From contig CALLUO010000005.1 in assembly GCA_938010425.1 (NCBI GenBank), positions 1 through 64,000 on the forward strand: a stretch of 64,000 nucleotides of DNA. The letters are read 5' to 3'. The stretch comes from an uncultured Elioraea sp. (GTDB lineage: Bacteria; Pseudomonadota; Alphaproteobacteria; Acetobacterales; Acetobacteraceae). A program made the position numbers and the translations under genes. This document shows, one piece after another, positions 1-64,000 of this stretch. The notes below the pieces were generated by a model, which ran no database searches, was not told the origin of the DNA, and saw only the letters and a program-made list of their open reading frames with translations. Each line of letters opens with the position of its first letter. The stretch's first letter is position 1.

Positions 1-118
1 CCGCCGCGGTGGACCGCAAGAACCAGCGCCTTCCGGCACCTGGTCGGCGACCGTTACGCGGGGGGCATCAGCGAATGGCGGGAGAAAGCCACCAGCCACC
101 GGCCAGAGGCCCATCCCC

Positions 119-3025
119 TCACTCTGCGGCGCGGGCATACACCTCAACACTGTCGCAGGTGCAGTGCAGGTTGCGATCGCCAAACACATTATCCACCCGC
201 TTCACGGGCGGCCAGTACTTTGCCGCCGCCACCCAGGGCAGCGGCATCGCGGCTTGGCGTCGGGGGTAGGGGTGTGTCCACGTTTCCGCCACGATTTCGT
301 CGGCGGTGTGCGGTGCATTTTTGAGCGGGTTGTCGTTGCGTGGCCAGTGTCCGCGTTCGATCGCCGCGATCTCAGCCCTGATTGCCAGCATCGCCTCGCA
401 AAACCGGTCAAGCTCCGCCTTCGATTCGCTTTCGGTCGGCTCGATCATCAGCGTTCCGGCCACCGGCCAGGACATGGTTGGGGCATGGAAACCATAGTCT
501 TGCAGCCGCTTGGCGATGTCCTCCACCGTCACGCCGGCCGAGGCCTGGAAGTGCCGGCAGTCGATGATGCACTCATGCGCCACGAGCCCGCCTTTGCCCG
601 CATACAGCACCGGATAGGCGTCGCGCAGCCTGTGCGCGACATAGTTGGCGTTCAGGATCGCAATCTCGGATGCGCGCTTCAGCCCCTGCCGGCCCATCAG
701 CGCGATATAGGCGTACGCGATGGGGAGAATGCCTGCGCTTCCCCAAGGTGCGGCGGCGACGGGCCCTGGCCCGGTCGCTGGCCCCGCCTCGGCCACTAGC
801 GGATGGTTGGGCAGGAAGGGCGCCAGGTGAGAGGCGACCGCGATTGGGCCCACGCCCGGGCCCCCGCCACCGTGAGGGATGCAGAAGGTTTTGTGCAGGT
901 TGAGGTGGCACACATCGGCGCCGATGGCGGCCGGGTTGGTCAGGCCAAGTTGGGCGTTCATGTTCGCCCCATCCATGTACACCTGCCCACCCGCCGCGTG
1001 CACGATGGCGCAAATCTCCTGCACCGCCTCCTCGAACACACCGTGCGTCGAGGGGTAGGTGATCATCAGGCACGCGAGGCGGCCGCGATGGGCATCAACC
1101 TTCGCGCGGAGATCGGCGACGTCGATGTTGCCGTCACGGTCGCAGCCCACCGGCACGACGCGCATCCCCGCCATCACGGCTGAGGCTGGGTTGGTGCCGT
1201 GCGCCGAAGTGGGAATGAGACAGATGTCGCGATTGCTCTCGCCGCGGCTTTCGTGCCAGGCGCGGATGGCGAGAAGCCCCGCATATTCGCCCGCACTGCC
1301 CGCGTTCGGCTGCAGGCTGACGGCGGCGAACCCCGTGATAGCGGCAAGCCAACGTTCCAGCCGCGTGATCAGCTCGCGATATCCCGCCGCCTGTTCAGCT
1401 GGCGCAAATGGGTGGATGTTGGCGAAGCCTGGCCAGGTGATGGGGATCATCTCCGCCGTCGCGTTCAGCTTCATGGTGCAGGAGCCGAGCGGGATCATCG
1501 AGCGGTTGAGCGCAATGTCCTTGTCCTCGAGCCGCTTGAGGTAGCGCAGCATCTCGTGTTCCGAACGATACGCATTGAACACGTTCTGGCGCAGGAAGGG
1601 CGAGGTGCGGAGCAGGGAGGAGGGGACGCTCTCGCTAGCGGAAGCAAGTCCGACGGGACGATCCGCTGCCGTGCCAATCGCCTCGGCGAGTTGCGCGAGT
1701 TCAGCCTCAGTCACTGTCTCGTCGAGGGCGATGCCGACGCCTGAGGCGTCGATGCGTCGAAGATTGAACCCGCGCGCGACCGCCTCGGCCATCAGCGCAT
1801 CGGCCTTCTCCCCGGCTTCGATCGCGATCGTGTCGAAGAAGTGCGCATGGCGAAGCCCAAAGCCTGCGCGCAGGGCAGCGTCGGCGAGCAGACGGGCAGC
1901 GAGGTTGCAGCGTCGCGCGATGCGCGCGAGCCCCTCCGGCCCGTGCCAGACGGCATACATCGCCGCGATCACCGCGAGCAGCACCTGGGCGGTGCAGATG
2001 TTGGACGTCGCCTTCTCGCGCCGGATGTGTTGTTCTCGCGTCTGCAGGGCAAGCCGTAGCGCCGGCCGCCCGGCCGCGTCCTGGCTCACCCCAACGAGGC
2101 GGCCCGGCAACAGCCGCTTGTGCGCGTCGCGCGTGGCGAAGAAGGCCGCATGCGGGCCGCCGTAACCGAACGGCACGCCGAAGCGCTGTGCGGAGCCCAC
2201 CACCACATCGGCCCCCATCTCTCCGGGAGGCTTTAGCAGGGCGAGCGAAAGGAGGTCGGTGGCAACGATGGCAAGCGCGCCAGTGCGATGCGCTGCGCTG
2301 ATTTCGGCCGAAAGATCGCGCACCGCGCCCGTGGTGCCAGGATACTGCAGCACCACCGCAAAAGGTGCTGCGCGCTCGATCGCGACCGCGTCACCGGCCG
2401 CCACCTCCACCACCGTGACGCCGAGCGGGCGGGAACGGGTGGTGAGCACAGCGCGGGTTTGCGGGTGCAAATCCGATGCGACGGCAAGCGTGAACGAACC
2501 ACCTGCCCGCTTTTGCCCGCGATGCACGGCAAGCGCGAGCGCCATCGCTTCCGCCGCCGCCGTCGCCTCGTCGAGCAACGAGGCGTTGGCGATGTCCATC
2601 GCCGTCAGTTCCGTCACCATGGTCTGGAAGGTGAGCAGGGCCTCAAGGCGCCCTTGCGCGATCTCCGCCTGGTAGGGGGTGTAGGCTGTGTACCAGCCGG
2701 GGTTCTCCAGCACGTTGCGCAGGATGACGGGCGGGGTGTGCGTGCCGTGGTAGCCAAGGCCGATCAAACTCTTGATGTCGGCGCGGTTGCGTGCAGCGAG
2801 CCCTGCAAGATCAGCAAGCACGCCCGCCTCGTCCTGTGCCTCGGGCAAACCGTTGCCGAATTCAGCGCGGATCGCACGCGGCACGGCGCGCTCGATCAGC
2901 GCATCAAGGCTCGGGAAGCCGAGTTCGGCCAGCATGGCCGCGACCTCGCCCGCATCGGGGCCGATGTGCCGGGTGGCGAACGAACCGGCCGCGCAAAGGC
3001 CGCGGAACTCCTCGAGCGCGCTCAT
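119..3025 (-). CDS. gcvP: Glycine dehydrogenase (decarboxylating), P protein
   Basis: P protein of the glycine cleavage system. It decarboxylates glycine on pyridoxal phosphate and passes the aminomethyl group to the lipoyl arm of GcvH. The frame gives 968 residues, the length of single-chain GcvP, so the two halves are fused rather than split into GcvPA/GcvPB. The N-terminal part has the expected FATRHIGP start. The PLP-lysine motif [16 protein letters not shown] lies near residues 705-720. The ATG at 3025 is chosen because the family alignment begins at MSALEEF and because it leaves one base after the gcvH stop; the frame stays open upstream into gcvH. It is the last gene of a gcvT-gcvH-gcvP operon and should follow the glycine riboswitch ahead of gcvT. 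Confidence 0.97.
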
Positions 3026-3026
3026 C

Positions 3027-3401
3027 TCACAGGGTCTCCAGGTAGGCGGCGTAGGCGGTCTCGTCCAGCAAGGCCTCGAGTTCCGCCGCATCCGAAGGTT
3101 CAAGCCTGAAAAACCAGCCGTCCGCCAAAGGCGAGGTGTTGACCAGGCCTGGGTTATCGGACAGCGCGTGGTTCACCTCCACCACCTTGCCCGAAATGGG
3201 GGCGTAAATGTCCGAGGCAGCCTTGACGCTCTCCACCACCGCGCAGGCTTCGCCTGCCGTGACAATTCGCCCGACCTCGGGAAGTTCGACGAACACAACG
3301 TCGCCGAGTGCGGTCTGCGCATGGTCGGTGATGCCGACGGTAGCGACGTCGCCATCGAGCCTGATCCACTCATGGTCCTTGGTGAACTTCATCTCGCTCA
3401 T
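3027..3401 (-). CDS. gcvH: Glycine cleavage system H protein
   Basis: Lipoyl carrier of the glycine cleavage system, shuttling the methylamine group between GcvP, GcvT and the dihydrolipoyl dehydrogenase. It has 124 residues, normal for the family. The N-terminus [10 protein letters not shown] is diagnostic. The lipoylated lysine is K60 in the ESVKAASD motif. Three bases separate it from gcvT and one base from gcvP, so the three genes are surely cotranscribed. A second possible ATG three codons in would give a start at MKFTKDHEW. Confidence 0.97.
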
Positions 3402-3404
3402 GGC

Positions 3405-4526
3405 TCAGCTGGTCCGGCTGCTGCGTTTGTAGCGGTGGGGGACGAAGGGGAGGGGATGGATGCGAGCGGGAACGAGCCGCCCACGCAACGAGAGCTCCAC
3501 CGGCGTGGCGTCGCCGGCGAACCGGGAAGCAACGTAGCCCATAGCGATCGGGCCACCGACGGAGGGGCCGAAGGTGCCGGAGGTGAGGGTGCCGATCGGT
3601 GTACCGTCTGCCGCGAGCACCTCGGTTCCGGCCCGCGCCGGCTGCCGTCCCTCCGGCAGGATGCCGACGCGACGTCGCGCCGGCCCCTCGTCGAGTTCCC
3701 GCCTGATCCGTTCCGCACCAGGAAAATCCCAATCGACCCGCCGGCGCTTGCCGATGGTCCAGACAAGCCCCGCCTCTACCGGCGAGGTGGTCTCGTCGAT
3801 ATCGTTGCCATACAGGCACAATCCAGCTTCGAGACGGAGACTGTCGCGCGCGCCAAGGCCCGCCGGGGCGACGTCGGGATCAGCGAGCAAAGCCTCGGCC
3901 AGCGCGATCGCGTCCTCGGCAGCCACGCTGATCTCGAACCCATCCTCGCCCGTATAGCCAGAGCGAGAGACAAGGACCGAAAACCCGGCAACCCTTGTCT
4001 CCGCCACGCCGAGGAAGGGCAGGGCGACGGCCTCTTCCGCCCCGGCGCGGGCGAGAACAGCCTCCGCCGCAGGTCCCTGCAGCGCGATGAGCGCCCTGTT
4101 TTCGAGGGGCGTGAGCGTAACAGAGGGCGTCAGCAGAGCGCGCAGACGCGCGAGATCAACATCCTTGCGCGCCGCATTGAGCACGAGGAAGAAGCGATCC
4201 TCGGCAAGGCGGGCGATCATCGCATCGTCAAGGATGCCGCCCGTATCAGTGGTCAGCAGGGCATAGCGCTGTCTACCAGGAGCAAGGGAGACGAGGTCGG
4301 CAGGAGTGGCACGTTCAAGCGCCTCCGCCGCAGCGGGCCCCTCTACCCGCACCTGGCCCATGTGCGAAACGTCGAATAACGCAGCCTTGGTGCGGCACTG
4401 CGTGTGCTCGGCCAGGATGCCGGCTGGATACTGCACAGGCATGGCGTAGCCGGCGAAGGGCACGAGGCGCGCCCCGAGGCGACGGTGCAGCGGCTCAAGC
4501 GGGGTCGTAAGCAACACCGAAGTCAC
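3405..4526 (-). CDS. gcvT: Aminomethyltransferase, T protein
   Basis: Tetrahydrofolate-dependent aminomethyltransferase. It releases ammonia from the aminomethyl-lipoyl arm of GcvH and makes 5,10-methylene-THF. The 373-residue protein has the family N-terminus (LTTPLEPLHRRLGARLVPFAGY) and the conserved FDVSHMGQ block. The start is a GTG at 4526, with a GGAG Shine-Dalgarno about seven bases upstream. The open frame extends further upstream, but that part reads through the riboswitch and has no homology to GcvT. It is the first gene of the gcvTHP operon. Confidence 0.96.
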   Translation of the reverse strand: MTSVLLTTPLEPLHRRLGARLVPFAGYAMPVQYPAGILAEHTQCRTKAALFDVSHMGQVRVEGPAAAEALERATPADLVSLAPGRQRYALLTTDTGGILDDAMIARLAEDRFFLVLNAARKDVDLARLRALLTPSVTLTPLENRALIALQGPAAEAVLARAGAEEAVALPFLGVAETRVAGFSVLVSRSGYTGEDGFEISVAAEDAIALAEALLADPDVAPAGLGARDSLRLEAGLCLYGNDIDETTSPVEAGLVWTIGKRRRVDWDFPGAERIRRELDEGPARRRVGILPEGRQPARAGTEVLAADGTPIGTLTSGTFGPSVGGPIAMGYVASRFAGDATPVELSLRGRLVPARIHPLPFVPHRYKRSSRTS

Positions 4527-4578
4527 GGGCGCTCCGCAAGGGCCTCGCGCCGCAGGCCCCATGCCCGCGGCTCGTTGG

Positions 4579-4815
4579 CCCCCCTCTGTCCCGTGACCTG
4601 AGAGATTCGCGGCCCTAGTCAGGGCCCGCTTACTCCTTCGGTGCGTCGGCCGCTCCTGACTCCGGGATGGCCCATCTCGGGCCTTGTTCCCTCGCCTGCC
4701 GGCGGCCGCCGGCTTTCCAGAGGTCCGATCCCTGGGCGGTCCTTTGTGCCTGAGCGTTTCCGGGGGCCGGTTGCGCCTTCGGCGGCGCGGGCGAACCCGC
4801 GCTCTCTTCCGCCTG
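4579..4815 (-). promoter_or_regulatory. Tandem glycine riboswitch
   Basis: On the minus strand, between the operon promoter region and gcvT, two consecutive glycine-aptamer signatures are visible. Aptamer 1 (about 4713-4815) contains GCCGAAGGCGCAA, CTCAGGCACAAAGGACCG and a closing CTCTGGAAAG. Aptamer 2 (about 4579-4690) contains ACCGAAGGAGTAAGC, TCTCAGGTCACGGGACAG and AGGGGG. These are the conserved core elements of the glycine riboswitch. The final aptamer ends about 50 bases before the gcvT GTG and its GGAG ribosome site, so control of translation initiation is as likely as termination. No T-run terminator is evident. Aptamer ends are approximate. Confidence 0.93.
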
Positions 4816-4903
4816 GGAAATCTGGACACTGATCACATGCCTCAGCCCCCCACGGAACGCAAGGCGCCCGCGCCCCGACCTCCGTGCTGGCCGTAATGGC
4901 CGC

Positions 4904-5458
4904 TCAGCGCGGCCGGGCGGCGATCAGCCTGCGATTGGTGGCGAGTTCCTCCTCGCTCAGCTGCAAGCCGACGAGCACGGTATAGTCGGACGCCCGTACA
5001 CCGGGCCGCAGGGGCAGATCCACCGTCACTTCCTCCCCGCTAAGGCGAAGGCGCGAGCGGTTGGCGGGAAACTCTACGGCAATCTCGAACACCTGTTTGG
5101 CGGGGATGCGGCCCGTTTGGTCGGCGACGGCGACGAAATAGGGCACGGTCAGTGCCCGCCCCGAGGCGGCAGGGCCGCGCATCACCTCGATGGTCGGTGC
5201 CAGCGCCACCCGCACGCCTTCGCGGCTGCGCCCGAGCGGTTCGCAGCGCCCCGAAACCGCGGTCAGCTTGGCCTCGACCACGAGGTCGGTCAGGTCGCGC
5301 CCAGGACCGCGATAGCGACGGAGATCGGATGTCTCTGCTGTGCCGGCGATTTCGGGGCAGTCAAACCGCCGGGCTTGCGTCTGCCCACCGCCGCCACCGA
5401 ACATCCCACACCCGCCGAGCGCGACTATGGCGGCCAGCAGAAGGGCGGGGCGGAGCAT
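4904..5458 (-). CDS. Predicted outer-membrane or periplasmic lipoprotein
   Basis: A protein of 184 residues with a type II signal peptide: a hydrophobic stretch at residues 4-14 followed by lipobox LGGC, with acylated Cys17. A Gly-rich linker (GGGGG) follows, then a beta-rich domain of about 150 residues. I do not recognise the family; it resembles uncharacterised alphaproteobacterial lipoproteins. The ATG at 5458 is preferred because it starts the signal peptide; the open frame continues 25 codons upstream into the CDGSH gene. It begins one base after that gene's stop, so the two are cotranscribed. Function unknown. Confidence 0.75.
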   Translation of the reverse strand: MLRPALLLAAIVALGGCGMFGGGGGQTQARRFDCPEIAGTAETSDLRRYRGPGRDLTDLVVEAKLTAVSGRCEPLGRSREGVRVALAPTIEVMRGPAASGRALTVPYFVAVADQTGRIPAKQVFEIAVEFPANRSRLRLSGEEVTVDLPLRPGVRASDYTVLVGLQLSEEELATNRRLIAARPR

Positions 5459-5459
5459 G

Positions 5460-5732
5460 TTAGCGGTCGCCAGCGAGAAGTTCGTTATGGCTGCCGTCGC
5501 AAAAGGGTGGTGTCTTCGTCTTCTTGCAGCCACAAAGCCACACTGTCTCGTCCCTTTCCGCCTTCCACATCAGCGACTTAAGCCCCGTGCCCTTGTGCGC
5601 GCCATCGCAAAAGGGCTGGGTGGCGGAAAGCCCACAGGAACACCACCAATACTTCTCGCCGGCCTTCACCTCCACCGCGTAGGGCGCGGCCTGAGCCACC
5701 TTAGGCAGGGCCTCCCGAACAGTTTCGTTCAT
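5460..5732 (-). CDS. CDGSH iron-sulfur domain protein
   Basis: Small 90-residue protein with two CDGSH-type motifs in tandem, each expected to hold a 2Fe-2S cluster on three Cys and one His. Motif 1 is C31-x-C33, C42, H46 (PFCDGAH) and motif 2 is C67-x-C69, C78, H82 (PFCDGSH). The two-motif layout matches the MitoNEET-related Miner2-like bacterial proteins thought to act in redox or iron-sulfur handling. The start at MNETVREALPK fits the family; upstream codons are low complexity. It lies one base upstream of the lipoprotein gene. Confidence 0.88.
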   Translation of the reverse strand: MNETVREALPKVAQAAPYAVEVKAGEKYWWCSCGLSATQPFCDGAHKGTGLKSLMWKAERDETVWLCGCKKTKTPPFCDGSHNELLAGDR

Positions 5733-5850
5733 TGCTCTCCGCCTTGTTGCCTGCTGAACAGTTCGTTCGGGCCACGGATGCCGCTTGCCCCGCGCCCCTG
5801 CGCAGGCACTATGGGGGGTGAGGCGCAACCCCGCAACCGGGCTGTAACCG

Positions 5851-6819
5851 ATGACAGTTGACAAGCCCCCGCTCACCGTCCTGCTCGCCGGGCCAAGGGG
5901 CTTCTGTGCCGGCGTTGACCGCGCGATCAAAATCGTCGAGGAACTCCTGCGTCGGCACGGGCCCCCTGTCTATGTGCGGCACGAAATCGTGCACAACCGT
6001 TTTGTGGTCGAAAGCTTGGCCGCCAAGGGCGCCGTCTTTGTCGAGGAACTGGACGAAATTCCCGAAGAGGACGTTCGGGCAGGCGCGCCGGTGGTGTTTA
6101 GCGCGCACGGCGTTCCGAAATCCGTGCCTGAGGCGGCACGCGCGCGCGGCATGGTGCAGGTGGACGCCACCTGCCCTTTGGTCACCAAGGTGCACCGCGA
6201 GGCGGAGAAACACTTCGCCAAGCGCCGCCACCTGTTCTTGATCGGCCATGCTGGCCACCCTGAGGTGGTGGGCACAATGGGCCAGCTGCCGCCCGGTGCG
6301 GTGACCCTGGTGGAGGCGGTGGAGGACGCGCGCCGGGTGAGCCCTCCGCCCGAGGCGGAGGCGCTCGCCTACATCACCCAGACGACGCTCTCGGTCGATG
6401 ACACGGCTGAGATCATCGCCGTCCTGCGCAAGCGCTTTCCCGACATTGAAGGCCCCCGGCGCGAGGACATCTGCTACGCAACGACCAACCGCCAGGCGGC
6501 GGTCAAGGCAATCGCACCGCGCGCCGACCTTGTGCTGGTGATCGGCGCGCCCAACTCCTCCAACTCGCAGCGCTTGGTCGAGGTCGCGCTAAAGTCTGGC
6601 GCACCAGCCGCACAGTTGATCCAGCGCGCGGCCGACCTTGCCGCCTTGCCGCTTGATAGGGTTGGAACGCTGGGCCTCACCGCCGGCGCCTCCGCCCCGG
6701 AAGTGCTCGTCGAGGAGGTGATCACCGCCTTGCGCGAGCGCTTCGCGGTCAGCCTCGAGGAGGTCGTGGTCGCCGAGGAAGACGTTACCTTCCGCCTGCC
6801 GGCTGCACTTGCCGTCTGA
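5851..6819 (+). CDS. ispH: 4-hydroxy-3-methylbut-2-enyl diphosphate reductase
   Basis: Last enzyme of the MEP isoprenoid pathway. It reduces HMBPP to IPP and DMAPP with a 4Fe-4S cluster. The protein has 322 residues. The three cluster cysteines are visible in their usual contexts: [12 protein letters not shown] (C19), [11 protein letters not shown] and [10 protein letters not shown]. The NSSNSQRL substrate-binding block is also present. It starts a plus-strand run ispH-thrB-rnhA with gaps of 12 and -17 bases, which looks like one transcription unit. Confidence 0.97.
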
Positions 6820-6831
6820 CGCATCCTCCTG

Positions 6832-7797
6832 ATGGCGGTCTACACGGAGGTCTCTGACGAGGCGCTCGCCGCCTTCCTTGCCCGTTACGACCTCGGCGGG
6901 CTTCTCTCCTTCAAGGGCATCGCGGAGGGGGTGGAGAACTCGAACTACCTGCTCGCCACCGACCGGGGCCAGTTCATCCTCACCCTCTACGAGAAGCGGG
7001 TCGATGCGCGGGATCTTCCCTACTTCCTTGGGCTGATGCAGCACCTCGCGGCCCGCGGCGTACGCTGCCCTCTGCCGGTGCGCGATCGCGAAGGTCGGCT
7101 GTGGGGCGAGCTTTGCGCGCGCCCCGCCGCCATCGTCACCTTCCTGCCCGGGGTGTGGCCGCGACGGATCCGCAACGAACACTGCACCGCCGTCGGAGCT
7201 GCCTTGGCCGAACTTCACCAGGCCGGCGAGGGGTTCGGCCTCGAACGAAAAAATGCGCTCGGGCCTGCTGGCTGGCCGCCTTTGCTCGCAGCCTCGCTCG
7301 CGCGCGCCGACGAGGTTCGGCCCGGGCTGGGTGAGGAGCTCGTCGACACGCTTGAGGCTCTGCTCGCTGCCTGGCCAAGCGGGCTGCCGCGCGGGCAGAT
7401 CCACGCCGATCTCTTTCCCGACAACGTGTTCTTTCTCAGCGACAGGGTGTCTGGGCTGATCGACTTCTATTTCGCGTGCACCGACCTTCTCGCCTACGAT
7501 CTTGCCGTGTGCCTCAACGCCTGGTGCTTCGAACCTGACGGGTCGTTCAACCTGACCAAGGGGGCGGGGCTGATCGCTGCCTACGAAGCCAAACGCCCAC
7601 TGTCATCTGCGGAGAGCGAGGCCCTGCCCGTTCTGTGCGCAGGCGCGGCGATGCGCTTCCTGCTCACTCGCCTGCACGACTGGCTGAACCACCCCCCCGG
7701 CGCCTTCGTCACCCCCAAGGACCCGCTCGAATATCTGCGCAAGCTCCGCTTCCACCGCAGCGTGAAGACAGCGGCTGACTATGGCCGAGGCGCGTGA
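6832..7797 (+). CDS. thrB: Homoserine kinase (APH-fold type)
   Basis: Phosphorylates homoserine on the path to threonine. This is the ThrB2-type homoserine kinase with an aminoglycoside-phosphotransferase fold, not the GHMP type. The 321 residues begin with [16 protein letters not shown] and contain the [10 protein letters not shown]-site strand. The catalytic loop is [11 protein letters not shown] and the metal-binding segment [11 protein letters not shown]. The ispH-thrB-rnhA order is common in Rhodospirillales. The stop codon lies inside the start of rnhA. Confidence 0.95.
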
Positions 7798-8245
7798 GAA
7801 GCCTCTCATCGAGGCCTGGACGGACGGAGGCTGCAAGCCGAACCCGGGCCCGGGCGGCTGGGCGGCGATCCTGCGCTGGCAGGGTCATGAGAAAGAGCTC
7901 TTCGGGGCGGAACCCGAAACCACCAACAACCGCATGGAGCTCACCGCCGCCATCGCGGCACTCGAGGCGCCAAAACGCCCAGCACGGCTCATCATCCACA
8001 CCGACAGCGAGTATCTCCGCAACGGCGTCACCCGCTGGCTCGAAGGCTGGGTACAAAGAGGCTGGCGGAACGCGGCAAAGGACCCGGTTGCGAACCGCGA
8101 CCTCTGGGAACGGCTGATCGCCGCCGCCGCCCGGCACGAGGTGGAGTGGCGTTGGGTGCGCGGTCACGCCGGAGACGAGATGAACGAGCGGGCAGACCGG
8201 CTGGCGACAGCGGCACGGGAGGCGCTAGGGCGCAGAGGGCGCTAG
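7781..8245 (+). CDS. rnhA: Ribonuclease HI
   Basis: Cleaves the RNA strand of RNA-DNA hybrids. The 154 residues carry all active-site elements: D in [15 protein letters not shown] in NNRMELTA, D in IHTDSEYL, and the H and D of [15 protein letters not shown]. It overlaps the 3' end of thrB by 17 bases in another frame, so it is probably translationally coupled to it. Confidence 0.97.
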
Positions 8246-8273
8246 GGCCTCGCACCGCGCTCCTCGTGCGGCC

Positions 8274-8756
8274 TTAGAGCGCGGCCAACACGGCCTCGGC
8301 TTTCGACACCTCGAACCCTCCCGGCTCTTCGACGCCGAGATAGGTCACCACCCCATCCTTCACGATCATCGCAAAACGTTGCGCACGGATGCCAAGACCG
8401 CGCGCGGTGAGGTCAAACTCGAGCCCCAGTGCCTTGGTGAACAGCCCAGATCCGTCAGCGAGGAACATGATCTTATCGAGCGCATTCTGGCTCTTTGCCC
8501 AAGCCTCCAACACAAACTGGTCGTTCACTGCGAGGCAGGCCACCGTGTCCACACCCTTGGCCTTCAGCGCATCGAGATGCTCGAGGAACCCGGGCAGGTG
8601 CTTCATCGAGCAGGTCGGGGTGAAGGCGCCGGGCACAGCAAACAACACTACCGTCTTGCCGGTAAAAATGTCTTCCGTTGTTACCTCACGCGCGCCATCC
8701 GCTGCCACATGTATGAGCTTGGCGGACGGAATGCGGTCGCCGACTTTGATCGTCAT
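8274..8756 (-). CDS. Peroxiredoxin, Prx5 family
   Basis: Thiol peroxidase of the Prx5 (AhpC/TSA-related) group, reducing peroxides at C49 in the motif PGAFTPTCS. The 160 residues match stand-alone bacterial Prx5. C74 (TVACLAVND) is in the usual position for this group. The start at MTIKVGDRIP is set by homology; the frame is open far upstream, but that part is a shadow of the DsbD-like gene. It lies just downstream of that gene on the same strand, so a shared thiol-redox role is plausible. Confidence 0.93.
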   Translation of the reverse strand: MTIKVGDRIPSAKLIHVAADGAREVTTEDIFTGKTVVLFAVPGAFTPTCSMKHLPGFLEHLDALKAKGVDTVACLAVNDQFVLEAWAKSQNALDKIMFLADGSGLFTKALGLEFDLTARGLGIRAQRFAMIVKDGVVTYLGVEEPGGFEVSKAEAVLAAL

Positions 8757-8815
8757 CGTCTGTGGTTTCTCCCGTGTGTGATCTGCCACTCCTATAGCGG
8801 CAAAGCGCATGGGCG

Positions 8816-10867
8816 TCAGCGCTGGTTCGCGACCGCGGTGCTGCGCTGCGCCTGGGCGATCGCCTCCAGCACTGCGCGTTCCGTCAGCAGCTCGGGCAGC
8901 ACGATGCCTTGGGGCGCGCCCGGCCCGTAGACAGCGTTGAACGGGATTCCCACGCGTCCGTGCGCAGCAAGGAAGGCAGCGATCGTGGGGTCGGGCCTCG
9001 TCCAGTCGCCGCGCATCACCCGCACCTCGTGCTTGAGGAGCTCGGCCACTTGGCCTCGGTTGAGAACGAGCGCCTTGTTGACCTGGCAGGTGACGCACCA
9101 GTCGGCGGTGATGTCGACCAGCACGACCTCGCCCGCTTTGGCATGCTCGACCAAGTCTGCGGGAGAGAAGGGCAGGGCGGTCGCATCGGCGTAGGCTGCT
9201 CGGGTCGCCGGCCCCACCCCGCTCACCAGCGGCAGGGCGACCGCGCCAACCGCGAGCGCCCCGGCCGCTGGCAAGGCGAAGCGCCGCCCGCGCGCTAAAG
9301 CGAGCACACAACCGGCGACGATGAGGGTGACCGCGACCGCTAGAGCGGCGGCGATGCCCACCTGGGCGGCAAGAACCGAAATGAGCCAGACCGAGGTGCC
9401 GGCAAGTAGCAGACCGAGCACAAGACGAAGGCGAAGCATCCAAGCCCCCGGCCGCGGCAGCCAGGCGATGGCAGCAGGGGCAAGGGCGAACAGGATCCAA
9501 GGCGCAGCAAGCCCGAGGCCAAGGGCTGCGAACACGGCGAAGATCTCGCCCGGGCCGCGAGACAAAGCCCAGGCGGCGGCGGTGCCGACGAAGGGGGCGG
9601 AGCAAGGGGTGGAGAGCAGGGTCGCGAAGGCCCCGGTGGCGAGGTCGCCCACCACCCCTCGCTTCGGGGCCCAATCCGCCGCCCCGCCAGCCCAGGCGGG
9701 GGCGGGAACCGAGAACAGTCCCCAAAGGTTGTAGGCGAACAGGGCGGTGACCGCGGCCATAAAGGCGAGGAACAGGGGTTCCTGGAACTGTACGCCCCAC
9801 CCCACCGCGCCTCCGGCAGCGCGCGCCAGAGTAAGCCCCGCGCCCAGCAGCAGCATCGCCCCAACCACCCCCGCAGCGGTCGCGGCGAGCTTCGCCCGCA
9901 CCACGCCCCGGTGCCGCCCGGCCAGCGCCGCTACCCCGCTCACCTTCATGGCCAGCACGGGCAGAACGCAGGGCATCAGGTTGAGGATCAGCCCACCGGC
10001 GAGGGCGATGAGCAGGATCGGCCACACCCCCGCAGAGCCGCGCGCCACCGCGGCCGTGCCCTCGACGGCGAGGCCGCCATCCACCAGGGTCAAGCGAAGG
10101 GTCTCCGCCTCCAGCGGTTCGGCAGAGGCGAAGTAAAATCGCGCAACACGCCCCCCCTCGGCCAGCGAGACGGTGGGCGCCGGCAAATCGAGCGGGCCTG
10201 ATCCCTCGACGAACAGGTCGGGCGCGCTGAAGGGCATGGCGCTACGCGCCGTCACGGTCAGGCCGCGTGCGCCCACCTCCGCTGTGAAGGCGATCGATGC
10301 GGTCTCCGCCGGAGCCGGAACCCGGCCGAGGAAGCGACTGATCAGATGCGCAGCGGCCGAGGCGCCGCCGGCGCCGCGGTCGAGCGAGAGTGCCAACACG
10401 GCCCCGCCCGGGACACAGATCTCGCGACAGACGAGATAGGACAGGTCTGCCCTGAACACTGCCGGCGCGCCGGCTTCGGCGAGCCGCGTTTCGATTGGCA
10501 GCACAATCTCACCATCATAACCGAAGCTCTGCAGGCCAAAGAGGACGAAGCGCTGCGGCGCCGGCCACAGGATCCTCGCTGCGGCGAGGTTTTCCGATCC
10601 CTCCCAGACGATCTCCGGCGGTAGGCCCGCCGTCCCCGGATTGCGCCAGTAGAGTTTCCACCCGTCGTCGAGCCGAACGTGGAGGCCGAGCAGCACCTTG
10701 TCCCGGCCCTCAGCGATGCTGTCGACGGCCGAAACGAGCCGAAGGTCGGCGCGTTCTGCCCGCATCCACTCGCCAATCCCCGCGGTGGCGCGCGCAGCCG
10801 TGGCTGCGACAGTGAGGGCAGCGCAGATGAGAATGAGAAGGGGTGTGCAGGTGCGTATAGCGACCAT
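8816..10867 (-). CDS. DsbD/ScsB-like thiol:disulfide interchange protein
   Basis: Inner-membrane electron conduit moving reducing equivalents from cytoplasmic thioredoxin to the periplasm. The 683 residues are laid out as a signal peptide (about 1-28), an N-terminal periplasmic DsbD-alpha/ScsB-type domain (about 30-260), a CcdA-like membrane domain with about eight helices containing LMPCVLPVLAMKVSG (about 270-540), and a C-terminal thioredoxin domain with active site WCVTC near residue 592. The long N-terminal domain looks more like ScsB than classical DsbD. A peroxiredoxin gene follows 59 bases downstream. Confidence 0.88.
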   Translation of the reverse strand: MVAIRTCTPLLILICAALTVAATAARATAGIGEWMRAERADLRLVSAVDSIAEGRDKVLLGLHVRLDDGWKLYWRNPGTAGLPPEIVWEGSENLAAARILWPAPQRFVLFGLQSFGYDGEIVLPIETRLAEAGAPAVFRADLSYLVCREICVPGGAVLALSLDRGAGGASAAAHLISRFLGRVPAPAETASIAFTAEVGARGLTVTARSAMPFSAPDLFVEGSGPLDLPAPTVSLAEGGRVARFYFASAEPLEAETLRLTLVDGGLAVEGTAAVARGSAGVWPILLIALAGGLILNLMPCVLPVLAMKVSGVAALAGRHRGVVRAKLAATAAGVVGAMLLLGAGLTLARAAGGAVGWGVQFQEPLFLAFMAAVTALFAYNLWGLFSVPAPAWAGGAADWAPKRGVVGDLATGAFATLLSTPCSAPFVGTAAAWALSRGPGEIFAVFAALGLGLAAPWILFALAPAAIAWLPRPGAWMLRLRLVLGLLLAGTSVWLISVLAAQVGIAAALAVAVTLIVAGCVLALARGRRFALPAAGALAVGAVALPLVSGVGPATRAAYADATALPFSPADLVEHAKAGEVVLVDITADWCVTCQVNKALVLNRGQVAELLKHEVRVMRGDWTRPDPTIAAFLAAHGRVGIPFNAVYGPGAPQGIVLPELLTERAVLEAIAQAQRSTAVANQR

Positions 10868-11017
10868 GGCGTTTCTGAGCCGGAGACCGTGCGCGGCGCG
10901 CCGCCTTGGCGCAAGCCCGGCTGCTCCTCTCTCTCACCGGATTGACCGCCGGGTTGGCGCGCTCATGCGGCAGGGTTGTTTCCCACGCGCTGGGACCGAC
11001 ATGCTACGATGTGAGGT

Positions 11018-11602
11018 ATGGGAATGACGGCGATGTCCCTCAGTGAACGTGGCTACCTGACTGGGCAGGTCCTGATCGCCATGCCAGGCATGCGCGATCC
11101 GCGCTTTGCCCAGACCGTGATTTATATGTGTGCCCACTCGGCAGACGGAGCGATGGGCATTGTCATCAACAAGCCCCTCTCAGGGCTGACGTTCGAGGGG
11201 CTTTTGCGCCAACTCGGCATCGAGCCCGTGCCGCCGTCGCGCACCATCCGGATGCATGCGGGCGGCCCGGTCGAAACAGGGCGTGGCTTTGTCCTACACA
11301 CGACGGACTGGATCCAGGAAGGTTCGCTCAAAGTGGACGACGCCTTCGCGCTCACCGCTTCGATCGACGTGCTGAAGGAGATTGCGCGCGGCGGTGGCCC
11401 TCGCCAGGGCTTCCTCGCCCTCGGCTACGCGGGGTGGGCGCCAGGCCAGCTCGATGAGGAGATCCAGCAGAATGCCTGGCTTTCTGCCCCGGCGGACGAG
11501 GCTCTGCTGTTCGATGTCGATCTCGCCGCGAAGTGGCGCGAGGCTTTGGCGAGGCTGAAGGTCGATCCGCTTCTCCTGTCTGGGTCGGCTGGCCGCGCCT
11601 GA
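11018..11602 (+). CDS. YqgE/AlgH family protein
   Basis: Conserved UPF0301 protein of 194 residues. The family hallmarks are GYLTGQVLIAMPGMRDPRF, VIYMCAHSADGAMGIVINKPL and the GYAGWAPGQLDEEI block. Its biochemical function is not established. The start is uncertain: ATG codons at 11018, 11024 and 11033 are all possible, and MSLSERGYL at 11033 best matches relatives. It is transcribed away from the DsbD-like gene. Confidence 0.92.
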   Translation: MGMTAMSLSERGYLTGQVLIAMPGMRDPRFAQTVIYMCAHSADGAMGIVINKPLSGLTFEGLLRQLGIEPVPPSRTIRMHAGGPVETGRGFVLHTTDWIQEGSLKVDDAFALTASIDVLKEIARGGGPRQGFLALGYAGWAPGQLDEEIQQNAWLSAPADEALLFDVDLAAKWREALARLKVDPLLLSGSAGRA

Positions 11603-12020
11603 GACGGCTAAGACAGGTGCTGCGGCAAGGGCGGCAGGCCGACCGAGGCGTAGATAAGAAAGCGGAACCCGAAGATCTGGGCGTACACTAAGGGGGCCGT
11701 CCCCGCTTGCCGGCACGGCGACCGAGCGCGTAAGGGCGACGGGGGTGGCGGTGCGGCGAGGCACAACCGGGTTTGCCCAGCCGAAAGCGCGTGTCGTGAG
11801 CCGTCAGTGACCCCCGCGGCGAGACGAAAGATCGGGTTGCGCGACCTGGCACAGAGTTCCCCGGCACCATGCTGGGGGCAGGCCGCGCAACGATCAAAGC
11901 GGGTCGGTCGGAGCGGCTTGATCGGGGAGTGTCCTCCTTCACGGCCTAACCGTGACCGTGACTTGGTCGCGGCGCGCCCTAGGTGGGATGCCCGCGCTTC
12001 GCCGCGTGCTGCTCGCGCGC
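11603..12020. other. Gene-free spacer with a possible gene remnant
   Basis: About 420 bases between yqgE and the 3' end of the CobW gene. I find no convincing gene, RNA or terminator. On the minus strand, about 11608-11700 translates to a hydrophobic tail (LVYAQIFGFRFLIYASVG) reminiscent of the last helices of an EamA-type transporter, but the codons upstream of it look non-coding. Confidence 0.5.
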
Positions 12021-13448
12021 TCAGTGACTGACCGCATGGCCCGCTTCCAGGCCCGCGCGAGCCGCCGCCGGTGGGACCGGTGCCAGTTCCCCGCCCGGGG
12101 CAAGCCAGGAGAGCGCGGCGTCGGGCCAGGCCCAGCACTCACCCCCGTGCCAGATGCGGGCCGGGGGGATGCCGGCAAGGCGCGCGAGCGCTTGCACAAA
12201 GGCAAGAGGCCAACCCGCCACAAACCACCGTCCGTGCGGTGACCGTCCACGCCAAGAGCTGAGCTCTTGGAGAAGCTCGTGCCATTCGTCCTGACTGAGC
12301 GGAGGCAAAGGCGACATCTGCGCCGCCGTTGACGCCCAGGACGGGGCGAGCCAGACGAGATCGTCAGCACCCGCCGTGCTGACCGCCTGGAACCAGGCTT
12401 GTGCGGCAACCGCAGGCGGGGCTGGCGTTCCAGCCCGCCACGCCAGGTCGCGCCGCCCATCAGCCGAACCGGGCGGGTGCCAAAGGGTATCGCTCCAGCG
12501 GTCTGGCGCGGGCGCTTCCGGCAGTGGTGGCAGAGCATCGAGCGAGCGCTCTTCCCCGACCACGACGAGATAGGGTGCACGCGGCCCAAATAGCTCGTGC
12601 CAAGCGGGAGGTCCGCTGCCATTGTGGTCGAGCGCTTGCGGCCAGACCGCACCGACGACAGGCACCACCCCTTTCGCGCGCCAAACCCCCGAGGGCAGGG
12701 CATGCACCCACTCTTCCCACACCTCTCTGGCAGCCCAGTGCTGAACGGGGAGGGTCCGCGATGCCATGCCGGCATGCTGTGGTGTCGGATCGCTGCAGCG
12801 GCGTGCTAAGGGGTGAGCGCGATCCGGCGCTCCCGCCAAGGCGGCGAGTGCGCCGGGCCAGCGCGGATCAAGCACGCCCGCGTCGCGCCGCCAGAAGGAG
12901 ATGGGTCTCGCTCGGCGCTCCGACACTGCCTCGGTGAGCCGCCGAATTTCGGCCGGCGGCATCTCCTCGGCAGCGGTGATGAGGATCCAATCTGCGAAAG
13001 CAAGCTGGCTTTGCACCGGCGCGAGAGGGAGCCGATCCCGCCAGGCCGGTCCATACACCAGGGTGAGCACGACGGTGCTGGCCAAACCGTGGGCGCGCAA
13101 AGCCTCAAGCATGGGGCCAGGATCAGCCAGCCCAGAGCCTTCGATCACCACCGGGCGATGTTCGCCCCGCGCCAGTCGCGCCACTGCCTCCGCCATCGCT
13201 CCCCCGACCGCGCAACAGCCGCACCCGCCAGCGACCGAAACCAGCGGCACCCCCGTGTGCGCCAAGCGGTCGGCGTCGAAATTTTCCTCCCCCGAGTCGT
13301 TGACGAGCAGGGCTGGCCGGTGACGCCGAACCAGCCACGGCAGCAGCACGTGCGCGATAAAGCTCGTCTTCCCGGCGCCAAGAAATCCGCTGACCAGGAT
13401 CGCGTCTGCTACGGCGCCCCCATCACCCTCGGCGGCGAGCAGGGTCAC
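12021..13448 (-). CDS. CobW-family GTPase, putative metallochaperone
   Basis: P-loop G3E GTPase of the CobW/COG0523 group. The G1 loop is GFLGAGKTS (residues 21-29). The CxCC metal-binding motif is GCGCC (C76, C78, C79), followed by VVIEGSGLADP. The 475 residues exceed the usual 320-400. The C-terminal half is Trp-rich and includes VGEERSLDALPPLP and a final WHGGECWAW segment, a divergent CobW C-terminal region. The start codon overlaps the stop of the upstream beta-propeller gene by four bases (ATGA), so both proteins are made together. Members of this family deliver zinc, cobalt or other metals; the partner suggests zinc, but this is inference. Confidence 0.88.
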   Translation of the reverse strand: MTLLAAEGDGGAVADAILVSGFLGAGKTSFIAHVLLPWLVRRHRPALLVNDSGEENFDADRLAHTGVPLVSVAGGCGCCAVGGAMAEAVARLARGEHRPVVIEGSGLADPGPMLEALRAHGLASTVVLTLVYGPAWRDRLPLAPVQSQLAFADWILITAAEEMPPAEIRRLTEAVSERRARPISFWRRDAGVLDPRWPGALAALAGAPDRAHPLARRCSDPTPQHAGMASRTLPVQHWAAREVWEEWVHALPSGVWRAKGVVPVVGAVWPQALDHNGSGPPAWHELFGPRAPYLVVVGEERSLDALPPLPEAPAPDRWSDTLWHPPGSADGRRDLAWRAGTPAPPAVAAQAWFQAVSTAGADDLVWLAPSWASTAAQMSPLPPLSQDEWHELLQELSSWRGRSPHGRWFVAGWPLAFVQALARLAGIPPARIWHGGECWAWPDAALSWLAPGGELAPVPPAAARAGLEAGHAVSH

Positions 13449-14734
13449 GCGAGAACGGCCCGGCTCCCAACGCGCTCAAACACCGCGTAGTGCGTGTTCA
13501 GCACCATCCCCTGGGCCTGGCCGCTGGTTCCGGTAGCGATCCGTCCTGCAATCGCCCACTGCGCGGTGTCGATCACCAGCACCTCGTCGCTCCTGCGGTT
13601 GCTGATGTAGGCCTTGCGGCCATCGGCCGTAAAGGCAACGTGGCCGAGATGGCCGCCGCGTCCGGCATCGATGGTGGCGACAGTGCGGAAGGTCTGCAGG
13701 TCGAGAACAGGCACGCGCGTGTCGTTGTATTGGGTGATCAGCGCAAACCGCCCGTCTGGCGTGAGATAGGCGTGCCCGGCACCCCGGATGCCGAGCTGCA
13801 GCGTGGCGAGGCGCTGCCGCGAGCGGGTGTCGAACACCTCGACCGAGCCGCCTTCTAAAGCACTGCCGCTGCCGCGATTGCAGACGATGAAGGCGTCGCC
13901 GGCCGCGGTGAAGGTACCGTGATGCCCCTCAATCCGCGCGAGGTTGGCTGTTTCGTCGGCTGAGAGGGTCATCGCGACCTGCCCTACGCGACGCAGCGCC
14001 ATAGGCTGGCTCGCGTCGAAGATGGCAACCACGGGCCGAGAGCGGGTGGTTTTCGGCTCGACCGCCTCGAGCGTGACCCACAGTTCGCGCCCGAGACTGT
14101 CAAAGTAGTGCGGATTGCCCTCGACCGGAACGGTATGCACTTGCAATGACCTTGTTTCGATGACGACCACCTCATTGTCGGCGTAATTTCCAATCACATA
14201 ATGCCGGCCGTCATGCAGCCACAGGCCGTGCATGGTCACATCGCCAGTGTGCTGGCTGTTGCGCACCGGGATCTCGACCGTCCGGATCCGATCTGAGGCG
14301 ACGTCGATAAACACCACGCGGGTCTTGCCGTCATCGAGCCCTGAATGGTTCAGCGCGACAGTCTGCCCATCGGGGGAAACCACCGGGTGCTTTGGCCGGT
14401 TGCCGGTTTCTAACGTCGCGGCGACCCGCAACATCTGAGCGTCGATCTTGTTCAGGGTCCTCTGCCCAGGTGCATTGTTGGCGACATAGAGCCAGCGCCC
14501 GTCTGGGGTGAGGCTGCCGAGCGTTCCGCCTGCGCCGCCGGTGACAATACGGGCCGCGATCCGGTCTGTTGCGGGATCGATCGCCAACACGGCACCATCG
14601 CCGCGCAAGGCAAACACGGGGCGCTGTGCTGCGCTGACACCTCCGCCGTTGACGCCGGCGCAGCCCGCAAGCGCCCACAGCGGCAAGCTTGCCGATAGCC
14701 CGGCGGTGGCCAAGACCTTACGCCGATCAAGCAT
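13445..14734 (-). CDS. Tat-exported lipoprotein beta-propeller, AztD-like
   Basis: A protein of 429 residues built from repeated YVTN/WD-like blades with recurrent cores such as PDGRWLYVANN and ADGRKAYISNRRSDEVLVID. The N-terminus has a twin-Arg-like RRK and a lipobox LAGC (C25), so it should be a periplasmic lipoprotein. His-rich segments (GHHGTF, RGGHLGHVAF, GAGHAYL) recall the periplasmic zinc metallochaperone AztD, an eight-bladed propeller, and the coupled CobW GTPase fits metal supply. The zinc assignment is inferred from family resemblance and neighbour. The start ATG at 14734 has a GGAGGAA ribosome site. No aztABC transporter genes lie beside it. Confidence 0.8.
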   Translation of the reverse strand: MLDRRKVLATAGLSASLPLWALAGCAGVNGGGVSAAQRPVFALRGDGAVLAIDPATDRIAARIVTGGAGGTLGSLTPDGRWLYVANNAPGQRTLNKIDAQMLRVAATLETGNRPKHPVVSPDGQTVALNHSGLDDGKTRVVFIDVASDRIRTVEIPVRNSQHTGDVTMHGLWLHDGRHYVIGNYADNEVVVIETRSLQVHTVPVEGNPHYFDSLGRELWVTLEAVEPKTTRSRPVVAIFDASQPMALRRVGQVAMTLSADETANLARIEGHHGTFTAAGDAFIVCNRGSGSALEGGSVEVFDTRSRQRLATLQLGIRGAGHAYLTPDGRFALITQYNDTRVPVLDLQTFRTVATIDAGRGGHLGHVAFTADGRKAYISNRRSDEVLVIDTAQWAIAGRIATGTSGQAQGMVLNTHYAVFERVGSRAVLA

Positions 14735-15433
14735 CGGGCGTTTCCTCCATCTGTTATGACTTGCAAAGAGCTTAGGCCGAACAATGACGGCCACTCAAGC
14801 TTGATCGGCTTCCCGCCACACTTTTGGTGCTTGCATCACGTCTCACCTCTTCCCGTTGGGCTCCGACGTGGCGAGGCTCGCCATCTGCGTCACAGCGCCA
14901 TCCAATTGATACGGGCTGAACATGTAAGCGGTAGAACTGGACTCGCGGCCGCGATGGGCAAGGCGGGCCCATCCGTGTCTCAGGACGCGTCGACCGCGAA
15001 GACAGGTGTGGAGATAAGGGGAACCAAAGGGCGCGCTTTTTTGTTGCGAAAGAGGCACACTCCGGTCTCGCCTTTGGCCTCGGTCCCGCACGTGCTGTCC
15101 TGTGCGCTCTGGCCGGCCACTCTCGAAGGAGACTGTGCCGATCAGACTTTCCCTCGCTTTTGTGGCGGGAAGATCGAGGCGAGTCTCGACGTGCGCGAGC
15201 CCGCTCGACGATGGAGCTGCGCGCCGTGAAGGCTCCTGCCCCCTGGCACACGACTCGCGCCGCCGCCGAAGCGGGCTTTAAGCCCCCTTGGCTGCCAAGC
15301 GAGAGGGCAAAAGAGGGCCGCAGACGCTCTTTTTCCCGGCGTGAGCAGGAACGGAACCACCGATGAACACACCGCCGCCCCCTCTCGCGTCACACCCCAC
15401 TTCGTTCCAGCAAACACTCGCGAAGGCCTCTCG
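14735..15433. other. Long gene-free region upstream of the propeller operon
   Basis: Nearly 700 bases with no convincing gene on either strand; open frames here lack homology-like features. It should hold the promoter for the propeller-cobW operon near 14735-14800. I could not see a clear Zur box. On the minus strand, about 14843-14930 reads AYMFSPYQLDGAVTQMASLA before a stop, which could be a decayed gene end. No tRNA, RNase P, SRP or tmRNA signature was seen. Confidence 0.45.
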
Positions 15434-16669
15434 CTACAGCAGGCCGCGGCGGCGACCGAGGAGCAGGATAGCCCGGCAAAGCGCGGCAGAGCCAAGCATG
15501 CATGCGGCGGTCGCTGTTCCGGAACCCGTCTCCGTCGCGCCGACCAGCACGGTTGCGAGGGCGCCAAACCCCATCTGCAGGGCACCCGATAGGCCGGAGG
15601 CCGTGCCAGCAAGGCCCGGCCGCACGCTGACCGCGCCGGCCAGCGCATTCGCTTGCGCAATCCCGTTGCCCACAGCCATCAGCAGCGCCGGGCCGAACAG
15701 GTTGAGTAAAGAGGGCTGGCGGAGCAGAACGAGGGCGAGGGCAGCCGCAGCACCGAGGAATGTTACACTGGTCCCAAAAGTCAGAAGGCGCGCGATGCCG
15801 AGCCGCTGCGCGAACCGGGCGGTGACCATGTTGCCGCCAGCATAGGCGATGGAGACGAGGGCGAAGGCGAGCCCGTAGGTGGTAGGGGCGAGGCCGAGAC
15901 CCTCGACCACGACGAAAGGCGCGCCGCCGAGGAAAGAGAAGAACACGCCCGAGGAAGCGGAGAAGGCGCCGGCGAAAACAAGGAACCCAGGAAGGCGCAA
16001 AAGCCCGAGATTGGCACGCAGGAACCCGGCTATGCCTGGCAACGGATGGGGCGCAGGCAGCGTTTCCTCAAGCTTGAGCAAAACAGCAGCGAGCAGCACC
16101 GCCCCAGCAAGTGCGGTCAGCAGGAGAATGGCCCGCCAGCCAAAGGCCTCCTCGAGCAGGCCCCCGAGGACAGGGGCCAGCATCGGCGCGGCCGTCATAC
16201 CGGCCAGGACGAACGCCATGACGGACGCAGCGCGGTCGCGCGGGAAACAGTCGCGGATCATTGCCCGCGCCAGCACCATGCCCGAACATCCGCCCACCGC
16301 CTGAATGATGCGACCGAAGATCAGCTCGCTCACGCTTGTCGCGAAGGCCGCACCGAGCGAAGCGGCGAGGAACAGGGCCAAGCCCGCAAGAGCGAGCGGC
16401 TTGCGCCCGAACCGGTCGGACAGAGGCCCATAGAGCAGTTGGCCGACCGCGACACCGGCGAGATAGCCGGTCAGCGCCAACTGGGCTGAGGCGGCCGCAA
16501 CCCCGAACTGGCGCGCAAGCCCCGGCAACGATGGCACGAGGATCTGCAAGGTGAAGGGGCCGATTGAGGTGAGCGCGACCAAGAGCCACGTCGGCGGAGC
16601 AGGGCGAAGGCCTCGCGCCGAAGACGGGTCTGCAGTCAGCGTGGCTGGAGCGATGTCGCGCGGGCTCAT
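15434..16669 (-). CDS. MFS transporter, Bcr/CflA drug-efflux family
   Basis: Twelve-helix major facilitator, 411 residues. The MFS signature between helices 2 and 3 is GPLSDRFGRKPLALAG. The Bcr/CflA pattern continues with RIIQAVGGCSGMVLARAMIRD and an APMLAPVLGG motif in helix 5. It probably exports drugs or small metabolites; the substrate cannot be told. It lies 40 bases downstream of the HAD gene on the same strand and may be the last gene of a pyrD-HAD-MFS unit. Confidence 0.92.
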   Translation of the reverse strand: MSPRDIAPATLTADPSSARGLRPAPPTWLLVALTSIGPFTLQILVPSLPGLARQFGVAAASAQLALTGYLAGVAVGQLLYGPLSDRFGRKPLALAGLALFLAASLGAAFATSVSELIFGRIIQAVGGCSGMVLARAMIRDCFPRDRAASVMAFVLAGMTAAPMLAPVLGGLLEEAFGWRAILLLTALAGAVLLAAVLLKLEETLPAPHPLPGIAGFLRANLGLLRLPGFLVFAGAFSASSGVFFSFLGGAPFVVVEGLGLAPTTYGLAFALVSIAYAGGNMVTARFAQRLGIARLLTFGTSVTFLGAAAALALVLLRQPSLLNLFGPALLMAVGNGIAQANALAGAVSVRPGLAGTASGLSGALQMGFGALATVLVGATETGSGTATAACMLGSAALCRAILLLGRRRGLL

Positions 16670-16709
16670 GCCGCGAGCCTAAGGGGGCCGGAAGCTGGCT
16701 GCCATCCTC

Positions 16710-17582
16710 TCACCAGCGGAACGCCGGCAGCACGGCCGCTGGGGCCAGCCCCGCTCGGGCAAGCGCCGCTTCCAGCACAGGCCGGGGCGGCAGCCCGTCC
16801 GGCGGGGCGCCGAGCTCCGCTGCATGGATGCCGCCAATGACCCAAGCGGACGCGATCCCCGCCGCCTTGGCGCCTGCGATGTCGGTACGCAAGGAATCGC
16901 CAACGGCAAGCACGCGGGCGCGATCGTCTAGCCCGAGCAGGGCAAGCACCGTGTCGTAAATCGCAGGATCAGGCTTGCCGAGAGAGCGCACTTCTCCGCC
17001 CAGCCTGGCGTAGGCCTCAGCGAGTGCGCCCGCGCACAGCACGCGTACGCCGCCGCGGATCACTTCGAGGTCGGGGTTGGCGCAAATCATCGGCAGCCCG
17101 GCCTTTCGACAGCGATGAAGCAGCGGGAGAAAGTGCTCGAGTGTTTGCCCAGCGAGGTGATCATCCGGCCCGGTGTTCAGCACAAACCCCGCCTCCTCTG
17201 GGGTGCTGGCCTCAGGCAGGCCCAGCGTGTCGAACACGTTGCGGTCGCGCGCCGGGCCGAGGTGATAAAGAGGTGGTGCAAGCCGCGCGAACCATGGATC
17301 GCTGCGGTCGCGCAACGCCCGATGCACCGCCTCGCCCGAGGTGAGGATGGCGTCGTAAAGCTCATCGCCAAGTCCCATAGCGCGCATCGCTGCTGCCGCC
17401 GCCTCCGCCCTGCGCGGAGCGTTGGAGAGCAGCACCACGCGCTTGCGGAGACGTTTCAGGTTCGTAAGAGTTTCCAACGCACCGGGATAGGGCGCGACCC
17501 CGTCATGCACGACGCCCCAGAGGTCGACGATAAACCCGTCATACGCCTCGGCGAGCGGAGCAAATCCCGCAAGGAGCCTCAT
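16710..17582 (-). CDS. HAD-superfamily class IIA hydrolase
   Basis: Phosphatase-like protein of 290 residues in the TIGR01459 group of class IIA HAD enzymes. Motif I is FIVDLWGVVHDG, motif II VVLLSNAPRR, and motifs III/IV lie around GKPDPAIYD and LAVGDSLRTDIAGAKAAG. The substrate is unknown. The start codon overlaps the pyrD stop by four bases (ATGA), so translation is coupled to pyrD. Confidence 0.92.
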   Translation of the reverse strand: MRLLAGFAPLAEAYDGFIVDLWGVVHDGVAPYPGALETLTNLKRLRKRVVLLSNAPRRAEAAAAAMRAMGLGDELYDAILTSGEAVHRALRDRSDPWFARLAPPLYHLGPARDRNVFDTLGLPEASTPEEAGFVLNTGPDDHLAGQTLEHFLPLLHRCRKAGLPMICANPDLEVIRGGVRVLCAGALAEAYARLGGEVRSLGKPDPAIYDTVLALLGLDDRARVLAVGDSLRTDIAGAKAAGIASAWVIGGIHAAELGAPPDGLPPRPVLEAALARAGLAPAAVLPAFRW

Positions 17583-18655
17583 CCGCGCACCTCGGCGAGA
17601 TCAACGCCGACAGCGTCAGCGATCGAGGCGAAGCCATCAGCAGCAAGGCGGGCGGCGAGGCCGGCAAGGATGCGCGCCACCAGCCCCGGCCCTTCGTAGA
17701 TCAGCCCGGTGTAGAGCTGCACCAGAGACGCTCCGGCGCGGATTTTGGCGTAGGCCTGATCGGCGGAAGAAACCCCGCCGCAGCCGATCAAGGCAAGGCG
17801 ACCACGCACGAGGCGGGCCGCCTCGCGCAACAGCGCCGTAGAGGGAGCGAACAGCGGAGCGCCAGAAAGACCTCCCCCCTCGCGCGCATGCTGGCTGCGC
17901 AACGAGGGCGGCCGCGCCACCGTCGTGTTGGAGATGATCAGACCATCAACACCGTGCGCGATCGCGGTCTCGACAATCGCTTCCAGGGCGATGGGATCGA
18001 GATCGGGCGCGATTTTCACGAGGAGCCGCGTGTGCGAGGCCCCGCGCGCTTCCTGCGCTGCCGAAAGCAGGGCGCCGAGTCGGTCGGCCGCCTGCCAGTC
18101 GCGCAAGCCCGGCGTGTTGGGGGACGACACGTTCAGCACGCAGCCCTCAACGAGGGGGCAGGCTTCCGCAACCAGTCGTGCCGTGTCGGCAACCGGGTCG
18201 GGCGAGTCTTTGTTTGGAGCGACGTTGAGGAATAGGGGGCCGGGCAGAGGGCCATCTGCGCGCAGCCGCTCAAGCCTCCGCTTGATTGTTGACCAACCAG
18301 CGGAATTCAGGCCCAGACGATTGATCACTGCGCGGTCCTCGGTGAGGCGGAAGACGCGGGGGGGCGGGTTGCCCGGCTGCGGGCGAAGCGTGACCCCGCC
18401 CGCCTCGACGAAACCGAAACCAAGGCCGAATAGCGGGCGAATCACCTCCGCGTCTTTGTCGAAGCCAGCGGCGAGGCCGACAGGATTGGCGAATCGCAGG
18501 CCGACCGCCGAGACGGCAAGCTGCGGCGTGGGCCTGGGCGGGGGGCCGGAAAGAAGGCCGAGGCGAAGGGCGAGCACGGCGGCACGATGCGCGGTCTCGG
18601 GGTCGAGACAGCGCACGAGCGGCATCAGGCGCGAGGCGAGCGAGGGGGAAATCAT
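17579..18655 (-). CDS. pyrD: Dihydroorotate dehydrogenase (quinone), class 2
   Basis: Membrane-associated FMN enzyme oxidising dihydroorotate to orotate with quinone in pyrimidine synthesis. The protein has 358 residues. The N-terminal helices seen in class 2 enzymes are present. FMN and substrate-site blocks are NPVGLAAGFDKDAEV, NRLGLNSAG, FLNVAPNKDS and VLNVSSPNTPGLR, and ISNTTV holds the substrate contacts. The start at MISPSLASRLMPL is set by homology; the frame is open upstream without family similarity. Confidence 0.96.
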   Translation of the reverse strand: MISPSLASRLMPLVRCLDPETAHRAAVLALRLGLLSGPPPRPTPQLAVSAVGLRFANPVGLAAGFDKDAEVIRPLFGLGFGFVEAGGVTLRPQPGNPPPRVFRLTEDRAVINRLGLNSAGWSTIKRRLERLRADGPLPGPLFLNVAPNKDSPDPVADTARLVAEACPLVEGCVLNVSSPNTPGLRDWQAADRLGALLSAAQEARGASHTRLLVKIAPDLDPIALEAIVETAIAHGVDGLIISNTTVARPPSLRSQHAREGGGLSGAPLFAPSTALLREAARLVRGRLALIGCGGVSSADQAYAKIRAGASLVQLYTGLIYEGPGLVARILAGLAARLAADGFASIADAVGVDLAEVRG

Positions 18656-18726
18656 CGCTTGATCGCTTGCCCTTTGCCCGACCGGAGGCGCTGGCGGAAG
18701 CCTAGACGTGATAGCGCGCGGCAGGC

Positions 18727-19605
18727 ATGAGCGGCGCGCACAGGGCGCAAGGGGGAAGAGGGGTGCGCGGGCCTTTGCTGATGCTGATCGCGATCGCGCT
18801 GTTCGCCGTGCTGGATACGATCGCAAAGTGGTTGTCGGGGGCCTATAGCTCGGCGCAGGTGATCGCTCTACGCAGCGCGGTCGGCCTCGCACTTGCTGCA
18901 CCGGTCGCGGCGCGGGCTGGTGTCATCGCGCGGGAACGTCTTGCGTTGCACGCGCTGCGCGGCGGGCTCATCCTGAGCTCGGCCTTTTTTTTCTTCCAAG
19001 CTTTCGCGCTCTTGCCCCTGCTCGACGCCTACATCGTCTTCTTTCTTGCCCCCTTCTTCACCATGGGGCTTGCGGTCGCGGTGCTGGGTGAGCGGGTGGC
19101 GCCGCGCGCCTGGGCTTGGGCGGGCTTGGCTTTCCTCGGCGTCCTGGTGCCGATGGTCCCGGCCCTGACGGGTGGGGGAGCGTTGGTCGGCTATCTCTCT
19201 GCCCTGGTTGGCACGGCGGCCACCGCAGGCGTGATGATCACCACGCGCAAGCTTGGCGCGCGCGAAGGGTTGGCGGTGGCGATGGCTGTGCCGGCGCTGT
19301 TGGGCGTGGTCATTTTCGGGCCTGTCGCGGTGCTGGTCTGGGTCGCACCGACGGGGCGCGACCTCGCTTTGCTCCTCGTTAACGGCCTCGTCTGGACAGG
19401 CGCCAACCTCGCGCTCACCGCTGCGGTTCGGGCGACGGAGCCGTCACGGCTAGCCCCGCTCGATTTCACCGCCATGCTCTGGGCTGTGCTATTTGATGCG
19501 CTCGTGTTCGGGGTTTCGCCGAGCTTGCTCGATCTGGTGGGCGCTTTCGTTGTTATCCTTGCCACGCTTGGGCACCAGGCGGAGCACGGATCGAGACCGC
19601 GATGA
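18727..19605 (+). CDS. DMT-family (EamA) transporter
   Basis: Ten-helix drug/metabolite transporter of 292 residues with two EamA repeats (about 17-150 and 160-285). Typical segments are LFAVLDTIAKWLSG in helix 1 and FFLAPFFTMGLAVAVLGERV at the end of the first repeat. The substrate is unknown. It ends nine bases before the left edge of the phage-derived cluster and points towards it. Confidence 0.9.
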   Translation: MSGAHRAQGGRGVRGPLLMLIAIALFAVLDTIAKWLSGAYSSAQVIALRSAVGLALAAPVAARAGVIARERLALHALRGGLILSSAFFFFQAFALLPLLDAYIVFFLAPFFTMGLAVAVLGERVAPRAWAWAGLAFLGVLVPMVPALTGGGALVGYLSALVGTAATAGVMITTRKLGAREGLAVAMAVPALLGVVIFGPVAVLVWVAPTGRDLALLLVNGLVWTGANLALTAAVRATEPSRLAPLDFTAMLWAVLFDALVFGVSPSLLDLVGAFVVILATLGHQAEHGSRPR

Positions 19606-19614
19606 GGGGCGTCG

Positions 19615-19947
19615 TCAGTCGTGCGACAGTTCGGCCTCGCTGCGGCGGGGGCGGGCGCGCGGACCGAGCACGTCGAGCTTTTCCTCGATCCGCATGAGCT
19701 GCATCGACAGGCGGCGGTCGAGTTCGCGCATCATCTGGATCGGCACATAGCCGCGCGCGACCTCGAGCTTAAAGGAGGCGATCTCGGCGCGCAGGTCGGC
19801 TGTTGTTTCCGCATGACGCAACTCGATGCGCTCGATCCGCGCGATCACGTCCCTCTTGATGTCCCACATCAGCTTGAACAGCCCGGCCAGGATGGGCAGT
19901 TCGATCACTCGGATCCACCATTCGTAGCTGATCGCGCTTCCGTCCAT
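19615..19947 (-). CDS. Small membrane-anchored coiled-coil protein, phage-associated
   Basis: A protein of 110 residues with one probable membrane helix near the N-terminus (WWIRVIELPILAGLFKLMW, about residues 10-28), then a charged helical region with heptad-like spacing (about 30-95). Such small proteins often sit near the terminase genes of alphaproteobacterial phages and are sometimes called holin- or XhlA-like, though XhlA has its membrane helix at the other end. It is the last minus-strand gene of the cluster, separated from the large terminase by 311 bases holding an opposite-strand gene. Function unproven. Confidence 0.65.
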   Translation of the reverse strand: MDGSAISYEWWIRVIELPILAGLFKLMWDIKRDVIARIERIELRHAETTADLRAEIASFKLEVARGYVPIQMMRELDRRLSMQLMRIEEKLDVLGPRARPRRSEAELSHD

Positions 19948-19949
19948 GG

Positions 19950-20246
19950 ATGTTACTCCGTCGCTTGCGGCCCGCCCTTGCGCAACGCGCGGGCCGGAAC
20001 GATATCCCCGCTGTGGTCTGGAAGGAGCCCTATTTGGAAACCTGTTGCCGCTCCGCCCTGCACCGGTTGCGCCTAGCAGGGAGGGTGGGCCGCCCGCCAG
20101 GGATGAAGGACGGTCCCTGCCTCGCCCGGCTCTCGGGCATGGGGCTGTGCCGCGAACGCGCGGACGGCTGGTTCGAGATCACTACGGCGGGGGTGGAACG
20201 TCATTGCAGCGAAATCCTCAAAAAAACCGACGCCGCTCTCGCCTAA
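19950..20246 (+). CDS. Hypothetical protein, winged-helix-like C-terminus
   Basis: A 98-residue frame on the plus strand, opposite to all its neighbours in the cluster. The part from about residue 22 on looks coding: VWKEPYLETCCRSALHRLRL and an ending resembling a small winged helix (LARLSGMGLCRERADGWFEI, then TTAGVERHCSEILKK). The first 20 codons look less convincing and a GTG at 20013 may be the true start. No minus-strand frame competes in this gap. It might be a small regulator or a host gene left between cluster genes. I do not recognise the family. Confidence 0.5.
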   Translation: MLLRRLRPALAQRAGRNDIPAVVWKEPYLETCCRSALHRLRLAGRVGRPPGMKDGPCLARLSGMGLCRERADGWFEITTAGVERHCSEILKKTDAALA

Positions 20247-20258
20247 GCGCGCGGAAAC

Positions 20259-21740
20259 TCAGGGGATGAAATCCTCGCGCGCGCGGAAGTTTCCTTGGAA
20301 GCGCCCATCCGTCTCGTAAAGCACTGGTGCGATGCGGGTGAGGCGAACTGGTTCGGCCAGGATGGCACCGGCCACCGCGTCGAGCCCGTCATCGGCCGCA
20401 GCGCGCGCGTCTGGGCGCCATTCGCGCATCTCCTCAATCAGCCGTGTGGCAAACACGCTGCGATGCGCCCACAGCCGCCGCGCTGCAAGGAGCGGCTCGA
20501 AGGCAGCGAGGATTCGTTCCGCTTTCGACCGTGTCGAGGTGCGTTCGACCACGGTGCACGCGACACGTGCCCGCACCATTTCCGCGCGCAACAGGCCGGG
20601 CAGAAAACGGCCCAGGCCATTGTTCTCCACCGTGACCGAAGGAAGGTGAAGCTCCTGCGCAAGGCGCACAACCTGGCGGCAGAGCTGTGTCGCAGCGTCC
20701 GTGCCTGCCCGCGGGTCATGCGTGAGGTAGGCGACGCGGTGCAGGTAGCGCGTTCCCTCGGCGTCGGTGAACAGGGCGGCGAAGACGGAGGCGTCGCCGC
20801 GGCCCGGCGCGCCGAAGGCCGGATCCCAGAACGTCGAGGCGGCAACGAGGCTGCGCCCGCCGAGGAGAAGCCTGAACCCCTGGTTCGCGGCATGCAAGGT
20901 CAGTTCATCCTCGTAGGGAACCATAGCTGCAGGGTCGAGGCGCGCGTCCTCCGGAGGCTGCGGCTCTAGCTGCATTTGAGCGGCGAAGGCACGCGGACCA
21001 ACACGAGCGCGCAGTTCCGCAATCCGTTCTGGAGTGAACCGTTCCGGCCACGCGGATGCTCCTTCCGAGTCGAGGAGGGGAATGACAAGGCGTCGGAAAC
21101 CTGCGAGGAATGGCGGGTCGCGACCGGGTTGCTGGTCGGTGGCGTAGATCGTGTCAGGCGTGTGCGGCGTGCCGATAAAGAGCATTTGACCGCCGGGAAC
21201 AAGCACGAAGGCGATCTCGCCAAGACGCTCGCGCAAATTCGCCCGTTTCGAAGCCGTATCACTGTTTCCTGGCACTTCCACGTCGTCGCAGATCACGACA
21301 TCGGCGCGGCTGCCAGTGATGTTCGCCTCGATCCCGCGCGCGAGCATCGATGGGTCGCGTGATGCGCTGGGCCGGTTGACGGTGAACCGGTCGGCCGCCC
21401 ATTCCCCGCCGTGCCGCGGGTGAAGATGCCGGCAGAATGGATGGCGGCGAATGATCTGGCGCACGTTACGCACCATCCGTGTCGCCAGCCCCTGTTCCGC
21501 CGACAGGACGAGCAGGCGAAGGTCTGGGCGCTGCGACAAAAGCCAGGCGCAGTAAAGACCAACGACTGTGGACTTGCCCGCACCGCGGAAGCACATCAGC
21601 AAAAGGCGCGTCTCCCCCCGCTCCCAAGAGAGCCCAAGCCAGCGCGCAATGCGCAAGTGATGTGCCGGGGTCGCTGCCGTATTCAGGCGGTTCCAGATCC
21701 AGACGAACTCGGGAAAGCGGAGCTCAGTCGGTCCCGTCAT
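20259..21740 (-). CDS. Phage terminase large subunit, T7 gp19-like
   Basis: DNA-packaging motor of 493 residues, apparently complete. The ATPase Walker A is CFRGAGKST (50-58) and Walker B is VVICDDVE (148-155), followed by PGNSDTASKRANLRERL, the pattern of T7 gp19 (ADDVE..SNS). GTPHTPDTIY is the coupling motif. The nuclease domain has acidic residues D306 (WDPAFG), E372 (VENNGLG) and D454 (DDGLDAVAGAI). Every catalytic element is intact, which argues against decay. The start overlaps the stop of the preceding small-terminase gene by four bases. Confidence 0.93.
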   Translation of the reverse strand: MTGPTELRFPEFVWIWNRLNTAATPAHHLRIARWLGLSWERGETRLLLMCFRGAGKSTVVGLYCAWLLSQRPDLRLLVLSAEQGLATRMVRNVRQIIRRHPFCRHLHPRHGGEWAADRFTVNRPSASRDPSMLARGIEANITGSRADVVICDDVEVPGNSDTASKRANLRERLGEIAFVLVPGGQMLFIGTPHTPDTIYATDQQPGRDPPFLAGFRRLVIPLLDSEGASAWPERFTPERIAELRARVGPRAFAAQMQLEPQPPEDARLDPAAMVPYEDELTLHAANQGFRLLLGGRSLVAASTFWDPAFGAPGRGDASVFAALFTDAEGTRYLHRVAYLTHDPRAGTDAATQLCRQVVRLAQELHLPSVTVENNGLGRFLPGLLRAEMVRARVACTVVERTSTRSKAERILAAFEPLLAARRLWAHRSVFATRLIEEMREWRPDARAAADDGLDAVAGAILAEPVRLTRIAPVLYETDGRFQGNFRAREDFIP

Positions 21741-22030
21741 GTATCGTCCTCGCCTGTCTCATCGGCGCAAACGGCAGCCCGCGCCGCGGCGACGAGGGCA
21801 AGACGGTCGTCGTCGCTTTGTCCTTCCGTCGTCGGCACCTCGGTGATCCTCGCGATCTTTAATAGCAGGTCGAGATGGGCGAGAGCCGCCTTGCAGGCCG
21901 CATGGTGAGCGGCAAAATTTTTCGCATCGGTCGCGATCGGCGCCGAGGCGGCAAAAGCCTGGTAGGAGGAGATGACACGTTCGATCGCCCGGTCGATCTC
22001 GGCGCTGAGGCGACTGCGCAGCCGGCTCAC
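21737..22030 (-). CDS. Putative terminase small subunit, gp18-like
   Basis: A 97-residue, mostly helical protein (AIERVISSYQAFAASA, FAAHHAACKAALAHLDLLLK) of the size and position of T7 gp18, directly before the large terminase. The assignment rests mainly on position, since small terminases diverge quickly. The start is GTG at 22030, overlapping the stop of the fibre gene as GTGA; its own stop overlaps the large terminase start as ATGA. The unbroken coupling fibre-small-large terminase suggests balanced production. Confidence 0.7.
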   Translation of the reverse strand: MSRLRSRLSAEIDRAIERVISSYQAFAASAPIATDAKNFAAHHAACKAALAHLDLLLKIARITEVPTTEGQSDDDRLALVAAARAAVCADETGEDDT

Positions 22031-24318
22031 GCTTTGACCACGCGGACCCGAAGCGTGCCTCCCGCGAGATCGATCGCGATCGTCGAGCGGTTCCAGGCAA
22101 TCACCGTCACCACGCCACCGGCACCGACGGTGGCCAGGAACACCACCCCGGTGGTGGAGACGGAGAAAGAAGCCTGAACGAAGTCACCGGGAAACGCGCC
22201 AGGGACGGAGATGTTGAGCTGCGTCGTCGCACCTGGAGCGAGCGAGGGAGGGTCCCAGCTCGTTTCGACGACGATCTCGCGCGACCCATGCGGCATGCCG
22301 GGTAGGCCGTAGAGGAGCATTGGCGCATACCTTGGATCGCAGTAGAGCCGAAGAGCGCGCACTTCATAGTCGCGATTGACACGGGCTACCCCGATCACCG
22401 CAGTGGCGACCTCCTCCGTGAGCCGGATCGCCTGCAGGCGCGTGAGCGTGGCATCGGCCAGATCGGCCGAGCTTTGCCACCAGCGTGCGGTCGGGTTCCA
22501 AACGAGCGACTGGTTGGAAGCGCGAGCAAGGGGGCCTGCGCTGTCAGTCAGCAGCTGTCCCGAGGCGTCGAAGCATTGCACGAACAGTCGCGGGTCGTCG
22601 GCATCGACGGCCAGAGCAAAATCCTTACAGCTGCGCGTGTCGACCACGAAACCGAGCCCGCGCGATGAGCCGAGGATGACGCCGCGGGACGTCAGGGCGT
22701 AACCATCGAGGCCAGGGAAGAGAAAATCGGTGAGTGTTGAGGGGGTGCCAGAGACCAAGGTGCTGACGCAAGCTAGCTGGTCGAACCCCAAAGCGTTGGA
22801 TTGCCAGCGGAAGGCCGCCGCGCGGAGGTTCGGCACGTTGCCGATAAGACGCGTAGCTGCGATGTGGGCGGCCGCTTGGTGATGCGGGCGGACGATGGCG
22901 CCCGCGCGGGTCGTGTTTGGCCCATAAGCAACGTCAAGGGTATATGCCTGGCTGGCCCAGGCGACGTCATACCGGCAATCGGTCGCGTTGGCCTCATGCA
23001 GCGCGACAATGGGAGAACATCCTTCCATGCGGATGTCGCGGGCGATGATCGCCCGCGCATCGACCTCGACAAGGAAGGGAATGGCGCGGTTCGTGCCTTG
23101 CTGGCGAAGCTCGAAATTCTGCGCGTCAAAGATGTGGCGATTGTGTTCTTTGTAAGCGTCTGGCTCGGCAGAGAACCGCACTCCGAAGCGGTCGAGCGCG
23201 GGCCAAGAGGAGGAACTGACGGCGAAATGTCCGCCATGGTAACGAACCGAAGCATTCCAACCCTCAGCGGTCGCGCAGCGAACATCCAGACCAATGCGAT
23301 TGTCAACGATGCGGCCGAAGATGAACGTCGTGTCCTCGACGCCGCGGCGATCTCCAAGACTCCGCACGCCGATCGTGAACCGAGTTGCTTCGGCAATGTA
23401 GATGAGGCTTGCGTCGACGTTTCGCACAAGCACGCCGATCTCGCGCTCGTCAAGCCACGAAGAGAGGGAAGAGCGAGTGACTCGGATATTCCAGTAAAGC
23501 TTTTCGCCATTGCGCGCCGAACCACCATCCCCGAGAGTGAGGGCGGGTTCCGGTTCGGCGAGATCGGCAACGATGCGGCCTTGCATGACCAGGCCAGGCG
23601 CAGCTCCGGGTAGAACGAGGCCGCGCGTGATGCGGAATGTTCCGTCCGGGATCAGCAGGGTGCGGCCGAGCGCCCCGGCGGCGGCGAAGGCGGCCGCCAG
23701 CGCCTCGGTATCGTCGACGACGCCGTCGCCGACGGTGCCGAAATCCGCCGCAGACAACGTTTCGGCGAGCTTGTCCTGGGCCGTTCGCAGGACTGACCGA
23801 GCGCCATCCTGGCGGAACAGAATTTGACCGCCACCGGCCTCCGCTGGATAGAGCTGGATCGAGCCTCCGGAGTCGAAGCCCAACAGACGCGAGGCGCGCG
23901 CGGTGCGCGGCGGCAGGATGAGGGGGCCGCCGAAATCGGTCGGCTCGGTCTGTATCGCGCGCGTAAGATCGTCTGCGATCTGCTGCAGCGCGGCCGTCTG
24001 ATAGTCGAGCTCGTCGTTTAGCACGCGCGCGCGAAGCTCACCGCTCTCCTGAAAGTCGCTGACGCGCTCGATGCGCAAAAGCCGGCGCAGCGTGATCACG
24101 GCACCGGCCCGCGGTGGCGCGGTGAAGATGACTGCTCCGCCCTCGGAACGGCCCGCACCGCTCACCGTGTAGCCGTCCGTTTCGCGCACGCCATCGACGA
24201 AGACCTGCAAATCGGTTGGCTTGAAGATGGGGAAAGGATAGGTGAAGACGGTTTGCGAACCAGAGGCGACGTACTGGATACGCGGCGCAACGTCGCCGAT
24301 CACGATGTGCTCGGGCAT
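22027..24318 (-). CDS. Phage tail fibre/tailspike with pectate-lyase-type region
   Basis: Receptor-binding protein of 763 residues. Residues about 1-150 match the T7 tail-fibre N-terminal particle-attachment domain (IQYVASGSQTVFTYPFPIFK, LQVFVDGVRETDGYTV). From about residue 190 a pectate-lyase-type beta-helix start is seen (DFGTVGDGVVDDTEALAAAF, then LLIPDGTFRITRGL), a fold common in polysaccharide-degrading tailspikes. The rest is beta-rich and unrecognised. The start at MPEHIVIGDVAPR follows the family; the frame stays open upstream through the gp14-like gene. It implies binding or cleaving a surface polysaccharide. Confidence 0.87.
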   Translation of the reverse strand: MPEHIVIGDVAPRIQYVASGSQTVFTYPFPIFKPTDLQVFVDGVRETDGYTVSGAGRSEGGAVIFTAPPRAGAVITLRRLLRIERVSDFQESGELRARVLNDELDYQTAALQQIADDLTRAIQTEPTDFGGPLILPPRTARASRLLGFDSGGSIQLYPAEAGGGQILFRQDGARSVLRTAQDKLAETLSAADFGTVGDGVVDDTEALAAAFAAAGALGRTLLIPDGTFRITRGLVLPGAAPGLVMQGRIVADLAEPEPALTLGDGGSARNGEKLYWNIRVTRSSLSSWLDEREIGVLVRNVDASLIYIAEATRFTIGVRSLGDRRGVEDTTFIFGRIVDNRIGLDVRCATAEGWNASVRYHGGHFAVSSSSWPALDRFGVRFSAEPDAYKEHNRHIFDAQNFELRQQGTNRAIPFLVEVDARAIIARDIRMEGCSPIVALHEANATDCRYDVAWASQAYTLDVAYGPNTTRAGAIVRPHHQAAAHIAATRLIGNVPNLRAAAFRWQSNALGFDQLACVSTLVSGTPSTLTDFLFPGLDGYALTSRGVILGSSRGLGFVVDTRSCKDFALAVDADDPRLFVQCFDASGQLLTDSAGPLARASNQSLVWNPTARWWQSSADLADATLTRLQAIRLTEEVATAVIGVARVNRDYEVRALRLYCDPRYAPMLLYGLPGMPHGSREIVVETSWDPPSLAPGATTQLNISVPGAFPGDFVQASFSVSTTGVVFLATVGAGGVVTVIAWNRSTIAIDLAGGTLRVRVVKA

Positions 24319-24334
24319 GGTCGAGGCCTCGGAG

Positions 24335-24790
24335 TCAGAGGTTGAGCAAGGATCGGAAGCTCTGCGAAAGCCCCGCCGCGAGCTGGTTGCCGGCGCGGAT
24401 GAAGGGGGTGAGATTGCCGGTCGGCTCGAGCAAGGACCGCCGCCCTGCCGAGACGCGAAGCGCGAATGCGCGTTCGTCGAAGGCGTCCTGCTGGGCGGCC
24501 TCTTGTTCGAGCCCCGAAAGCAAGGCAGCGCTCGAGCCATCGCCCGAAGCAACACCGCCGGCAGCGAGACGGGCGCGGGTGGAGGCGATCGTGCGGGCGA
24601 GCATGTCGCGACGCCGACGCTGTGCCTCATCCGTTGCGGCGCGAAGCTGTGCCTCGCGTGCCTGCTCCTGCTGCTGGATCGCCTGCTGCTGGGCTGCAAA
24701 GGCTTGCTTCTGCGCCTGGTATTGCTGCTGGGCCCCGACGAGACCGGCCACGCCGGTGACGATCGAAGCGATGGGAACGAGCTGAGCCAT
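24335..24790 (-). CDS. Internal virion protein, gp14-like
   Basis: A 151-residue protein with a short hydrophobic N-terminus (PIASIVTGVAGLVGAQ) and a Gln-rich helical stretch (QYQAQKQAFAAQQQAIQQQE), then Arg-rich helices. Size, composition and place between the nozzle and the fibre genes match T7 gp14, part of the internal core ejected into the cell envelope. The start overlaps the nozzle gene stop (TGATG). The large core partners gp15 and gp16 that normally follow are missing here. Confidence 0.75.
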   Translation of the reverse strand: MAQLVPIASIVTGVAGLVGAQQQYQAQKQAFAAQQQAIQQQEQAREAQLRAATDEAQRRRRDMLARTIASTRARLAAGGVASGDGSSAALLSGLEQEAAQQDAFDERAFALRVSAGRRSLLEPTGNLTPFIRAGNQLAAGLSQSFRSLLNL

Positions 24791-26670
24791 CAGCCGTTGA
24801 GCCTTATCTCGGTGGTGACGGAAAGCAGCGTCATCGGCAGCGGCACGTCGCTTTCGATGCGCCAGAGGGGAGAGGCGACGTCACGGCGCCAGCCGAGGGC
24901 GCGAATCGTACGATCGCCGGTAAAGCGCGGCGGTTCGGCATCGAGCACACCTGGGCCGAGGCGGCGGAAGGGAAGGGCGATCAGACCACGGCCAAGATCG
25001 ACCGAAAGCGCAGCCGTCTCGAGCAGGCGGAAGGTGACCGCGACGAGACGAACGGGGCCGGTGCGCGCGCCAACCGGAGTTAGAAGCTCAGGCGGCAGCG
25101 GCTCGACGACGTGGGTATAAGCCAGCCCCACTTCGAGCCGTCTCGCCGGCGGGTAGGTTTCGATTCGGCCGCCGATAACGGTGTCTCGTCCGCGTGGCGC
25201 ACCGTCGCCGACGATAGTGACCTCGCGGCCGTCGAGATGGCCAAGCCCGGACCAGACCGTGGCTCCGGCCGGGTTCTCGCCGGTGACGGCGGCATCCGTC
25301 AGCACCGAGTCATCGAAGCACTCCAGACGATGCGTGCCGAAGCGCTCTGTCACCACATAGACCGTGCCGTCGATTTCGCTGACAGAACGGAAGGCACCCT
25401 GGGTGACCTGTCTTGTCCAGGCCGTGACCTGTTCGGCGCGGTAGAGGGTGAGGGTGGCGAGCGAACCATCGGCCATGACGATGTGCAGCAAACGCCGCGT
25501 TTGGTCGTAAGCCATGCTGATCGGATCGCGTACGAGATGCCGGGCCAGTACGGCGAGATCGGCCGCCTGGTAGGCCTGCTCGACGTCCGTGTAGGCGAAT
25601 TCGTGGACGGAACGGCCCGAGCGCGCGACGAAGATGGTCGCCCCGTCGACGTCGACGGGAGGTACTGTGCGATCGACAGGGCTGCCGATTCGCGTTTGGC
25701 GATTGAGCTGGATGTTCGCAGGCGTGAGCGGGTCGCCGGAGACCATCCACTCCGCACCGGAGGTGAACACCTGGAGGTGTCGACCTGAGAAGACGGCGCG
25801 GATCGCGTTCACCTGGTCCGAGACGAGAGCGAACTCAATTGCCTCATCGTCAAGCCCGGTGCCGAGATCGAAGTTGAACAGGTCTCCTGTGCGCGAGAGC
25901 CATAGCCGATTCGGCAGATCGCGCGATCCACCGATGACCAGTCGGTCCTGATGGAAGCAGAGCGAGACGGGCCAGCCACGCGCGGGCGAGAAAGCCGCCT
26001 CGTCCCAGTCGGTCGTTGGTGCGGTGCCAGAGAGAGGCTCCAGCACGGTCGCGCTGGCAGAAGTGGCGGAACCGACCCAATCGATGCGCACTCGCTTCTT
26101 ACCGATGCGGAATGTCACCCCGACATGGGCGGGCAGGAAGACGGGCGCCGAGGCCGTGACAGTGATGCTGCCGACAGTGTCGGAAGGGGTGAGGGTCACC
26201 GTCTCAGGCGCAAACCTGAAGAATGGCTCGGCGCGGAACGTCCAGGGCGTGATGAGCCATGCGGTATGGCTCGTGCGGGTGATGCGCTGCGGTGCCACAT
26301 CCGGGTGAACGACGAGAAGCGTATCGGCGCTTTGCGTCCAGGAAAGGTTGCTCAGATGCGCCTCCGTCCAGGGGGTCGTCATTACGGCTATCTCCGCATC
26401 GCCGCGCCAAACCCCAAGGCGACGGTCGGTCAGCACCAAGAGATAGGTCTGTTCGGTCGAGAACTCGAAGGCGATCAAACGGGCGCGACCCGGCAGCATG
26501 CCGAGATGGCGTAGGCCGGGGCGGCGGCAGAGCCCGCCTGTTGGCAGGATGAAAACGTTGGACAGACGACCGGCCCCATTCTCGTAGGCGCGCAGATCGC
26601 TCCGCCCAATCAGTTCCGGCGAAAGCTCGCCGGCGGCGAAGCTCGTCTTGATTCGCCTCAGTTGGTTCAT
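24790..26670 (-). CDS. Podovirus tail nozzle protein, gp12-like
   Basis: Tail tubular protein B of 626 residues. The N-terminus has the family signature (KTSFAAGELSPELIGRSDLR, then NVFILPTGGLCRRPGLRHLG) found in gp12/nozzle proteins of many podoviruses, followed by a beta-propeller-like body (RLIAFEFSTEQTYLLVLTD, VCFHQDRLVIGGSRDLP-type segments). With gp11 it forms the short tail tube below the portal. One base separates it from the gp11-like gene upstream and its stop overlaps the gp14-like start. Confidence 0.9.
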   Translation of the reverse strand: MNQLRRIKTSFAAGELSPELIGRSDLRAYENGAGRLSNVFILPTGGLCRRPGLRHLGMLPGRARLIAFEFSTEQTYLLVLTDRRLGVWRGDAEIAVMTTPWTEAHLSNLSWTQSADTLLVVHPDVAPQRITRTSHTAWLITPWTFRAEPFFRFAPETVTLTPSDTVGSITVTASAPVFLPAHVGVTFRIGKKRVRIDWVGSATSASATVLEPLSGTAPTTDWDEAAFSPARGWPVSLCFHQDRLVIGGSRDLPNRLWLSRTGDLFNFDLGTGLDDEAIEFALVSDQVNAIRAVFSGRHLQVFTSGAEWMVSGDPLTPANIQLNRQTRIGSPVDRTVPPVDVDGATIFVARSGRSVHEFAYTDVEQAYQAADLAVLARHLVRDPISMAYDQTRRLLHIVMADGSLATLTLYRAEQVTAWTRQVTQGAFRSVSEIDGTVYVVTERFGTHRLECFDDSVLTDAAVTGENPAGATVWSGLGHLDGREVTIVGDGAPRGRDTVIGGRIETYPPARRLEVGLAYTHVVEPLPPELLTPVGARTGPVRLVAVTFRLLETAALSVDLGRGLIALPFRRLGPGVLDAEPPRFTGDRTIRALGWRRDVASPLWRIESDVPLPMTLLSVTTEIRLNG

Positions 26671-26671
26671 C

Positions 26672-27241
26672 TCAGCCGCGGGCCCCGATCAAAGAGAAAT
26701 CTTGCAACGCAAGCGGCGTATCCTGCTGGCTGTCGGTCAGCCGTGCTGCGCGGAACTCGGCCTCGGCGAGGCGGAACAGGAGTTCAGCCCGTGCGGTGTT
26801 TTCGGTCAGCGGAATGGTGAATTCGGCAGCAAGACGCGCGATCAGGGCGGAATCGAAAAAGGGCGGAAAGTTCTGCTCCGGCGGGCGGAAGATGTAGGTG
26901 AGCACGATCTCCGGCGGGTCGGCGTGCAGGCGGTTTTCGGCGATACGGTAGGGAACGCCGCGACCCTGGCCCGGTCGGCCGGCAGAGAGTGCGCGTAGAA
27001 AGTCGGCGGGCAGCTGGAAGGCGTGTGCGTAGTCCGCGATAGGAGACGCGATCAGGCGGGGCAGCGACATTTGTGCGGTCGCGAACGACCATGGGTAGGC
27101 AGAGAGCAGAGAATCGCGAACTGAAGGGTAGAGGTTAGCCGCGACTTCGGCCTCGGCAGTGCCTTCGTCGAACGAGGCGATCGGGGTGGCACCGATCTTG
27201 AGCAGGGCGCGCGCGCAAAGAGCGAGAGCGGAGAGCGCCAT
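26672..27241 (-). CDS. Tail adaptor protein, gp11-like
   Basis: Tail tubular protein A of 189 residues, a gatekeeper ring joining portal and nozzle. Family features include the Ala/Leu-rich start with LLKIGATPIASFDEGTAEA, the block YPSVRDSLLSAYPWSFA and the C-terminal LTENTARAELLFRLAEAEF. Its position between capsid and gp12 matches T7. A strong hairpin (27296-27329) lies between the capsid stop and this start. Confidence 0.88.
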   Translation of the reverse strand: MALSALALCARALLKIGATPIASFDEGTAEAEVAANLYPSVRDSLLSAYPWSFATAQMSLPRLIASPIADYAHAFQLPADFLRALSAGRPGQGRGVPYRIAENRLHADPPEIVLTYIFRPPEQNFPPFFDSALIARLAAEFTIPLTENTARAELLFRLAEAEFRAARLTDSQQDTPLALQDFSLIGARG

Positions 27242-27295
27242 CGGTCGGTCTCCTCGGGACGACGACGAAACGGTGAGTGCGGGAAATGGAAAGGA

Positions 27296-27329
27296 GGCGG
27301 CGCCCTGAGTGCGGGCTCAGAGCGCCGCC
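27296..27329 (-). terminator. Hairpin just after the capsid gene
   Basis: GGCGGCGCCCTGAG pairs with CTCAGAGCGCCGCC around a six-base loop with a single mismatch, 15 bases past the capsid stop. No T-run follows on the minus strand, so it may be an attenuator or an mRNA-stabilising end rather than a full terminator. In T7 the terminator T-phi sits at this same place behind gene 10. Confidence 0.55.
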
Positions 27330-27343
27330 CAGGGATCAGCGGG

Positions 27344-28177
27344 TCATTCTCTGCAGCGCAGGCGCACGACCCCTTCGGGATCGATCAGCACCGCGCCCTG
27401 GCTCATCATGTTGTTGACGAACCATGCCGCCCGCTCGCCGTGCCAGGTGATGTCGGTCTGCACTTCGGCTCCCACGGCGTGGCCGATCGCGGTGCGGTGG
27501 TACCAGTAGCAGAAGCGAACGGTGCCGGTGCGTGTCAGTCCTGAATGCGGGATCCAGAGGGTACCGAGCCAGCGCTTGGCCTGTGTGCCGCGCCAGGGGA
27601 GCTCGTCTGCGCCGACGTAGTCGGCATTCGCAAACTCAGGGATTCGGAGCAGGTCAGACCACTGCTTCCAGCCGATCACGGCGTAGCGCTCGCCATCGTC
27701 CGGCACGTCGGCCTGGCCGAGCATCTCGAAGGCGAGCAGAATCTTTTCTCTCGTCAGGCCGTCGCCGTCGGTGAGGCCTGGATCGGTGCCGGTCGCCTCG
27801 CGCGTTGCTTGATCCAGCGCCGCAATGATCAGCTCATCCGTCTTTCGCCCGAGGGCGTAAGCGCCGGCATTAGCGATCACTGCGCGCTCATCGTGGTTGA
27901 CCTTGAGCTCATCGAGTTTGTCGATCCAGTCACCCGCGTAATAGTCGGCGAGGAAGCACTCCACAGGTGAGTGGTCGAGGTTCATCACAGGTACTGCGCC
28001 GTGGCGGGCCTTGGTGCCGGCAACTCCCTTGCCGACGCGTTGGAACACGGTCGAGGCGCCCTTGACCCCAGACTTGGAGCGGACGGTTGGGCGGAGCTTG
28101 GAGCCGAGGCGCTGGTAGGCCTCGTGCACCTCCGTTTGGAAGTGCTTGACGAAGGCGCGGTCGATGGACGTGGACAC
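27344..28177 (-). CDS. Major capsid protein (podovirus type)
   Basis: A protein of 277 residues, assigned from its place between scaffold and tail adaptor and from resemblance to capsid proteins of alphaproteobacterial podoviruses. The N-terminus is SIDRAFVKHFQTEVHEAYQR and the central part contains DDGERYAVIGWKQWSDLL, as in phage shells that use the HK97 fold. It is shorter than T7 gp10 (about 345). A GC-rich spacer of 251 bases precedes it and a hairpin follows, setting the capsid off from its neighbours. Confidence 0.83.
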   Translation of the reverse strand: MSTSIDRAFVKHFQTEVHEAYQRLGSKLRPTVRSKSGVKGASTVFQRVGKGVAGTKARHGAVPVMNLDHSPVECFLADYYAGDWIDKLDELKVNHDERAVIANAGAYALGRKTDELIIAALDQATREATGTDPGLTDGDGLTREKILLAFEMLGQADVPDDGERYAVIGWKQWSDLLRIPEFANADYVGADELPWRGTQAKRWLGTLWIPHSGLTRTGTVRFCYWYHRTAIGHAVGAEVQTDITWHGERAAWFVNNMMSQGAVLIDPEGVVRLRCRE

Positions 28178-28277
28178 GGATCGGTCTCTCGCGATCGGGT
28201 TGCAGGGGTGGGTGGTGCGGGCCCGGCGCGGTTGTCGCGCTCACGAAGCGAGGCGCGGCCGGTGCCGGCCCGGAAAG

Positions 28278-28369
28278 CCTGCGGGCCGCAGGGGTTGACC
28301 GCAGGCGGAAGAGAAGGCAGCCGGGGCGAGCGCGGGGGAGGATCAGGCGGGCACGCTCGAGCCCCGGCT
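28278..28369 (-). other. Two inverted repeats between scaffold and capsid genes
   Basis: The 251-base spacer 28178-28428 has no gene. It holds GCCTGCGG paired with CCGCAGGC (about 28278-28306), and a longer repeat AGCCGGGGCGAGCG (28319-28332) paired with CGCTCGAGCCCCGGCT (28354-28369). They may fold in the mRNA leader of the capsid gene or terminate upstream transcripts. No T-run follows. Confidence 0.5.
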
Positions 28370-28428
28370 GCAACGCCCGCGCGGGAGGCCAGGCGCGGGC
28401 AAAATGAAACAGAAAGGCAACGGGCCGG

Positions 28429-29187
28429 TCAGCGCTCCTCAGGGAACAGCTGTCGGAAGCCTTCCGCCACGCGCTCAACGAGCGCCGGATCGCGCCGGCG
28501 CCAGTAGCGCGGGTCGCGCATCAGGGCGCGCAGCTCATCCTCGTTCGGCGCGCGCGCGGGCTCCGCGTCTTTCAGGATGCCTGGTTCGTTGCTCTGCATC
28601 ATCCGCTGCATGGCAAGCACGCCTTCGTAGGTTGACGAGAGCGCCTCGAACACCGCCTCCGGCAGGTTCGCCCTGCCCCAGGCGGCGAGCTGCTTGGCCG
28701 CGCGCTTCCAGCGCTCCTCGCCGCCGAAATGCTCTTTCAGTCGCTCGATCTGCCGCTCAGCCTCGAAGAGCTGCGCCGCCTCAGCGATCAGCGGCAACAG
28801 GCGCTCGGCGGCGAGGTCGTAGACGAGCTGTACCTGGGCTGGGGTGAAGCCGGCTTCATGCAGCCTGCGATTGACGTCCGGATCGGCCGTGACGAGAGGG
28901 TGACGAGCTTCAATGTGATAGTCGTCCGGGCTGTCTGGTACGCCAAGGGCGCGCAGGAAGCGGCGACGCTCCTCCTCGTCGGCGCCCTCACCTGGCAGAC
29001 TGACCATGCGCGAGAGCTTGCGCTCGAGCTCGCGGTAAGACTTCAGCAGGGCATCGAGGCGGACCTCGCCTGTCTCCTCGTCCCAGAACTTCTCAGGCAC
29101 CTCGGGCGGACAGGGTGTGCGGCGCTTCGGCTCGGGGCGAGTGGGCTTGTCATCCTCGAGCGTCATTGTGATCAAGTTGTCGGCCAT
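28429..29187 (-). CDS. Capsid scaffolding protein, gp9-like
   Basis: Acidic, highly helical protein of 252 residues. The block FWDEETGEVRLDALLKSYRE followed by LERKLSRM is a hallmark of podovirus scaffolding/capsid-assembly proteins. It directs shell assembly and then leaves. It lies between portal (15-base gap) and capsid genes, as gene 9 does in T7. The C-terminus ends in a basic helix (RDPALVERVAEGFRQLF), the usual capsid-binding end. Confidence 0.88.
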   Translation of the reverse strand: MADNLITMTLEDDKPTRPEPKRRTPCPPEVPEKFWDEETGEVRLDALLKSYRELERKLSRMVSLPGEGADEEERRRFLRALGVPDSPDDYHIEARHPLVTADPDVNRRLHEAGFTPAQVQLVYDLAAERLLPLIAEAAQLFEAERQIERLKEHFGGEERWKRAAKQLAAWGRANLPEAVFEALSSTYEGVLAMQRMMQSNEPGILKDAEPARAPNEDELRALMRDPRYWRRRDPALVERVAEGFRQLFPEER

Positions 29188-29202
29188 CGGTCTTCGTCCT
29201 TG

Positions 29203-30690
29203 TCAGGCGAGGGCATCGGGGGCGGGGGGATCAGGGGCAAGGGTGGCAAAAGCAGCGCGTTCCTCCGCCTCGGACACGACGAGGTCAGGCGGCACGCCAT
29301 AGAGCGAAGCGACCCAGCGCGAGGCAGCGGCGAGGTCGGCGGTGCCGGCGGCGGCGGGGCCGAGCGCGCGAACCACCTCAAGCCACGCGAGCGTGCCGGA
29401 GGCTTCTGTTCGCGCCTGCCACTGCGCCAGCGGCGACCGCCAGACGATCGCTGCCTCCGTTCCGTCGAGCGCAAAGCGCGGCACGAGGCCGCGCCGACGC
29501 AGCACAGCAAGCGAGCGCTCGATCAGCGGATAGAGAAGTTCAGTTTGCAGCCGCCCGAAGGTGGCGCTAAGCAGGCGGGCCATCTCAGCCGAGCGCTCCA
29601 TCACCTCGGTCGCGGTCATGCGCGTGCTCTGAACCGGGCCCAGCCGGTCGGCGAGCAAGGCGTGACGAATGCGCGCGCGAAGGTCGTCGAGCACGATCTG
29701 GCTGACGTCGAATCGGCCCGGTGCGGCGAGCGGGGTGAGGCCAGACGAGCCGACCGCCTTCGGAATGATCGCGCCGGGCACGAGGCGGATATTGGCGGGA
29801 TTGAGCACGCCGTCATCGTCTGCTTGCCAGATCCCCGTCACGGCGATCGAGGCATTCTTCAGGATGAGCTCGACCACCTTGTTGGCGGTGCGGATGTCAG
29901 GCAGCGCCTTCATGATCGGGGATCTGCCGTAGGTCTCCCCGGGCGCCTTCATCCAGCGGAAGGCGATGAAGGGCGAAGCCTCGAAACGGCCGCGGGCGAG
30001 CACGACGGGCTCGTCGTCGCCGCGCAGGATCGCCGCGTAGGCATAGGCGCTGCCATCCGGCATCACTGCCTCGATGACGGTGTGGCGAGCCGCCTCTCCC
30101 CCGCTCTCTTCCTTGCCCAGCCGCTCGGGCAGACGCGCGGAGGGGAAGCGGGAGCGGAGTTCTGCCACCGTCAGGCGGAGCATGCGGAAGACCGTGTCGA
30201 GCGGTCGTGTTGGCCCGTCTTCGAGCGCGAGGTCGGCCAGCGGGACGGCGGTGAAGCGCAGCGCGCTCGGCTCGCCGGGAGGAAGCTCTTCGACCGCGAG
30301 GCAAGCTGTGCCCGCGATGACGAGGTCGAGGAAGCACTGGTGCAGTTCGACCACCAAGTTGGAGCGTTCGAACTCCCCGGCCAGAGTCTCAGCGGCGGTT
30401 TCCAGCCTTGCCGCGGCTGTGTCGCGGGCCAGGGTAGGGGGCAGTGCACGGCCAGGAACAAAGGAGAACCAGCGCGTCCATGGCGGGGTGAGCTCGGCAA
30501 GCAGGGAGGCGGCGAGCTGTTCGACGGCGTCGGGTGCGGTGCCATCGTACAGTGGGATCGTGCCGTCGCTTGAGCGCGCCGGGAGAGCGTGGTCGTAGCA
30601 GTCCTTCCAGAGGGCTTCCCAGGGGCGGCGCCTGGCGAAGGCCCGCTCGGCCTGAGCCAGGATGGTTTCGGGCGAAAGAGAGCGCGTCAT
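29203..30690 (-). CDS. Head-tail connector (portal) protein, gp8-like
   Basis: Portal ring protein of 495 residues of the podovirus Head-tail_con family. Diagnostic segments are YDGTAPDAVEQLAASLLAEL near the N-terminus, GRSPIMKALPDIRTANKVVE mid-protein, and TRMTATEVMERSAEMARLL then LQTELLYPLIERSLAVLRRR in the C-terminal half. The start is ATG at 30690, which overlaps the stop of the small upstream gene (ATGA). Intact length and motifs suggest a working portal. Confidence 0.93.
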   Translation of the reverse strand: MTRSLSPETILAQAERAFARRRPWEALWKDCYDHALPARSSDGTIPLYDGTAPDAVEQLAASLLAELTPPWTRWFSFVPGRALPPTLARDTAAARLETAAETLAGEFERSNLVVELHQCFLDLVIAGTACLAVEELPPGEPSALRFTAVPLADLALEDGPTRPLDTVFRMLRLTVAELRSRFPSARLPERLGKEESGGEAARHTVIEAVMPDGSAYAYAAILRGDDEPVVLARGRFEASPFIAFRWMKAPGETYGRSPIMKALPDIRTANKVVELILKNASIAVTGIWQADDDGVLNPANIRLVPGAIIPKAVGSSGLTPLAAPGRFDVSQIVLDDLRARIRHALLADRLGPVQSTRMTATEVMERSAEMARLLSATFGRLQTELLYPLIERSLAVLRRRGLVPRFALDGTEAAIVWRSPLAQWQARTEASGTLAWLEVVRALGPAAAGTADLAAASRWVASLYGVPPDLVVSEAEERAAFATLAPDPPAPDALA

Positions 30691-30938
30691 TCGCCGAGCA
30701 GCGACTTGCGGCCGACGGCAGGCAGAGACTCGGCGAGAACGCCGCGCCACGAGGTGGCGACGGTGCTGGCACGGCCGAGCCGGCGCGCTTCGAGCGTGGC
30801 GAGGCGGCGGGCGCGGTCTTCGTCGCCGCCGCCTGCAGCGGATGCGGCGGCAGCCGTGCCTGCCGAGTTGGGTCGCGGGGCCGGCTGGGTCGCGACATGC
30901 GGCGCTGGCGGCTTCGGCGCGCGGAATAGGCCACCCAT
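30687..30938 (-). CDS. Small virion/tail-assembly protein, gp7.3-like
   Basis: An 83-residue Ala/Pro-rich protein starting MGGLFRAPKPP and ending VGRKSLLGE. Small proteins with this flexible composition and a C-terminal K-(S/T)-LLG end precede the portal gene in many T7-like phages, where gp7.3 is a tail-assembly component. The assignment is by position and pattern only. The ATG at 30938 is preferred; the open frame continues upstream through the hairpin. Its stop overlaps the portal start. Confidence 0.65.
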   Translation of the reverse strand: MGGLFRAPKPPAPHVATQPAPRPNSAGTAAAASAAGGGDEDRARRLATLEARRLGRASTVATSWRGVLAESLPAVGRKSLLGE

Positions 30939-30981
30939 CGTGCTCACTCCATGATCTAGCGGTGAGGTGCGGAAGAAAATC

Positions 30982-31010
30982 CGGCGGCCGGGTTTTTTGC
31001 CCGGCCGCCG
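30982..31010 (-). terminator. Strong hairpin between leader genes and morphogenesis genes
   Basis: A perfect 11-base stem, CGGCGGCCGGG with CCCGGCCGCCG, around a loop of six T and one G (30993-30999). On the minus strand it is followed by GATTTTCTTCC, a weak T-run, so it could end or attenuate transcripts coming from the two leader genes before the structural genes. Confidence 0.65.
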
Positions 31011-31075
31011 TAGTCGTTTAGGGGAGGGAGAGGATGGCGCCATCGGGGCAAAGGACGCCCCTTGGCGCGATCCTT

Positions 31076-31516
31076 TTAGGCGGAGTGGGCGTTGCTGGTC
31101 AAGACTTTTTTCCTATCACTCGACGCAAGAAGCATCGCAAGCCGGCGATAAAGGCCGCGCGGTGTCAGCACGAATCCATCGTGCCCAAGCAGGCGAAGGC
31201 AGACAATCACACAGGTGAAGGGGGCGATGAGCGCAAGCGAGCGCCGGCGCGGCGGGGTAGGAACAAATGGCCCAAGCACCCGAAACCCGGCCCGGCGCCA
31301 GAACTCGGGCAGATCGAAATCCGGTGCGACACCGAGCCGTTCGACCACCATCCGCCCAGCCAAAGGGTCAACCACCGTCCAGCCCTCGTTATCGGCCAGC
31401 GCGGCGAAGCAGTGGCGGAACCCCGGCCGCAACAGACGCTGCCAAGCAAGGTCGGCCCGGCCGGAGAAAGCGATCCATATGAGCGGCTCCGCGCCGCGAC
31501 CGGGGAACCGGCTCAC
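31076..31516 (-). CDS. Conserved phage-cluster leader protein 2, possible papain-like fold
   Basis: A 146-residue protein of no family I can name. The GTG at 31516 is chosen because it overlaps the preceding stop as GTGA. Features: WQRLLRPGFRHCFAALAD, WTVVDPLAG, APFTCVIVCLRLLG and LTPRGLYRRL. The order His35-Asp50-Cys102 is that of a permuted NlpC/papain-like hydrolase, and similar small proteins occur beside alphaproteobacterial phage genes, but this is speculation. If enzymatic it could process peptidoglycan or proteins. The hairpin at 30982-31010 follows it. Confidence 0.6.
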   Translation of the reverse strand: MSRFPGRGAEPLIWIAFSGRADLAWQRLLRPGFRHCFAALADNEGWTVVDPLAGRMVVERLGVAPDFDLPEFWRRAGFRVLGPFVPTPPRRRSLALIAPFTCVIVCLRLLGHDGFVLTPRGLYRRLAMLLASSDRKKVLTSNAHSA

Positions 31517-31887
31517 GCCACAATTCCCTTCATCTTCAACGGCCACTCCAGGCGCGACATCGCCTCGCGCCAGAGCACGAGCGCGGTACGATCTCCCGGA
31601 TGATGCGGATCGGGCGCCCGCTGCAAATCGCCGAAGCGGCGCAGCACGCGCAGATGCGCGATCTCAATCCGGCGCTGACGGTACAGACGATCAAGGCAGC
31701 GGATCACGTCGTCGGGTTCGCAGGGCCGAATCTTCAGGCCCTGACCGGCGACGATGCGCGCACCGGCATGGCGCGCGGCCAGCGCGGCCATGGTCCAAAA
31801 CCAGGCCTCTTCTGCGCTGGCGAAAGGTTCGGCGCGCGAGAGGTCGGCGAGGACGGGACCGGAGCGGCGTGTGGCTGCAGCGGGCAT
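31513..31887 (-). CDS. Conserved phage-cluster leader protein 1, unknown function
   Basis: A 124-residue protein with a conserved-looking core: AEEAWFWTMAALAARHAGAR, RPCEPDDVIRCLDRLYRQRR, then HLRVLRRFG and WREAMSRLEWPLKMKGIVA. I recall this pattern from unnamed alphaproteobacterial proteins but know no function. The ATG at 31887 is the first gene start behind the SOS box, 24 bases downstream of it. Its stop overlaps the GTG of leader protein 2. As the first SOS-controlled gene of the cluster it may be regulatory. Confidence 0.65.
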   Translation of the reverse strand: MPAAATRRSGPVLADLSRAEPFASAEEAWFWTMAALAARHAGARIVAGQGLKIRPCEPDDVIRCLDRLYRQRRIEIAHLRVLRRFGDLQRAPDPHHPGDRTALVLWREAMSRLEWPLKMKGIVA

Positions 31888-31910
31888 GGCGAACCTCGTG
31901 GATACGTCTC

Positions 31911-31925
31911 GAACAAAACAGGAAC
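31911..31925 (-). promoter_or_regulatory. LexA SOS box (GTTC-N7-GTTC)
   Basis: On the minus strand the sequence is GTTCCTGTTTTGTTC, a perfect match to the alphaproteobacterial LexA operator, two GTTC half-sites in direct repeat with seven bases between. It lies right after the predicted -10 element and 24 bases before the first leader gene, so bound LexA would block transcription of the phage-derived operon until DNA damage. Confidence 0.82.
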
Positions 31926-31954
31926 ATTTACCCACGGTTGCGCCAGGATCGCAA
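31926..31954 (-). promoter_or_regulatory. Predicted promoter of the phage-derived operon
   Basis: Minus strand: TTGCGA (31954-31949), 17 bases, then GTAAAT (31931-31926). This resembles a sigma-70-type promoter with a good -35 and a fair -10. The SOS box follows immediately, covering the expected start site. Confidence 0.55.
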
Positions 31955-32002
31955 GCCTAATCGGAACTCTTTCCTAATGCGCGTTCCGCGAAGTTGTAGG
32001 AC

Positions 32003-32017
32003 CATGTCCCTAACATG
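32003..32017 (+). promoter_or_regulatory. Inverted repeat over the S24 repressor start codon
   Basis: CATGT-CCCTA-ACATG is a perfect 5-5-5 inverted repeat whose right arm contains the ATG of the S24 gene. It could be an operator for autoregulation. Short repeats like this can arise by chance. Confidence 0.35.
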
Positions 32018-32665
32018 AGTCTCCGCCACGAAGACGTCTGGAAGGCGATCGACGCCCTCGCCGCCGAACACGGGCTCAGCCCCTCAGGGCTCGCCCGCAA
32101 GGCAGGGCTCGATCCAACGACCTTCAATCCCTCCAAGCGCAAGCAAGGCGGCAAGCCGCGCTGGCCCTCCTTCGAGACCATCGTTAAAGCCCTCGACGCC
32201 GTCGGAGCACCGCTTGAAACCTTCATCGCTCTGGCCACCGGTGGGACCGCCCAGGCACGTCGGCCCGGGGCACTGGGGCCGCGGCGCGTGCCGCTGATCG
32301 GCCTCGCCCAGGCGGGGTCGGATGCCTTTTTCGACGATGCGGGCTATCCAACGGGGGCAGGGTGGGACGAGATCGAACTCCCCTCGATCAGCGACCCCAA
32401 CGCCTACGCTCTCGAAATCAGCGGCGACTCAATGGAACCTGTCTATCGCGACGGAGACGTGATTGTCGTCTCGCCGAATGCGCCGACCCGCCGCGGCGAC
32501 CGCGTGGTGGTGAAGACGCGCCAAGGCGAGGTGATGGCGAAGGAGCTCGTGCGCAAATCCGCCCGCAAGATCGAGCTCGCCTCCCTCAACCCCGCCTATC
32601 CAGGGCGAAGCCTGGATGTCGACGAGGTCGCCTGGATCGCCCGCATCGTCTGGGCAAGCCAGTAG
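32015..32665 (+). CDS. LexA-like S24 peptidase repressor
   Basis: A 216-residue repressor with an N-terminal helix-turn-helix (about 1-65; LSPSGLARKAGLDPTTFNPS) and a C-terminal S24 peptidase domain. The Ser is S139 in ISGDSMEP and the likely Lys is K176 in EVMAKEL, 37 residues apart as in LexA and UmuD. An Ala100-Gly101 bond (AQAGSD) is in place for RecA-stimulated self-cleavage. It is divergent from the phage-derived operon and is the natural candidate for a second control layer. Related stand-alone genes occur in many alphaproteobacteria, so a host role is also possible. It converges on the MprF-like gene nine bases downstream. Confidence 0.9.
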   Translation: MSLRHEDVWKAIDALAAEHGLSPSGLARKAGLDPTTFNPSKRKQGGKPRWPSFETIVKALDAVGAPLETFIALATGGTAQARRPGALGPRRVPLIGLAQAGSDAFFDDAGYPTGAGWDEIELPSISDPNAYALEISGDSMEPVYRDGDVIVVSPNAPTRRGDRVVVKTRQGEVMAKELVRKSARKIELASLNPAYPGRSLDVDEVAWIARIVWASQ

Positions 32666-32674
32666 CGCTCGCCC

Positions 32675-34735
32675 TCAGGCCGGCTCCCGCGCCGCTTCTG
32701 CTCGGCACTCGAAGGCCGCGACCATCGGCAACAGGCGCACCAGATCTTGATCTGGCTTGCAGACGAGGTAGGCGCGGGCAGGCGGCGCATCGCCAGGCCT
32801 CTCCGGTGCAACCTCGCCCTCGTCCGTGATCGGAAAGGCGGTCAGCCCTAAATCGGCGTACACTGAAAGCAACTCAGGCCCGACGCGCCAAAACGCCGGA
32901 TCCACCCCCTCCTGGTCGCATAGGTCGCGAAAACGCCAAATTGCCGACACGCGGTCCGTCGCCTCGCCAACCGGATCGCCCAGGGCAAGCCACGTCTTCG
33001 GCAAGCGTCGGAATGGCAGAGCCGCCCGCCCGTTTTCGCCAAATACCAGCGCCTCAGCACTGGGCGGCAGCGGTGTCTGAGCAAGCGCCTGCCAACGCGC
33101 CTGGGTCGTCGGCGAGAGGTCGAACCAGGCGATCCGCGCCGGACGGAGAAGACGGACCAGAGCGACAAGCAAAAGAACAATGCCGAGCAAAATGGTGGCG
33201 CGCAACGACCACGGCGCCTCGCCAGCGAGTACCAAGTGCCACCAGGTCTCCTCCATCCAATCCTGTCTCAGATGCGTAAACAGGGCAAGGCTTACCGTGC
33301 AGACAGCTAGCGCCAGCACCGCTGCCACCCAGCCGGCCGTAAAAGGTTCAGAGACCAGACGCGTGTCGCGGTAGAAGGCGCGGCGGAACGGCACCACGCA
33401 GGCAGCGACCGCGAGCATCAGTGCCGGCACTGGCCAACCATGACCCTTGGCGGCGGCAAGCCCAGCGGCAAGAACGAGAGTTACCAGCACCGAGGCCCAG
33501 GCCATCGTCACCCGACGCCACAGCCCGTAGGCGAGCACGAGCAGGATCGCGCCCAAGAGCGAGGCGACGAAATGGCTTACTTCAGCGATCGGTGCCCGCG
33601 CTGTCGCTCCGGCCCAGGCGAAGGGCGCCTCGATGGGTGGCATGGTGCCAAGAAAGAGCATGACCAGCCCCGCCAGCGTCACCGTGGCGGACAGGACCGG
33701 GGCGATAAAGGGTGCGCCCCAGCGGGCGATTTGGTCGAAAGCACGCGCCATCGCCACCCGCCGCAGCACGATTTCGTTCATCGCAAAGAGACCGCCGGCA
33801 AGAAAGAGCGGCAGCACGTAGTAGAGCAGGCGGAAGACGAGAAGCGCGCCAACCGCGGTCGCTGTCGGCACCAGCCCGGAAAGCCCGAGCAGCACAGTGC
33901 CGTCGAACACGCCTAAGCCCCCGGGCACGTGGCTCGCCATCGCCGCGGTGTACGCAGTCACGTAGATGGCAAGGAACACCAGGAAGTCGAGGCCAGGAGC
34001 AGATGGCAGCAAGACATAAAAAATCGCCGCGGTCAGGGCCACATCGACCGAGGCGAGCGCGACCTGCATCAGGGCAAGGCGCGGTCCCGGCAGCGGCACC
34101 GCCGTGCGGCCGAAACGCAGGGGCTGCCCGCGCAGATGGCCAGCGACGACGTAAAAGCCGACCAGGCCGAGCATTGTCACCCCCACCGCGACCATCACCG
34201 GGGTCGGCATCCAAGGCCCGAAGCCCGGAATGGCGTGGGGAACAGTGAGCAGAACGAGCCCGCCCAAGGTGAGGCCACCCAACACGAAAGTAAGGCTGCA
34301 GAAGGCCACCACGCCCGCGATTTGCAGCCCCGACATGCCCCAGAGCGCATAAAGCCGGTAGCGGATCGCCGCCCCCGACACCATGGCGAATCCGATATTG
34401 TGGGAGAGGGCGTAGGCCGTAAATGAGGCGAAGGCGATCCGCCCGTAGGAGAGTGGGTGGCCCACGAAGCGCGTGCCCAGCGCGTCGTAAAGCGTGAGCA
34501 CGAAGTAGGCCGCGACGGTCAGCGCGGCGGCGAAAACCAGCGCGCGCCGCGGCATCGCTGCGATTGCCGCCAGCACGTCGTCGAGGCGGAGCGAAGCGAG
34601 TTCGCGCTGGACGATATAAAGCGCGCCGACCAGGAGTGCCAAGCCGAGGACGGCCGGCAGGTGGCGCTTCACTCCTGCCCTCCAACCTGCCCGCACGACC
34701 TCGCCCATGGACCTCTTCAGCGCCTCAGGCGGCAC
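32675..34735 (-). CDS. MprF-like flippase with shortened synthase domain
   Basis: Integral membrane protein of 686 residues. The N-terminal part (about 1-530) has the many helices of the MprF flippase domain, including [19 protein letters not shown] and [18 protein letters not shown]. The cytoplasmic synthase domain (DUF2156) starts at about 540 ([20 protein letters not shown]) but stops after some 130 residues, whereas full MprF proteins run to about 840-870 and carry the Lys-tRNA-dependent acceptor half. The missing part is not downstream, where the S24 gene lies. It may flip lipids only or be a C-terminally truncated gene. It overlaps the lysS 3' end by 11 bases, a fitting link to Lys-tRNA. 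Confidence 0.85.
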
Positions 34736-36332
34736 CCGCGGGCGCGTCCGTCCGCGCCAACGCGGCCCTGATCAAGGCCACCGTCTCTGCCACGCCGTAA
34801 AGGGCAACGAAGCCGCCAAAACGTGGGCCTTCCTTTTGGCCCAAAAGCACTTGATACAAGCAGCCAAACCACTCCCGCAGCCGCTCTTTGCCAAAGTGTC
34901 GTTTGCCAACCTCGTAGACGAGATCCTGGAGGGTTTCGGCGTCCGTCGCGGCTGGCGCGCTTGCCAGAGCCTCTGCAAGGTCGGCAAGCGCAGCGCGCTC
35001 CTCGGCAGAGGGCTGGCGAAAGCGCTTTGCCGGCAAGACAAAATCGCGGTGGTAGGCGACGGCATGGGCAACAAGCCGCGCCAGCATGGGGAACCGTTCC
35101 GGCGTGGCCTCTTCTTTGTAGCGGCGAATGAATCCCCACAGCATCTCAGGCCGATCCGCATTCACCACCGAAGCGAGGTTGAGCAGCATGGAGAACGGAA
35201 TGGGAGAACCCGCATCGTCGGGGATGTGGCCGAGGTGAATGTGCCAGGCGGGGTTTTCGGGCAGCGCTTCTGGCGGTTCGCGGCGGGCGCGGTCGACATT
35301 GGCGAGATACTCGTCGACCGTGCGCGGGATAACGTCGAAATACAAACGCTTCGCCGTTTGCGGCTTGTTGTACATGAACTGGGCGAGGCTTTCGGGCGGG
35401 GCATAGGCCAGCCACTCCTCCACAGCGAGCCCGTTCCCCTTCGACTTTGAGATCTTCTCCCCCTTCTCGTCCAGGAAGAGCTCATAAGTGAAAGACTCGG
35501 GCGGTTCTGCGCCGAGGATGCGACAGATGCGAGAAGAGAGGCGGACGGAATCGATCAGGTCCTTGCCTGACATCTCGTAGTCCACGCCGAGCGCGTACCA
35601 GCGCATCGCCCAATCGACCTTCCACTGCAGCTTGCAGTGGCCGCCCGTGACGGGGGTCTCGATGAGCCGCCCAATCTCCTCGTCGCGCCAAATCACCGTG
35701 CCCGCATCAAGCTTGCGCTCGAGGATTGGCACCTGCATGACCCGCCCCGTGCGCGGGCAGATGGGCAGGAAGGGCGCGTACGTGGCGCGCCGTTCCGGCC
35801 CGAGTGTGGGCAGGATAACAGCCATCACCTCGTCATAGGCCTCGAGCACGCGCAGGAGAGCACGGTCGAATCGGCCCGAACGGTAGTACTCGGTCGAGGA
35901 GGCGAATGTGTATTCGAAGCCGAACTGATCGAGAAAGGCGCGCAGGCGGGCATTGTTGTGATGGCCAAACGACTCGTGCGTGCCAAAAGGATCTGGCACC
36001 GCGGTCAGCGGCTTGCCCAGATGCCGGGCGAGCAGTTCGCGGTTCGGCACATTTTCCGGCACCTTGCGCAGCCCGTCCATGTCGTCGGAAAAGGCAATCA
36101 GGCGCGAGGGCAGGGCAGAAAGGCGCGAGAAGGCGTGGCGAACCATCGTGGTGCGCACCACCTCGCCAAAGGTGCCAATGTGTGGCAGGCCAGAGGGCCC
36201 GTAGCCTGTTTCGAACAGCGCCTCGCGTTTGCCCGTTCGCGCCAGCCGTTCAACCACGCGCAGCGCCTCCTGCAGCGGCCAGGCGCGGACATGCCGCAAA
36301 TTGGCGGACGATGGGACGGGTTCGGCGGTCAT
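34725..36332 (-). CDS. lysK: Lysyl-tRNA synthetase, class I
   Basis: Class I LysRS of 535 residues, the type used by many alphaproteobacteria in place of class II LysS. The HIGH motif is [11 protein letters not shown] and the KMSKS motif is EKISKSKGN. The zinc-type Cys/His segment [10 protein letters not shown] is present, and the C-terminal helical domain ends with the [19 protein letters not shown] block. It precedes the MprF-like gene on the same strand. Confidence 0.96.
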
Positions 36333-36382
36333 CGCGGCAACCTAGGAATGGCTCCCCGAGCGGTCAACGTGAGGAGACGGGG

Positions 36383-39178
36383 GTGAGCGCGCGTCTGCAG
36401 CCAAGCCTCGTTCTGCCGGCGGGGCCGGTGATCGCCGCGCGATATGGCCGCGCGGTCTTGCTTGAGCCCACCGGCGAGCTCGTACCCGCCGACCCTGCCG
36501 TCGTACGCGCGCGGGTGAAGGAGGGCGCGATGCCGATCGTCTGTCACGCGCCGGCCACCGCACGGCGGCTCGGCCTCGGCGCTTTCCCGGCTGCCGATGT
36601 GCTGGAGCTCTTCGCTTTCGTCCGCCCTGCCCAAGTGATCGTGCCTTCGCCCGCGGGGCTTGCCGATGCGCTCGGGCTCGCTCGCCCCGCGGGCCTAGAG
36701 GCGGAGGCCGGGCTCATCCGAGAGGTGGCGATTGCGCTTCTGCGCGGCCTTGCCGCGGTGCGCGCGGCACCGGCCAATGCGATGGCAGCAGGGCTCGCCG
36801 CGCTGATGGGGCAGGCGGGGTGGCCCTGGGCGGCCTCCGTTCTCGCCGCGCTCGCCGCTCCCGAGGCGACCCCTGAGCCCCGCGCGCTTAGGGTGTGGGA
36901 GCGGCTGGCGGAGTGGGAGGAGATCCCGCTTCCGCCCCAGCCCGCTCAGCATGCTGTCGACCCCCGGGAGGCGCGGCGACGGCTGGCCGAGATGCTCGGC
37001 CCGGAGGCGGAGAACCGGCCCGGCCAGGCTGACTTCGCCTCCGCTGCCTGCGCCGCCTTCGCGCCACGGTTGGCCGAGCGCGCCCCGCGCATGGTGCTGG
37101 TAGAAGCCGGTACGGGAACCGGCAAGACGGCCGGCTACCTAGCACCGGCGAGCCTTTGGGCAGAGCGGAACGGCGCTCCGGTCTGGATCAGCACTTATAC
37201 GCGCAACCTGCAGCGCCAGGTTGAGGCGGAAACCGCGCGCCTCTACCCAGAAGAGGGCGAACGCCGCGCCCGCGTGGTCGTGCGCAAGGGCAGGGAGAAC
37301 TACCTCTGCCTCCTCAACTACGAGGAGGCGGTCGCGGGGCTCGGTCGAGGCGGTGCCGCCACCGTTGCAATCGGGCTGATGAGCCGATGGGCGGAGGCGA
37401 CGCGGGACGGCGACCTCGTGGGGGCTGACTTTCCCGGCTGGCTGCCGGAGCTGGTGGGGCAAGCCCACACGCTCGGCCTCGCCGACCGGCGCGGCGAATG
37501 CATCCACGCCGCCTGCCCTCACTATCGCGCCTGCTTCATCGAACGCACCGTGCGCCGCGCCAGGGTGGCAAGCCTGGTCATTGCCAACCATGCCCTCGTC
37601 ATGGTGCAGGCCGCTTGGGGCGGGCTTGATGATCCCGCCCTGCCGTACCGGTACGTGTTCGACGAGGGCCACCACCTGTTCGACGCAGCGGACTCCGTGT
37701 TCTCCGCCGTTCTGTCCGGCGCGGAGGCGGCCGAACTCCGGCGCTGGATCAGAGGCGCAGAGGGAGGAAGAAGTCGCGCGCGGGGCCTGCGCCTGCGGGT
37801 TGAGGACCTGGTGGCGACCACACCCGCTTTGCTCGAAGCGCTGGACGCTGCCATCGTCGCCGCCAAGGCCTTGCCGGAGCAGGGCTGGCTTGCGCGGCTT
37901 GCGGACGCCGAGCGGCCGGAACTCGGAGGGCTTGACCCCGGTGCAGCAAACCCTTGCGAGGCCTTCCTTCGCCTTGTGCGCGCCCAGGTGCTTGCCCGCT
38001 CGCGCGAGGCCGAGGGGGCTGCGCGCGAGACCGAGGTGCTGCCCACCATTCCTGGCCTCGCCGAAGCGGCGGAGCGGCTTGAGAGGGCGCTGGCACGGCT
38101 CGAACACCCGCTGGCGCGGCTGCGCCAGGGGCTTCTTGATCGGCTGGCGACAGAGGCCGACACGCTGGAGACCGAAACGCGGCGGCGTATCGAGAGTGTG
38201 GCGAAAAGCCTTGCCAAGCGGGCCCTTGAGCCCATCACGGCGTGGCGGACGATGCTGCGCGCGGTGGTGGAGGGAAGGGCCGAGCGTGGCGCACCAGGCG
38301 AACGCTTCGTCGACTGGTTTGAGATCGCTTTTCGCCAGGGGCAGGAAGCGGACGTCGGCATGCGTCGGCATTGGGTTGACCCGACCGTTCCCTTCATCCG
38401 GATCGTTGCCGAACCCGCGCACGGGCTTCTTGTCACCTCCGCTACCCTGCGCGATCCGGGTGCTGGCAGCGAAGAGGCTTGTTGGGCGGCAGCGGAGGAG
38501 ACGACGGGCGCGATCCACCTGCTCGCTCCGGCCGTGCGCGCGTCCGTCGCTTCACCCTTCGACTACGCGGCCGCCACACGCGCCTTCATCGTCACTGATG
38601 TGGCGCGCGACGACTTGGCTCAGGTCGCCTCGGCCTATCGTGTGCTGTTCGAGGCCGCGGGGGGAGGGGCTTTAGGCCTTTTTACAGCGATTGCGCGGCT
38701 GCGCGAGGTGCACGGCCGAATCGCGGGCCCGCTCGCCGAAGCGGGCATCACGCTCTATGCCCAGCACGTCGATGCGATGGACAACGCAACCCTCGTCGAG
38801 GTGTTCCGCGCCGAAGAGGATTCGTGCTTGCTTGGCACGGACGCGATGCGCGATGGGGTGGACGTGCCCGGCCGGTCGCTGCGCTTGGTCGTGTTTGACC
38901 GCGTGCCCTGGCCGCGGCCGACCATCCTGCACCGTGCCCGGCGGGCCCGGTTTGGTGGTGCCAACCCCGGCGCCATCGACGACCGAATCGTGCGCGCCCG
39001 GTTGCGCCAGGCCTTCGGGCGGCTGATCCGGGCCGAGACCGATCGCGGCTGTTTCGTCCTGCTCGATTCCCGCGTGCCGTCGCGCCTTCTGTCTTCCCTT
39101 CCCGAGGGCGTCACCGTGCGCAGGGTGGGCCTTGCTCAGGCAGTGGCGGAAATCCGCAGCTTGCTCGGCCGCGCTTGA
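36383..39178 (+). CDS. DinG/Rad3-family ATP-dependent DNA helicase
   Basis: Superfamily 2 helicase of 931 residues. After an N-terminal region of about 235 residues come Walker A EAGTGTGKTAGYL (about 240-250), the Fe-S cysteines (C near 309 in NYLCLLNYEEA and CIHAACPHYRAC near 373-384), DEAH-box variant DEGHH (about 426), and C-terminal motifs GTDAMRDGVDVPGRSLR and RQAFGRLIR. This is the XPD/DinG plan, likely unwinding DNA or R-loops. The start is GTG at 36383 with a GAGGAG ribosome site; the frame is open far upstream as the antisense of lysK. TerB follows downstream. Confidence 0.92.
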   Translation: MSARLQPSLVLPAGPVIAARYGRAVLLEPTGELVPADPAVVRARVKEGAMPIVCHAPATARRLGLGAFPAADVLELFAFVRPAQVIVPSPAGLADALGLARPAGLEAEAGLIREVAIALLRGLAAVRAAPANAMAAGLAALMGQAGWPWAASVLAALAAPEATPEPRALRVWERLAEWEEIPLPPQPAQHAVDPREARRRLAEMLGPEAENRPGQADFASAACAAFAPRLAERAPRMVLVEAGTGTGKTAGYLAPASLWAERNGAPVWISTYTRNLQRQVEAETARLYPEEGERRARVVVRKGRENYLCLLNYEEAVAGLGRGGAATVAIGLMSRWAEATRDGDLVGADFPGWLPELVGQAHTLGLADRRGECIHAACPHYRACFIERTVRRARVASLVIANHALVMVQAAWGGLDDPALPYRYVFDEGHHLFDAADSVFSAVLSGAEAAELRRWIRGAEGGRSRARGLRLRVEDLVATTPALLEALDAAIVAAKALPEQGWLARLADAERPELGGLDPGAANPCEAFLRLVRAQVLARSREAEGAARETEVLPTIPGLAEAAERLERALARLEHPLARLRQGLLDRLATEADTLETETRRRIESVAKSLAKRALEPITAWRTMLRAVVEGRAERGAPGERFVDWFEIAFRQGQEADVGMRRHWVDPTVPFIRIVAEPAHGLLVTSATLRDPGAGSEEACWAAAEETTGAIHLLAPAVRASVASPFDYAAATRAFIVTDVARDDLAQVASAYRVLFEAAGGGALGLFTAIARLREVHGRIAGPLAEAGITLYAQHVDAMDNATLVEVFRAEEDSCLLGTDAMRDGVDVPGRSLRLVVFDRVPWPRPTILHRARRARFGGANPGAIDDRIVRARLRQAFGRLIRAETDRGCFVLLDSRVPSRLLSSLPEGVTVRRVGLAQAVAEIRSLLGRA

Positions 39179-39231
39179 CGCGGCGGGTCGTTGGCAGTCC
39201 CCTCCGGCAGAAGGACGGAGGGCGTTGGGGC

Positions 39232-39651
39232 ATGGTCGAAGAGGTTCCGCTGTCGCCTGCGGAGGCGCTGGTGTTCGCGATGGTGCTCGTTTCGGCGGCG
39301 GATCGCAACATGACCGAGCGGGAACTGACCATGATCGGCCGCATCGTCACCCAAGCCCCTGCCTTCGATGGGTTCGACACGGGCAGGCTGAGCATGATCG
39401 CCAATCGCTGCGTTTCCGTGTTGGACGAAGAGGATGGGCTCGATAAGGCGCTGGCGCTGGTTGCGGATGCTTTGCCCAAGCGGCTGCGCGAGACGGCCTA
39501 TGCCTTCGCGGTCGAGGTCGCGGCGGCGGATGGGACTGCCGCGCAAGAGGAGCTTCGGGTGCTGGAGCTGATCCGCCATCGGCTGGAGGTGGATCGGCTG
39601 GCGGCGGCTGCGATCGAGCGCGGGGCGAGGGCGCGGCACGCGCGGCTCTAA
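39232..39651 (+). CDS. TerB-family tellurite-resistance-like protein
   Basis: Helical protein of 139 residues with the TerB/DjlA-like pattern of acidic paired helices (VLVSAADRNMTERELTMIG and FAVEVAAADGTAAQEELRVL). The start MVEEVPLSPAEAL is preferred over an upstream ATG at 39175 that overlaps the helicase. Its role is unknown; TerB-like domains are metal-binding or stress-associated. Its 3' end is part of a 34-base tandem duplication. Confidence 0.85.
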   Translation: MVEEVPLSPAEALVFAMVLVSAADRNMTERELTMIGRIVTQAPAFDGFDTGRLSMIANRCVSVLDEEDGLDKALALVADALPKRLRETAYAFAVEVAAADGTAAQEELRVLELIRHRLEVDRLAAAAIERGARARHARL

Positions 39652-39704
39652 CCGTGTCGGCCGGGGAGGGCACGCGCGGCTCTGCCCGCGTCGGCCGGGG
39701 AGGG
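39637..39704 (+). repeat. 34-base tandem duplication over the terB 3' end
   Basis: Two adjacent copies, 39637-39670 and 39671-39704, each starting CACGCGCGGCTCT and ending TCGGCCGGGGAGGG, differ at three positions. The first copy holds the terB stop codon TAA, the second has TGC there. It looks like a recent local duplication. Confidence 0.9.
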
Positions 39705-39716
39705 GGATCGGGTGAT

Positions 39717-40817
39717 TTAGGGGCGCAGCGGTGGGTAATTCGCCGGCGCAGGCACCCCGGGCCTGACCAAATACGCTTTGCCGTTGCGCAGCGGCCAAGC
39801 GGCGCCAAGGCGTTCGTCCCACTCCGGCGGATCGTACACTGCACACCCAGCGAAATCGGTGAAGGTGAGTTCCGTGAACCACAACCTTCCGCCCGCCAAC
39901 AGGAAATCGACCCGCACCTGATCGAAATCCGCAGCCAGCGCGCGGCAGAGCCGGAAGAGAGTCTCGAGGTCGATCTCCGAGGGGACTTCCGTCACAAACT
40001 GGTCGCGCCGGTTTTGCCGGATCGGCAGCAAGGCGAGCGTGCGGCAATCGAACCACGAGCTCATGACCTCTGCCCCCGGCGCGCGATGCCGTCCGCCCAT
40101 CACCTGCATCACGAGCGGCTCGCCATCGACCATGAACACTTTGACGTCGGGCGGCGAACCTCCGTCTGCGGCGTTCGGGAGCAAAGGTTCGGCGAGGATG
40201 CGCGGGGGAATGTCGCGATAGCGCCACTCGCCTGGTCCCTGCCGGTAGTAATCGTAGGCGAGCCAGCCGCGCAACGTGGCGGTGGTCTGAGCGCGATCGA
40301 GACTCGTCTTGTCGTCAACCTTCAGGATTTGGCCCGAAGTGTGCGAGGGCTTGAGCACGAAAGCGTTGGGCAGAGCGTCCCAGTCGATGTCCTCGGCCCG
40401 CCACCAGGCACCAAGGAGGGGAGGCACCCACTCCGCGCCGATCCGTGCCGCAACGTAGTCGCGCACCGCGATCTTGTCGGAGCAAAGGGCGAGGAGCGGG
40501 TGATGGTCGGTCAAGCTCGCCGCGATGATCTTCTCGTTAAAGGTGACAGGGGGATTGAGCCTGGGCGGTTTGCCGTGCGCGCGGGTGTAGTGCCCGATCA
40601 GACGCTGCCGTTCGCGGTACCGCTCGAGCGGCGGAAAAACGCGCTCTGCCAGGAGCCCCAGCTTGTGCCGGTACCAGCGCCATCGCGCCGCAAGGGGCAC
40701 GGGTTGATGCGTGGTTGGGGCCGCGGCGGATCGCACGGGTTCTTCTATGTCACCGAACAACCACCGAACAACAGCGGTTCCAATTCGGGGGAGCTGCAGC
40801 ACGAACGGGGTGGGCAC
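39717..40817 (-). CDS. TupA-type ATP-grasp protein
   Basis: A 366-residue member of the ATPgrasp_TupA family, enzymes that ligate amino or carboxyl groups in polyglutamate or surface-polymer synthesis. Typical segments are LNPPVTFNEKI, CSDKIAVRDYV, LPNAFVLKPSHTSGQ and QVRVDFLLAGGRLWFTELTF, the last holding the metal-binding Glu. Family members often sit in glycan gene clusters, but here the gene stands alone between terB and the cold-shock gene, so its substrate is unknown. Confidence 0.85.
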   Translation of the reverse strand: MPTPFVLQLPRIGTAVVRWLFGDIEEPVRSAAAPTTHQPVPLAARWRWYRHKLGLLAERVFPPLERYRERQRLIGHYTRAHGKPPRLNPPVTFNEKIIAASLTDHHPLLALCSDKIAVRDYVAARIGAEWVPPLLGAWWRAEDIDWDALPNAFVLKPSHTSGQILKVDDKTSLDRAQTTATLRGWLAYDYYRQGPGEWRYRDIPPRILAEPLLPNAADGGSPPDVKVFMVDGEPLVMQVMGGRHRAPGAEVMSSWFDCRTLALLPIRQNRRDQFVTEVPSEIDLETLFRLCRALAADFDQVRVDFLLAGGRLWFTELTFTDFAGCAVYDPPEWDERLGAAWPLRNGKAYLVRPGVPAPANYPPLRP

Positions 40818-40925
40818 TGCACGGCAACAGTCATGCGATCCGTGGCTGCATGGCCGTCAGCGACGGGGTGCTACCACGATCGGTTGGCCATGCGCGGGGC
40901 GAGAATGCTGTCGCCGGACAGGCAC

Positions 40926-40955
40926 GAAAAGGGCCAGACCTTGCGGCCCGGCCCC
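40926..40955 (-). terminator. Rho-independent terminator of the cold-shock gene
   Basis: On the minus strand, GGGCCGGGCC-GCAA-GGTCTGGCCC forms a GC-rich hairpin with a GNRA-type loop, followed by TTTTC. It lies about 25 bases past the csp stop codon. Confidence 0.8.
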
Positions 40956-40978
40956 CTCTTCGCGGCAGGATGTCGCGC

Positions 40979-41182
40979 TTAGATGGCGCGGAGCATCCCC
41001 GCGGCGGGCTTACCGCGCTCCATCGAGACCTCAAAGCTCACCTTCTGTCCTTCGTTCAGGCCGCGCAGGCCTGCTGCCTGAACGGCGGTGATGTGGACGA
41101 ACACGTCCTTGCCGCCATCATCAGGGACGATAAAGCCGTAGCCTTTCGTCGCGTTGAACCACTTTACGGTGCCAGTGGCCAT
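40979..41182 (-). CDS. Cold-shock protein, CspA family
   Basis: A 67-residue OB-fold RNA chaperone. RNP1 is KGYGFI and RNP2 is VFVHI; the start is [11 protein letters not shown] second in-frame ATG just upstream would add one Met. The frame is open further upstream but without similarity. A clear terminator follows, so it is monocistronic. Confidence 0.96.
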
Positions 41183-41369
41183 CATGGCCTCCTCTGCTTT
41201 AGCACGTTGGTGCGGGGCGGAAGTGCCCCACGCCGACAACCGGATCTTCGTCAGCCAAGCAAACCCGGACGTGCGGGAAGCCAAGGCGAGCCAAACGCGA
41301 TTGCGAGTGGGAGGATGCGCAGGTTCCGCGCCCATGGTCAAGCGTAAGCCAAGCATGATGGCAAACACA

Positions 41370-41398
41370 AAAACGGGGGCGCCCCGAAAGGCGCCCCC
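41370..41398 (-). terminator. Rho-independent terminator of groESL
   Basis: GGGGGCGCC and GGCGCCCCC form a nine-base stem around a six-base loop; on the minus strand it is followed by GTTTTTGTG. It lies about 30 bases past the groEL stop. Confidence 0.88.
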
Positions 41399-41428
41399 AT
41401 CTTCCCCGTGTGAGGTCGGGACGGGCGA

Positions 41429-43072
<1,644 letters not shown>

Positions 43073-43125
43073 CTACCTATTTCTTTCCGTATCGAGAAGA
43101 GTGGTTTAAGGCTCGATGGGACTAC

Positions 43126-43440
43126 TCAGGCTGCCTTTTTCTTGGCCTGGGCATCATCGAGGATGCCCATGATGTCGCTCTCCTTCATGATCAGGAGCTC
43201 TTCGCCGTCGATCTTCACCTCGGTGCCGGACCACTTGCCGAACAGCACGCGGTCGCCAACCTTCACCTCGAGCGGGACAAGCTCGCCCTTCTCATTGCGG
43301 GCACCGGGGCCGACTGCGACCACCTCGCCTTCTTGGGGCTTCTCCTTCGCGGTGTCGGGGATGATGATGCCGCCGGCGGTCTTCTCCTCCGCCGACACAC
43401 GCTTCACCACCACCCGATCGTGCAGGGGACGGAATTTCAT
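43126..43440 (-). CDS. groS: Co-chaperonin GroES
   Basis: Ten-kDa cap of the GroEL chamber, 104 residues. It begins [15 protein letters not shown] and has a mobile loop ([16 protein letters not shown]) and the conserved [15 protein letters not shown] block. It is the first gene of the groESL operon. Confidence 0.98.
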
Positions 43441-43510
43441 CGATCGTCTCCGTGGCTTGCCTAGGTCAGGTTGCGATCTCGCCGGAGAGTGGGCTGAGGC
43501 GCCCTCGTTG

Positions 43511-43537
43511 TTAGCACTCTCCGCCAGCGAGTGCTAG
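43511..43537 (-). promoter_or_regulatory. CIRCE operator (HrcA site)
   Basis: TTAGCACTC-N9-GAGTGCTAG, matching the CIRCE consensus TTAGCACTC-N9-GAGTGCTAA except for the last base. It lies 71 bases upstream of groES, so HrcA is expected to repress groESL until heat or unfolding stress. Confidence 0.95.
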
Positions 43538-43718
43538 CGATCTAAGAGGGTCGCAGCTGTCCGTCAACCCCCGGCAGCACTCGTCGGAGCTTGCTGCTAA
43601 GCCCGTGATTCCACACGATTTTCATTGGTTGTTTCGCAATCCCATGTCATCGTTCCGACACGCGGACGCGGAGGACACGCTGATACGACACAACCACAGA
43701 GACGGAGACCAACGACGC

Positions 43719-43988
43719 ATGCCCCACTCGGCGATCGAACGGCAGCTGCTCGGTTACCGCCTGACGACGGCAAAAATCCTCTACCACCTGCCTGATCACC
43801 CTTCTCTCCTACAGACCTTCATCTGGCAGAACCTCGACCTCGCCCCCCATTTCCCAGAACTCAATCGCTTTCTCGCCTTCTGGCAGCGCGAAATTGAGGG
43901 CAGACTGCATTCGGTCACGGTGGCGACCGCAGGGCTAATCCGCGGCGCGGAACTGCGCTATGCCGGCGGACAGTTCACCCTGCACTGA
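43719..43988 (+). CDS. usg: Usg family protein
   Basis: An 89-residue protein with the Usg pattern of alphaproteobacteria (GYRLTTAKILYHLPDHPSLL, WQNLDLAPHFPELNRFLAFW). The name comes from a gene upstream of the trp genes in Caulobacter; the function is unknown. The ATG at 43719 is preferred over an upstream start at 43605. Confidence 0.88.
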   Translation: MPHSAIERQLLGYRLTTAKILYHLPDHPSLLQTFIWQNLDLAPHFPELNRFLAFWQREIEGRLHSVTVATAGLIRGAELRYAGGQFTLH

Positions 43989-44042
43989 CCGCACGCGATC
44001 CGGTTAAGCGCGGCCGCGCCCCAGCCCAAACTCGGCTAGGGC

Positions 44043-45233
44043 TCAGGCCGCGGCCAGCGCTGTCGGACGCGCCATCAGTTGCGCGACGATGGCGCGGCGC
44101 ACTGGAGCCAGCGCCGCCCCGGCGGCCAACACCGCGGCGCGGGCCAGAAAGGCGACTGCCCGTTCGTCGGTGTAAAGGCGCGCGATCGCGTTGGTTGCAT
44201 GATACATCGGCAGGCTCGCGCGCCGGTGTGCCGCCGCATAGGCGAACAAGGGGCTCGCACCACCCGGGTCTGCCCCGCGCCAGGCCGCCTCGCGGAGGCG
44301 GCAGGCCAAAGTCCAAGCGCCGCTCAGGCCGAGATTATACCCGTGCGCCGTCGTCGGGTGCATGCCCACCGCCGCGTCGCCCGCAAGCGCGAAGCGCCGG
44401 GCGATGAAGCGCCGGGCGCAAACGGCAACAAGCGGGTAGGCGTGGCGGGTGGAGACAAGACGCATCCTCCCGAGCCGGCCCTCATAGCGCCGCATCACCT
44501 CTGCCCCATACTCTTCCGGCGACAACGCCATCAGCCGCTCAGCCTCGGCTGGCGACACAGTCAGCACAGCGGACGAAAGATGATCGCCAAGCGGCAGCAT
44601 GGCGATCGTGTAACCGTGCGCGTACCACTCTGTCGCCACCCGCCCGTTCGGCTTTTCGTGCTCGACGCGGGCGACGATCATCGTTTTGCCGAAGTCCAGG
44701 CGATCGGCGGCGATGCCTGCGAGCCCCCGAAGCCTGGAGAAACGCGTGTCGGCGGCAACGATCAGGCGGGCGCTGATCGCGCTGCCATCATCGAGCTCAA
44801 GCCGCGCATCGCGGCTGCCAAGCTCGAGCCCCACCGCGGTGCGACCACAGAGAAACCGCGCCTCGCCCCGTTCGGCCACCGTCTCGTACAGGCTACGGCG
44901 AAGGGCATGGTTGGGCACAAACCACCCCAGTGGCTCTCCTGCCCGTTCGGGCGGCGATAAGCGAAGTGTCAGCGGCATATGCCCGTTCAGCACCCGCGCC
45001 TCGCCAAGCGGCGCAACCTCCTCTGCGCTGAGCCTCCCCCAAGCGCCGAGCTGGCTCAGCCTTGCCTGCGAGGTGTGGTTGAGAGCGATCTCGCGCCCAT
45101 CGAAGGGCGGCCTGGCAAGCACCGCCTCAGCCGATCGTTCGACCAGAACAACCCCGAGCCCACTGCCGGCGAGACAGGCGGCTAGCGACAGCCCGGCAGG
45201 ACCCGCTCCGACAATCGCCACATCCGTCCGCAT
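44043..45233 (-). CDS. FAD-dependent ubiquinone-biosynthesis hydroxylase (UbiH/F family)
   Basis: Flavin monooxygenase of 396 residues of the UbiH/UbiF/VisC/COQ6 family. The dinucleotide site is IVGAGPAGLSLAACLAGSG with an acidic strand end (VVLVE), and the GD motif is FALAGDAAVGMHPTTAHGYN. Members hydroxylate the ubiquinone ring; which carbon is acted on cannot be told. The start MRTDVAIVG is set by the FAD-binding strand; the frame runs upstream without similarity. The ubiA gene elsewhere in the window belongs to the same pathway. Confidence 0.88.
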   Translation of the reverse strand: MRTDVAIVGAGPAGLSLAACLAGSGLGVVLVERSAEAVLARPPFDGREIALNHTSQARLSQLGAWGRLSAEEVAPLGEARVLNGHMPLTLRLSPPERAGEPLGWFVPNHALRRSLYETVAERGEARFLCGRTAVGLELGSRDARLELDDGSAISARLIVAADTRFSRLRGLAGIAADRLDFGKTMIVARVEHEKPNGRVATEWYAHGYTIAMLPLGDHLSSAVLTVSPAEAERLMALSPEEYGAEVMRRYEGRLGRMRLVSTRHAYPLVAVCARRFIARRFALAGDAAVGMHPTTAHGYNLGLSGAWTLACRLREAAWRGADPGGASPLFAYAAAHRRASLPMYHATNAIARLYTDERAVAFLARAAVLAAGAALAPVRRAIVAQLMARPTALAAA

Positions 45234-45273
45234 GCTCGCTTCTCCTCGTCTCACGCCCCCCGCCACCTGGGCG

Positions 45274-45993
45274 TCACCCTGGGTACCTCGGCATCCCCGC
45301 GGGGGATACAAGGACGTCGTCCGGCCCCTCTTGCACAACCGCCTGCGCCAGCCGATGGCGCCGCAGCAGCACCAGCCCAAACGCCCCTGAGGCGACGAAC
45401 AGCGCCACCCCGAGCGCGATCTGCACCGCGCCATCGACCCTGACGCCCTTTCCCAAAAGGGCGAAGACCAGGGTTTGCGGCACATAGCCGAGCGCTGAGG
45501 CGGCCAGGAAGGGAAGAGCGGGAATCCCCGACAGTCCAGCAAGCAGGTTGAGCGCCAAATTGTTGCCGACAGGCAACAGGCGCAGGGTCAGGGTGGCGGT
45601 GAACGGATTGTCGGCGAGGAACCGGTCGAGCCGGGCGAAGCCGCCTTTCAGCCGCTGCTGCGCCCACCTCCGCCCGATCGCGCGGGCGTAGAAGAAGCTC
45701 GCTGCCGCGCCGACCAGCATCGCAAGAAGCGCAAGCTGGGCGCCGATGAGAGCGCCGAAGAGGGTGCCGCCGGCGAAGGCGACCACTTGGCGCGGCACGC
45801 CGACGGCGCAGGCGGCCGCACCAAGGGCGACGAAGGTGAACCCGCGCGGCAGATCCCAAAACCCGAGCACGCGATCGAGCACTCCCGGTTCGAGCAAGCC
45901 CCGCGCTTGCCCCTCGCGCAGGATCACACCCGCCAGAACAAGCCCTGCCGCGAGCAGCGCGGGTTTCCAAAGGCGAAGCAGGATCGGCCTCAT
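45274..45993 (-). CDS. TVP38/TMEM64-family membrane protein
   Basis: Integral membrane protein of 239 residues with the SNARE-associated/DedA-like core: FAGGTLFGALIGAQLALLAM, the following SFFYARAIGRRW, and the Arg-containing LRLLPVGNNLALNLLAG segment. The family is linked to lipid transport or membrane homeostasis. The start ATG at 45993 overlaps the glycosyltransferase stop by four bases, so the two are coupled. Confidence 0.85.
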   Translation of the reverse strand: MRPILLRLWKPALLAAGLVLAGVILREGQARGLLEPGVLDRVLGFWDLPRGFTFVALGAAACAVGVPRQVVAFAGGTLFGALIGAQLALLAMLVGAAASFFYARAIGRRWAQQRLKGGFARLDRFLADNPFTATLTLRLLPVGNNLALNLLAGLSGIPALPFLAASALGYVPQTLVFALLGKGVRVDGAVQIALGVALFVASGAFGLVLLRRHRLAQAVVQEGPDDVLVSPAGMPRYPG

Positions 45994-46835
45994 GCCTGGT
46001 CCGGCCCCGGCAGCACCTCGATCTCGGGTCGCTTGCCCCGTCGCTGCAGCCACATCACGCCGATCAGGTCGAAAAGCGCGACCGAGGCGCGGTCGAACAC
46101 GCCGTAGTTAGAGCGTCCGCGCACCCGCGGACGATGATTGACCGGCACGCTGAGCACGCGCCCGCCAGAGCGAAGAAACAGAGCAGGCAAATACCGGTGC
46201 ATATGGTCGAAGCGCGGCAGGTCGAGGAAGTCGGCGCGGCGGAATACTTTCAATCCGCAGCCCGTGTCTGGTGTTGCATCGCCGAGCAGACGTGCCCGGA
46301 CGCTGTTGGCAAGCCAGCTGACGATTCGCTTGACCCGCGTGTCCTTGCGGCTGACGCGATGCCCGGCGATCAGCAAGGGCAAGGGGTCCCGCTCCGATTC
46401 CGCAAGCGCCAGAGCAAACAGGCGGGGGACGTCGGCAGGGTCGTTCTGGCCGTCGCCGTCCAGGGTGGCGATCCACACACCGCGCGCCGCCTTCACCCCG
46501 GTGATGATGGCCGCACTCTGGCCGCAGGAGAAGCGATGGCGCCGGCGCACAAGGTCGCCCACCGCAGCTTCACGCGCGAGCTCCGCCGCGGTCTCGTCGG
46601 TTGATCCGTCATCGACGTAGACGATTTCATAGGGCCCGAGGCTGGCGACGGCGGCGCGGATCTCCGCAATCAGAGGCGCGATGTTCGGCCCCTCGTTGCG
46701 GACCGGAACCACGACGGAGAGCAACGGAGGCTCGCCCGAACCACCCGCGCGAGCGAGGGTGCCGCTGACGGTCGTCTGTGGGGGGGTGCCAGCTGCGGTG
46801 AGGGAAGCTGTGGCGTGCGAGAACGTGTCCGGCAT
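45990..46835 (-). CDS. Glycosyltransferase family 2, DPM1/GtrB-like
   Basis: A 281-residue inverting glycosyltransferase (GT-A fold) of the dolichol-phosphate-sugar synthase type. Motifs are VVVPVRNEGPNIAPL, YVDDGSTDETAAEL, the metal/sugar motif TLDGDGQNDPADV and PDTGCGLKVFRR. It would build a polyprenyl-phosphate sugar for a surface glycan or lipid. Two C-terminal membrane helices seen in GtrB proteins are absent or short here. It is coupled with the TVP38 gene. Confidence 0.88.
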   Translation of the reverse strand: MPDTFSHATASLTAAGTPPQTTVSGTLARAGGSGEPPLLSVVVPVRNEGPNIAPLIAEIRAAVASLGPYEIVYVDDGSTDETAAELAREAAVGDLVRRRHRFSCGQSAAIITGVKAARGVWIATLDGDGQNDPADVPRLFALALAESERDPLPLLIAGHRVSRKDTRVKRIVSWLANSVRARLLGDATPDTGCGLKVFRRADFLDLPRFDHMHRYLPALFLRSGGRVLSVPVNHRPRVRGRSNYGVFDRASVALFDLIGVMWLQRRGKRPEIEVLPGPDQA

Positions 46836-47002
46836 CGATGCGCGCCGCACGGCGAGGGGCGTTGGCCCATGGGCGCGACGCTTGCGTCCTGGCGCAAAAC
46901 GGCCATACCAGAGAGGGAAGGGGGCGACAAGATGACGCTTGCCGCAGCCCCCTTTCCCGCGACAGACGGGCGCTGCCAAGCAGCACGGCCGAGGACGCGA
47001 GC

Positions 47003-48088
47003 ATGCCTTTCGACACGACGGCAACACCCCTTGCTAGCCCCCGCGCGACCGAGGCCGCCTCGCCAGGCGACCGCGCCGTCGCCGTGTGGCTGCTGACGGT
47101 CGCGGCGATGGTGCTGGTCATGGTCGCCCTCGGCGGCGCGACGAGGCTTACCGGCTCGGGCCTCTCCATTATGGAGTGGCGGCCATTCACCGGCTGGCTG
47201 CCGCCCCTGTCCGAGGCCGAGTGGCAGCGCCTGTTCGACCTCTATCGCACCATCCCGCAATACCGCCTGGTCAACCAGGGGTTCGGCCTTGAGGGGTTCA
47301 GGCAGATCTTTTGGCTCGAATACCTGCACCGTGTCTGGGGTCAGCTGATCGGCGTGGCCTTCGCGGGCGGGCTGCTCTGGCTTTGGGTTCAGGGGCGGAT
47401 CCGCCGCTCCCTCCTGCCGCGGCTTCTGCTCCTTTTCGCCCTTGGCGGGCTGCAGGGGTTTCTCGGCTGGTTCATGGTCGCCTCGGGATTCTTCGAGCAC
47501 CGCACCGCCGTCTCGCCCTACCGGCTGGTGATTCACCTCGGCATGGCGTTCCTCATTTTTGCACTGCTGCTCGCGACCGCGCTGCGCTTGCTTCGCCCCC
47601 CGCCGGCGGCGGCAGCCGACCCCTGGCTTAGGCGCGGCACCGTCGCGGTCGGCGCGCTCGCGATCCTGACGATGCTGGCGGGGGGCTTCGTCGCCGGCAC
47701 TCGGGCGGGGTTCACTTACAACACATTCCCGCTGATGGACGGCCAAGTGATTCCGGCGGGATATGGCGATCTCTCGCCCTGGTTTGTCAACCTAACCGAA
47801 AACCTCGCTGCGGTGCAATTCAATCACCGCCTCCTTGCCACCCTCACCCTTCTCGCAGCCATCGCCCTCGCCTGGCACGCCATACGCCGTTCAGGGCCGG
47901 AGGGGCGCCGCGCGGTGGTCGTATTCGCTACGCTGGTCGCGGCCCAGTATTGTCTGGGTGTGGTGACCCTGCTCTGGGTTGTGCCGGTTGGTCTCGGCAC
48001 CCTCCATCAAACGATGGCCGTGCTCGTCCTAGCCGGCTTCGTCAACGCCCTTGATCGACTCGGGGGCAGGCGGCGCGAGGTGGCGTGA
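47003..48088 (+). CDS. ctaA: Heme A synthase (COX15/CtaA)
   Basis: Converts heme O to heme A for aa3 oxidases. The 361 residues form eight helices. Heme-ligand His residues are in WLEYLHRVWGQL, SPYRLVIHLGMAF, QFNHRLLATLTL and GTLHQTMAVLVL, with GGATRLTGSGLSIMEWRP after helix 1. The start MPFDTTATPL is preferred; the frame is open for 55 codons upstream, overlapping the glycosyltransferase promoter region. The stop overlaps the next gene as GTGA. Confidence 0.95.
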   Translation: MPFDTTATPLASPRATEAASPGDRAVAVWLLTVAAMVLVMVALGGATRLTGSGLSIMEWRPFTGWLPPLSEAEWQRLFDLYRTIPQYRLVNQGFGLEGFRQIFWLEYLHRVWGQLIGVAFAGGLLWLWVQGRIRRSLLPRLLLLFALGGLQGFLGWFMVASGFFEHRTAVSPYRLVIHLGMAFLIFALLLATALRLLRPPPAAAADPWLRRGTVAVGALAILTMLAGGFVAGTRAGFTYNTFPLMDGQVIPAGYGDLSPWFVNLTENLAAVQFNHRLLATLTLLAAIALAWHAIRRSGPEGRRAVVVFATLVAAQYCLGVVTLLWVVPVGLGTLHQTMAVLVLAGFVNALDRLGGRRREVA

Positions 48089-50823
48089 GCGAAGACGACT
48101 CAGAGCGACTCAGGGCCGAACTCGCTGCCTTGCAGACTGCTTTCGAAGCGCTCGCCGAGCGCGAGCGACGTCTGCTCGACTTCATCGAGGCGTCTGGCGA
48201 CTGGTTCTGGGAACAGGACGAGGAGCTGCGCTTTTCCTTTGTCTCTGTGCGCGAGCTGAGCCACCGGGAGCGCGGTCTCACCCAGCGTCCTTGCGACCCG
48301 CTGCTTGGGTGTCCGCGCGAAGACCATGCTTTGCACAAACCCGGAGACGAGGAGGCTTGGGCGGCGCATCTGGCCGATCTTGCTGCGCGTCGGCCGTTCC
48401 GAGACTTCGTCTATCGCGCCGAGACCGCGGAGGGGCCGATGTGGTTGCGAGTTAGCGGCGTGCCGGTATTCGGCCGCGACGGCCGCTTCCGCGGCTACCG
48501 CGGGGTGGCGCGCGAGGTCACGGCCGAGATCGAGGCGGCGCGCGCCTCGGCCCGCGCCGAGCGCCTTTTCCGCGCCACGCTTGACCGGCTCCCCATCGGC
48601 ATCAGCGTGTTTGACTCGGAGAAGCGGCTGATCTGGGCCAATCGCACCTACGCCCTGGACGCAGGGCTCGACCCCGATCGGCTTAGGCCCGGCCTGCCGC
48701 TCGCCGAACTGGTCCGTCTTCTCATCGCCGCTGGCTGGTATGGCGGGATCGCTGATCCAGATGCGGTCGTCGCGGCGCGCCTAGCTGTCGATTGCACCCG
48801 CCCTGCCCGCTGGACGCACCGCCACCCCGTCTCCGGGCGGAGCTTTGACATCCGCAGCGAGCCGATCCCCGAGGGCGGACATGTCGTCTGTTCGGTCGAT
48901 GTCACGCCGATCGTCGAGGCAGAAGCTCAGGCGCGGCGCGAGGCGGATCGGCTTGAGATGGTGCTGTCGCGCCTCGGCACCGGCGTCTGCGTGTTCGGGC
49001 CGGATAGGCGGGTTGTGCTGTTTAACCGCCGAGTCGAACAAGTGATCGGCTTGCCGCCGGGGTTTCTCAGGCCGGGGGTCGAGTGTGCCGCCGTGCTCGA
49101 CCAGCTGCGGCTGGGTGGCGAGGGGCTTTGCTTAAGTGGCGCTGCGGCCTCGCTGTGCGACATGCTCGAGGCCGACCCCTCGGTTCCGCGCACCTTCCGC
49201 TGCCGCCGTCCCGACGGCGCCGTGCTCGACCTCGCCTCCGTGTCCCTCCCCGACGGCGGGTTCATGGTTTCCGCCAATGACGTCACCGCCCTGGCTGAAG
49301 CCGAGGCGAAGGCCAAGGCAAGGGCGGATCTGCTGCAGGCGATCCTGAGTGCTTTGCCGCACGGGGTTGCGGTCTACGGCCCCGACCGGCGCCTCGCCAT
49401 GGTCAATCCGGCCTACGGGCAGATCATGGCTGGCGCACCGATCAGCGTCGGCGAAAGCCTGGCCGAGATCATCCGTCGCCGCGCCGAGGCCGGCGAGTAC
49501 GGGCCAGGCGAGGTGGAGGACATCATTCGGCGCGAACTCGGCCGCGATCTCACCCGCCCGCAGCGTCGCCGCCGGGTGCGGCCGAACGGCACGGCAATCG
49601 ATGTCCGTTCTGCCCCGCTGCCCGATGGCGGGCACATTTCGGTGGTCACCGACATCACCGCCGTCGTCGAGGCCGAGGCCGAGGCCATGCGCCGCGCGGC
49701 TGTGCTCAACACGATGCTCGAGCACATACGACACGGCATCTGCCTGTTTGACCGCGATCGCCGAATCGTCGCTGCCAACCGCGTTGCCGCCGAGCTCCTC
49801 GGCTGCTCGCCTGATCTCTTTCGCCCGGGCCGCACGCTCAATGAACTCGCCCGTCTCCTCGATGTTCGCGAGGCGCAGCGCGGCCCGTCGGACGGATCGC
49901 TGCTTACCCTCGACCCCTCTGTCCCAACCGTCACCTGGCATCACCGGCCGGATGGGCGGATCCTCGAGCTGCGGTCGGACCCCACTCCCGAGGGCGGCTT
50001 TGTGCTGACCTGGACAGATGTGACGGAGCAGAAGGCAGCGGAGAGCGCCTTGCGCCGCGCAGCTGAGGAGGCAGAGGCCGCAAGCCGCGCGAAAAGCCAG
50101 TTCCTCGCTACCATGAGCCATGAATTGCGCACCCCGCTCAATGCGGTGATCGGCTTTTCCGAGGCGCTGGCGCACGACCATGTGCGCGCAAATCCGCAGC
50201 GGATTGAGGAATACGCCGCCGCGATCAACGAGGCGGGCCGGCATCTGCTCGCTCTCATCAATGATATTCTCGACGTAGCTTGCATCGAGGCCGGCAGGCT
50301 AGCCATCGCCGAGGACGCGGTTGACCTTGCCCGTGTTGCTGAAGCTGCCGTTCGCCTTCTCGAGCCAGCCGCGCGAACTGCCCAGGTGTCACTCACGCTC
50401 GCCTTCGAATGCGCGCTGCCGCCAGTGCGCGGCGACGAACGAAGGCTGCGCCAGATCCTGCTCAATCTCCTGTCCAACGCGGTGAAGTTCACGGGTGCCG
50501 GAGGATCCGTGCGGGTGGAAGGCGGCATGATGGTCGATGGCGGTATCGAACTGCGCGTTGTCGACACCGGAATCGGCATCGCCAAAGCCGACCTCGACCG
50601 CATCTTCCAGCCCTTCACCCAGGTCGATTCCTCGCTGGCCCGTCGCTACCCCGGTTCCGGGCTCGGCTTGTTCCTGTCGCGCGCTTTGATCGCGGCACAT
50701 GGCGGAACGCTCCACCTCGAGAGCGAGCCCGGGCGCGGCACGAAGGCCGTGCTGCGCCTGCCGCCTGATCGCGTGATCAGCGAGTCGACCACACCGTTCA
50801 TACGCGTCGAACCGGGCGGCTGA
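48085..50823 (+). CDS. Five-PAS sensor histidine kinase
   Basis: A 912-residue kinase with no membrane helix. It starts with a short coiled coil, then PAS 1 (about 25-150) and four PAS_7-like units near 160, 290, 415 and 540, each with a G-(I/V)-x-V-F/Y...DRR...N core. The HisKA H-box is MSHELRTPLNAVIGFSEAL (His about 678). The ATPase has N-box LLNLLSNAVKF, G1 DTGIGIA and G2 GSGLGLFLSRALIAAHGG. There is no receiver domain or neighbouring regulator. The GTG start overlaps the ctaA stop as GTGA, which suggests a link to heme or respiratory state, though this is only context. Confidence 0.9.
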   Translation: MSEDDSERLRAELAALQTAFEALAERERRLLDFIEASGDWFWEQDEELRFSFVSVRELSHRERGLTQRPCDPLLGCPREDHALHKPGDEEAWAAHLADLAARRPFRDFVYRAETAEGPMWLRVSGVPVFGRDGRFRGYRGVAREVTAEIEAARASARAERLFRATLDRLPIGISVFDSEKRLIWANRTYALDAGLDPDRLRPGLPLAELVRLLIAAGWYGGIADPDAVVAARLAVDCTRPARWTHRHPVSGRSFDIRSEPIPEGGHVVCSVDVTPIVEAEAQARREADRLEMVLSRLGTGVCVFGPDRRVVLFNRRVEQVIGLPPGFLRPGVECAAVLDQLRLGGEGLCLSGAAASLCDMLEADPSVPRTFRCRRPDGAVLDLASVSLPDGGFMVSANDVTALAEAEAKAKARADLLQAILSALPHGVAVYGPDRRLAMVNPAYGQIMAGAPISVGESLAEIIRRRAEAGEYGPGEVEDIIRRELGRDLTRPQRRRRVRPNGTAIDVRSAPLPDGGHISVVTDITAVVEAEAEAMRRAAVLNTMLEHIRHGICLFDRDRRIVAANRVAAELLGCSPDLFRPGRTLNELARLLDVREAQRGPSDGSLLTLDPSVPTVTWHHRPDGRILELRSDPTPEGGFVLTWTDVTEQKAAESALRRAAEEAEAASRAKSQFLATMSHELRTPLNAVIGFSEALAHDHVRANPQRIEEYAAAINEAGRHLLALINDILDVACIEAGRLAIAEDAVDLARVAEAAVRLLEPAARTAQVSLTLAFECALPPVRGDERRLRQILLNLLSNAVKFTGAGGSVRVEGGMMVDGGIELRVVDTGIGIAKADLDRIFQPFTQVDSSLARRYPGSGLGLFLSRALIAAHGGTLHLESEPGRGTKAVLRLPPDRVISESTTPFIRVEPGG

Positions 50824-50838
50824 GGGCGGCAAGCAGGC

Positions 50839-52188
50839 TCAAAGCGCGGCTTCGGCAAACACTTTGCTGACGTCCCCACCCCAGGCCTCTGCGCAGCGTG
50901 CCAGCCAGTGGTCGGCCTGGGTGCGGCCGGTGGCGACGATTTCCTCCAGGGGCGCGAGATAGGCCTCCTCCCCAAGGCCCCGCGCGCGCAGGCCGCGGTG
51001 CGCGATTGCCACCATCTCTCGCGCAAGCCAGCGCACGGTGGTGTCGCAGAACGGGGCGTCGAGGCCAAGGCGCGGCACCTCGCGGTGCAGTGTCTGCCAG
51101 TCGCGGCAGGGATGGTCGCGGATCAGCGCCGCCGCCTCGCTCTGCGCACCGCGGTCGTAGAGCAGGCCGACCCAGAGTGCGGGCAGGGCAAGCGTCATTG
51201 CCGCCGAACCAGCGTCTGCCCCGCGCATCTCTAGATAGCGTTTCAGCCGAACTTCGGTGAACACGGTGGTCAGGTGGTCGGCAAAATCGCCCATCGTCGG
51301 CCTCGCCCCCTCTGTTTCGGCGACAAGGCGCCCCGCCATGAAGTCGCGAAAACTACGCCCGGCAAGGTCGAAATATCGGCCCTGCCTCTGCACGAAATAC
51401 ATCGGCACATCGAGCACCCACTCGACCCAGCGTTCGTAGCCGAAGCCCTCCTCGAACACGACGGAGGGAATGCCACACCGTTCCGCGTCCGTATCCGTCC
51501 AGACCTGGGCGCGATAGCTCCGATAGCCGTTTGGCCTGCCCTCGCTGAAAGGGGAGTTCGCAAACAAGGCCACCGCCACCGGCTGCAGGGCAAGCCCGAT
51601 GCGGAACTTCTCCACCATGTCCGCTTCGTTCTCGGCATCCAGGTTCACCTGCACGGTGCAGGTGCGTAACATCATGTCGAGGCCAAGGCGCCCCTTCTTC
51701 GGCATGTAACGGCGCATGATCGCGTAGCGGCTCTTTGGCATCCACGGCATCGCCTCGCGCGCTGCGATCGGGTGGAAGCCCAAGGGCAGGAAGCCGAGGC
51801 CCAGACGGTCAGCGACCGAGCGGGCCTCGGCAAAATGGAGTTCGAGTTCGGCTTTCGTCTCGTGCAGGTCGGCGAGGGGAGCGCCGGAGAGTTCGAACTG
51901 CCCTCCCGGTTCGAGGCTGATGTTGGCCCGCCCGCGCACCAAGCCGACGATGTTTGCGCCATCGCAAACCGGCTGCCAGCCATGGTCGAGATGGCCCTCG
52001 AGCAAGGCCCGAATCCCGTTCGGGCCGTCATAGGGCGGGGGCGAGAGATCGGCGCGGCGAAAGACGAACTTTTCGTGCTCAGTGCCGATCCGCCACTGCG
52101 CGCGCGGCTTCGCCCCTCCCGCCACATACTCGACGAGTTGGCGGACGGAGGTGATTGGGGTCGCATCACCCTCCGAGGGGCCGGACAT
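50839..52188 (-). CDS. gshA: Glutamate-cysteine ligase (plant/alphaproteobacterial type)
   Basis: First enzyme of glutathione synthesis, joining glutamate and cysteine. The 449 residues belong to the plant-like class found in alphaproteobacteria. Motifs are WRIGTEHEKFVF, ISLEPGGQFELSGAPL, PWMPKSRYAIMRRYMPKKG and the metal/ATP block RTCTVQVNLD. It lies just downstream of rsmE on the same strand with a 22-base gap. Confidence 0.95.
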   Translation of the reverse strand: MSGPSEGDATPITSVRQLVEYVAGGAKPRAQWRIGTEHEKFVFRRADLSPPPYDGPNGIRALLEGHLDHGWQPVCDGANIVGLVRGRANISLEPGGQFELSGAPLADLHETKAELELHFAEARSVADRLGLGFLPLGFHPIAAREAMPWMPKSRYAIMRRYMPKKGRLGLDMMLRTCTVQVNLDAENEADMVEKFRIGLALQPVAVALFANSPFSEGRPNGYRSYRAQVWTDTDAERCGIPSVVFEEGFGYERWVEWVLDVPMYFVQRQGRYFDLAGRSFRDFMAGRLVAETEGARPTMGDFADHLTTVFTEVRLKRYLEMRGADAGSAAMTLALPALWVGLLYDRGAQSEAAALIRDHPCRDWQTLHREVPRLGLDAPFCDTTVRWLAREMVAIAHRGLRARGLGEEAYLAPLEEIVATGRTQADHWLARCAEAWGGDVSKVFAEAAL

Positions 52189-52210
52189 CGAACGATCCTT
52201 TCGTGTGGCG

Positions 52211-52975
52211 TCACGTCGGAATGGACAGGCTCAGAGCCTGCGGCCCGCACCAGTCCCCCGTGAGCGCCTGGACGAGCGCAAGGCTGGCCAATGCCGCCGT
52301 CTCTGCGCGCAAAATTCGGGGGCCGAGCGAGGCCAAGTGAGAGAAGGGGAGATCGCGCAGCCGGTCAAGTTCACCAGCCTCGAACCCGCCTTCTGGTCCG
52401 ACCAGGAGGGCGGGCGGGCCTGCAGCAGGCGACAGACCCTCGAGAATGGAGGCGAGAGGCGGCGAAGCGCCCGTCTCATCGCAAATCACGAGGGGAAGCG
52501 CCTCGGGCCAGTCGGCAAGGCGCCGATCCAGCGCCTGCGGCGGGTCGATCCGCGGCACGGTGAGCCGGCCGCACTGTTCGGCAGCCTCTGTCGCGATCGC
52601 CGCCAAACGGTTGGGATTGGTGCGCGTTACCGCACTGCGTGCCGTGGTGGTCAGCAGAATGGCTTTCGCCCCGAGTTCGGTTGCCTTTTCCACCAGCCAT
52701 TCCGTGGTGTCGCGCCGCAGCACCGGAGCAAGGAGGATCGGGCCGACCTCCACCCCTTGCGCGCGCGTGCGCACAAGGGGCACCACCTCGCCACCGCGGC
52801 GCGACAGGGCGGTGATCCGCGCCTGCCACTCGCCGTCCTCACCGTTGAACAGGAGGACGTGGTCGCCGAGCTCACGCCTGAGTACGTTGGCGAGGTAATG
52901 CGCTTGCGCCTCGCTCAACCGAATGGCCCGCTCAGCGGCGAGCGGGTAGGCAACGAAGAGGCGCGGCTTAGTCAT
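52211..52975 (-). CDS. rsmE: 16S rRNA m3U1498 methyltransferase
   Basis: SPOUT-fold methyltransferase of 254 residues that methylates U1498 of 16S rRNA. The N-terminal PUA-like domain contains EAQAHYLANVLRRELGDHVL. The knotted SAM site is LLVGPEGGFEAGEL followed by SLGPRILRAETAALASLALVQ. The rsmE-gshA order is common in Rhodospirillales. Confidence 0.95.
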   Translation of the reverse strand: MTKPRLFVAYPLAAERAIRLSEAQAHYLANVLRRELGDHVLLFNGEDGEWQARITALSRRGGEVVPLVRTRAQGVEVGPILLAPVLRRDTTEWLVEKATELGAKAILLTTTARSAVTRTNPNRLAAIATEAAEQCGRLTVPRIDPPQALDRRLADWPEALPLVICDETGASPPLASILEGLSPAAGPPALLVGPEGGFEAGELDRLRDLPFSHLASLGPRILRAETAALASLALVQALTGDWCGPQALSLSIPT

Positions 52976-53019
52976 GGCCGGGTTGTCGGCTGGGGAATCA
53001 TGCCGAAACTATACGGGGG

Positions 53020-53928
53020 GTGAACCGCACGGTGCAGGCAAGCGACATCCGCCTCGGGGGTCTTGTGGGCGCACTGCCAGCTGGCGTTCAGCCCTATGCG
53101 CTGCTGATGCGGCTCGATCGCCCGATCGGCACGTGGCTTCTCTTTTTGCCTGGGTTCTGGGGGCTGGCGCTGGGCGGCGCGCCGTGGCCCGACCCGTGGC
53201 TCGTTGCCCTGTTCGCCTTCGGGGCGGTGGTGATGCGCGGGGCGGGCTGCGTGATCAATGACCTTTGGGATCGCGAGATCGACCGCCTGGTGGCACGCAC
53301 CGCCTCACGCCCACTCGCTTCAGGCGCGATCGATCCGCTGCGGGCGGTCGGCCTGCTCGCGCTTTTGCTCGCGATCGGCTTCGCTGTGCTGATCCAGCTG
53401 CACCCACTGGCCATCGTGCTCGGCATCGCTTCGCTCGTTCCGGTGACGATCTATCCGGCGATGAAGCGCATCACCTGGTGGCCTCAGGCCTTCCTCGGCC
53501 TGACCTTCAACTGGGGCGTGCCGATGGGCTACGCGGCGGCGACCGGGACGGTGGATGCCGCGGCTTTGGTGCTCTATGCGGCAGGGTTCTTTTGGACTCT
53601 CGGCTACGACACGATCTATGCGCATCAGGACCGTGACGATGATGCCCTGATCGGCGTGCGTTCGACCGCGCTCTTGTTCGGCGAGGGCACGCGGCCGTTT
53701 CTCGCCGTCTGCTACGGCGCGACGGTAGCGCTGGCAGCGGCCTCGGGCGCGCTTGCCGGGCTCTCGGCGTGGTACTTCGTTGGTATCACCTTGGCCGCCC
53801 TGCTGCTCGCCCGCCAGGTGATCGTGCTTGACATCCATGACCCGCTGCTCTGCGGGCGTCTGTTCCGCGCCAACCGAGAGGTGGGCATGGTGGTCGCGGT
53901 TGCGATTATGGCCGGCCGGGCAGCATGA
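53020..53928 (+). CDS. ubiA: 4-hydroxybenzoate polyprenyltransferase
   Basis: Membrane prenyltransferase of ubiquinone synthesis, 302 residues, about nine helices. The two Asp-rich motifs are NDLWDREID and DTIYAHQDRDDD. RTASRPLASGAI follows the first. The start is read as GTG at 53020; a later start is possible. It is divergent from rsmE, and its stop overlaps the start of the next gene as ATGA. Confidence 0.95.
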   Translation: MNRTVQASDIRLGGLVGALPAGVQPYALLMRLDRPIGTWLLFLPGFWGLALGGAPWPDPWLVALFAFGAVVMRGAGCVINDLWDREIDRLVARTASRPLASGAIDPLRAVGLLALLLAIGFAVLIQLHPLAIVLGIASLVPVTIYPAMKRITWWPQAFLGLTFNWGVPMGYAAATGTVDAAALVLYAAGFFWTLGYDTIYAHQDRDDDALIGVRSTALLFGEGTRPFLAVCYGATVALAAASGALAGLSAWYFVGITLAALLLARQVIVLDIHDPLLCGRLFRANREVGMVVAVAIMAGRAA

Positions 53929-54575
53929 CGCCCGAACAGGCGGCCGCGTTCATCGCCACCCACACCTGCATCCTCCGCCCACCCCTGGTGCCCGAAGTTG
54001 CGCTGCACCTCGCCAACCAAATGCTGCCGATTTGGCTGGCGACGGAAGCCTGGCTCGCGCGGGAGGGGATCGAGCCGCCCTACTGGGCCTTCGCCTGGCC
54101 GGGTGGGCAGGCGCTCGCGCGGTTCGTGCTCGACAGCCCCGGTCTGGTGGCTGGCCGGTCTGTGCTCGATTTCGCCGCCGGCTGTGGTTTGGCCGCGATC
54201 GCGGCGGCGATGGCCGGAGCGAAGCGGGTGGTGGCTGCCGAGATCGATCCCCTCGCTGCGGCCGCTATCCGCGCGAACGCAGAATTGAACGGGGTGTCGG
54301 TCGAGGTCGCGGTTGGCGACGCGCTGGCTGCGCCTCCGTCGGCGGGGGTGATCCTGGCTGGCGATGTCTGTTACGAGCGCGCCATGACCGCCAGAATTTG
54401 GCCCTGGCTGCAAGCGGCCGTGCGTGCCGGAGCGACCGTGCTGCTCGCCGATCCTGGGCGCGCTTACCTGCCGCGCGAGGGGCTCGAGCCGATCGGTCGC
54501 TTCCTCGTTCCGGTCAGCCGCGACCTCGAGGACCGCGAGGAGCGCGAGACGACCCTTTATCGCGTCCTGCCATGA
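53925..54575 (+). CDS. Class I SAM methyltransferase, ETFB-lysine/NNMT-like
   Basis: A 216-residue Rossmann methyltransferase. Motif I is VLDFAAGCGLAAIAAAMAGA, followed by the acidic AAEIDP; PPYWAFAWPGGQALARF upstream is typical of the group that includes the methyltransferase of electron-transfer flavoprotein beta subunit. Motif IV region is VILAGDVCYE. The true substrate is unproven. Translationally coupled to ubiA. Confidence 0.82.
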   Translation: MTPEQAAAFIATHTCILRPPLVPEVALHLANQMLPIWLATEAWLAREGIEPPYWAFAWPGGQALARFVLDSPGLVAGRSVLDFAAGCGLAAIAAAMAGAKRVVAAEIDPLAAAAIRANAELNGVSVEVAVGDALAAPPSAGVILAGDVCYERAMTARIWPWLQAAVRAGATVLLADPGRAYLPREGLEPIGRFLVPVSRDLEDREERETTLYRVLP

Positions 54576-54585
54576 CAGTGCCGCC

Positions 54586-55356
54586 TCACGCCGCCAGGGG
54601 CACAAGGGCGGTGGCGATCGCTTCGACGTCACGGGCGGCCTCGCTGGTCGGGTGGCGGGTGAGAAAGGGCTGCTGGCGTCTGATCGCCTCGGCGACGCGC
54701 GGATCGCGTCGAATTACCCCGGCAAGGGAGGGAGCGGCGCCGAGAAAACGGAGGCAGGACTTTTGCAGGATCGCAGCGGTTCGTTCCCCAGCCAAGCGGG
54801 AGGAGGCGAAATTGACCACGATGCGACGGTCACCCTGGGGATTGTCCAGCGTGGCGAGCTTGAGGCAGGCGTAAGCATCCGTCAGAGCCGTTGGCTCGTC
54901 GGTGGTCAGTACGAGCAGCGTGTCGGCCGCTGCAGAGAGCCGACGCTGCAGCCGTTCAATGCCCGCGCCGAGATCGAGCACAGCGAGGTCGTAACCAAGC
55001 GGGGCGGCGAGGGCAGAGAGGATTCGCTCCGCCGTTGCCTCGTCAGCGCCGGCAAGCGCCCCTGAGCCTGACCGTCCCGCGACGACGTCGAAGCCAACGT
55101 CCGGGAGCGGTGTGATGCAGGACGCGATCGGCTCGCCACGCAGCAGGGCCGAAATGTCGCGCCGCGGGTCAAGCCCGAGCTGGACGTCGACATTGGCCAG
55201 GCCGACATCGGCATCGACCAAGAGCACGCGCAGCCGCTGCGCAGCGAGTGCTTGGGCCAGGCAAATCGCGAACCAGGTTTTGCCTACCCCGCCCTTGCCT
55301 GAGGCAACCGCGATGAGGCGTGGGCGGGAGACGAGGGAGGCCGGACGGAGGATCAT
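54586..55356 (-). CDS. flhG: MinD-like flagellar number regulator FlhG/FleN
   Basis: P-loop ATPase of 256 residues with deviant Walker A SGKGGVGKTW (19-28) and the MinD-like VLLVDADVGLANVDVQLGL. With FlhF it controls number and place of polar flagella. The start overlaps the flhF stop as ATGA, and the pair follows flhA, the classical arrangement. Confidence 0.9.
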   Translation of the reverse strand: MILRPASLVSRPRLIAVASGKGGVGKTWFAICLAQALAAQRLRVLLVDADVGLANVDVQLGLDPRRDISALLRGEPIASCITPLPDVGFDVVAGRSGSGALAGADEATAERILSALAAPLGYDLAVLDLGAGIERLQRRLSAAADTLLVLTTDEPTALTDAYACLKLATLDNPQGDRRIVVNFASSRLAGERTAAILQKSCLRFLGAAPSLAGVIRRDPRVAEAIRRQQPFLTRHPTSEAARDVEAIATALVPLAA

Positions 55357-56288
55357 GCAGCGAGCTCCGAGGTCGGACGGCGGCGCGCGGCCGGGGCGGA
55401 AAGAAGCCAGGTTCCAAGCAAGCCGGCGTCGAGCGGGATGAGCCCGTCAGCGGCTCCAGGCCCTATCCCCCCTTCGGTGAGAGCAAGGCCGGCCGAAGCG
55501 GCGGCGAGCACGGAGCCCAGTCGGCGGGCGAGGTCGAGCCTTGTCGGCAAAAGATACTCAATCCCTCGCGCTGCCATGGCGTGCGCGATTTCGCCGGCTT
55601 CTTCGGCATCGAGAGCGGCCGGCAGGACCAGCACCGCCTCCGCACCGACCGCCCGAATGATTGCGGCAAGCTCGGTGCCGTCCTGGTCGGAGAACGGATC
55701 GGTTCCGGCATAATCGACCAGCGCCGGTGCCTCTGGTGCACGGCGCGCGATCGCCTTGGCGAGACGTGGAATATCAGGGGCAACCACGAGGTTGAGGCCG
55801 AGAAGGCGGGTGAAGGCGGCGAGCTGATCGACGGCTCCGGCGCGACGCCCGTCGGCGGCGATGACGCAAGGCGAGACGCCAGCGAGGCGAAGCCGGGTGG
55901 CGAGCTTAGCGGTGGTGAGCGTTTTGCCGGCACCGGGAGGCCCGCAGAGAATGATCACGCGCCCAGGAGCGAGGGGCAGAGCGGCGAAGCGAAAAGCTTC
56001 CGCGATCGCCTCGCTGAGAGGACGCGTGCGGTCAAGCCGCGCGAGGCAACGCTCGGGCACGCCGTGCGCCCGCAAGGCTGCCGCATCCCAAGTCGGTGCG
56101 GCTGGGCTTGCGGAAACGGCGGGAATGGCCGCGACAGGCGTATCGTCCGCTTCACCCACCGCCGCAGTGACCTCGACCCCGCCTCCGACGCGCCGCGTGG
56201 CAAGGATCAGCGCGTCCTCACCGAGTTCGGCGCGCGCGCGGGCAAGCGCCTGGGCGGAGGTCGGGGCGTGGAAGATTCGAAGCCGCAT
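55353..56288 (-). CDS. flhF: Flagellar SRP-like GTPase FlhF
   Basis: SRP-type GTPase of 311 residues that sets the site of polar flagella. The N-terminus (RIFHAPTSAQALARARAELG, then DALILATRR) is typical. The G1 motif is CGPPGAGKTLTTAKLA; AADGRRAGAVDQL corresponds to the D-x-x-R motif. It is shorter than the 380-450 residues of many FlhF proteins, since the linker between the B and NG domains is short. Three bases separate it from the flhA stop. Confidence 0.88.
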   Translation of the reverse strand: MRLRIFHAPTSAQALARARAELGEDALILATRRVGGGVEVTAAVGEADDTPVAAIPAVSASPAAPTWDAAALRAHGVPERCLARLDRTRPLSEAIAEAFRFAALPLAPGRVIILCGPPGAGKTLTTAKLATRLRLAGVSPCVIAADGRRAGAVDQLAAFTRLLGLNLVVAPDIPRLAKAIARRAPEAPALVDYAGTDPFSDQDGTELAAIIRAVGAEAVLVLPAALDAEEAGEIAHAMAARGIEYLLPTRLDLARRLGSVLAAASAGLALTEGGIGPGAADGLIPLDAGLLGTWLLSAPAARRRPTSELAA

Positions 56289-56291
56289 GGC

Positions 56292-58394
56292 TCAGATCGT
56301 GCCCACGGTGCGCACGCGCGCACGGGGGTGGATCTCGGCTTGGCTGATGACAGGGGTGGCGGGGCGGAAACGCTCGACCACGGCGCGCACATGCGGCCTC
56401 ACCTGCGGGCTCGTCAGCAAGGCAGCCTGCTCGCCCGCCGCTGCGGCCTTCTCGAAGGCATCGCGCAGGCGGGCGATGAACTCCTGCAACTTCGATGGCG
56501 GCATGGCGATCTGGCGGTCCTCGGCGGGCCCCACGAGCGCCTCGGCGAAAGCGCGCTCCCACTCGGCCGAAAGGGTGATCAGCGGGACGTAGCCCTTCGG
56601 GCCGGTCAAGCTGTCGGTGATTTGCCGGGCAAGCCGCATGCGCACCGTGGCGAGCAGGGCCGAGAAGCTCCGCGCCGCTACCGTTCCCTCCAGGATCCCT
56701 TCCAGGATGGTCGGCAGGTCTCGAATCGACACGCGTTCCGCGAGCAGGGCTTGCAGCACGCGCTGGATGGTGCCGGTGCCGACCTGCTGCGCGTTCAGAT
56801 CGGAAACGAGTTTTTGGTATTCGCGCGGCAGTTCGTCGAGAAGCTTTTGCGTGTCGGCGAAGGAGAGGAGTTCGGCCATATGGTCGCGCACAAGCTCCGT
56901 GAGGTGGGTGACCAACACCGAGGCCGGATCGACCACAGTGAGCCCACGTGCCTGGGCTTCGTCGCGGAGCGTTTCGTCGATCCAAATTGCGGGCAATCCG
57001 AACGCGGGTTCCGTCGTGCGCTCCCCGGGAAGCTGGATGGGCGCTCCGGTCGGATCCATCGCCAGGAGCATGGTCGGGCGGAGGTCGCCGCGACCCGCTT
57101 CGATCTCTTTCAGACGCACAACATAGGTCGTGGGCGGCAGCTGGACATTGTCTTGAATGCGCACGGGTGGAAGCAGGAAGCCGAAGTCCTGCGCGAGGCT
57201 TCGTCTCAAGGCGCGAATCTGTTCGGTGAGCCGCTGGCCCGCCTCGCCTGTGGCGAGCCGAAGCAGCCCGTAGCCGAGTTCGAGCCTGATCGCATCGATC
57301 CGCAGCGCCTGGGCCGGTTCCTCAGCGGCGGGTGTAGGGGCTGGCTGGGAGGCGGCCACCTCTGCCGCTCTGGCCGTCGCTGCCTCGGTTGCGCGCTGGC
57401 GGGCCCACGCCGCCGCCCCGGCCGCTGCAGCAAGAGTAAGAAATGGGAGAGCAGGAAGGCCAGGCAACAGGGCGAGCGTGCCGGCCGCTGCGGCAGCGAG
57501 AGCGAGCGGTTTTGGCGAACCGGCAAGCTCGCGGGCCAGCGCTTGGTCGGTCGTGCCGTCCACGCCCGCCTTGGTGACGACGATGCCGGCCGCGGTGGAG
57601 ACGAGCAGGGCTGGGATTTGGCTGACCAGCCCATCGCCGATGGTCAGCAGCGTATAGGTTCGCGCCGCGTCGGCCAGCGGCAGGCCAACCCTGCCCATGC
57701 CAAGGGCGAGCCCGCCGAGGATATTAATCAATGTAATAACGAGGCCGGCGATCGCATCGCCGCGGACGAACTTCGCGGCACCGTCCATGGCGCCGAAAAA
57801 AGCGCTTTCCTCCTCAAGCTGCTTGCGGCGTGCGCGCGCCCCGGCCTCGTCGATCAGCCCGGCGGAAAGGTCAGCGTCGATCGCCATCTGCTTGCCCGGC
57901 ATTGCATCGAGGCTAAACCGAGCCGCGACCTCGGCGATCCGACCGGAGCCCTTGGTAATAACGACGAAGTTCACCAGAACCAAAATCGCGAACACGATCA
58001 GCCCAATCACCACGTCGCCCGCCATCAGGAAGCCGCCGAAGGCGGCGATCACCGCACCGGCAGCCTGCGGCCCCTCGTGGCCAGCGCTGAGAATGAGGCG
58101 GGTCGAAGCGATGTTCAGCCCGAGCCGAAGCAGCGTGGTGATGAGCAGAACGGTTGGGAACGAGGTGAAATCCAACGGGCGCTGCATCAGCACCGCCGTC
58201 ATCAGCACCAGGATGGAGGCGGTGAGCGACAGGGCGAGGCCGAAGTCGAGCAGCAGCGTTGGCAGCGGTACGACGAGGATGACGACGAGGAGACCGACGC
58301 CAGCAGCCATCAGCACGTCCGACCCTGGGCGGACGGCGTTCAGCCGCCCGAGCATGGCGGCAATGGGCGTGCTGGCCGGGACCTCGCTCGCCAT
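56292..58394 (-). CDS. flhA: Flagellar export gate protein FlhA
   Basis: Membrane subunit of the flagellar type III export gate, 700 residues. The N-terminal half has about eight helices, with the FHIPEP-family block RFSLDAMPGKQMAIDADL and the preceding ITKGSGRIAEVAARF. The C-terminal cytoplasmic ring includes DAIRLELGYGLLRL and LPPVRIQDNVQL. It lies between flbD and flhF on the minus strand. Confidence 0.97.
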   Translation of the reverse strand: MASEVPASTPIAAMLGRLNAVRPGSDVLMAAGVGLLVVILVVPLPTLLLDFGLALSLTASILVLMTAVLMQRPLDFTSFPTVLLITTLLRLGLNIASTRLILSAGHEGPQAAGAVIAAFGGFLMAGDVVIGLIVFAILVLVNFVVITKGSGRIAEVAARFSLDAMPGKQMAIDADLSAGLIDEAGARARRKQLEEESAFFGAMDGAAKFVRGDAIAGLVITLINILGGLALGMGRVGLPLADAARTYTLLTIGDGLVSQIPALLVSTAAGIVVTKAGVDGTTDQALARELAGSPKPLALAAAAAGTLALLPGLPALPFLTLAAAAGAAAWARQRATEAATARAAEVAASQPAPTPAAEEPAQALRIDAIRLELGYGLLRLATGEAGQRLTEQIRALRRSLAQDFGFLLPPVRIQDNVQLPPTTYVVRLKEIEAGRGDLRPTMLLAMDPTGAPIQLPGERTTEPAFGLPAIWIDETLRDEAQARGLTVVDPASVLVTHLTELVRDHMAELLSFADTQKLLDELPREYQKLVSDLNAQQVGTGTIQRVLQALLAERVSIRDLPTILEGILEGTVAARSFSALLATVRMRLARQITDSLTGPKGYVPLITLSAEWERAFAEALVGPAEDRQIAMPPSKLQEFIARLRDAFEKAAAAGEQAALLTSPQVRPHVRAVVERFRPATPVISQAEIHPRARVRTVGTI

Positions 58395-58427
58395 GTCGTC
58401 GTGTCTGTCTGCCGCGAACCGCTTGCC

Positions 58428-59822
58428 TCAGGCCGGAACCCGATCCTGCGGGGTGATGGCGTTCGGCGCGGCAGGAATTTTTAGCCCGGCAGCTGAGTAC
58501 TCGCGCAGCTTGTTGCGCAGGGTGCGGATGGAGATGCCGAGCAGGGCAGCGGCATGGGTTCGGTTGCCAAGGCAGTGCGTGAGCGTTTCCAGAATCAGGT
58601 CGCGCTCAACGTCAGCGACGGTTCTGCCGACCAGCCCCTTCGTTGCGACCGTGGACGAAACCGCGACGGAGCCGCCAGCTCCGAGTGCAGCTGGATGGCG
58701 AGTGGGCACGCATGCTTCCGCATCTGCTGCTGGCAGTTCAATTGCATCGACGTCGATGACATCGCCCGACGCGAGCAGCACGGCGCGGTGGATAGTGTTT
58801 TCAAGTTCACGCACATTGCCGCGCCAGGGTTGGGCTTCGAGCAGGCGCTTCGCCGCCTCGGAGAGCGGCCGAGCGGGAATGCCATTGACGTCCGCGTACC
58901 GACGCGCAAACATTTCCGCAAGCGGAACGATATCGCGGGGCCGGTCGCGCAGCGGCGGGATCGTCAGGGTGATGACGTTGAGGCGGAAGTAGAGGTCTTC
59001 GCGGAAGGTGCCCTTCTTCACCTCGGCCTCGAGTGGGCGATTTGTGGTAGCGAGAATTCGCACGTTCACCTTCACCGGTTCCGTACCGCCGAGCCGGTCG
59101 ATCTCGCGCTCCTGGATCGCGCGCAGGAGTTTCGCCTGCAGGCGGACATCCATCTCGCTGATCTCGTCGAGGAGGAGCGTACCTCCATCAGCGGCCTCGA
59201 AACGGCCGATGCGGCGCGCGATCGCGCCTGAAAACGCGCCCTTCTCGTGGCCGAACAGTTCGCTCTCGAGTAGGTGTTCAGGGATGGCAGCGCAATTGAC
59301 GGCAATGAATGGGCCCGACGCGCGGCGCGACCGGCGATGGATGTGACGGGCGATCACCTCCTTGCCCGTTCCGCTTTCGCCGCGGATCAACACCGAGGCG
59401 TCGGACGCCGCGATCTGCTCGGCCCGCCTCAGCGTTGCCAGCATGGCGGGATCGACCGCGACCGGGGCGCGGCCGTCGCCGCCGAGGGTCTCGAGCAGGG
59501 CGGCGATCAGTTCGGCGTCTGGCGGCAGGGGGAGATATTCGCGCGCGCCGGCCCTGATCGCCGCCGCCGCACGCACGGCGTCGGCGCGCGTGCCGCAGGC
59601 GATCACCGGAGCGGCGATCCGTTCCGCTGCCATCCGCGCGATCAGCTCCTCAATCGGTAGCTGCACATCGCACAGCACAACATCGGCGCCGCGGCCACTG
59701 CGCAATTCGGTTAGCGCCGACACAACATCGTCGGCCTGGGCGATCTTCGCCCCGCGACCAATCGCGATTCGCGCCGCCTCGCCGAGTTCCGCCGCCATCG
59801 ATCCGACGATCATCACGCGCAT
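58428..59822 (-). CDS. flbD: Sigma-54-dependent flagellar regulator FlbD
   Basis: Enhancer-binding activator of 464 residues. The receiver-like domain (1-115) lacks the usual acidic pair at its start (MIVGSM) but keeps a Asp in VVLCDVQLP. The AAA+ domain has Walker A GESGTGKE (about 149-156), a sigma-54 contact loop reading GAFSGA (about 196-201) in place of GAFTGA, and Walker [11 protein letters not shown] Fis-type helix-turn-helix ends it ([20 protein letters not shown]). It sits in a fliF-fliG-fliH-fliN-flbD series as in Caulobacter and should activate later flagellar genes. Confidence 0.93.
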
Positions 59823-59858
59823 CTCAACACCACCCCTTTCCGTCGGCTTGTCTGTTGC

Positions 59859-60200
59859 TTAGACGCTTCGCTCGCCCTTCACAATTTCGGTCATCGTTAC
59901 GCCGAGACGATCATCATCGACCATCACCACCTCGCCACGCGCCACGAGCCGATTATTGACGTAGATGTCGATTGCTTCGCCGAGCTTGCGGTCAAGCTCA
60001 ACGACAGCACCGCGCCCAAGCTTCAAAAGTTGGCTTACCTGCATCACCGACTTGCCGAGCACGGCGGAGACTTGGACCGGGATGTCATAAACGGCTTCCA
60101 AGTCGCGCGCCGACCTTTGAACTGGCTGGTCAGCGCTGCCGGCAGACGACGGCAGGGAGGGATCAAGATCCTTGAGCTCGATCGAGGGGTCGTTGCTCAT
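59859..60200 (-). CDS. fliN: Flagellar motor switch protein FliN
   Basis: C-ring subunit of 113 residues with the SpoA-type core: VYDIPVQVSAVLGKSVMQ, GRGAVVELDRKLGEAIDIYV and VARGEVVMVDDDRLGVTMTEIV. The N-terminal 30 residues are variable. Its start overlaps the fliH stop by four bases. No fliM is present in this window. Confidence 0.95.
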   Translation of the reverse strand: MSNDPSIELKDLDPSLPSSAGSADQPVQRSARDLEAVYDIPVQVSAVLGKSVMQVSQLLKLGRGAVVELDRKLGEAIDIYVNNRLVARGEVVMVDDDRLGVTMTEIVKGERSV

Positions 60201-60937
60201 GCGTGCTCTCCACGGAAAGATGTGTCATCGGGTGAGGCTGGAAGAAGTTCGTTGAGGAGACGACGCATCGCGTCTGCCACCGCGGCAGGGTCGATTACGG
60301 CCTCGGCCGACACCCAGCGAATTCGGACTTCCGTCTCTGGCAGTGAGGGATCGGGGCGCAGCCGCACCTGGTCGGGCAAAGCGGCGCTTTGCCGCATGCT
60401 TGCGAGCGACTTCTCGAGCACGCCGGCGGTCTGCGGCGAGGCAAAAAGATCGAGCGCGACTTCGCTGCCGAGGCTTTCCTTGAGGTCGGCGACAAGCCGT
60501 TCGATGCGAAGGGGCAGGAGTGCAAGCGAGTGATCTGGCAGCACGACTGCCAGCGAGTCGATCAAGGTCCGTGCGAGAGCGGAGATGGTCGTCTCAGCAA
60601 CGCGACGCGCTTCGGCCACACTCGTCGCGATCGCCGTCGCACAGGCCTCAAGCGCGGTGGCCTGGCGCGCGAGGAGGCCGCCTTCTGCTTCGGCCACTCC
60701 GGCCTTGCGACCCTCGGCAAACGCCTCGGCGCGGGCGAGTTCGAGATCCTCCAGCGTGAACGAGGGGGCGATGATTTCGGGCTCGGCAACTTGGGGTGCT
60801 GCAGGTGGCGGATCGAAGCTCTCGCCGAACAAGACCCGACGCGGCCTCTCCGCCTGCGCGACGTGGCGCGTGGCCAGGGCGGAAAGCGGCAGTGGACGCG
60901 AGCGAGGGGAAGTAGGGAGAGACCGATGTTCGGCCAT
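60197..60937 (-). CDS. fliH: FliH-like flagellar export regulator (FlbE)
   Basis: A 246-residue protein at the fliH/flbE position between fliG and fliN. It has a Pro-rich N-terminus, a helical Ala-rich coiled coil (about 80-150; AEAFAEGRKAGVAEAEG) and a C-terminal part resembling FliH/V-type ATPase subunit E (VRLRPDPSLPETEVRIRW). It would hold the export ATPase. The ATG at 60937, one base from the fliG stop, is preferred over one ten codons upstream. Confidence 0.83.
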   Translation of the reverse strand: MAEHRSLPTSPRSRPLPLSALATRHVAQAERPRRVLFGESFDPPPAAPQVAEPEIIAPSFTLEDLELARAEAFAEGRKAGVAEAEGGLLARQATALEACATAIATSVAEARRVAETTISALARTLIDSLAVVLPDHSLALLPLRIERLVADLKESLGSEVALDLFASPQTAGVLEKSLASMRQSAALPDQVRLRPDPSLPETEVRIRWVSAEAVIDPAAVADAMRRLLNELLPASPDDTSFRGEHA

Positions 60938-60938
60938 G

Positions 60939-61955
60939 TCAGTACACCATCTCCTCCTCGCGCCCATCGGAGAGGACGATCTGACCAGATGCGGCGAGAT
61001 CCTTGGCGGTGGCGACGATGCTGGCCTGCGCCTCCTCCACGTCCTTCAGCCGGACCGGACCGAGGGCCTCGATGTCTTCGCGCAGCATTTTTGCTGCTCG
61101 CTCGGAAAGATTGCTGAAGAAGAGATCCTTGATGGTGTCTGACGCACCTTTGAGCGCGAGAGCGAGTTTCTCTTTCTCGACGGAACGCATCAGAATCTGG
61201 ATGCCTTGGCTGTTGATGCGGACGAGATCGTCGAAGGTGAACATCAGGCTCTTAATCCGCTCCGCCGCGTCGCGGTTGCGTTCCTCCAGCGCGGCGAGGA
61301 AGCGAGCCTCAGCCGATCGATCAAGATTGTTGAAGATGTCCGCCATGAGCTCATGCGCATCTCGCCTCTGCGTGCGCGCAAGGTTGGACATGAACTCCTG
61401 GCGCAGCGTGCGCTCTACACCATCCAGGATTTCCTTCTGTACAGATTCCATGCACAGCATGCGCATGATGACCTCCATCGCGAAGGCCTCGGGCAGCAGC
61501 TGCAGAACGCGTGCCGCGTGGTCCGGCTTGATTCGGGACAGCACCAGGGCAACGGTTTGCGGATATTCGTGCTTCAGATAATTGGCGAGCACGACCTCGT
61601 TGACGTTGCCGAGCTTGTCCCACATCGTGCGCCCGGCGGGGCCTCGGATTTCCTCCATGATCTGCGCCACACGGTCGCGCGGCAGCGTCTTGAGCAGCAG
61701 ACGCTCAGTGCTCTCATAACTGCCGACCAGATTGCCCGTGGCGCTGATCTGGCTGGCGAATTCCTGGCAAAGCCGTTCCACTACGGATGAGGCGACAGGC
61801 CCCAAAGTCGCCATCGCGGCAGAGATCTCCTTGATCTCGTCCTCATGCATCTGGGCGAACAGTTTCGCGGCATTTTCCTCGCCGAGGGTCAGCATCAACA
61901 CGGCGGCCTTCTGCGCGCCTGTGAGGCTGCGGTAGTCATCGCGCACGCGCGCCAT
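60939..61955 (-). CDS. fliG: Flagellar motor switch protein FliG
   Basis: Rotor protein of 338 residues that meets the stator. It starts with [18 protein letters not shown], has [15 protein letters not shown] and the EHPQ-type motif [11 protein letters not shown], and a C-terminal torque domain with [15 protein letters not shown] and [20 protein letters not shown], holding the charged residues. Three bases separate it from the fliF stop. Confidence 0.97.
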
Positions 61956-61958
61956 CGC

Positions 61959-63620
61959 TCAGCTCTCCTGCGCCATCCAACTGCGCACCACGGCCACCGC
62001 CTCCTCGGGGTGCTTTTCGACCAGTTCAGCGATGCGGCGAATCGAGGAAGCGCGCATTTTTCCCTCGATGTTGGCAATATTGATCATGTTCTCTGGTTCG
62101 GGCAGCGCCCCGAGGGAATCCGTTTCCGAGGCGATCTGTTCGCTTGTTCCCGCCGCCGTAGCGAGCGGCTGGCTGCCCGATGGTCCAGGCAGGGCGGCCA
62201 CACCTGAAACCGAGGCGAGCGCGCCCGACGCGTCGCTGCCCGCCCGTCCAAGCCGTTCGATGGCGCGGCCGGCGAGCGGTCGAGCAACCAAGAGGAGGGC
62301 GAGCAGGGCGACGATGCCGAACACGATCGTCTCCACCACTCTCACGAGCTCTGCACGTCCGATCGGAAGCCCGAACAGACTTTCCTCTGCCATGGGTGTC
62401 GGGTCAGCATCGGCAAAGCGCAGGTTGACCACCTCGATCCGATCGCCACGCGACTCGTCGAAGCCAACCGCGGAACGAACCAGGGCGGCAAGACGATCAA
62501 GTTCCTCCGCCGTTCGCGGCCTCGGCTCTCCACCCGCCACAGGAGCGTGATCGACCAGCACGGCGATGGACAGGCGACGCACGGTTGGCGTGTCGCGCGT
62601 GATCTGGCGCAGCACGCGTCCGATCTCGTAGTTTGTCGTCTCCTCCGTCCGGCTCTCCTGCGAACCCGCCTGGCTTCCTTGCGGCTGCGCATTCGGCAGG
62701 TTGTTGCCGACGGTCACGTTTTCAGCCCGATCTACGCTGCGGCTTTCCTCCGTGACGCTGTGCACGGATCGCGCGACCTGCTGATCGGGGTCGAAGCTTT
62801 CGCGGCTTTCGGTGACGCGGTCGAAATCCATCTCCACCGTGGCCTCGACCCGCACACGGCCTACCCCGACCGTTCGCTCAAGCATCTCCTCGACGGCGCG
62901 GGCGAGGCGCATCTCGTGCGCACGGCGCAACTCCTCGGCGTTCAGGGCAAGACCGAGCCCGCCCACGGCCTGGCCGGAGCGGGCGAGGAGGGAGCCGCGA
63001 TTGTCGATCACCGAAATATTTTGCGGTTTCAGGCCCGGCACGGCAGCAGCCACGAGATGAACGATCGCCTGCACTTGTTCGCGGTCGAGGCGCTGCGCTC
63101 CGCTCATCGTCAGCACGATCGAGGCTTGGGCCTCGGCCTCGCGCCGCGAGAACGGATCGCGCCGCGGCAGCACCAGATGCACGCGTGCGCCCCGCACGCC
63201 CGCAAGCGAGCGGATGGTTCGCGCCAACTCGCCCTCGAGTGCGCGAAGGCGATTCATCTCTTGCTGAAACGAAGAGGCGGTAAGTCCATCCGCTCGGTCA
63301 AAGATCTCATAGCCAACGGAGCCCCCCGACGGCAGGCCTTCGCTGGCCAAAGACAGGCGAAGCCGGGGCACCTGCTCGATCGGAACAAGGATTTGCGTTC
63401 CGTTGCCGGCAAGGCGGTAGGGCACGCGTTGGCGTTCAAGCGCTTGGACGATTTGCGCCGCGTCGCGTTGGTCGAGTTCGCCGTACAACAAAGCCATCGG
63501 CGGTTCGCTGGCGCGGATGGCGAGGAAGAGAATGACCCCGAGCACCGCAGTCCCGACCGCGCCGAGCACCGCCAGCCGCACTGGCCCCAAACTCTTCAGC
63601 CCGACGAGCAGACCGTTCAC
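61959..63620 (-). CDS. fliF: Flagellar MS-ring protein FliF
   Basis: MS-ring protein of 553 residues. An N-terminal helix (about 15-35) is followed by the ring domains (MALLYGELDQRDAAQIVQAL, ARVHLVLPRRDPFSRREAEA) and a second helix near 430-450 (VETIVFGIVALLALLLVARP). The C-terminal FliG-binding tail ends in RRIAELVEKHPEEAVAVVRSW. The start is GTG at 63620 with a GGGAG ribosome site. In the 150-base upstream gap a GTTAAC at about 63714-63719 resembles a CtrA half-site, but only one half is seen. Confidence 0.96.
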   Translation of the reverse strand: MNGLLVGLKSLGPVRLAVLGAVGTAVLGVILFLAIRASEPPMALLYGELDQRDAAQIVQALERQRVPYRLAGNGTQILVPIEQVPRLRLSLASEGLPSGGSVGYEIFDRADGLTASSFQQEMNRLRALEGELARTIRSLAGVRGARVHLVLPRRDPFSRREAEAQASIVLTMSGAQRLDREQVQAIVHLVAAAVPGLKPQNISVIDNRGSLLARSGQAVGGLGLALNAEELRRAHEMRLARAVEEMLERTVGVGRVRVEATVEMDFDRVTESRESFDPDQQVARSVHSVTEESRSVDRAENVTVGNNLPNAQPQGSQAGSQESRTEETTNYEIGRVLRQITRDTPTVRRLSIAVLVDHAPVAGGEPRPRTAEELDRLAALVRSAVGFDESRGDRIEVVNLRFADADPTPMAEESLFGLPIGRAELVRVVETIVFGIVALLALLLVARPLAGRAIERLGRAGSDASGALASVSGVAALPGPSGSQPLATAAGTSEQIASETDSLGALPEPENMINIANIEGKMRASSIRRIAELVEKHPEEAVAVVRSWMAQES

Positions 63621-63770
63621 CGAGTGTCACTCCCTTCTGCACCGCCGTGGCAAAGCCAAAAACGCGCCCGGCGCCATCACGCGCAAGCGTGGAGGAAATG
63701 CGTTGCGACAGGGTTAACGCGGCAAAACTTGCCGGGCGGAAAAACCTGCCCAGCCCTGCGACCGGGCACC

Positions 63771-64000
63771 TTAGCGGTCGGGCGAGACAGAGCGGATGGC
63801 GGAACTGTCTATCGCAAGCCCTCCGATGAAGAGCTTGAGCCCGCCCTCGGTCCTCTCCGCCCCGGTGATCCGGCCAATCACTGTGGTCGGAACCGGCTCC
63901 ACGCCCGACCCGCGCCGGGCCTCGACCGAAACCCGATAAACCCCGTCGGGCAGCCTGCGGCCAAACGCGTCTCTGCCGTCCCAGGCAAACTCGTGCCGTC
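63771..64000 (-). CDS. flgD: Flagellar hook-assembly protein FlgD, C-terminal part
   Basis: The last 75 codons of a gene running off the window. The translation includes HEFAWDGRDAFGRRLPDGVY, VTVIGRITGAE-like (TVIGRITGAERTEGG) and LFIGGLAIDSSAIRSV, the FlgD C-terminal FlgD-Ig and Tudor-type ending. It stops at TAA (63773-63771). Only this part is visible. Confidence 0.85.
   Translation of the reverse strand, partial: RHEFAWDGRDAFGRRLPDGVYRVSVEARRGSGVEPVPTTVIGRITGAERTEGGLKLFIGGLAIDSSAIRSVSPDR

Follow-up and report, generated by a model that had tools for sequence, protein, structure and literature searches.

A vertically inherited T7-type podovirus particle cluster of Alphaproteobacteria, probably an SOS-induced gene transfer agent or a close analogue

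A cluster of 13 intact genes, occupying about 12 kb on the minus strand (19615-31887) of a 64,000-nt stretch of DNA from Elioraea (Acetobacteraceae), hereafter the window, specifies a T7-type podovirus particle together with its small and large terminases (TerS and TerL). We interpret this cluster as the domesticated remnant of a T7-type phage, now inherited vertically and acting as an SOS-induced gene transfer agent (GTA) or a close analogue, a reading of the sequence to which we assign a probability of roughly 0.6. Because the genes are intact, chromosomally inherited in about 35 families and under DNA-damage control, the element is probably not a parasite; rather, the particle is probably the bacteria's own tool, and its most likely use would be to pack and hand over DNA. 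The cluster combines three features of GTAs, namely intact structural and packaging genes, vertical inheritance with purifying selection, and no genes for its own integration or replication.

Organization of the cluster

An earlier note on this DNA had described intact minus-strand particle genes in T7 order with tight overlaps. All of these genes are present, with TerL, portal, scaffold, tube and nozzle forming a structural module in T7 late order, and the overlaps measure -4, -4, -1, -4 and -4 bp. Two corrections apply to that note: the first gene of the cluster is a 124-aa gene (31513-31887), and the control region, which adjoins the cluster just beyond the note's coordinates (19615-31954), runs to 32665 and includes a divergent S24 repressor that the note omitted.

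All features of the operon lie on the minus strand. It opens with g124 (31513-31887; 124 aa), predicted from an AlphaFold2 model to be a Q21-like transcription antiterminator, followed by nlp (31076-31516), a predicted papain-like hydrolase and candidate lysis enzyme as judged from its model and invariant residues. A terminator hairpin (30982-31010) of 11 GC pairs followed by ATTTTCTT marks the boundary between these early genes and the portal block. An 83-aa protein (30687-30938), with homologues in 36 of 40 loci fetched from the family, overlaps by 4 bp the start of the portal, or head-tail connector, gene (29203-30690; PF12236, 414 bits, E 7e-124). The scaffold or capsid assembly protein (28429-29187; PF05396, E 8e-17) and the major capsid protein (27344-28177; PF19821, 294 bits, E 2e-87) follow, the latter 275-279 aa long in 40/40 loci. 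Beyond a second hairpin of 15 pairs in the capsid-tube intergenic region (27295-27330) lie the gp11-like tail tube protein (26672-27241; phrog_394, E 6e-44), 188-193 aa long in the 40 loci, and the gp12-like tail nozzle protein (24790-26670; phrog_376, E 5e-144). The gp14-like virion protein (24335-24790) is assigned by position and size; it has homologues in 40/40 loci and matched no family in the libraries searched, and its position in the nearest phage is occupied by a 159-aa phrog_418 protein. The tail fibre or spike (22027-24291, start codon uncertain) has a T7-type N-terminus (phrog_1640, E 7e-28; PF03906, weak) and a length, about 760 aa at almost every locus, that is constant rather than hypervariable. 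A candidate TerS (21737-22030; phrog_31793), bounded by 4-bp overlaps, precedes a T7-type TerL (20259-21740; phrog_38) that scores 421 bits against NF033889 (termin_lrg_T7; cut-off 150 bits) and whose Walker and nuclease motifs are retained in 35 of 38 homologues. The last gene encodes a 110-aa protein (19615-19947; phrog_29007; homologues in 38/40 loci), a candidate holin or spanin in which a single membrane segment and a coiled-coil stretch can be seen by eye, its role being suggested by these features. A 614-aa open reading frame on the plus strand (28729-30573) was rejected as the kind of antisense artefact to which GC-rich coding gives rise.

Of the absences reported in the earlier note, those of an integrase, att repeats, a tRNA and replication genes hold. 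No integrase or replication gene was recognised in the window's cluster, no tRNA was found in the window, and no direct repeats of at least 18 bp occur across 18600-32800, indicating that att repeats are absent; the mapped loci leave no space for replication genes. The cluster contains no RNA polymerase gene, and the PF00940 RNA polymerase profile matched 0 of 16 genomes, though it likewise returned 0 matches in controls. Overlooked earlier was that the cluster also has no gene for gp15 or gp16, the T7-type ejection proteins of the internal core: phrog_342 (gp16) matches outside the cluster cover only the lysozyme-like N-terminus, except for one weak internal match in a single genome (G045).

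Control region

Divergent from the operon is a RogA/LexA-like repressor (32015-32665, plus strand; PF00717, E 4e-24) with an S24 domain and, from its N-terminal sequence, a probable HTH domain; the cleavage residues, an Ala100-Gly101 site and a Ser139/Lys176 dyad, are retained in carriers. An SOS (LexA) box, GTTCCTGTTTTGTTC, lies on the minus strand at 31911-31925, 38 bp upstream of g124, and the motif GTTC-N7-GTTC is found in 30 of 40 intergenic regions against 0.0034 expected per region, being missing from about a quarter of the loci. In the window's genome the same motif precedes imuA, a ribonucleotide reductase gene and a PA0069 radical-SAM gene; no exact box was found at recA (in the stretch that was read) or lexA, the latter having a 7/8 match just upstream. 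The sole GGAA-N4-TTCC palindrome in the window (31963-31974) fits the published RogA operator. It is kept in 6 of 39 loci, only in Elioraea and close relatives, and we therefore rejected it as a general operator and do not extend the claim to the whole group.

The g124 model (pLDDT 84) has the Q21 antiterminator as its top PDB matches (6p1b/6p1a/6p18, Z 6.2-6.3; next 2.7), a modest similarity, at Z 6.3, in that helical folds reach middling Z by chance; 17 residues are invariant across 34 homologues. For nlp (pLDDT 86), the top match is a papain-like amidase (6v98, Z 7.0; next 4.6), and His35 and Cys102 are invariant in 31 homologues. With Foldseek alone neither protein had a significant match, and only a second aligner placed Q21 and the amidase clearly first. 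A strict hairpin with T-run precedes portal in 29 of 39 loci versus 1 of 780 shuffles, and a hairpin similar to that between capsid and tube recurs in 15 of 40 loci versus 2 of 800. From its model, g124 is a putative antiterminator, and by analogy the control layout appears to parallel that of the Caulobacter GTA, which employs a LexA-like RogA repressor and the GafZ antiterminator (PMC9632790, PMC11150451).

Distribution, inheritance and selection

The portal gene is carried by 119 of 397 Acetobacteraceae genomes and is missing from about 70% of those sampled, a patchy presence. In the 40 family loci nearly all genes are present, their order unchanged and their lengths almost constant; some TerS and gp14-like length rows and some dN/dS outliers were left out as wrong ORF picks. 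As the earlier note had proposed checking, related genera carry the locus at a conserved site, frequently between pyrD/HAD/DMT and mprF/lysK/dinG, a site partly shared outside the family, and its genes are intact, with neither decay nor an integrase or att sites. Close capsid homologues occur in 57 of 385 Alphaproteobacteria genomes from 35 families, mostly with the same cluster and mostly in single copy; some of these carriers have streamlined genomes of 0.9-1.5 Mb. Gene order and near-constant lengths are kept in most class-level loci, and some copies are rearranged or partly recognised (L256, L258, L263, L265-L269). Neither the window's genome nor any of the 57 class-sample carriers has the RcGTA tail gene marker TIGR02218, with 0 co-occurrences against 8.3 expected when phylogeny is ignored. 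Particle-less genomes retain the repressor, often with g124, at the site, an arrangement that reads as a deletion scar rather than as a vacant attachment site; at the pyrD-lysK site, particle-less genomes, among them one RcGTA carrier, have S24 repressors belonging to the same family.

Patristic distances in the cluster and rpoB trees correlate at r=0.87 (permuted maximum 0.38), and 22 of 47 splits are common to both (random 0.2). Since only about half of the splits are common and 23 supported pairs are incompatible, some horizontal transfer or noise is indicated. The dN/dS values lie far below 1, as predicted earlier, at 0.015-0.19 for capsid (about 0.02 in Elioraea) and 0.08-0.19 for TerL, and cluster dS equals that of the flanking lysK and mprF. 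The conserved site, low dN/dS, and lack of decay, integrase and att sites thus lend good support to the earlier proposal that the particle genes are maintained by selection for use by the host; the late operon and control region together, not one gene alone, are under selection.

Proposed function and alternative explanations

Under the GTA reading, DNA damage would activate RecA, the SOS box at 31911 would lose its LexA, and cleavage or displacement would take away the RogA-like repressor, whereupon g124 and nlp would be transcribed and g124, as a Q-like antiterminator, would carry RNA polymerase past the 30982-31010 hairpin and on through the genes from portal to TerL. The products would then assemble into small T7-like heads, which TerL would load with host DNA, because no element genome or replication exists. 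Cell lysis would be aided by nlp and the 110-aa membrane protein, and released particles may attach to kin through the conserved fibre. DNA entry must differ from that of T7 because gp15 and gp16 are gone, and could proceed via the recipient's DNA-uptake system. Gene content, vertical descent, purifying selection, and the boxes and terminators are established from the sequences; the antiterminator role, lysis, packaging and transfer are steps we infer. The label of gene transfer agent, suggested earlier, describes the best-fitting function given the RogA-type repressor, SOS box, antitermination layout and RcGTA exclusion, while host-DNA packaging and transfer lie beyond sequence evidence.

A domesticated particle that delivers no DNA, released under SOS control to kill relatives that bind it or to block adsorption, is a possible but considerably less probable reading. 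It would explain the absence of gp15 and gp16 alongside a retained head, tail, fibre and terminase, as ejection proteins could be lost where no DNA has to enter; the SOS box suits it, and PBSX of Bacillus offers a precedent (PMC12946183). However, a killing tail would have no use for TerL, portal, capsid and scaffold, which are among the conserved genes and have intact motifs in 35/38, and the fibre is of constant rather than hypervariable length. We consider it unlikely that a former GTA has taken on another host role, such as protection from related phages: the rearranged or partly recognised class-level copies listed above would fit such a history, but selection acts on the entire late operon together with its control region rather than on a single gene, and no defence-family match was found, a defence function being rejected on the lack of any PADLOC match.

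Repeated entry of ordinary or cryptic prophages into one site seems to us more improbable still. Phage ancestry is clear, the nearest complete phages being 33-45% identical, and some tree conflict and the patchy presence within the family agree with such entry; yet integrase, att repeats and tRNA are all absent, no replication genes were recognised in the window's cluster and the mapped loci are too tight for any, dS equals that of the flanking genes, and particle-less sites keep the repressor, often with g124, as a deletion scar would. Least probable, and by our estimate very remote, is a satellite dependent on a helper phage. The size of about 12 kb and lack of replication genes recall satellites, but satellites carry integration genes, and usually genes for replication or hijacking as well, and depend on the helper for their particle, whereas here a full particle set is inherited vertically with no mobility genes.

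Implications

We tentatively suggest, at somewhat less than even odds, that Alphaproteobacteria hold a second, ancient GTA of T7 type, with a particle unrelated to that of RcGTA, older than many families, excluding RcGTA and a possible source of the RogA repressor. RogA may descend from the T7-type control region: same-family S24 repressors stand at pyrD-lysK without the particle. If so, Alphaproteobacteria would possess two independently domesticated DNA-carrying particles, swapped by lineage and perhaps sharing a repressor family, and a comparison of the two unrelated solutions would open to testing why bacteria retain particles of this kind. GTAs would extend to Roseomonas and kin, Azospirillum, and streamlined genomes of 0.9-1.5 Mb, where they seem unreported; GTA release would be linked to SOS; and many of the 'viruses' of about 12 kb in IMG/VR would probably be host genes.

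Comparison with known systems

The earlier note knew of no T7-like counterpart among GTAs. For T7-type elements this agrees with our literature search, which found no report, most subscription papers being outside its reach; for podovirus-like elements more broadly it does not, as FpGTA of Faecalibacterium prausnitzii was published in January 2026 (PMC12946183). FpGTA resembles the Elioraea cluster in being podovirus-like and in fitting TerS, TerL, portal, scaffold and capsid genes into about 10 kb, and differs in belonging to a Gram-positive gut bacterium, in its two separate operons and in not being T7-type as far as described (PMC12946183). By experiment it packages about 8.5-9 kb of host DNA (PMC12946183); for the Elioraea cluster packaging is predicted.

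In control, the nearest likeness is to RogA of Caulobacter crescentus, a 213-aa HTH and S24 LexA-like GTA repressor whose operator, GGAA-N4-TTCC, is also present in Elioraea; RogA lacks the cleavage residues, whereas the Elioraea-type repressor, likened to RogA by published description, keeps Ala-Gly and Ser/Lys. Phage 21 Q is the best structural match of g124, which is followed by a conserved terminator ahead of the late genes; the identity is 7% over 84-89 residues at Z 6.3, and polymerase binding by g124 is a prediction. Among phages, the HTVC010P-type pelagiphages and Hodr (EXVC031P) share the gene order running from portal through scaffold, capsid, tube and nozzle to gp14, and identities to Hodr are 45% for the capsid and 33% for the portal. 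At 34 kb, however, the Hodr phage also encodes proteins of the gp15/gp16 type and accessory genes, and its TerL belongs to a different family (phrog_2). Finally, RcGTA and CcGTA are likewise alphaproteobacterial, vertically inherited and without replication or integration genes, but they are siphovirus-like, whereas the capsid, portal, tail and terminase of the Elioraea cluster are T7-type and, unlike in RcGTA and CcGTA, its control genes adjoin the cluster.

Gene content and chromosomal setting

The T7-type particle gene cluster on the minus strand (19615-31887) is, in our view, a domesticated element, a reading that is well supported (probability roughly 0.9), and action as a gene transfer agent, which we consider moderately probable, is its best explanation. 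Family scans recovered the parts listed by the earlier note, namely portal, scaffold, capsid, tube, nozzle, gp14-like protein, T7-type fibre, and small and large terminases (TerS, TerL), and the cluster is as intact and compact as described, with all genes open, on the minus strand, and tightly overlapping. The reported lack of prophage hallmarks also held: no tRNA was found in the window, direct repeats of ≥18 bp were not found across 18600-32800, and no unassigned gap is big enough to hold an integrase. The scaffold-capsid interval (28178-28428) comprises 251 bp without an assigned gene. The genome assembly (2.39 Mb, 101 contigs, 88.6% complete) has Elioraea as its nearest named relatives.

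Across 40 Acetobacteraceae loci, gene order is the same for nearly all cluster genes, and protein lengths vary little (capsid 275-279 aa, tube 188-193, nozzle ~626, fibre ~760). A conserved position, which the earlier note proposed to look for in relatives, was found in many of these loci, between pyrD (DHODH)/HAD/DMT and mprF/lysK/dinG. Outside the family, pyrD/HAD or lysK/dinG are in part again found beside the cluster, and most class-level loci possess the same cluster and divergent repressor; some are rearranged or have diverged beyond the reach of profiles. Rearrangement is seen in three complete or near-complete 0.9-Mb genomes (L265, L266, L268), where there are two TerL-like matches and the portal lies on the opposite side, and in locus L052 (genome G024) a ~3.9-kb insertion separates nlp, the second operon gene, from the portal block.

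Selection, inheritance and distribution

Nei-Gojobori dN/dS values (own script) lay below 1, as the earlier note had anticipated, for capsid (0.015-0.19), TerL (0.08-0.19) and portal (0.07-0.30), with lysK at 0.03-0.24 over the same pairs. Synonymous divergence of cluster genes equals that of flanking genes; for the window vs L033, dS was 0.28-0.66 in the cluster and 0.48 and 0.55 in the flanks. A five-gene cluster tree of 50 genomes agreed with the rpoB tree (r=0.87; permuted maximum 0.38), sharing 22 of 47 splits (random 0.2). Supported pairs in conflict numbered 23, so some transfer or error remains.

Portal matches, mostly single-copy and 56-95% identical, occur in 119/397 family genomes and 28/102 genera. 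Among 385 genomes evenly drawn from the Alphaproteobacteria, 57 have a strong capsid match (E < 1e-95, 55-77% identity); by our count these span 35 families, including genomes of 0.9-1.5 Mb. Named carriers include Roseomonas, Neoroseomonas, Pseudoroseomonas, Falsiroseomonas, Belnapia, Siccirubricoccus, Roseococcus, Rubritepida, Caldovatus, Dankookia, Azospirillum, Telmatospirillum and Niveispirillum. TIGR02218, marker of the siphovirus-like RcGTA, was present in 56 of the same 385 genomes and co-occurred with the capsid in none (8.3 expected; Fisher 6e-5, uncorrected for kinship of genomes).

Close capsid homologues also appear in at least 80 IMG/VR "viral" contigs (L152-L231), all ≤16.2 kb and many ~12 kb, which are probably the chromosomal element extracted as provirus. 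The 5-kb record MT838907 (L233), labelled "Bacteriophage sp." and derived from human faecal samples, encodes a capsid and portal 59% and 52% identical to those of the window. A second, distant portal (33-37% identity) in five family genomes (G351:C6, G047:C74, G312:C22, G059:C259, G044:C45) probably marks true prophages of related type.

Control region

The divergent S24 repressor gene (32015-32665, plus strand) encodes a LexA-type Ala-Gly site and Ser/Lys dyad. Upstream of g124, the first operon gene (31513-31887, minus), a GTTC-N7-GTTC box is present in 30/40 loci (expected 0.0034 per region), mostly 35-48 bp from the gene start. Its assignment as the SOS regulon motif is supported by its occurrence ahead of three further genes of the window's genome (imuA, one for a ribonucleotide reductase and one for a PA0069 radical-SAM protein), together with a 7/8 match at lexA. 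The g124 model is confident (pLDDT 84), and its sole clear structural matches are three Q21 antiterminator entries. In 29/39 loci (1/780 shuffles), nlp is separated from the portal block by a long, GC-rich hairpin plus T-run, and a second hairpin occupies the capsid-tube interval in 15/40. Taken together, the repressor residues, SOS box, g124 model and hairpins suggest that release of the repressor and LexA would turn on the early genes, which in turn may bring about antitermination into the late genes.

Portal-less genomes retain an S24 repressor near pyrD, and four particle-less family members (L274-L277) keep g124 as well. In two other families lacking the particle (f2, f15) the repressor's catalytic dyad is partly lost, resembling what is reported of Caulobacter RogA; a carrier of the RcGTA marker from a third (G405, f10) retains it.

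Comparison with known systems

The nearest complete phages are Hodr and the HTVC010P group. Hodr has gp15/gp16-type proteins after gp14, whereas the cluster has none; DNA entry, if any, must therefore differ from that of T7. Elsewhere in 18 carrier genomes, the gp16 profile phrog_342 matched only through its lysozyme-like N-terminal part, bar one weak internal match in G045. A role as lysis enzyme is conceivable for the nlp product (31076-31516, minus), which is predicted to be a papain-like hydrolase and whose His and Cys residues are invariant.

A 2025 peat-moss study (PMC12142844) describes prophage-like regions in Acetobacteraceae that contain both a DHOD gene and an S24 peptidase; these have P2/Mu-like baseplates and therefore are not the T7-type particle. 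The searchable literature yielded no earlier description of the element; the nearest published podovirus-like case is the Faecalibacterium element FpGTA (PMC12946183), whose host belongs to another phylum. RogA and an antiterminator, GafZ, exert comparable control over the Caulobacter GTA (PMC9632790, PMC11150451), which is itself unrelated to the T7-type cluster.
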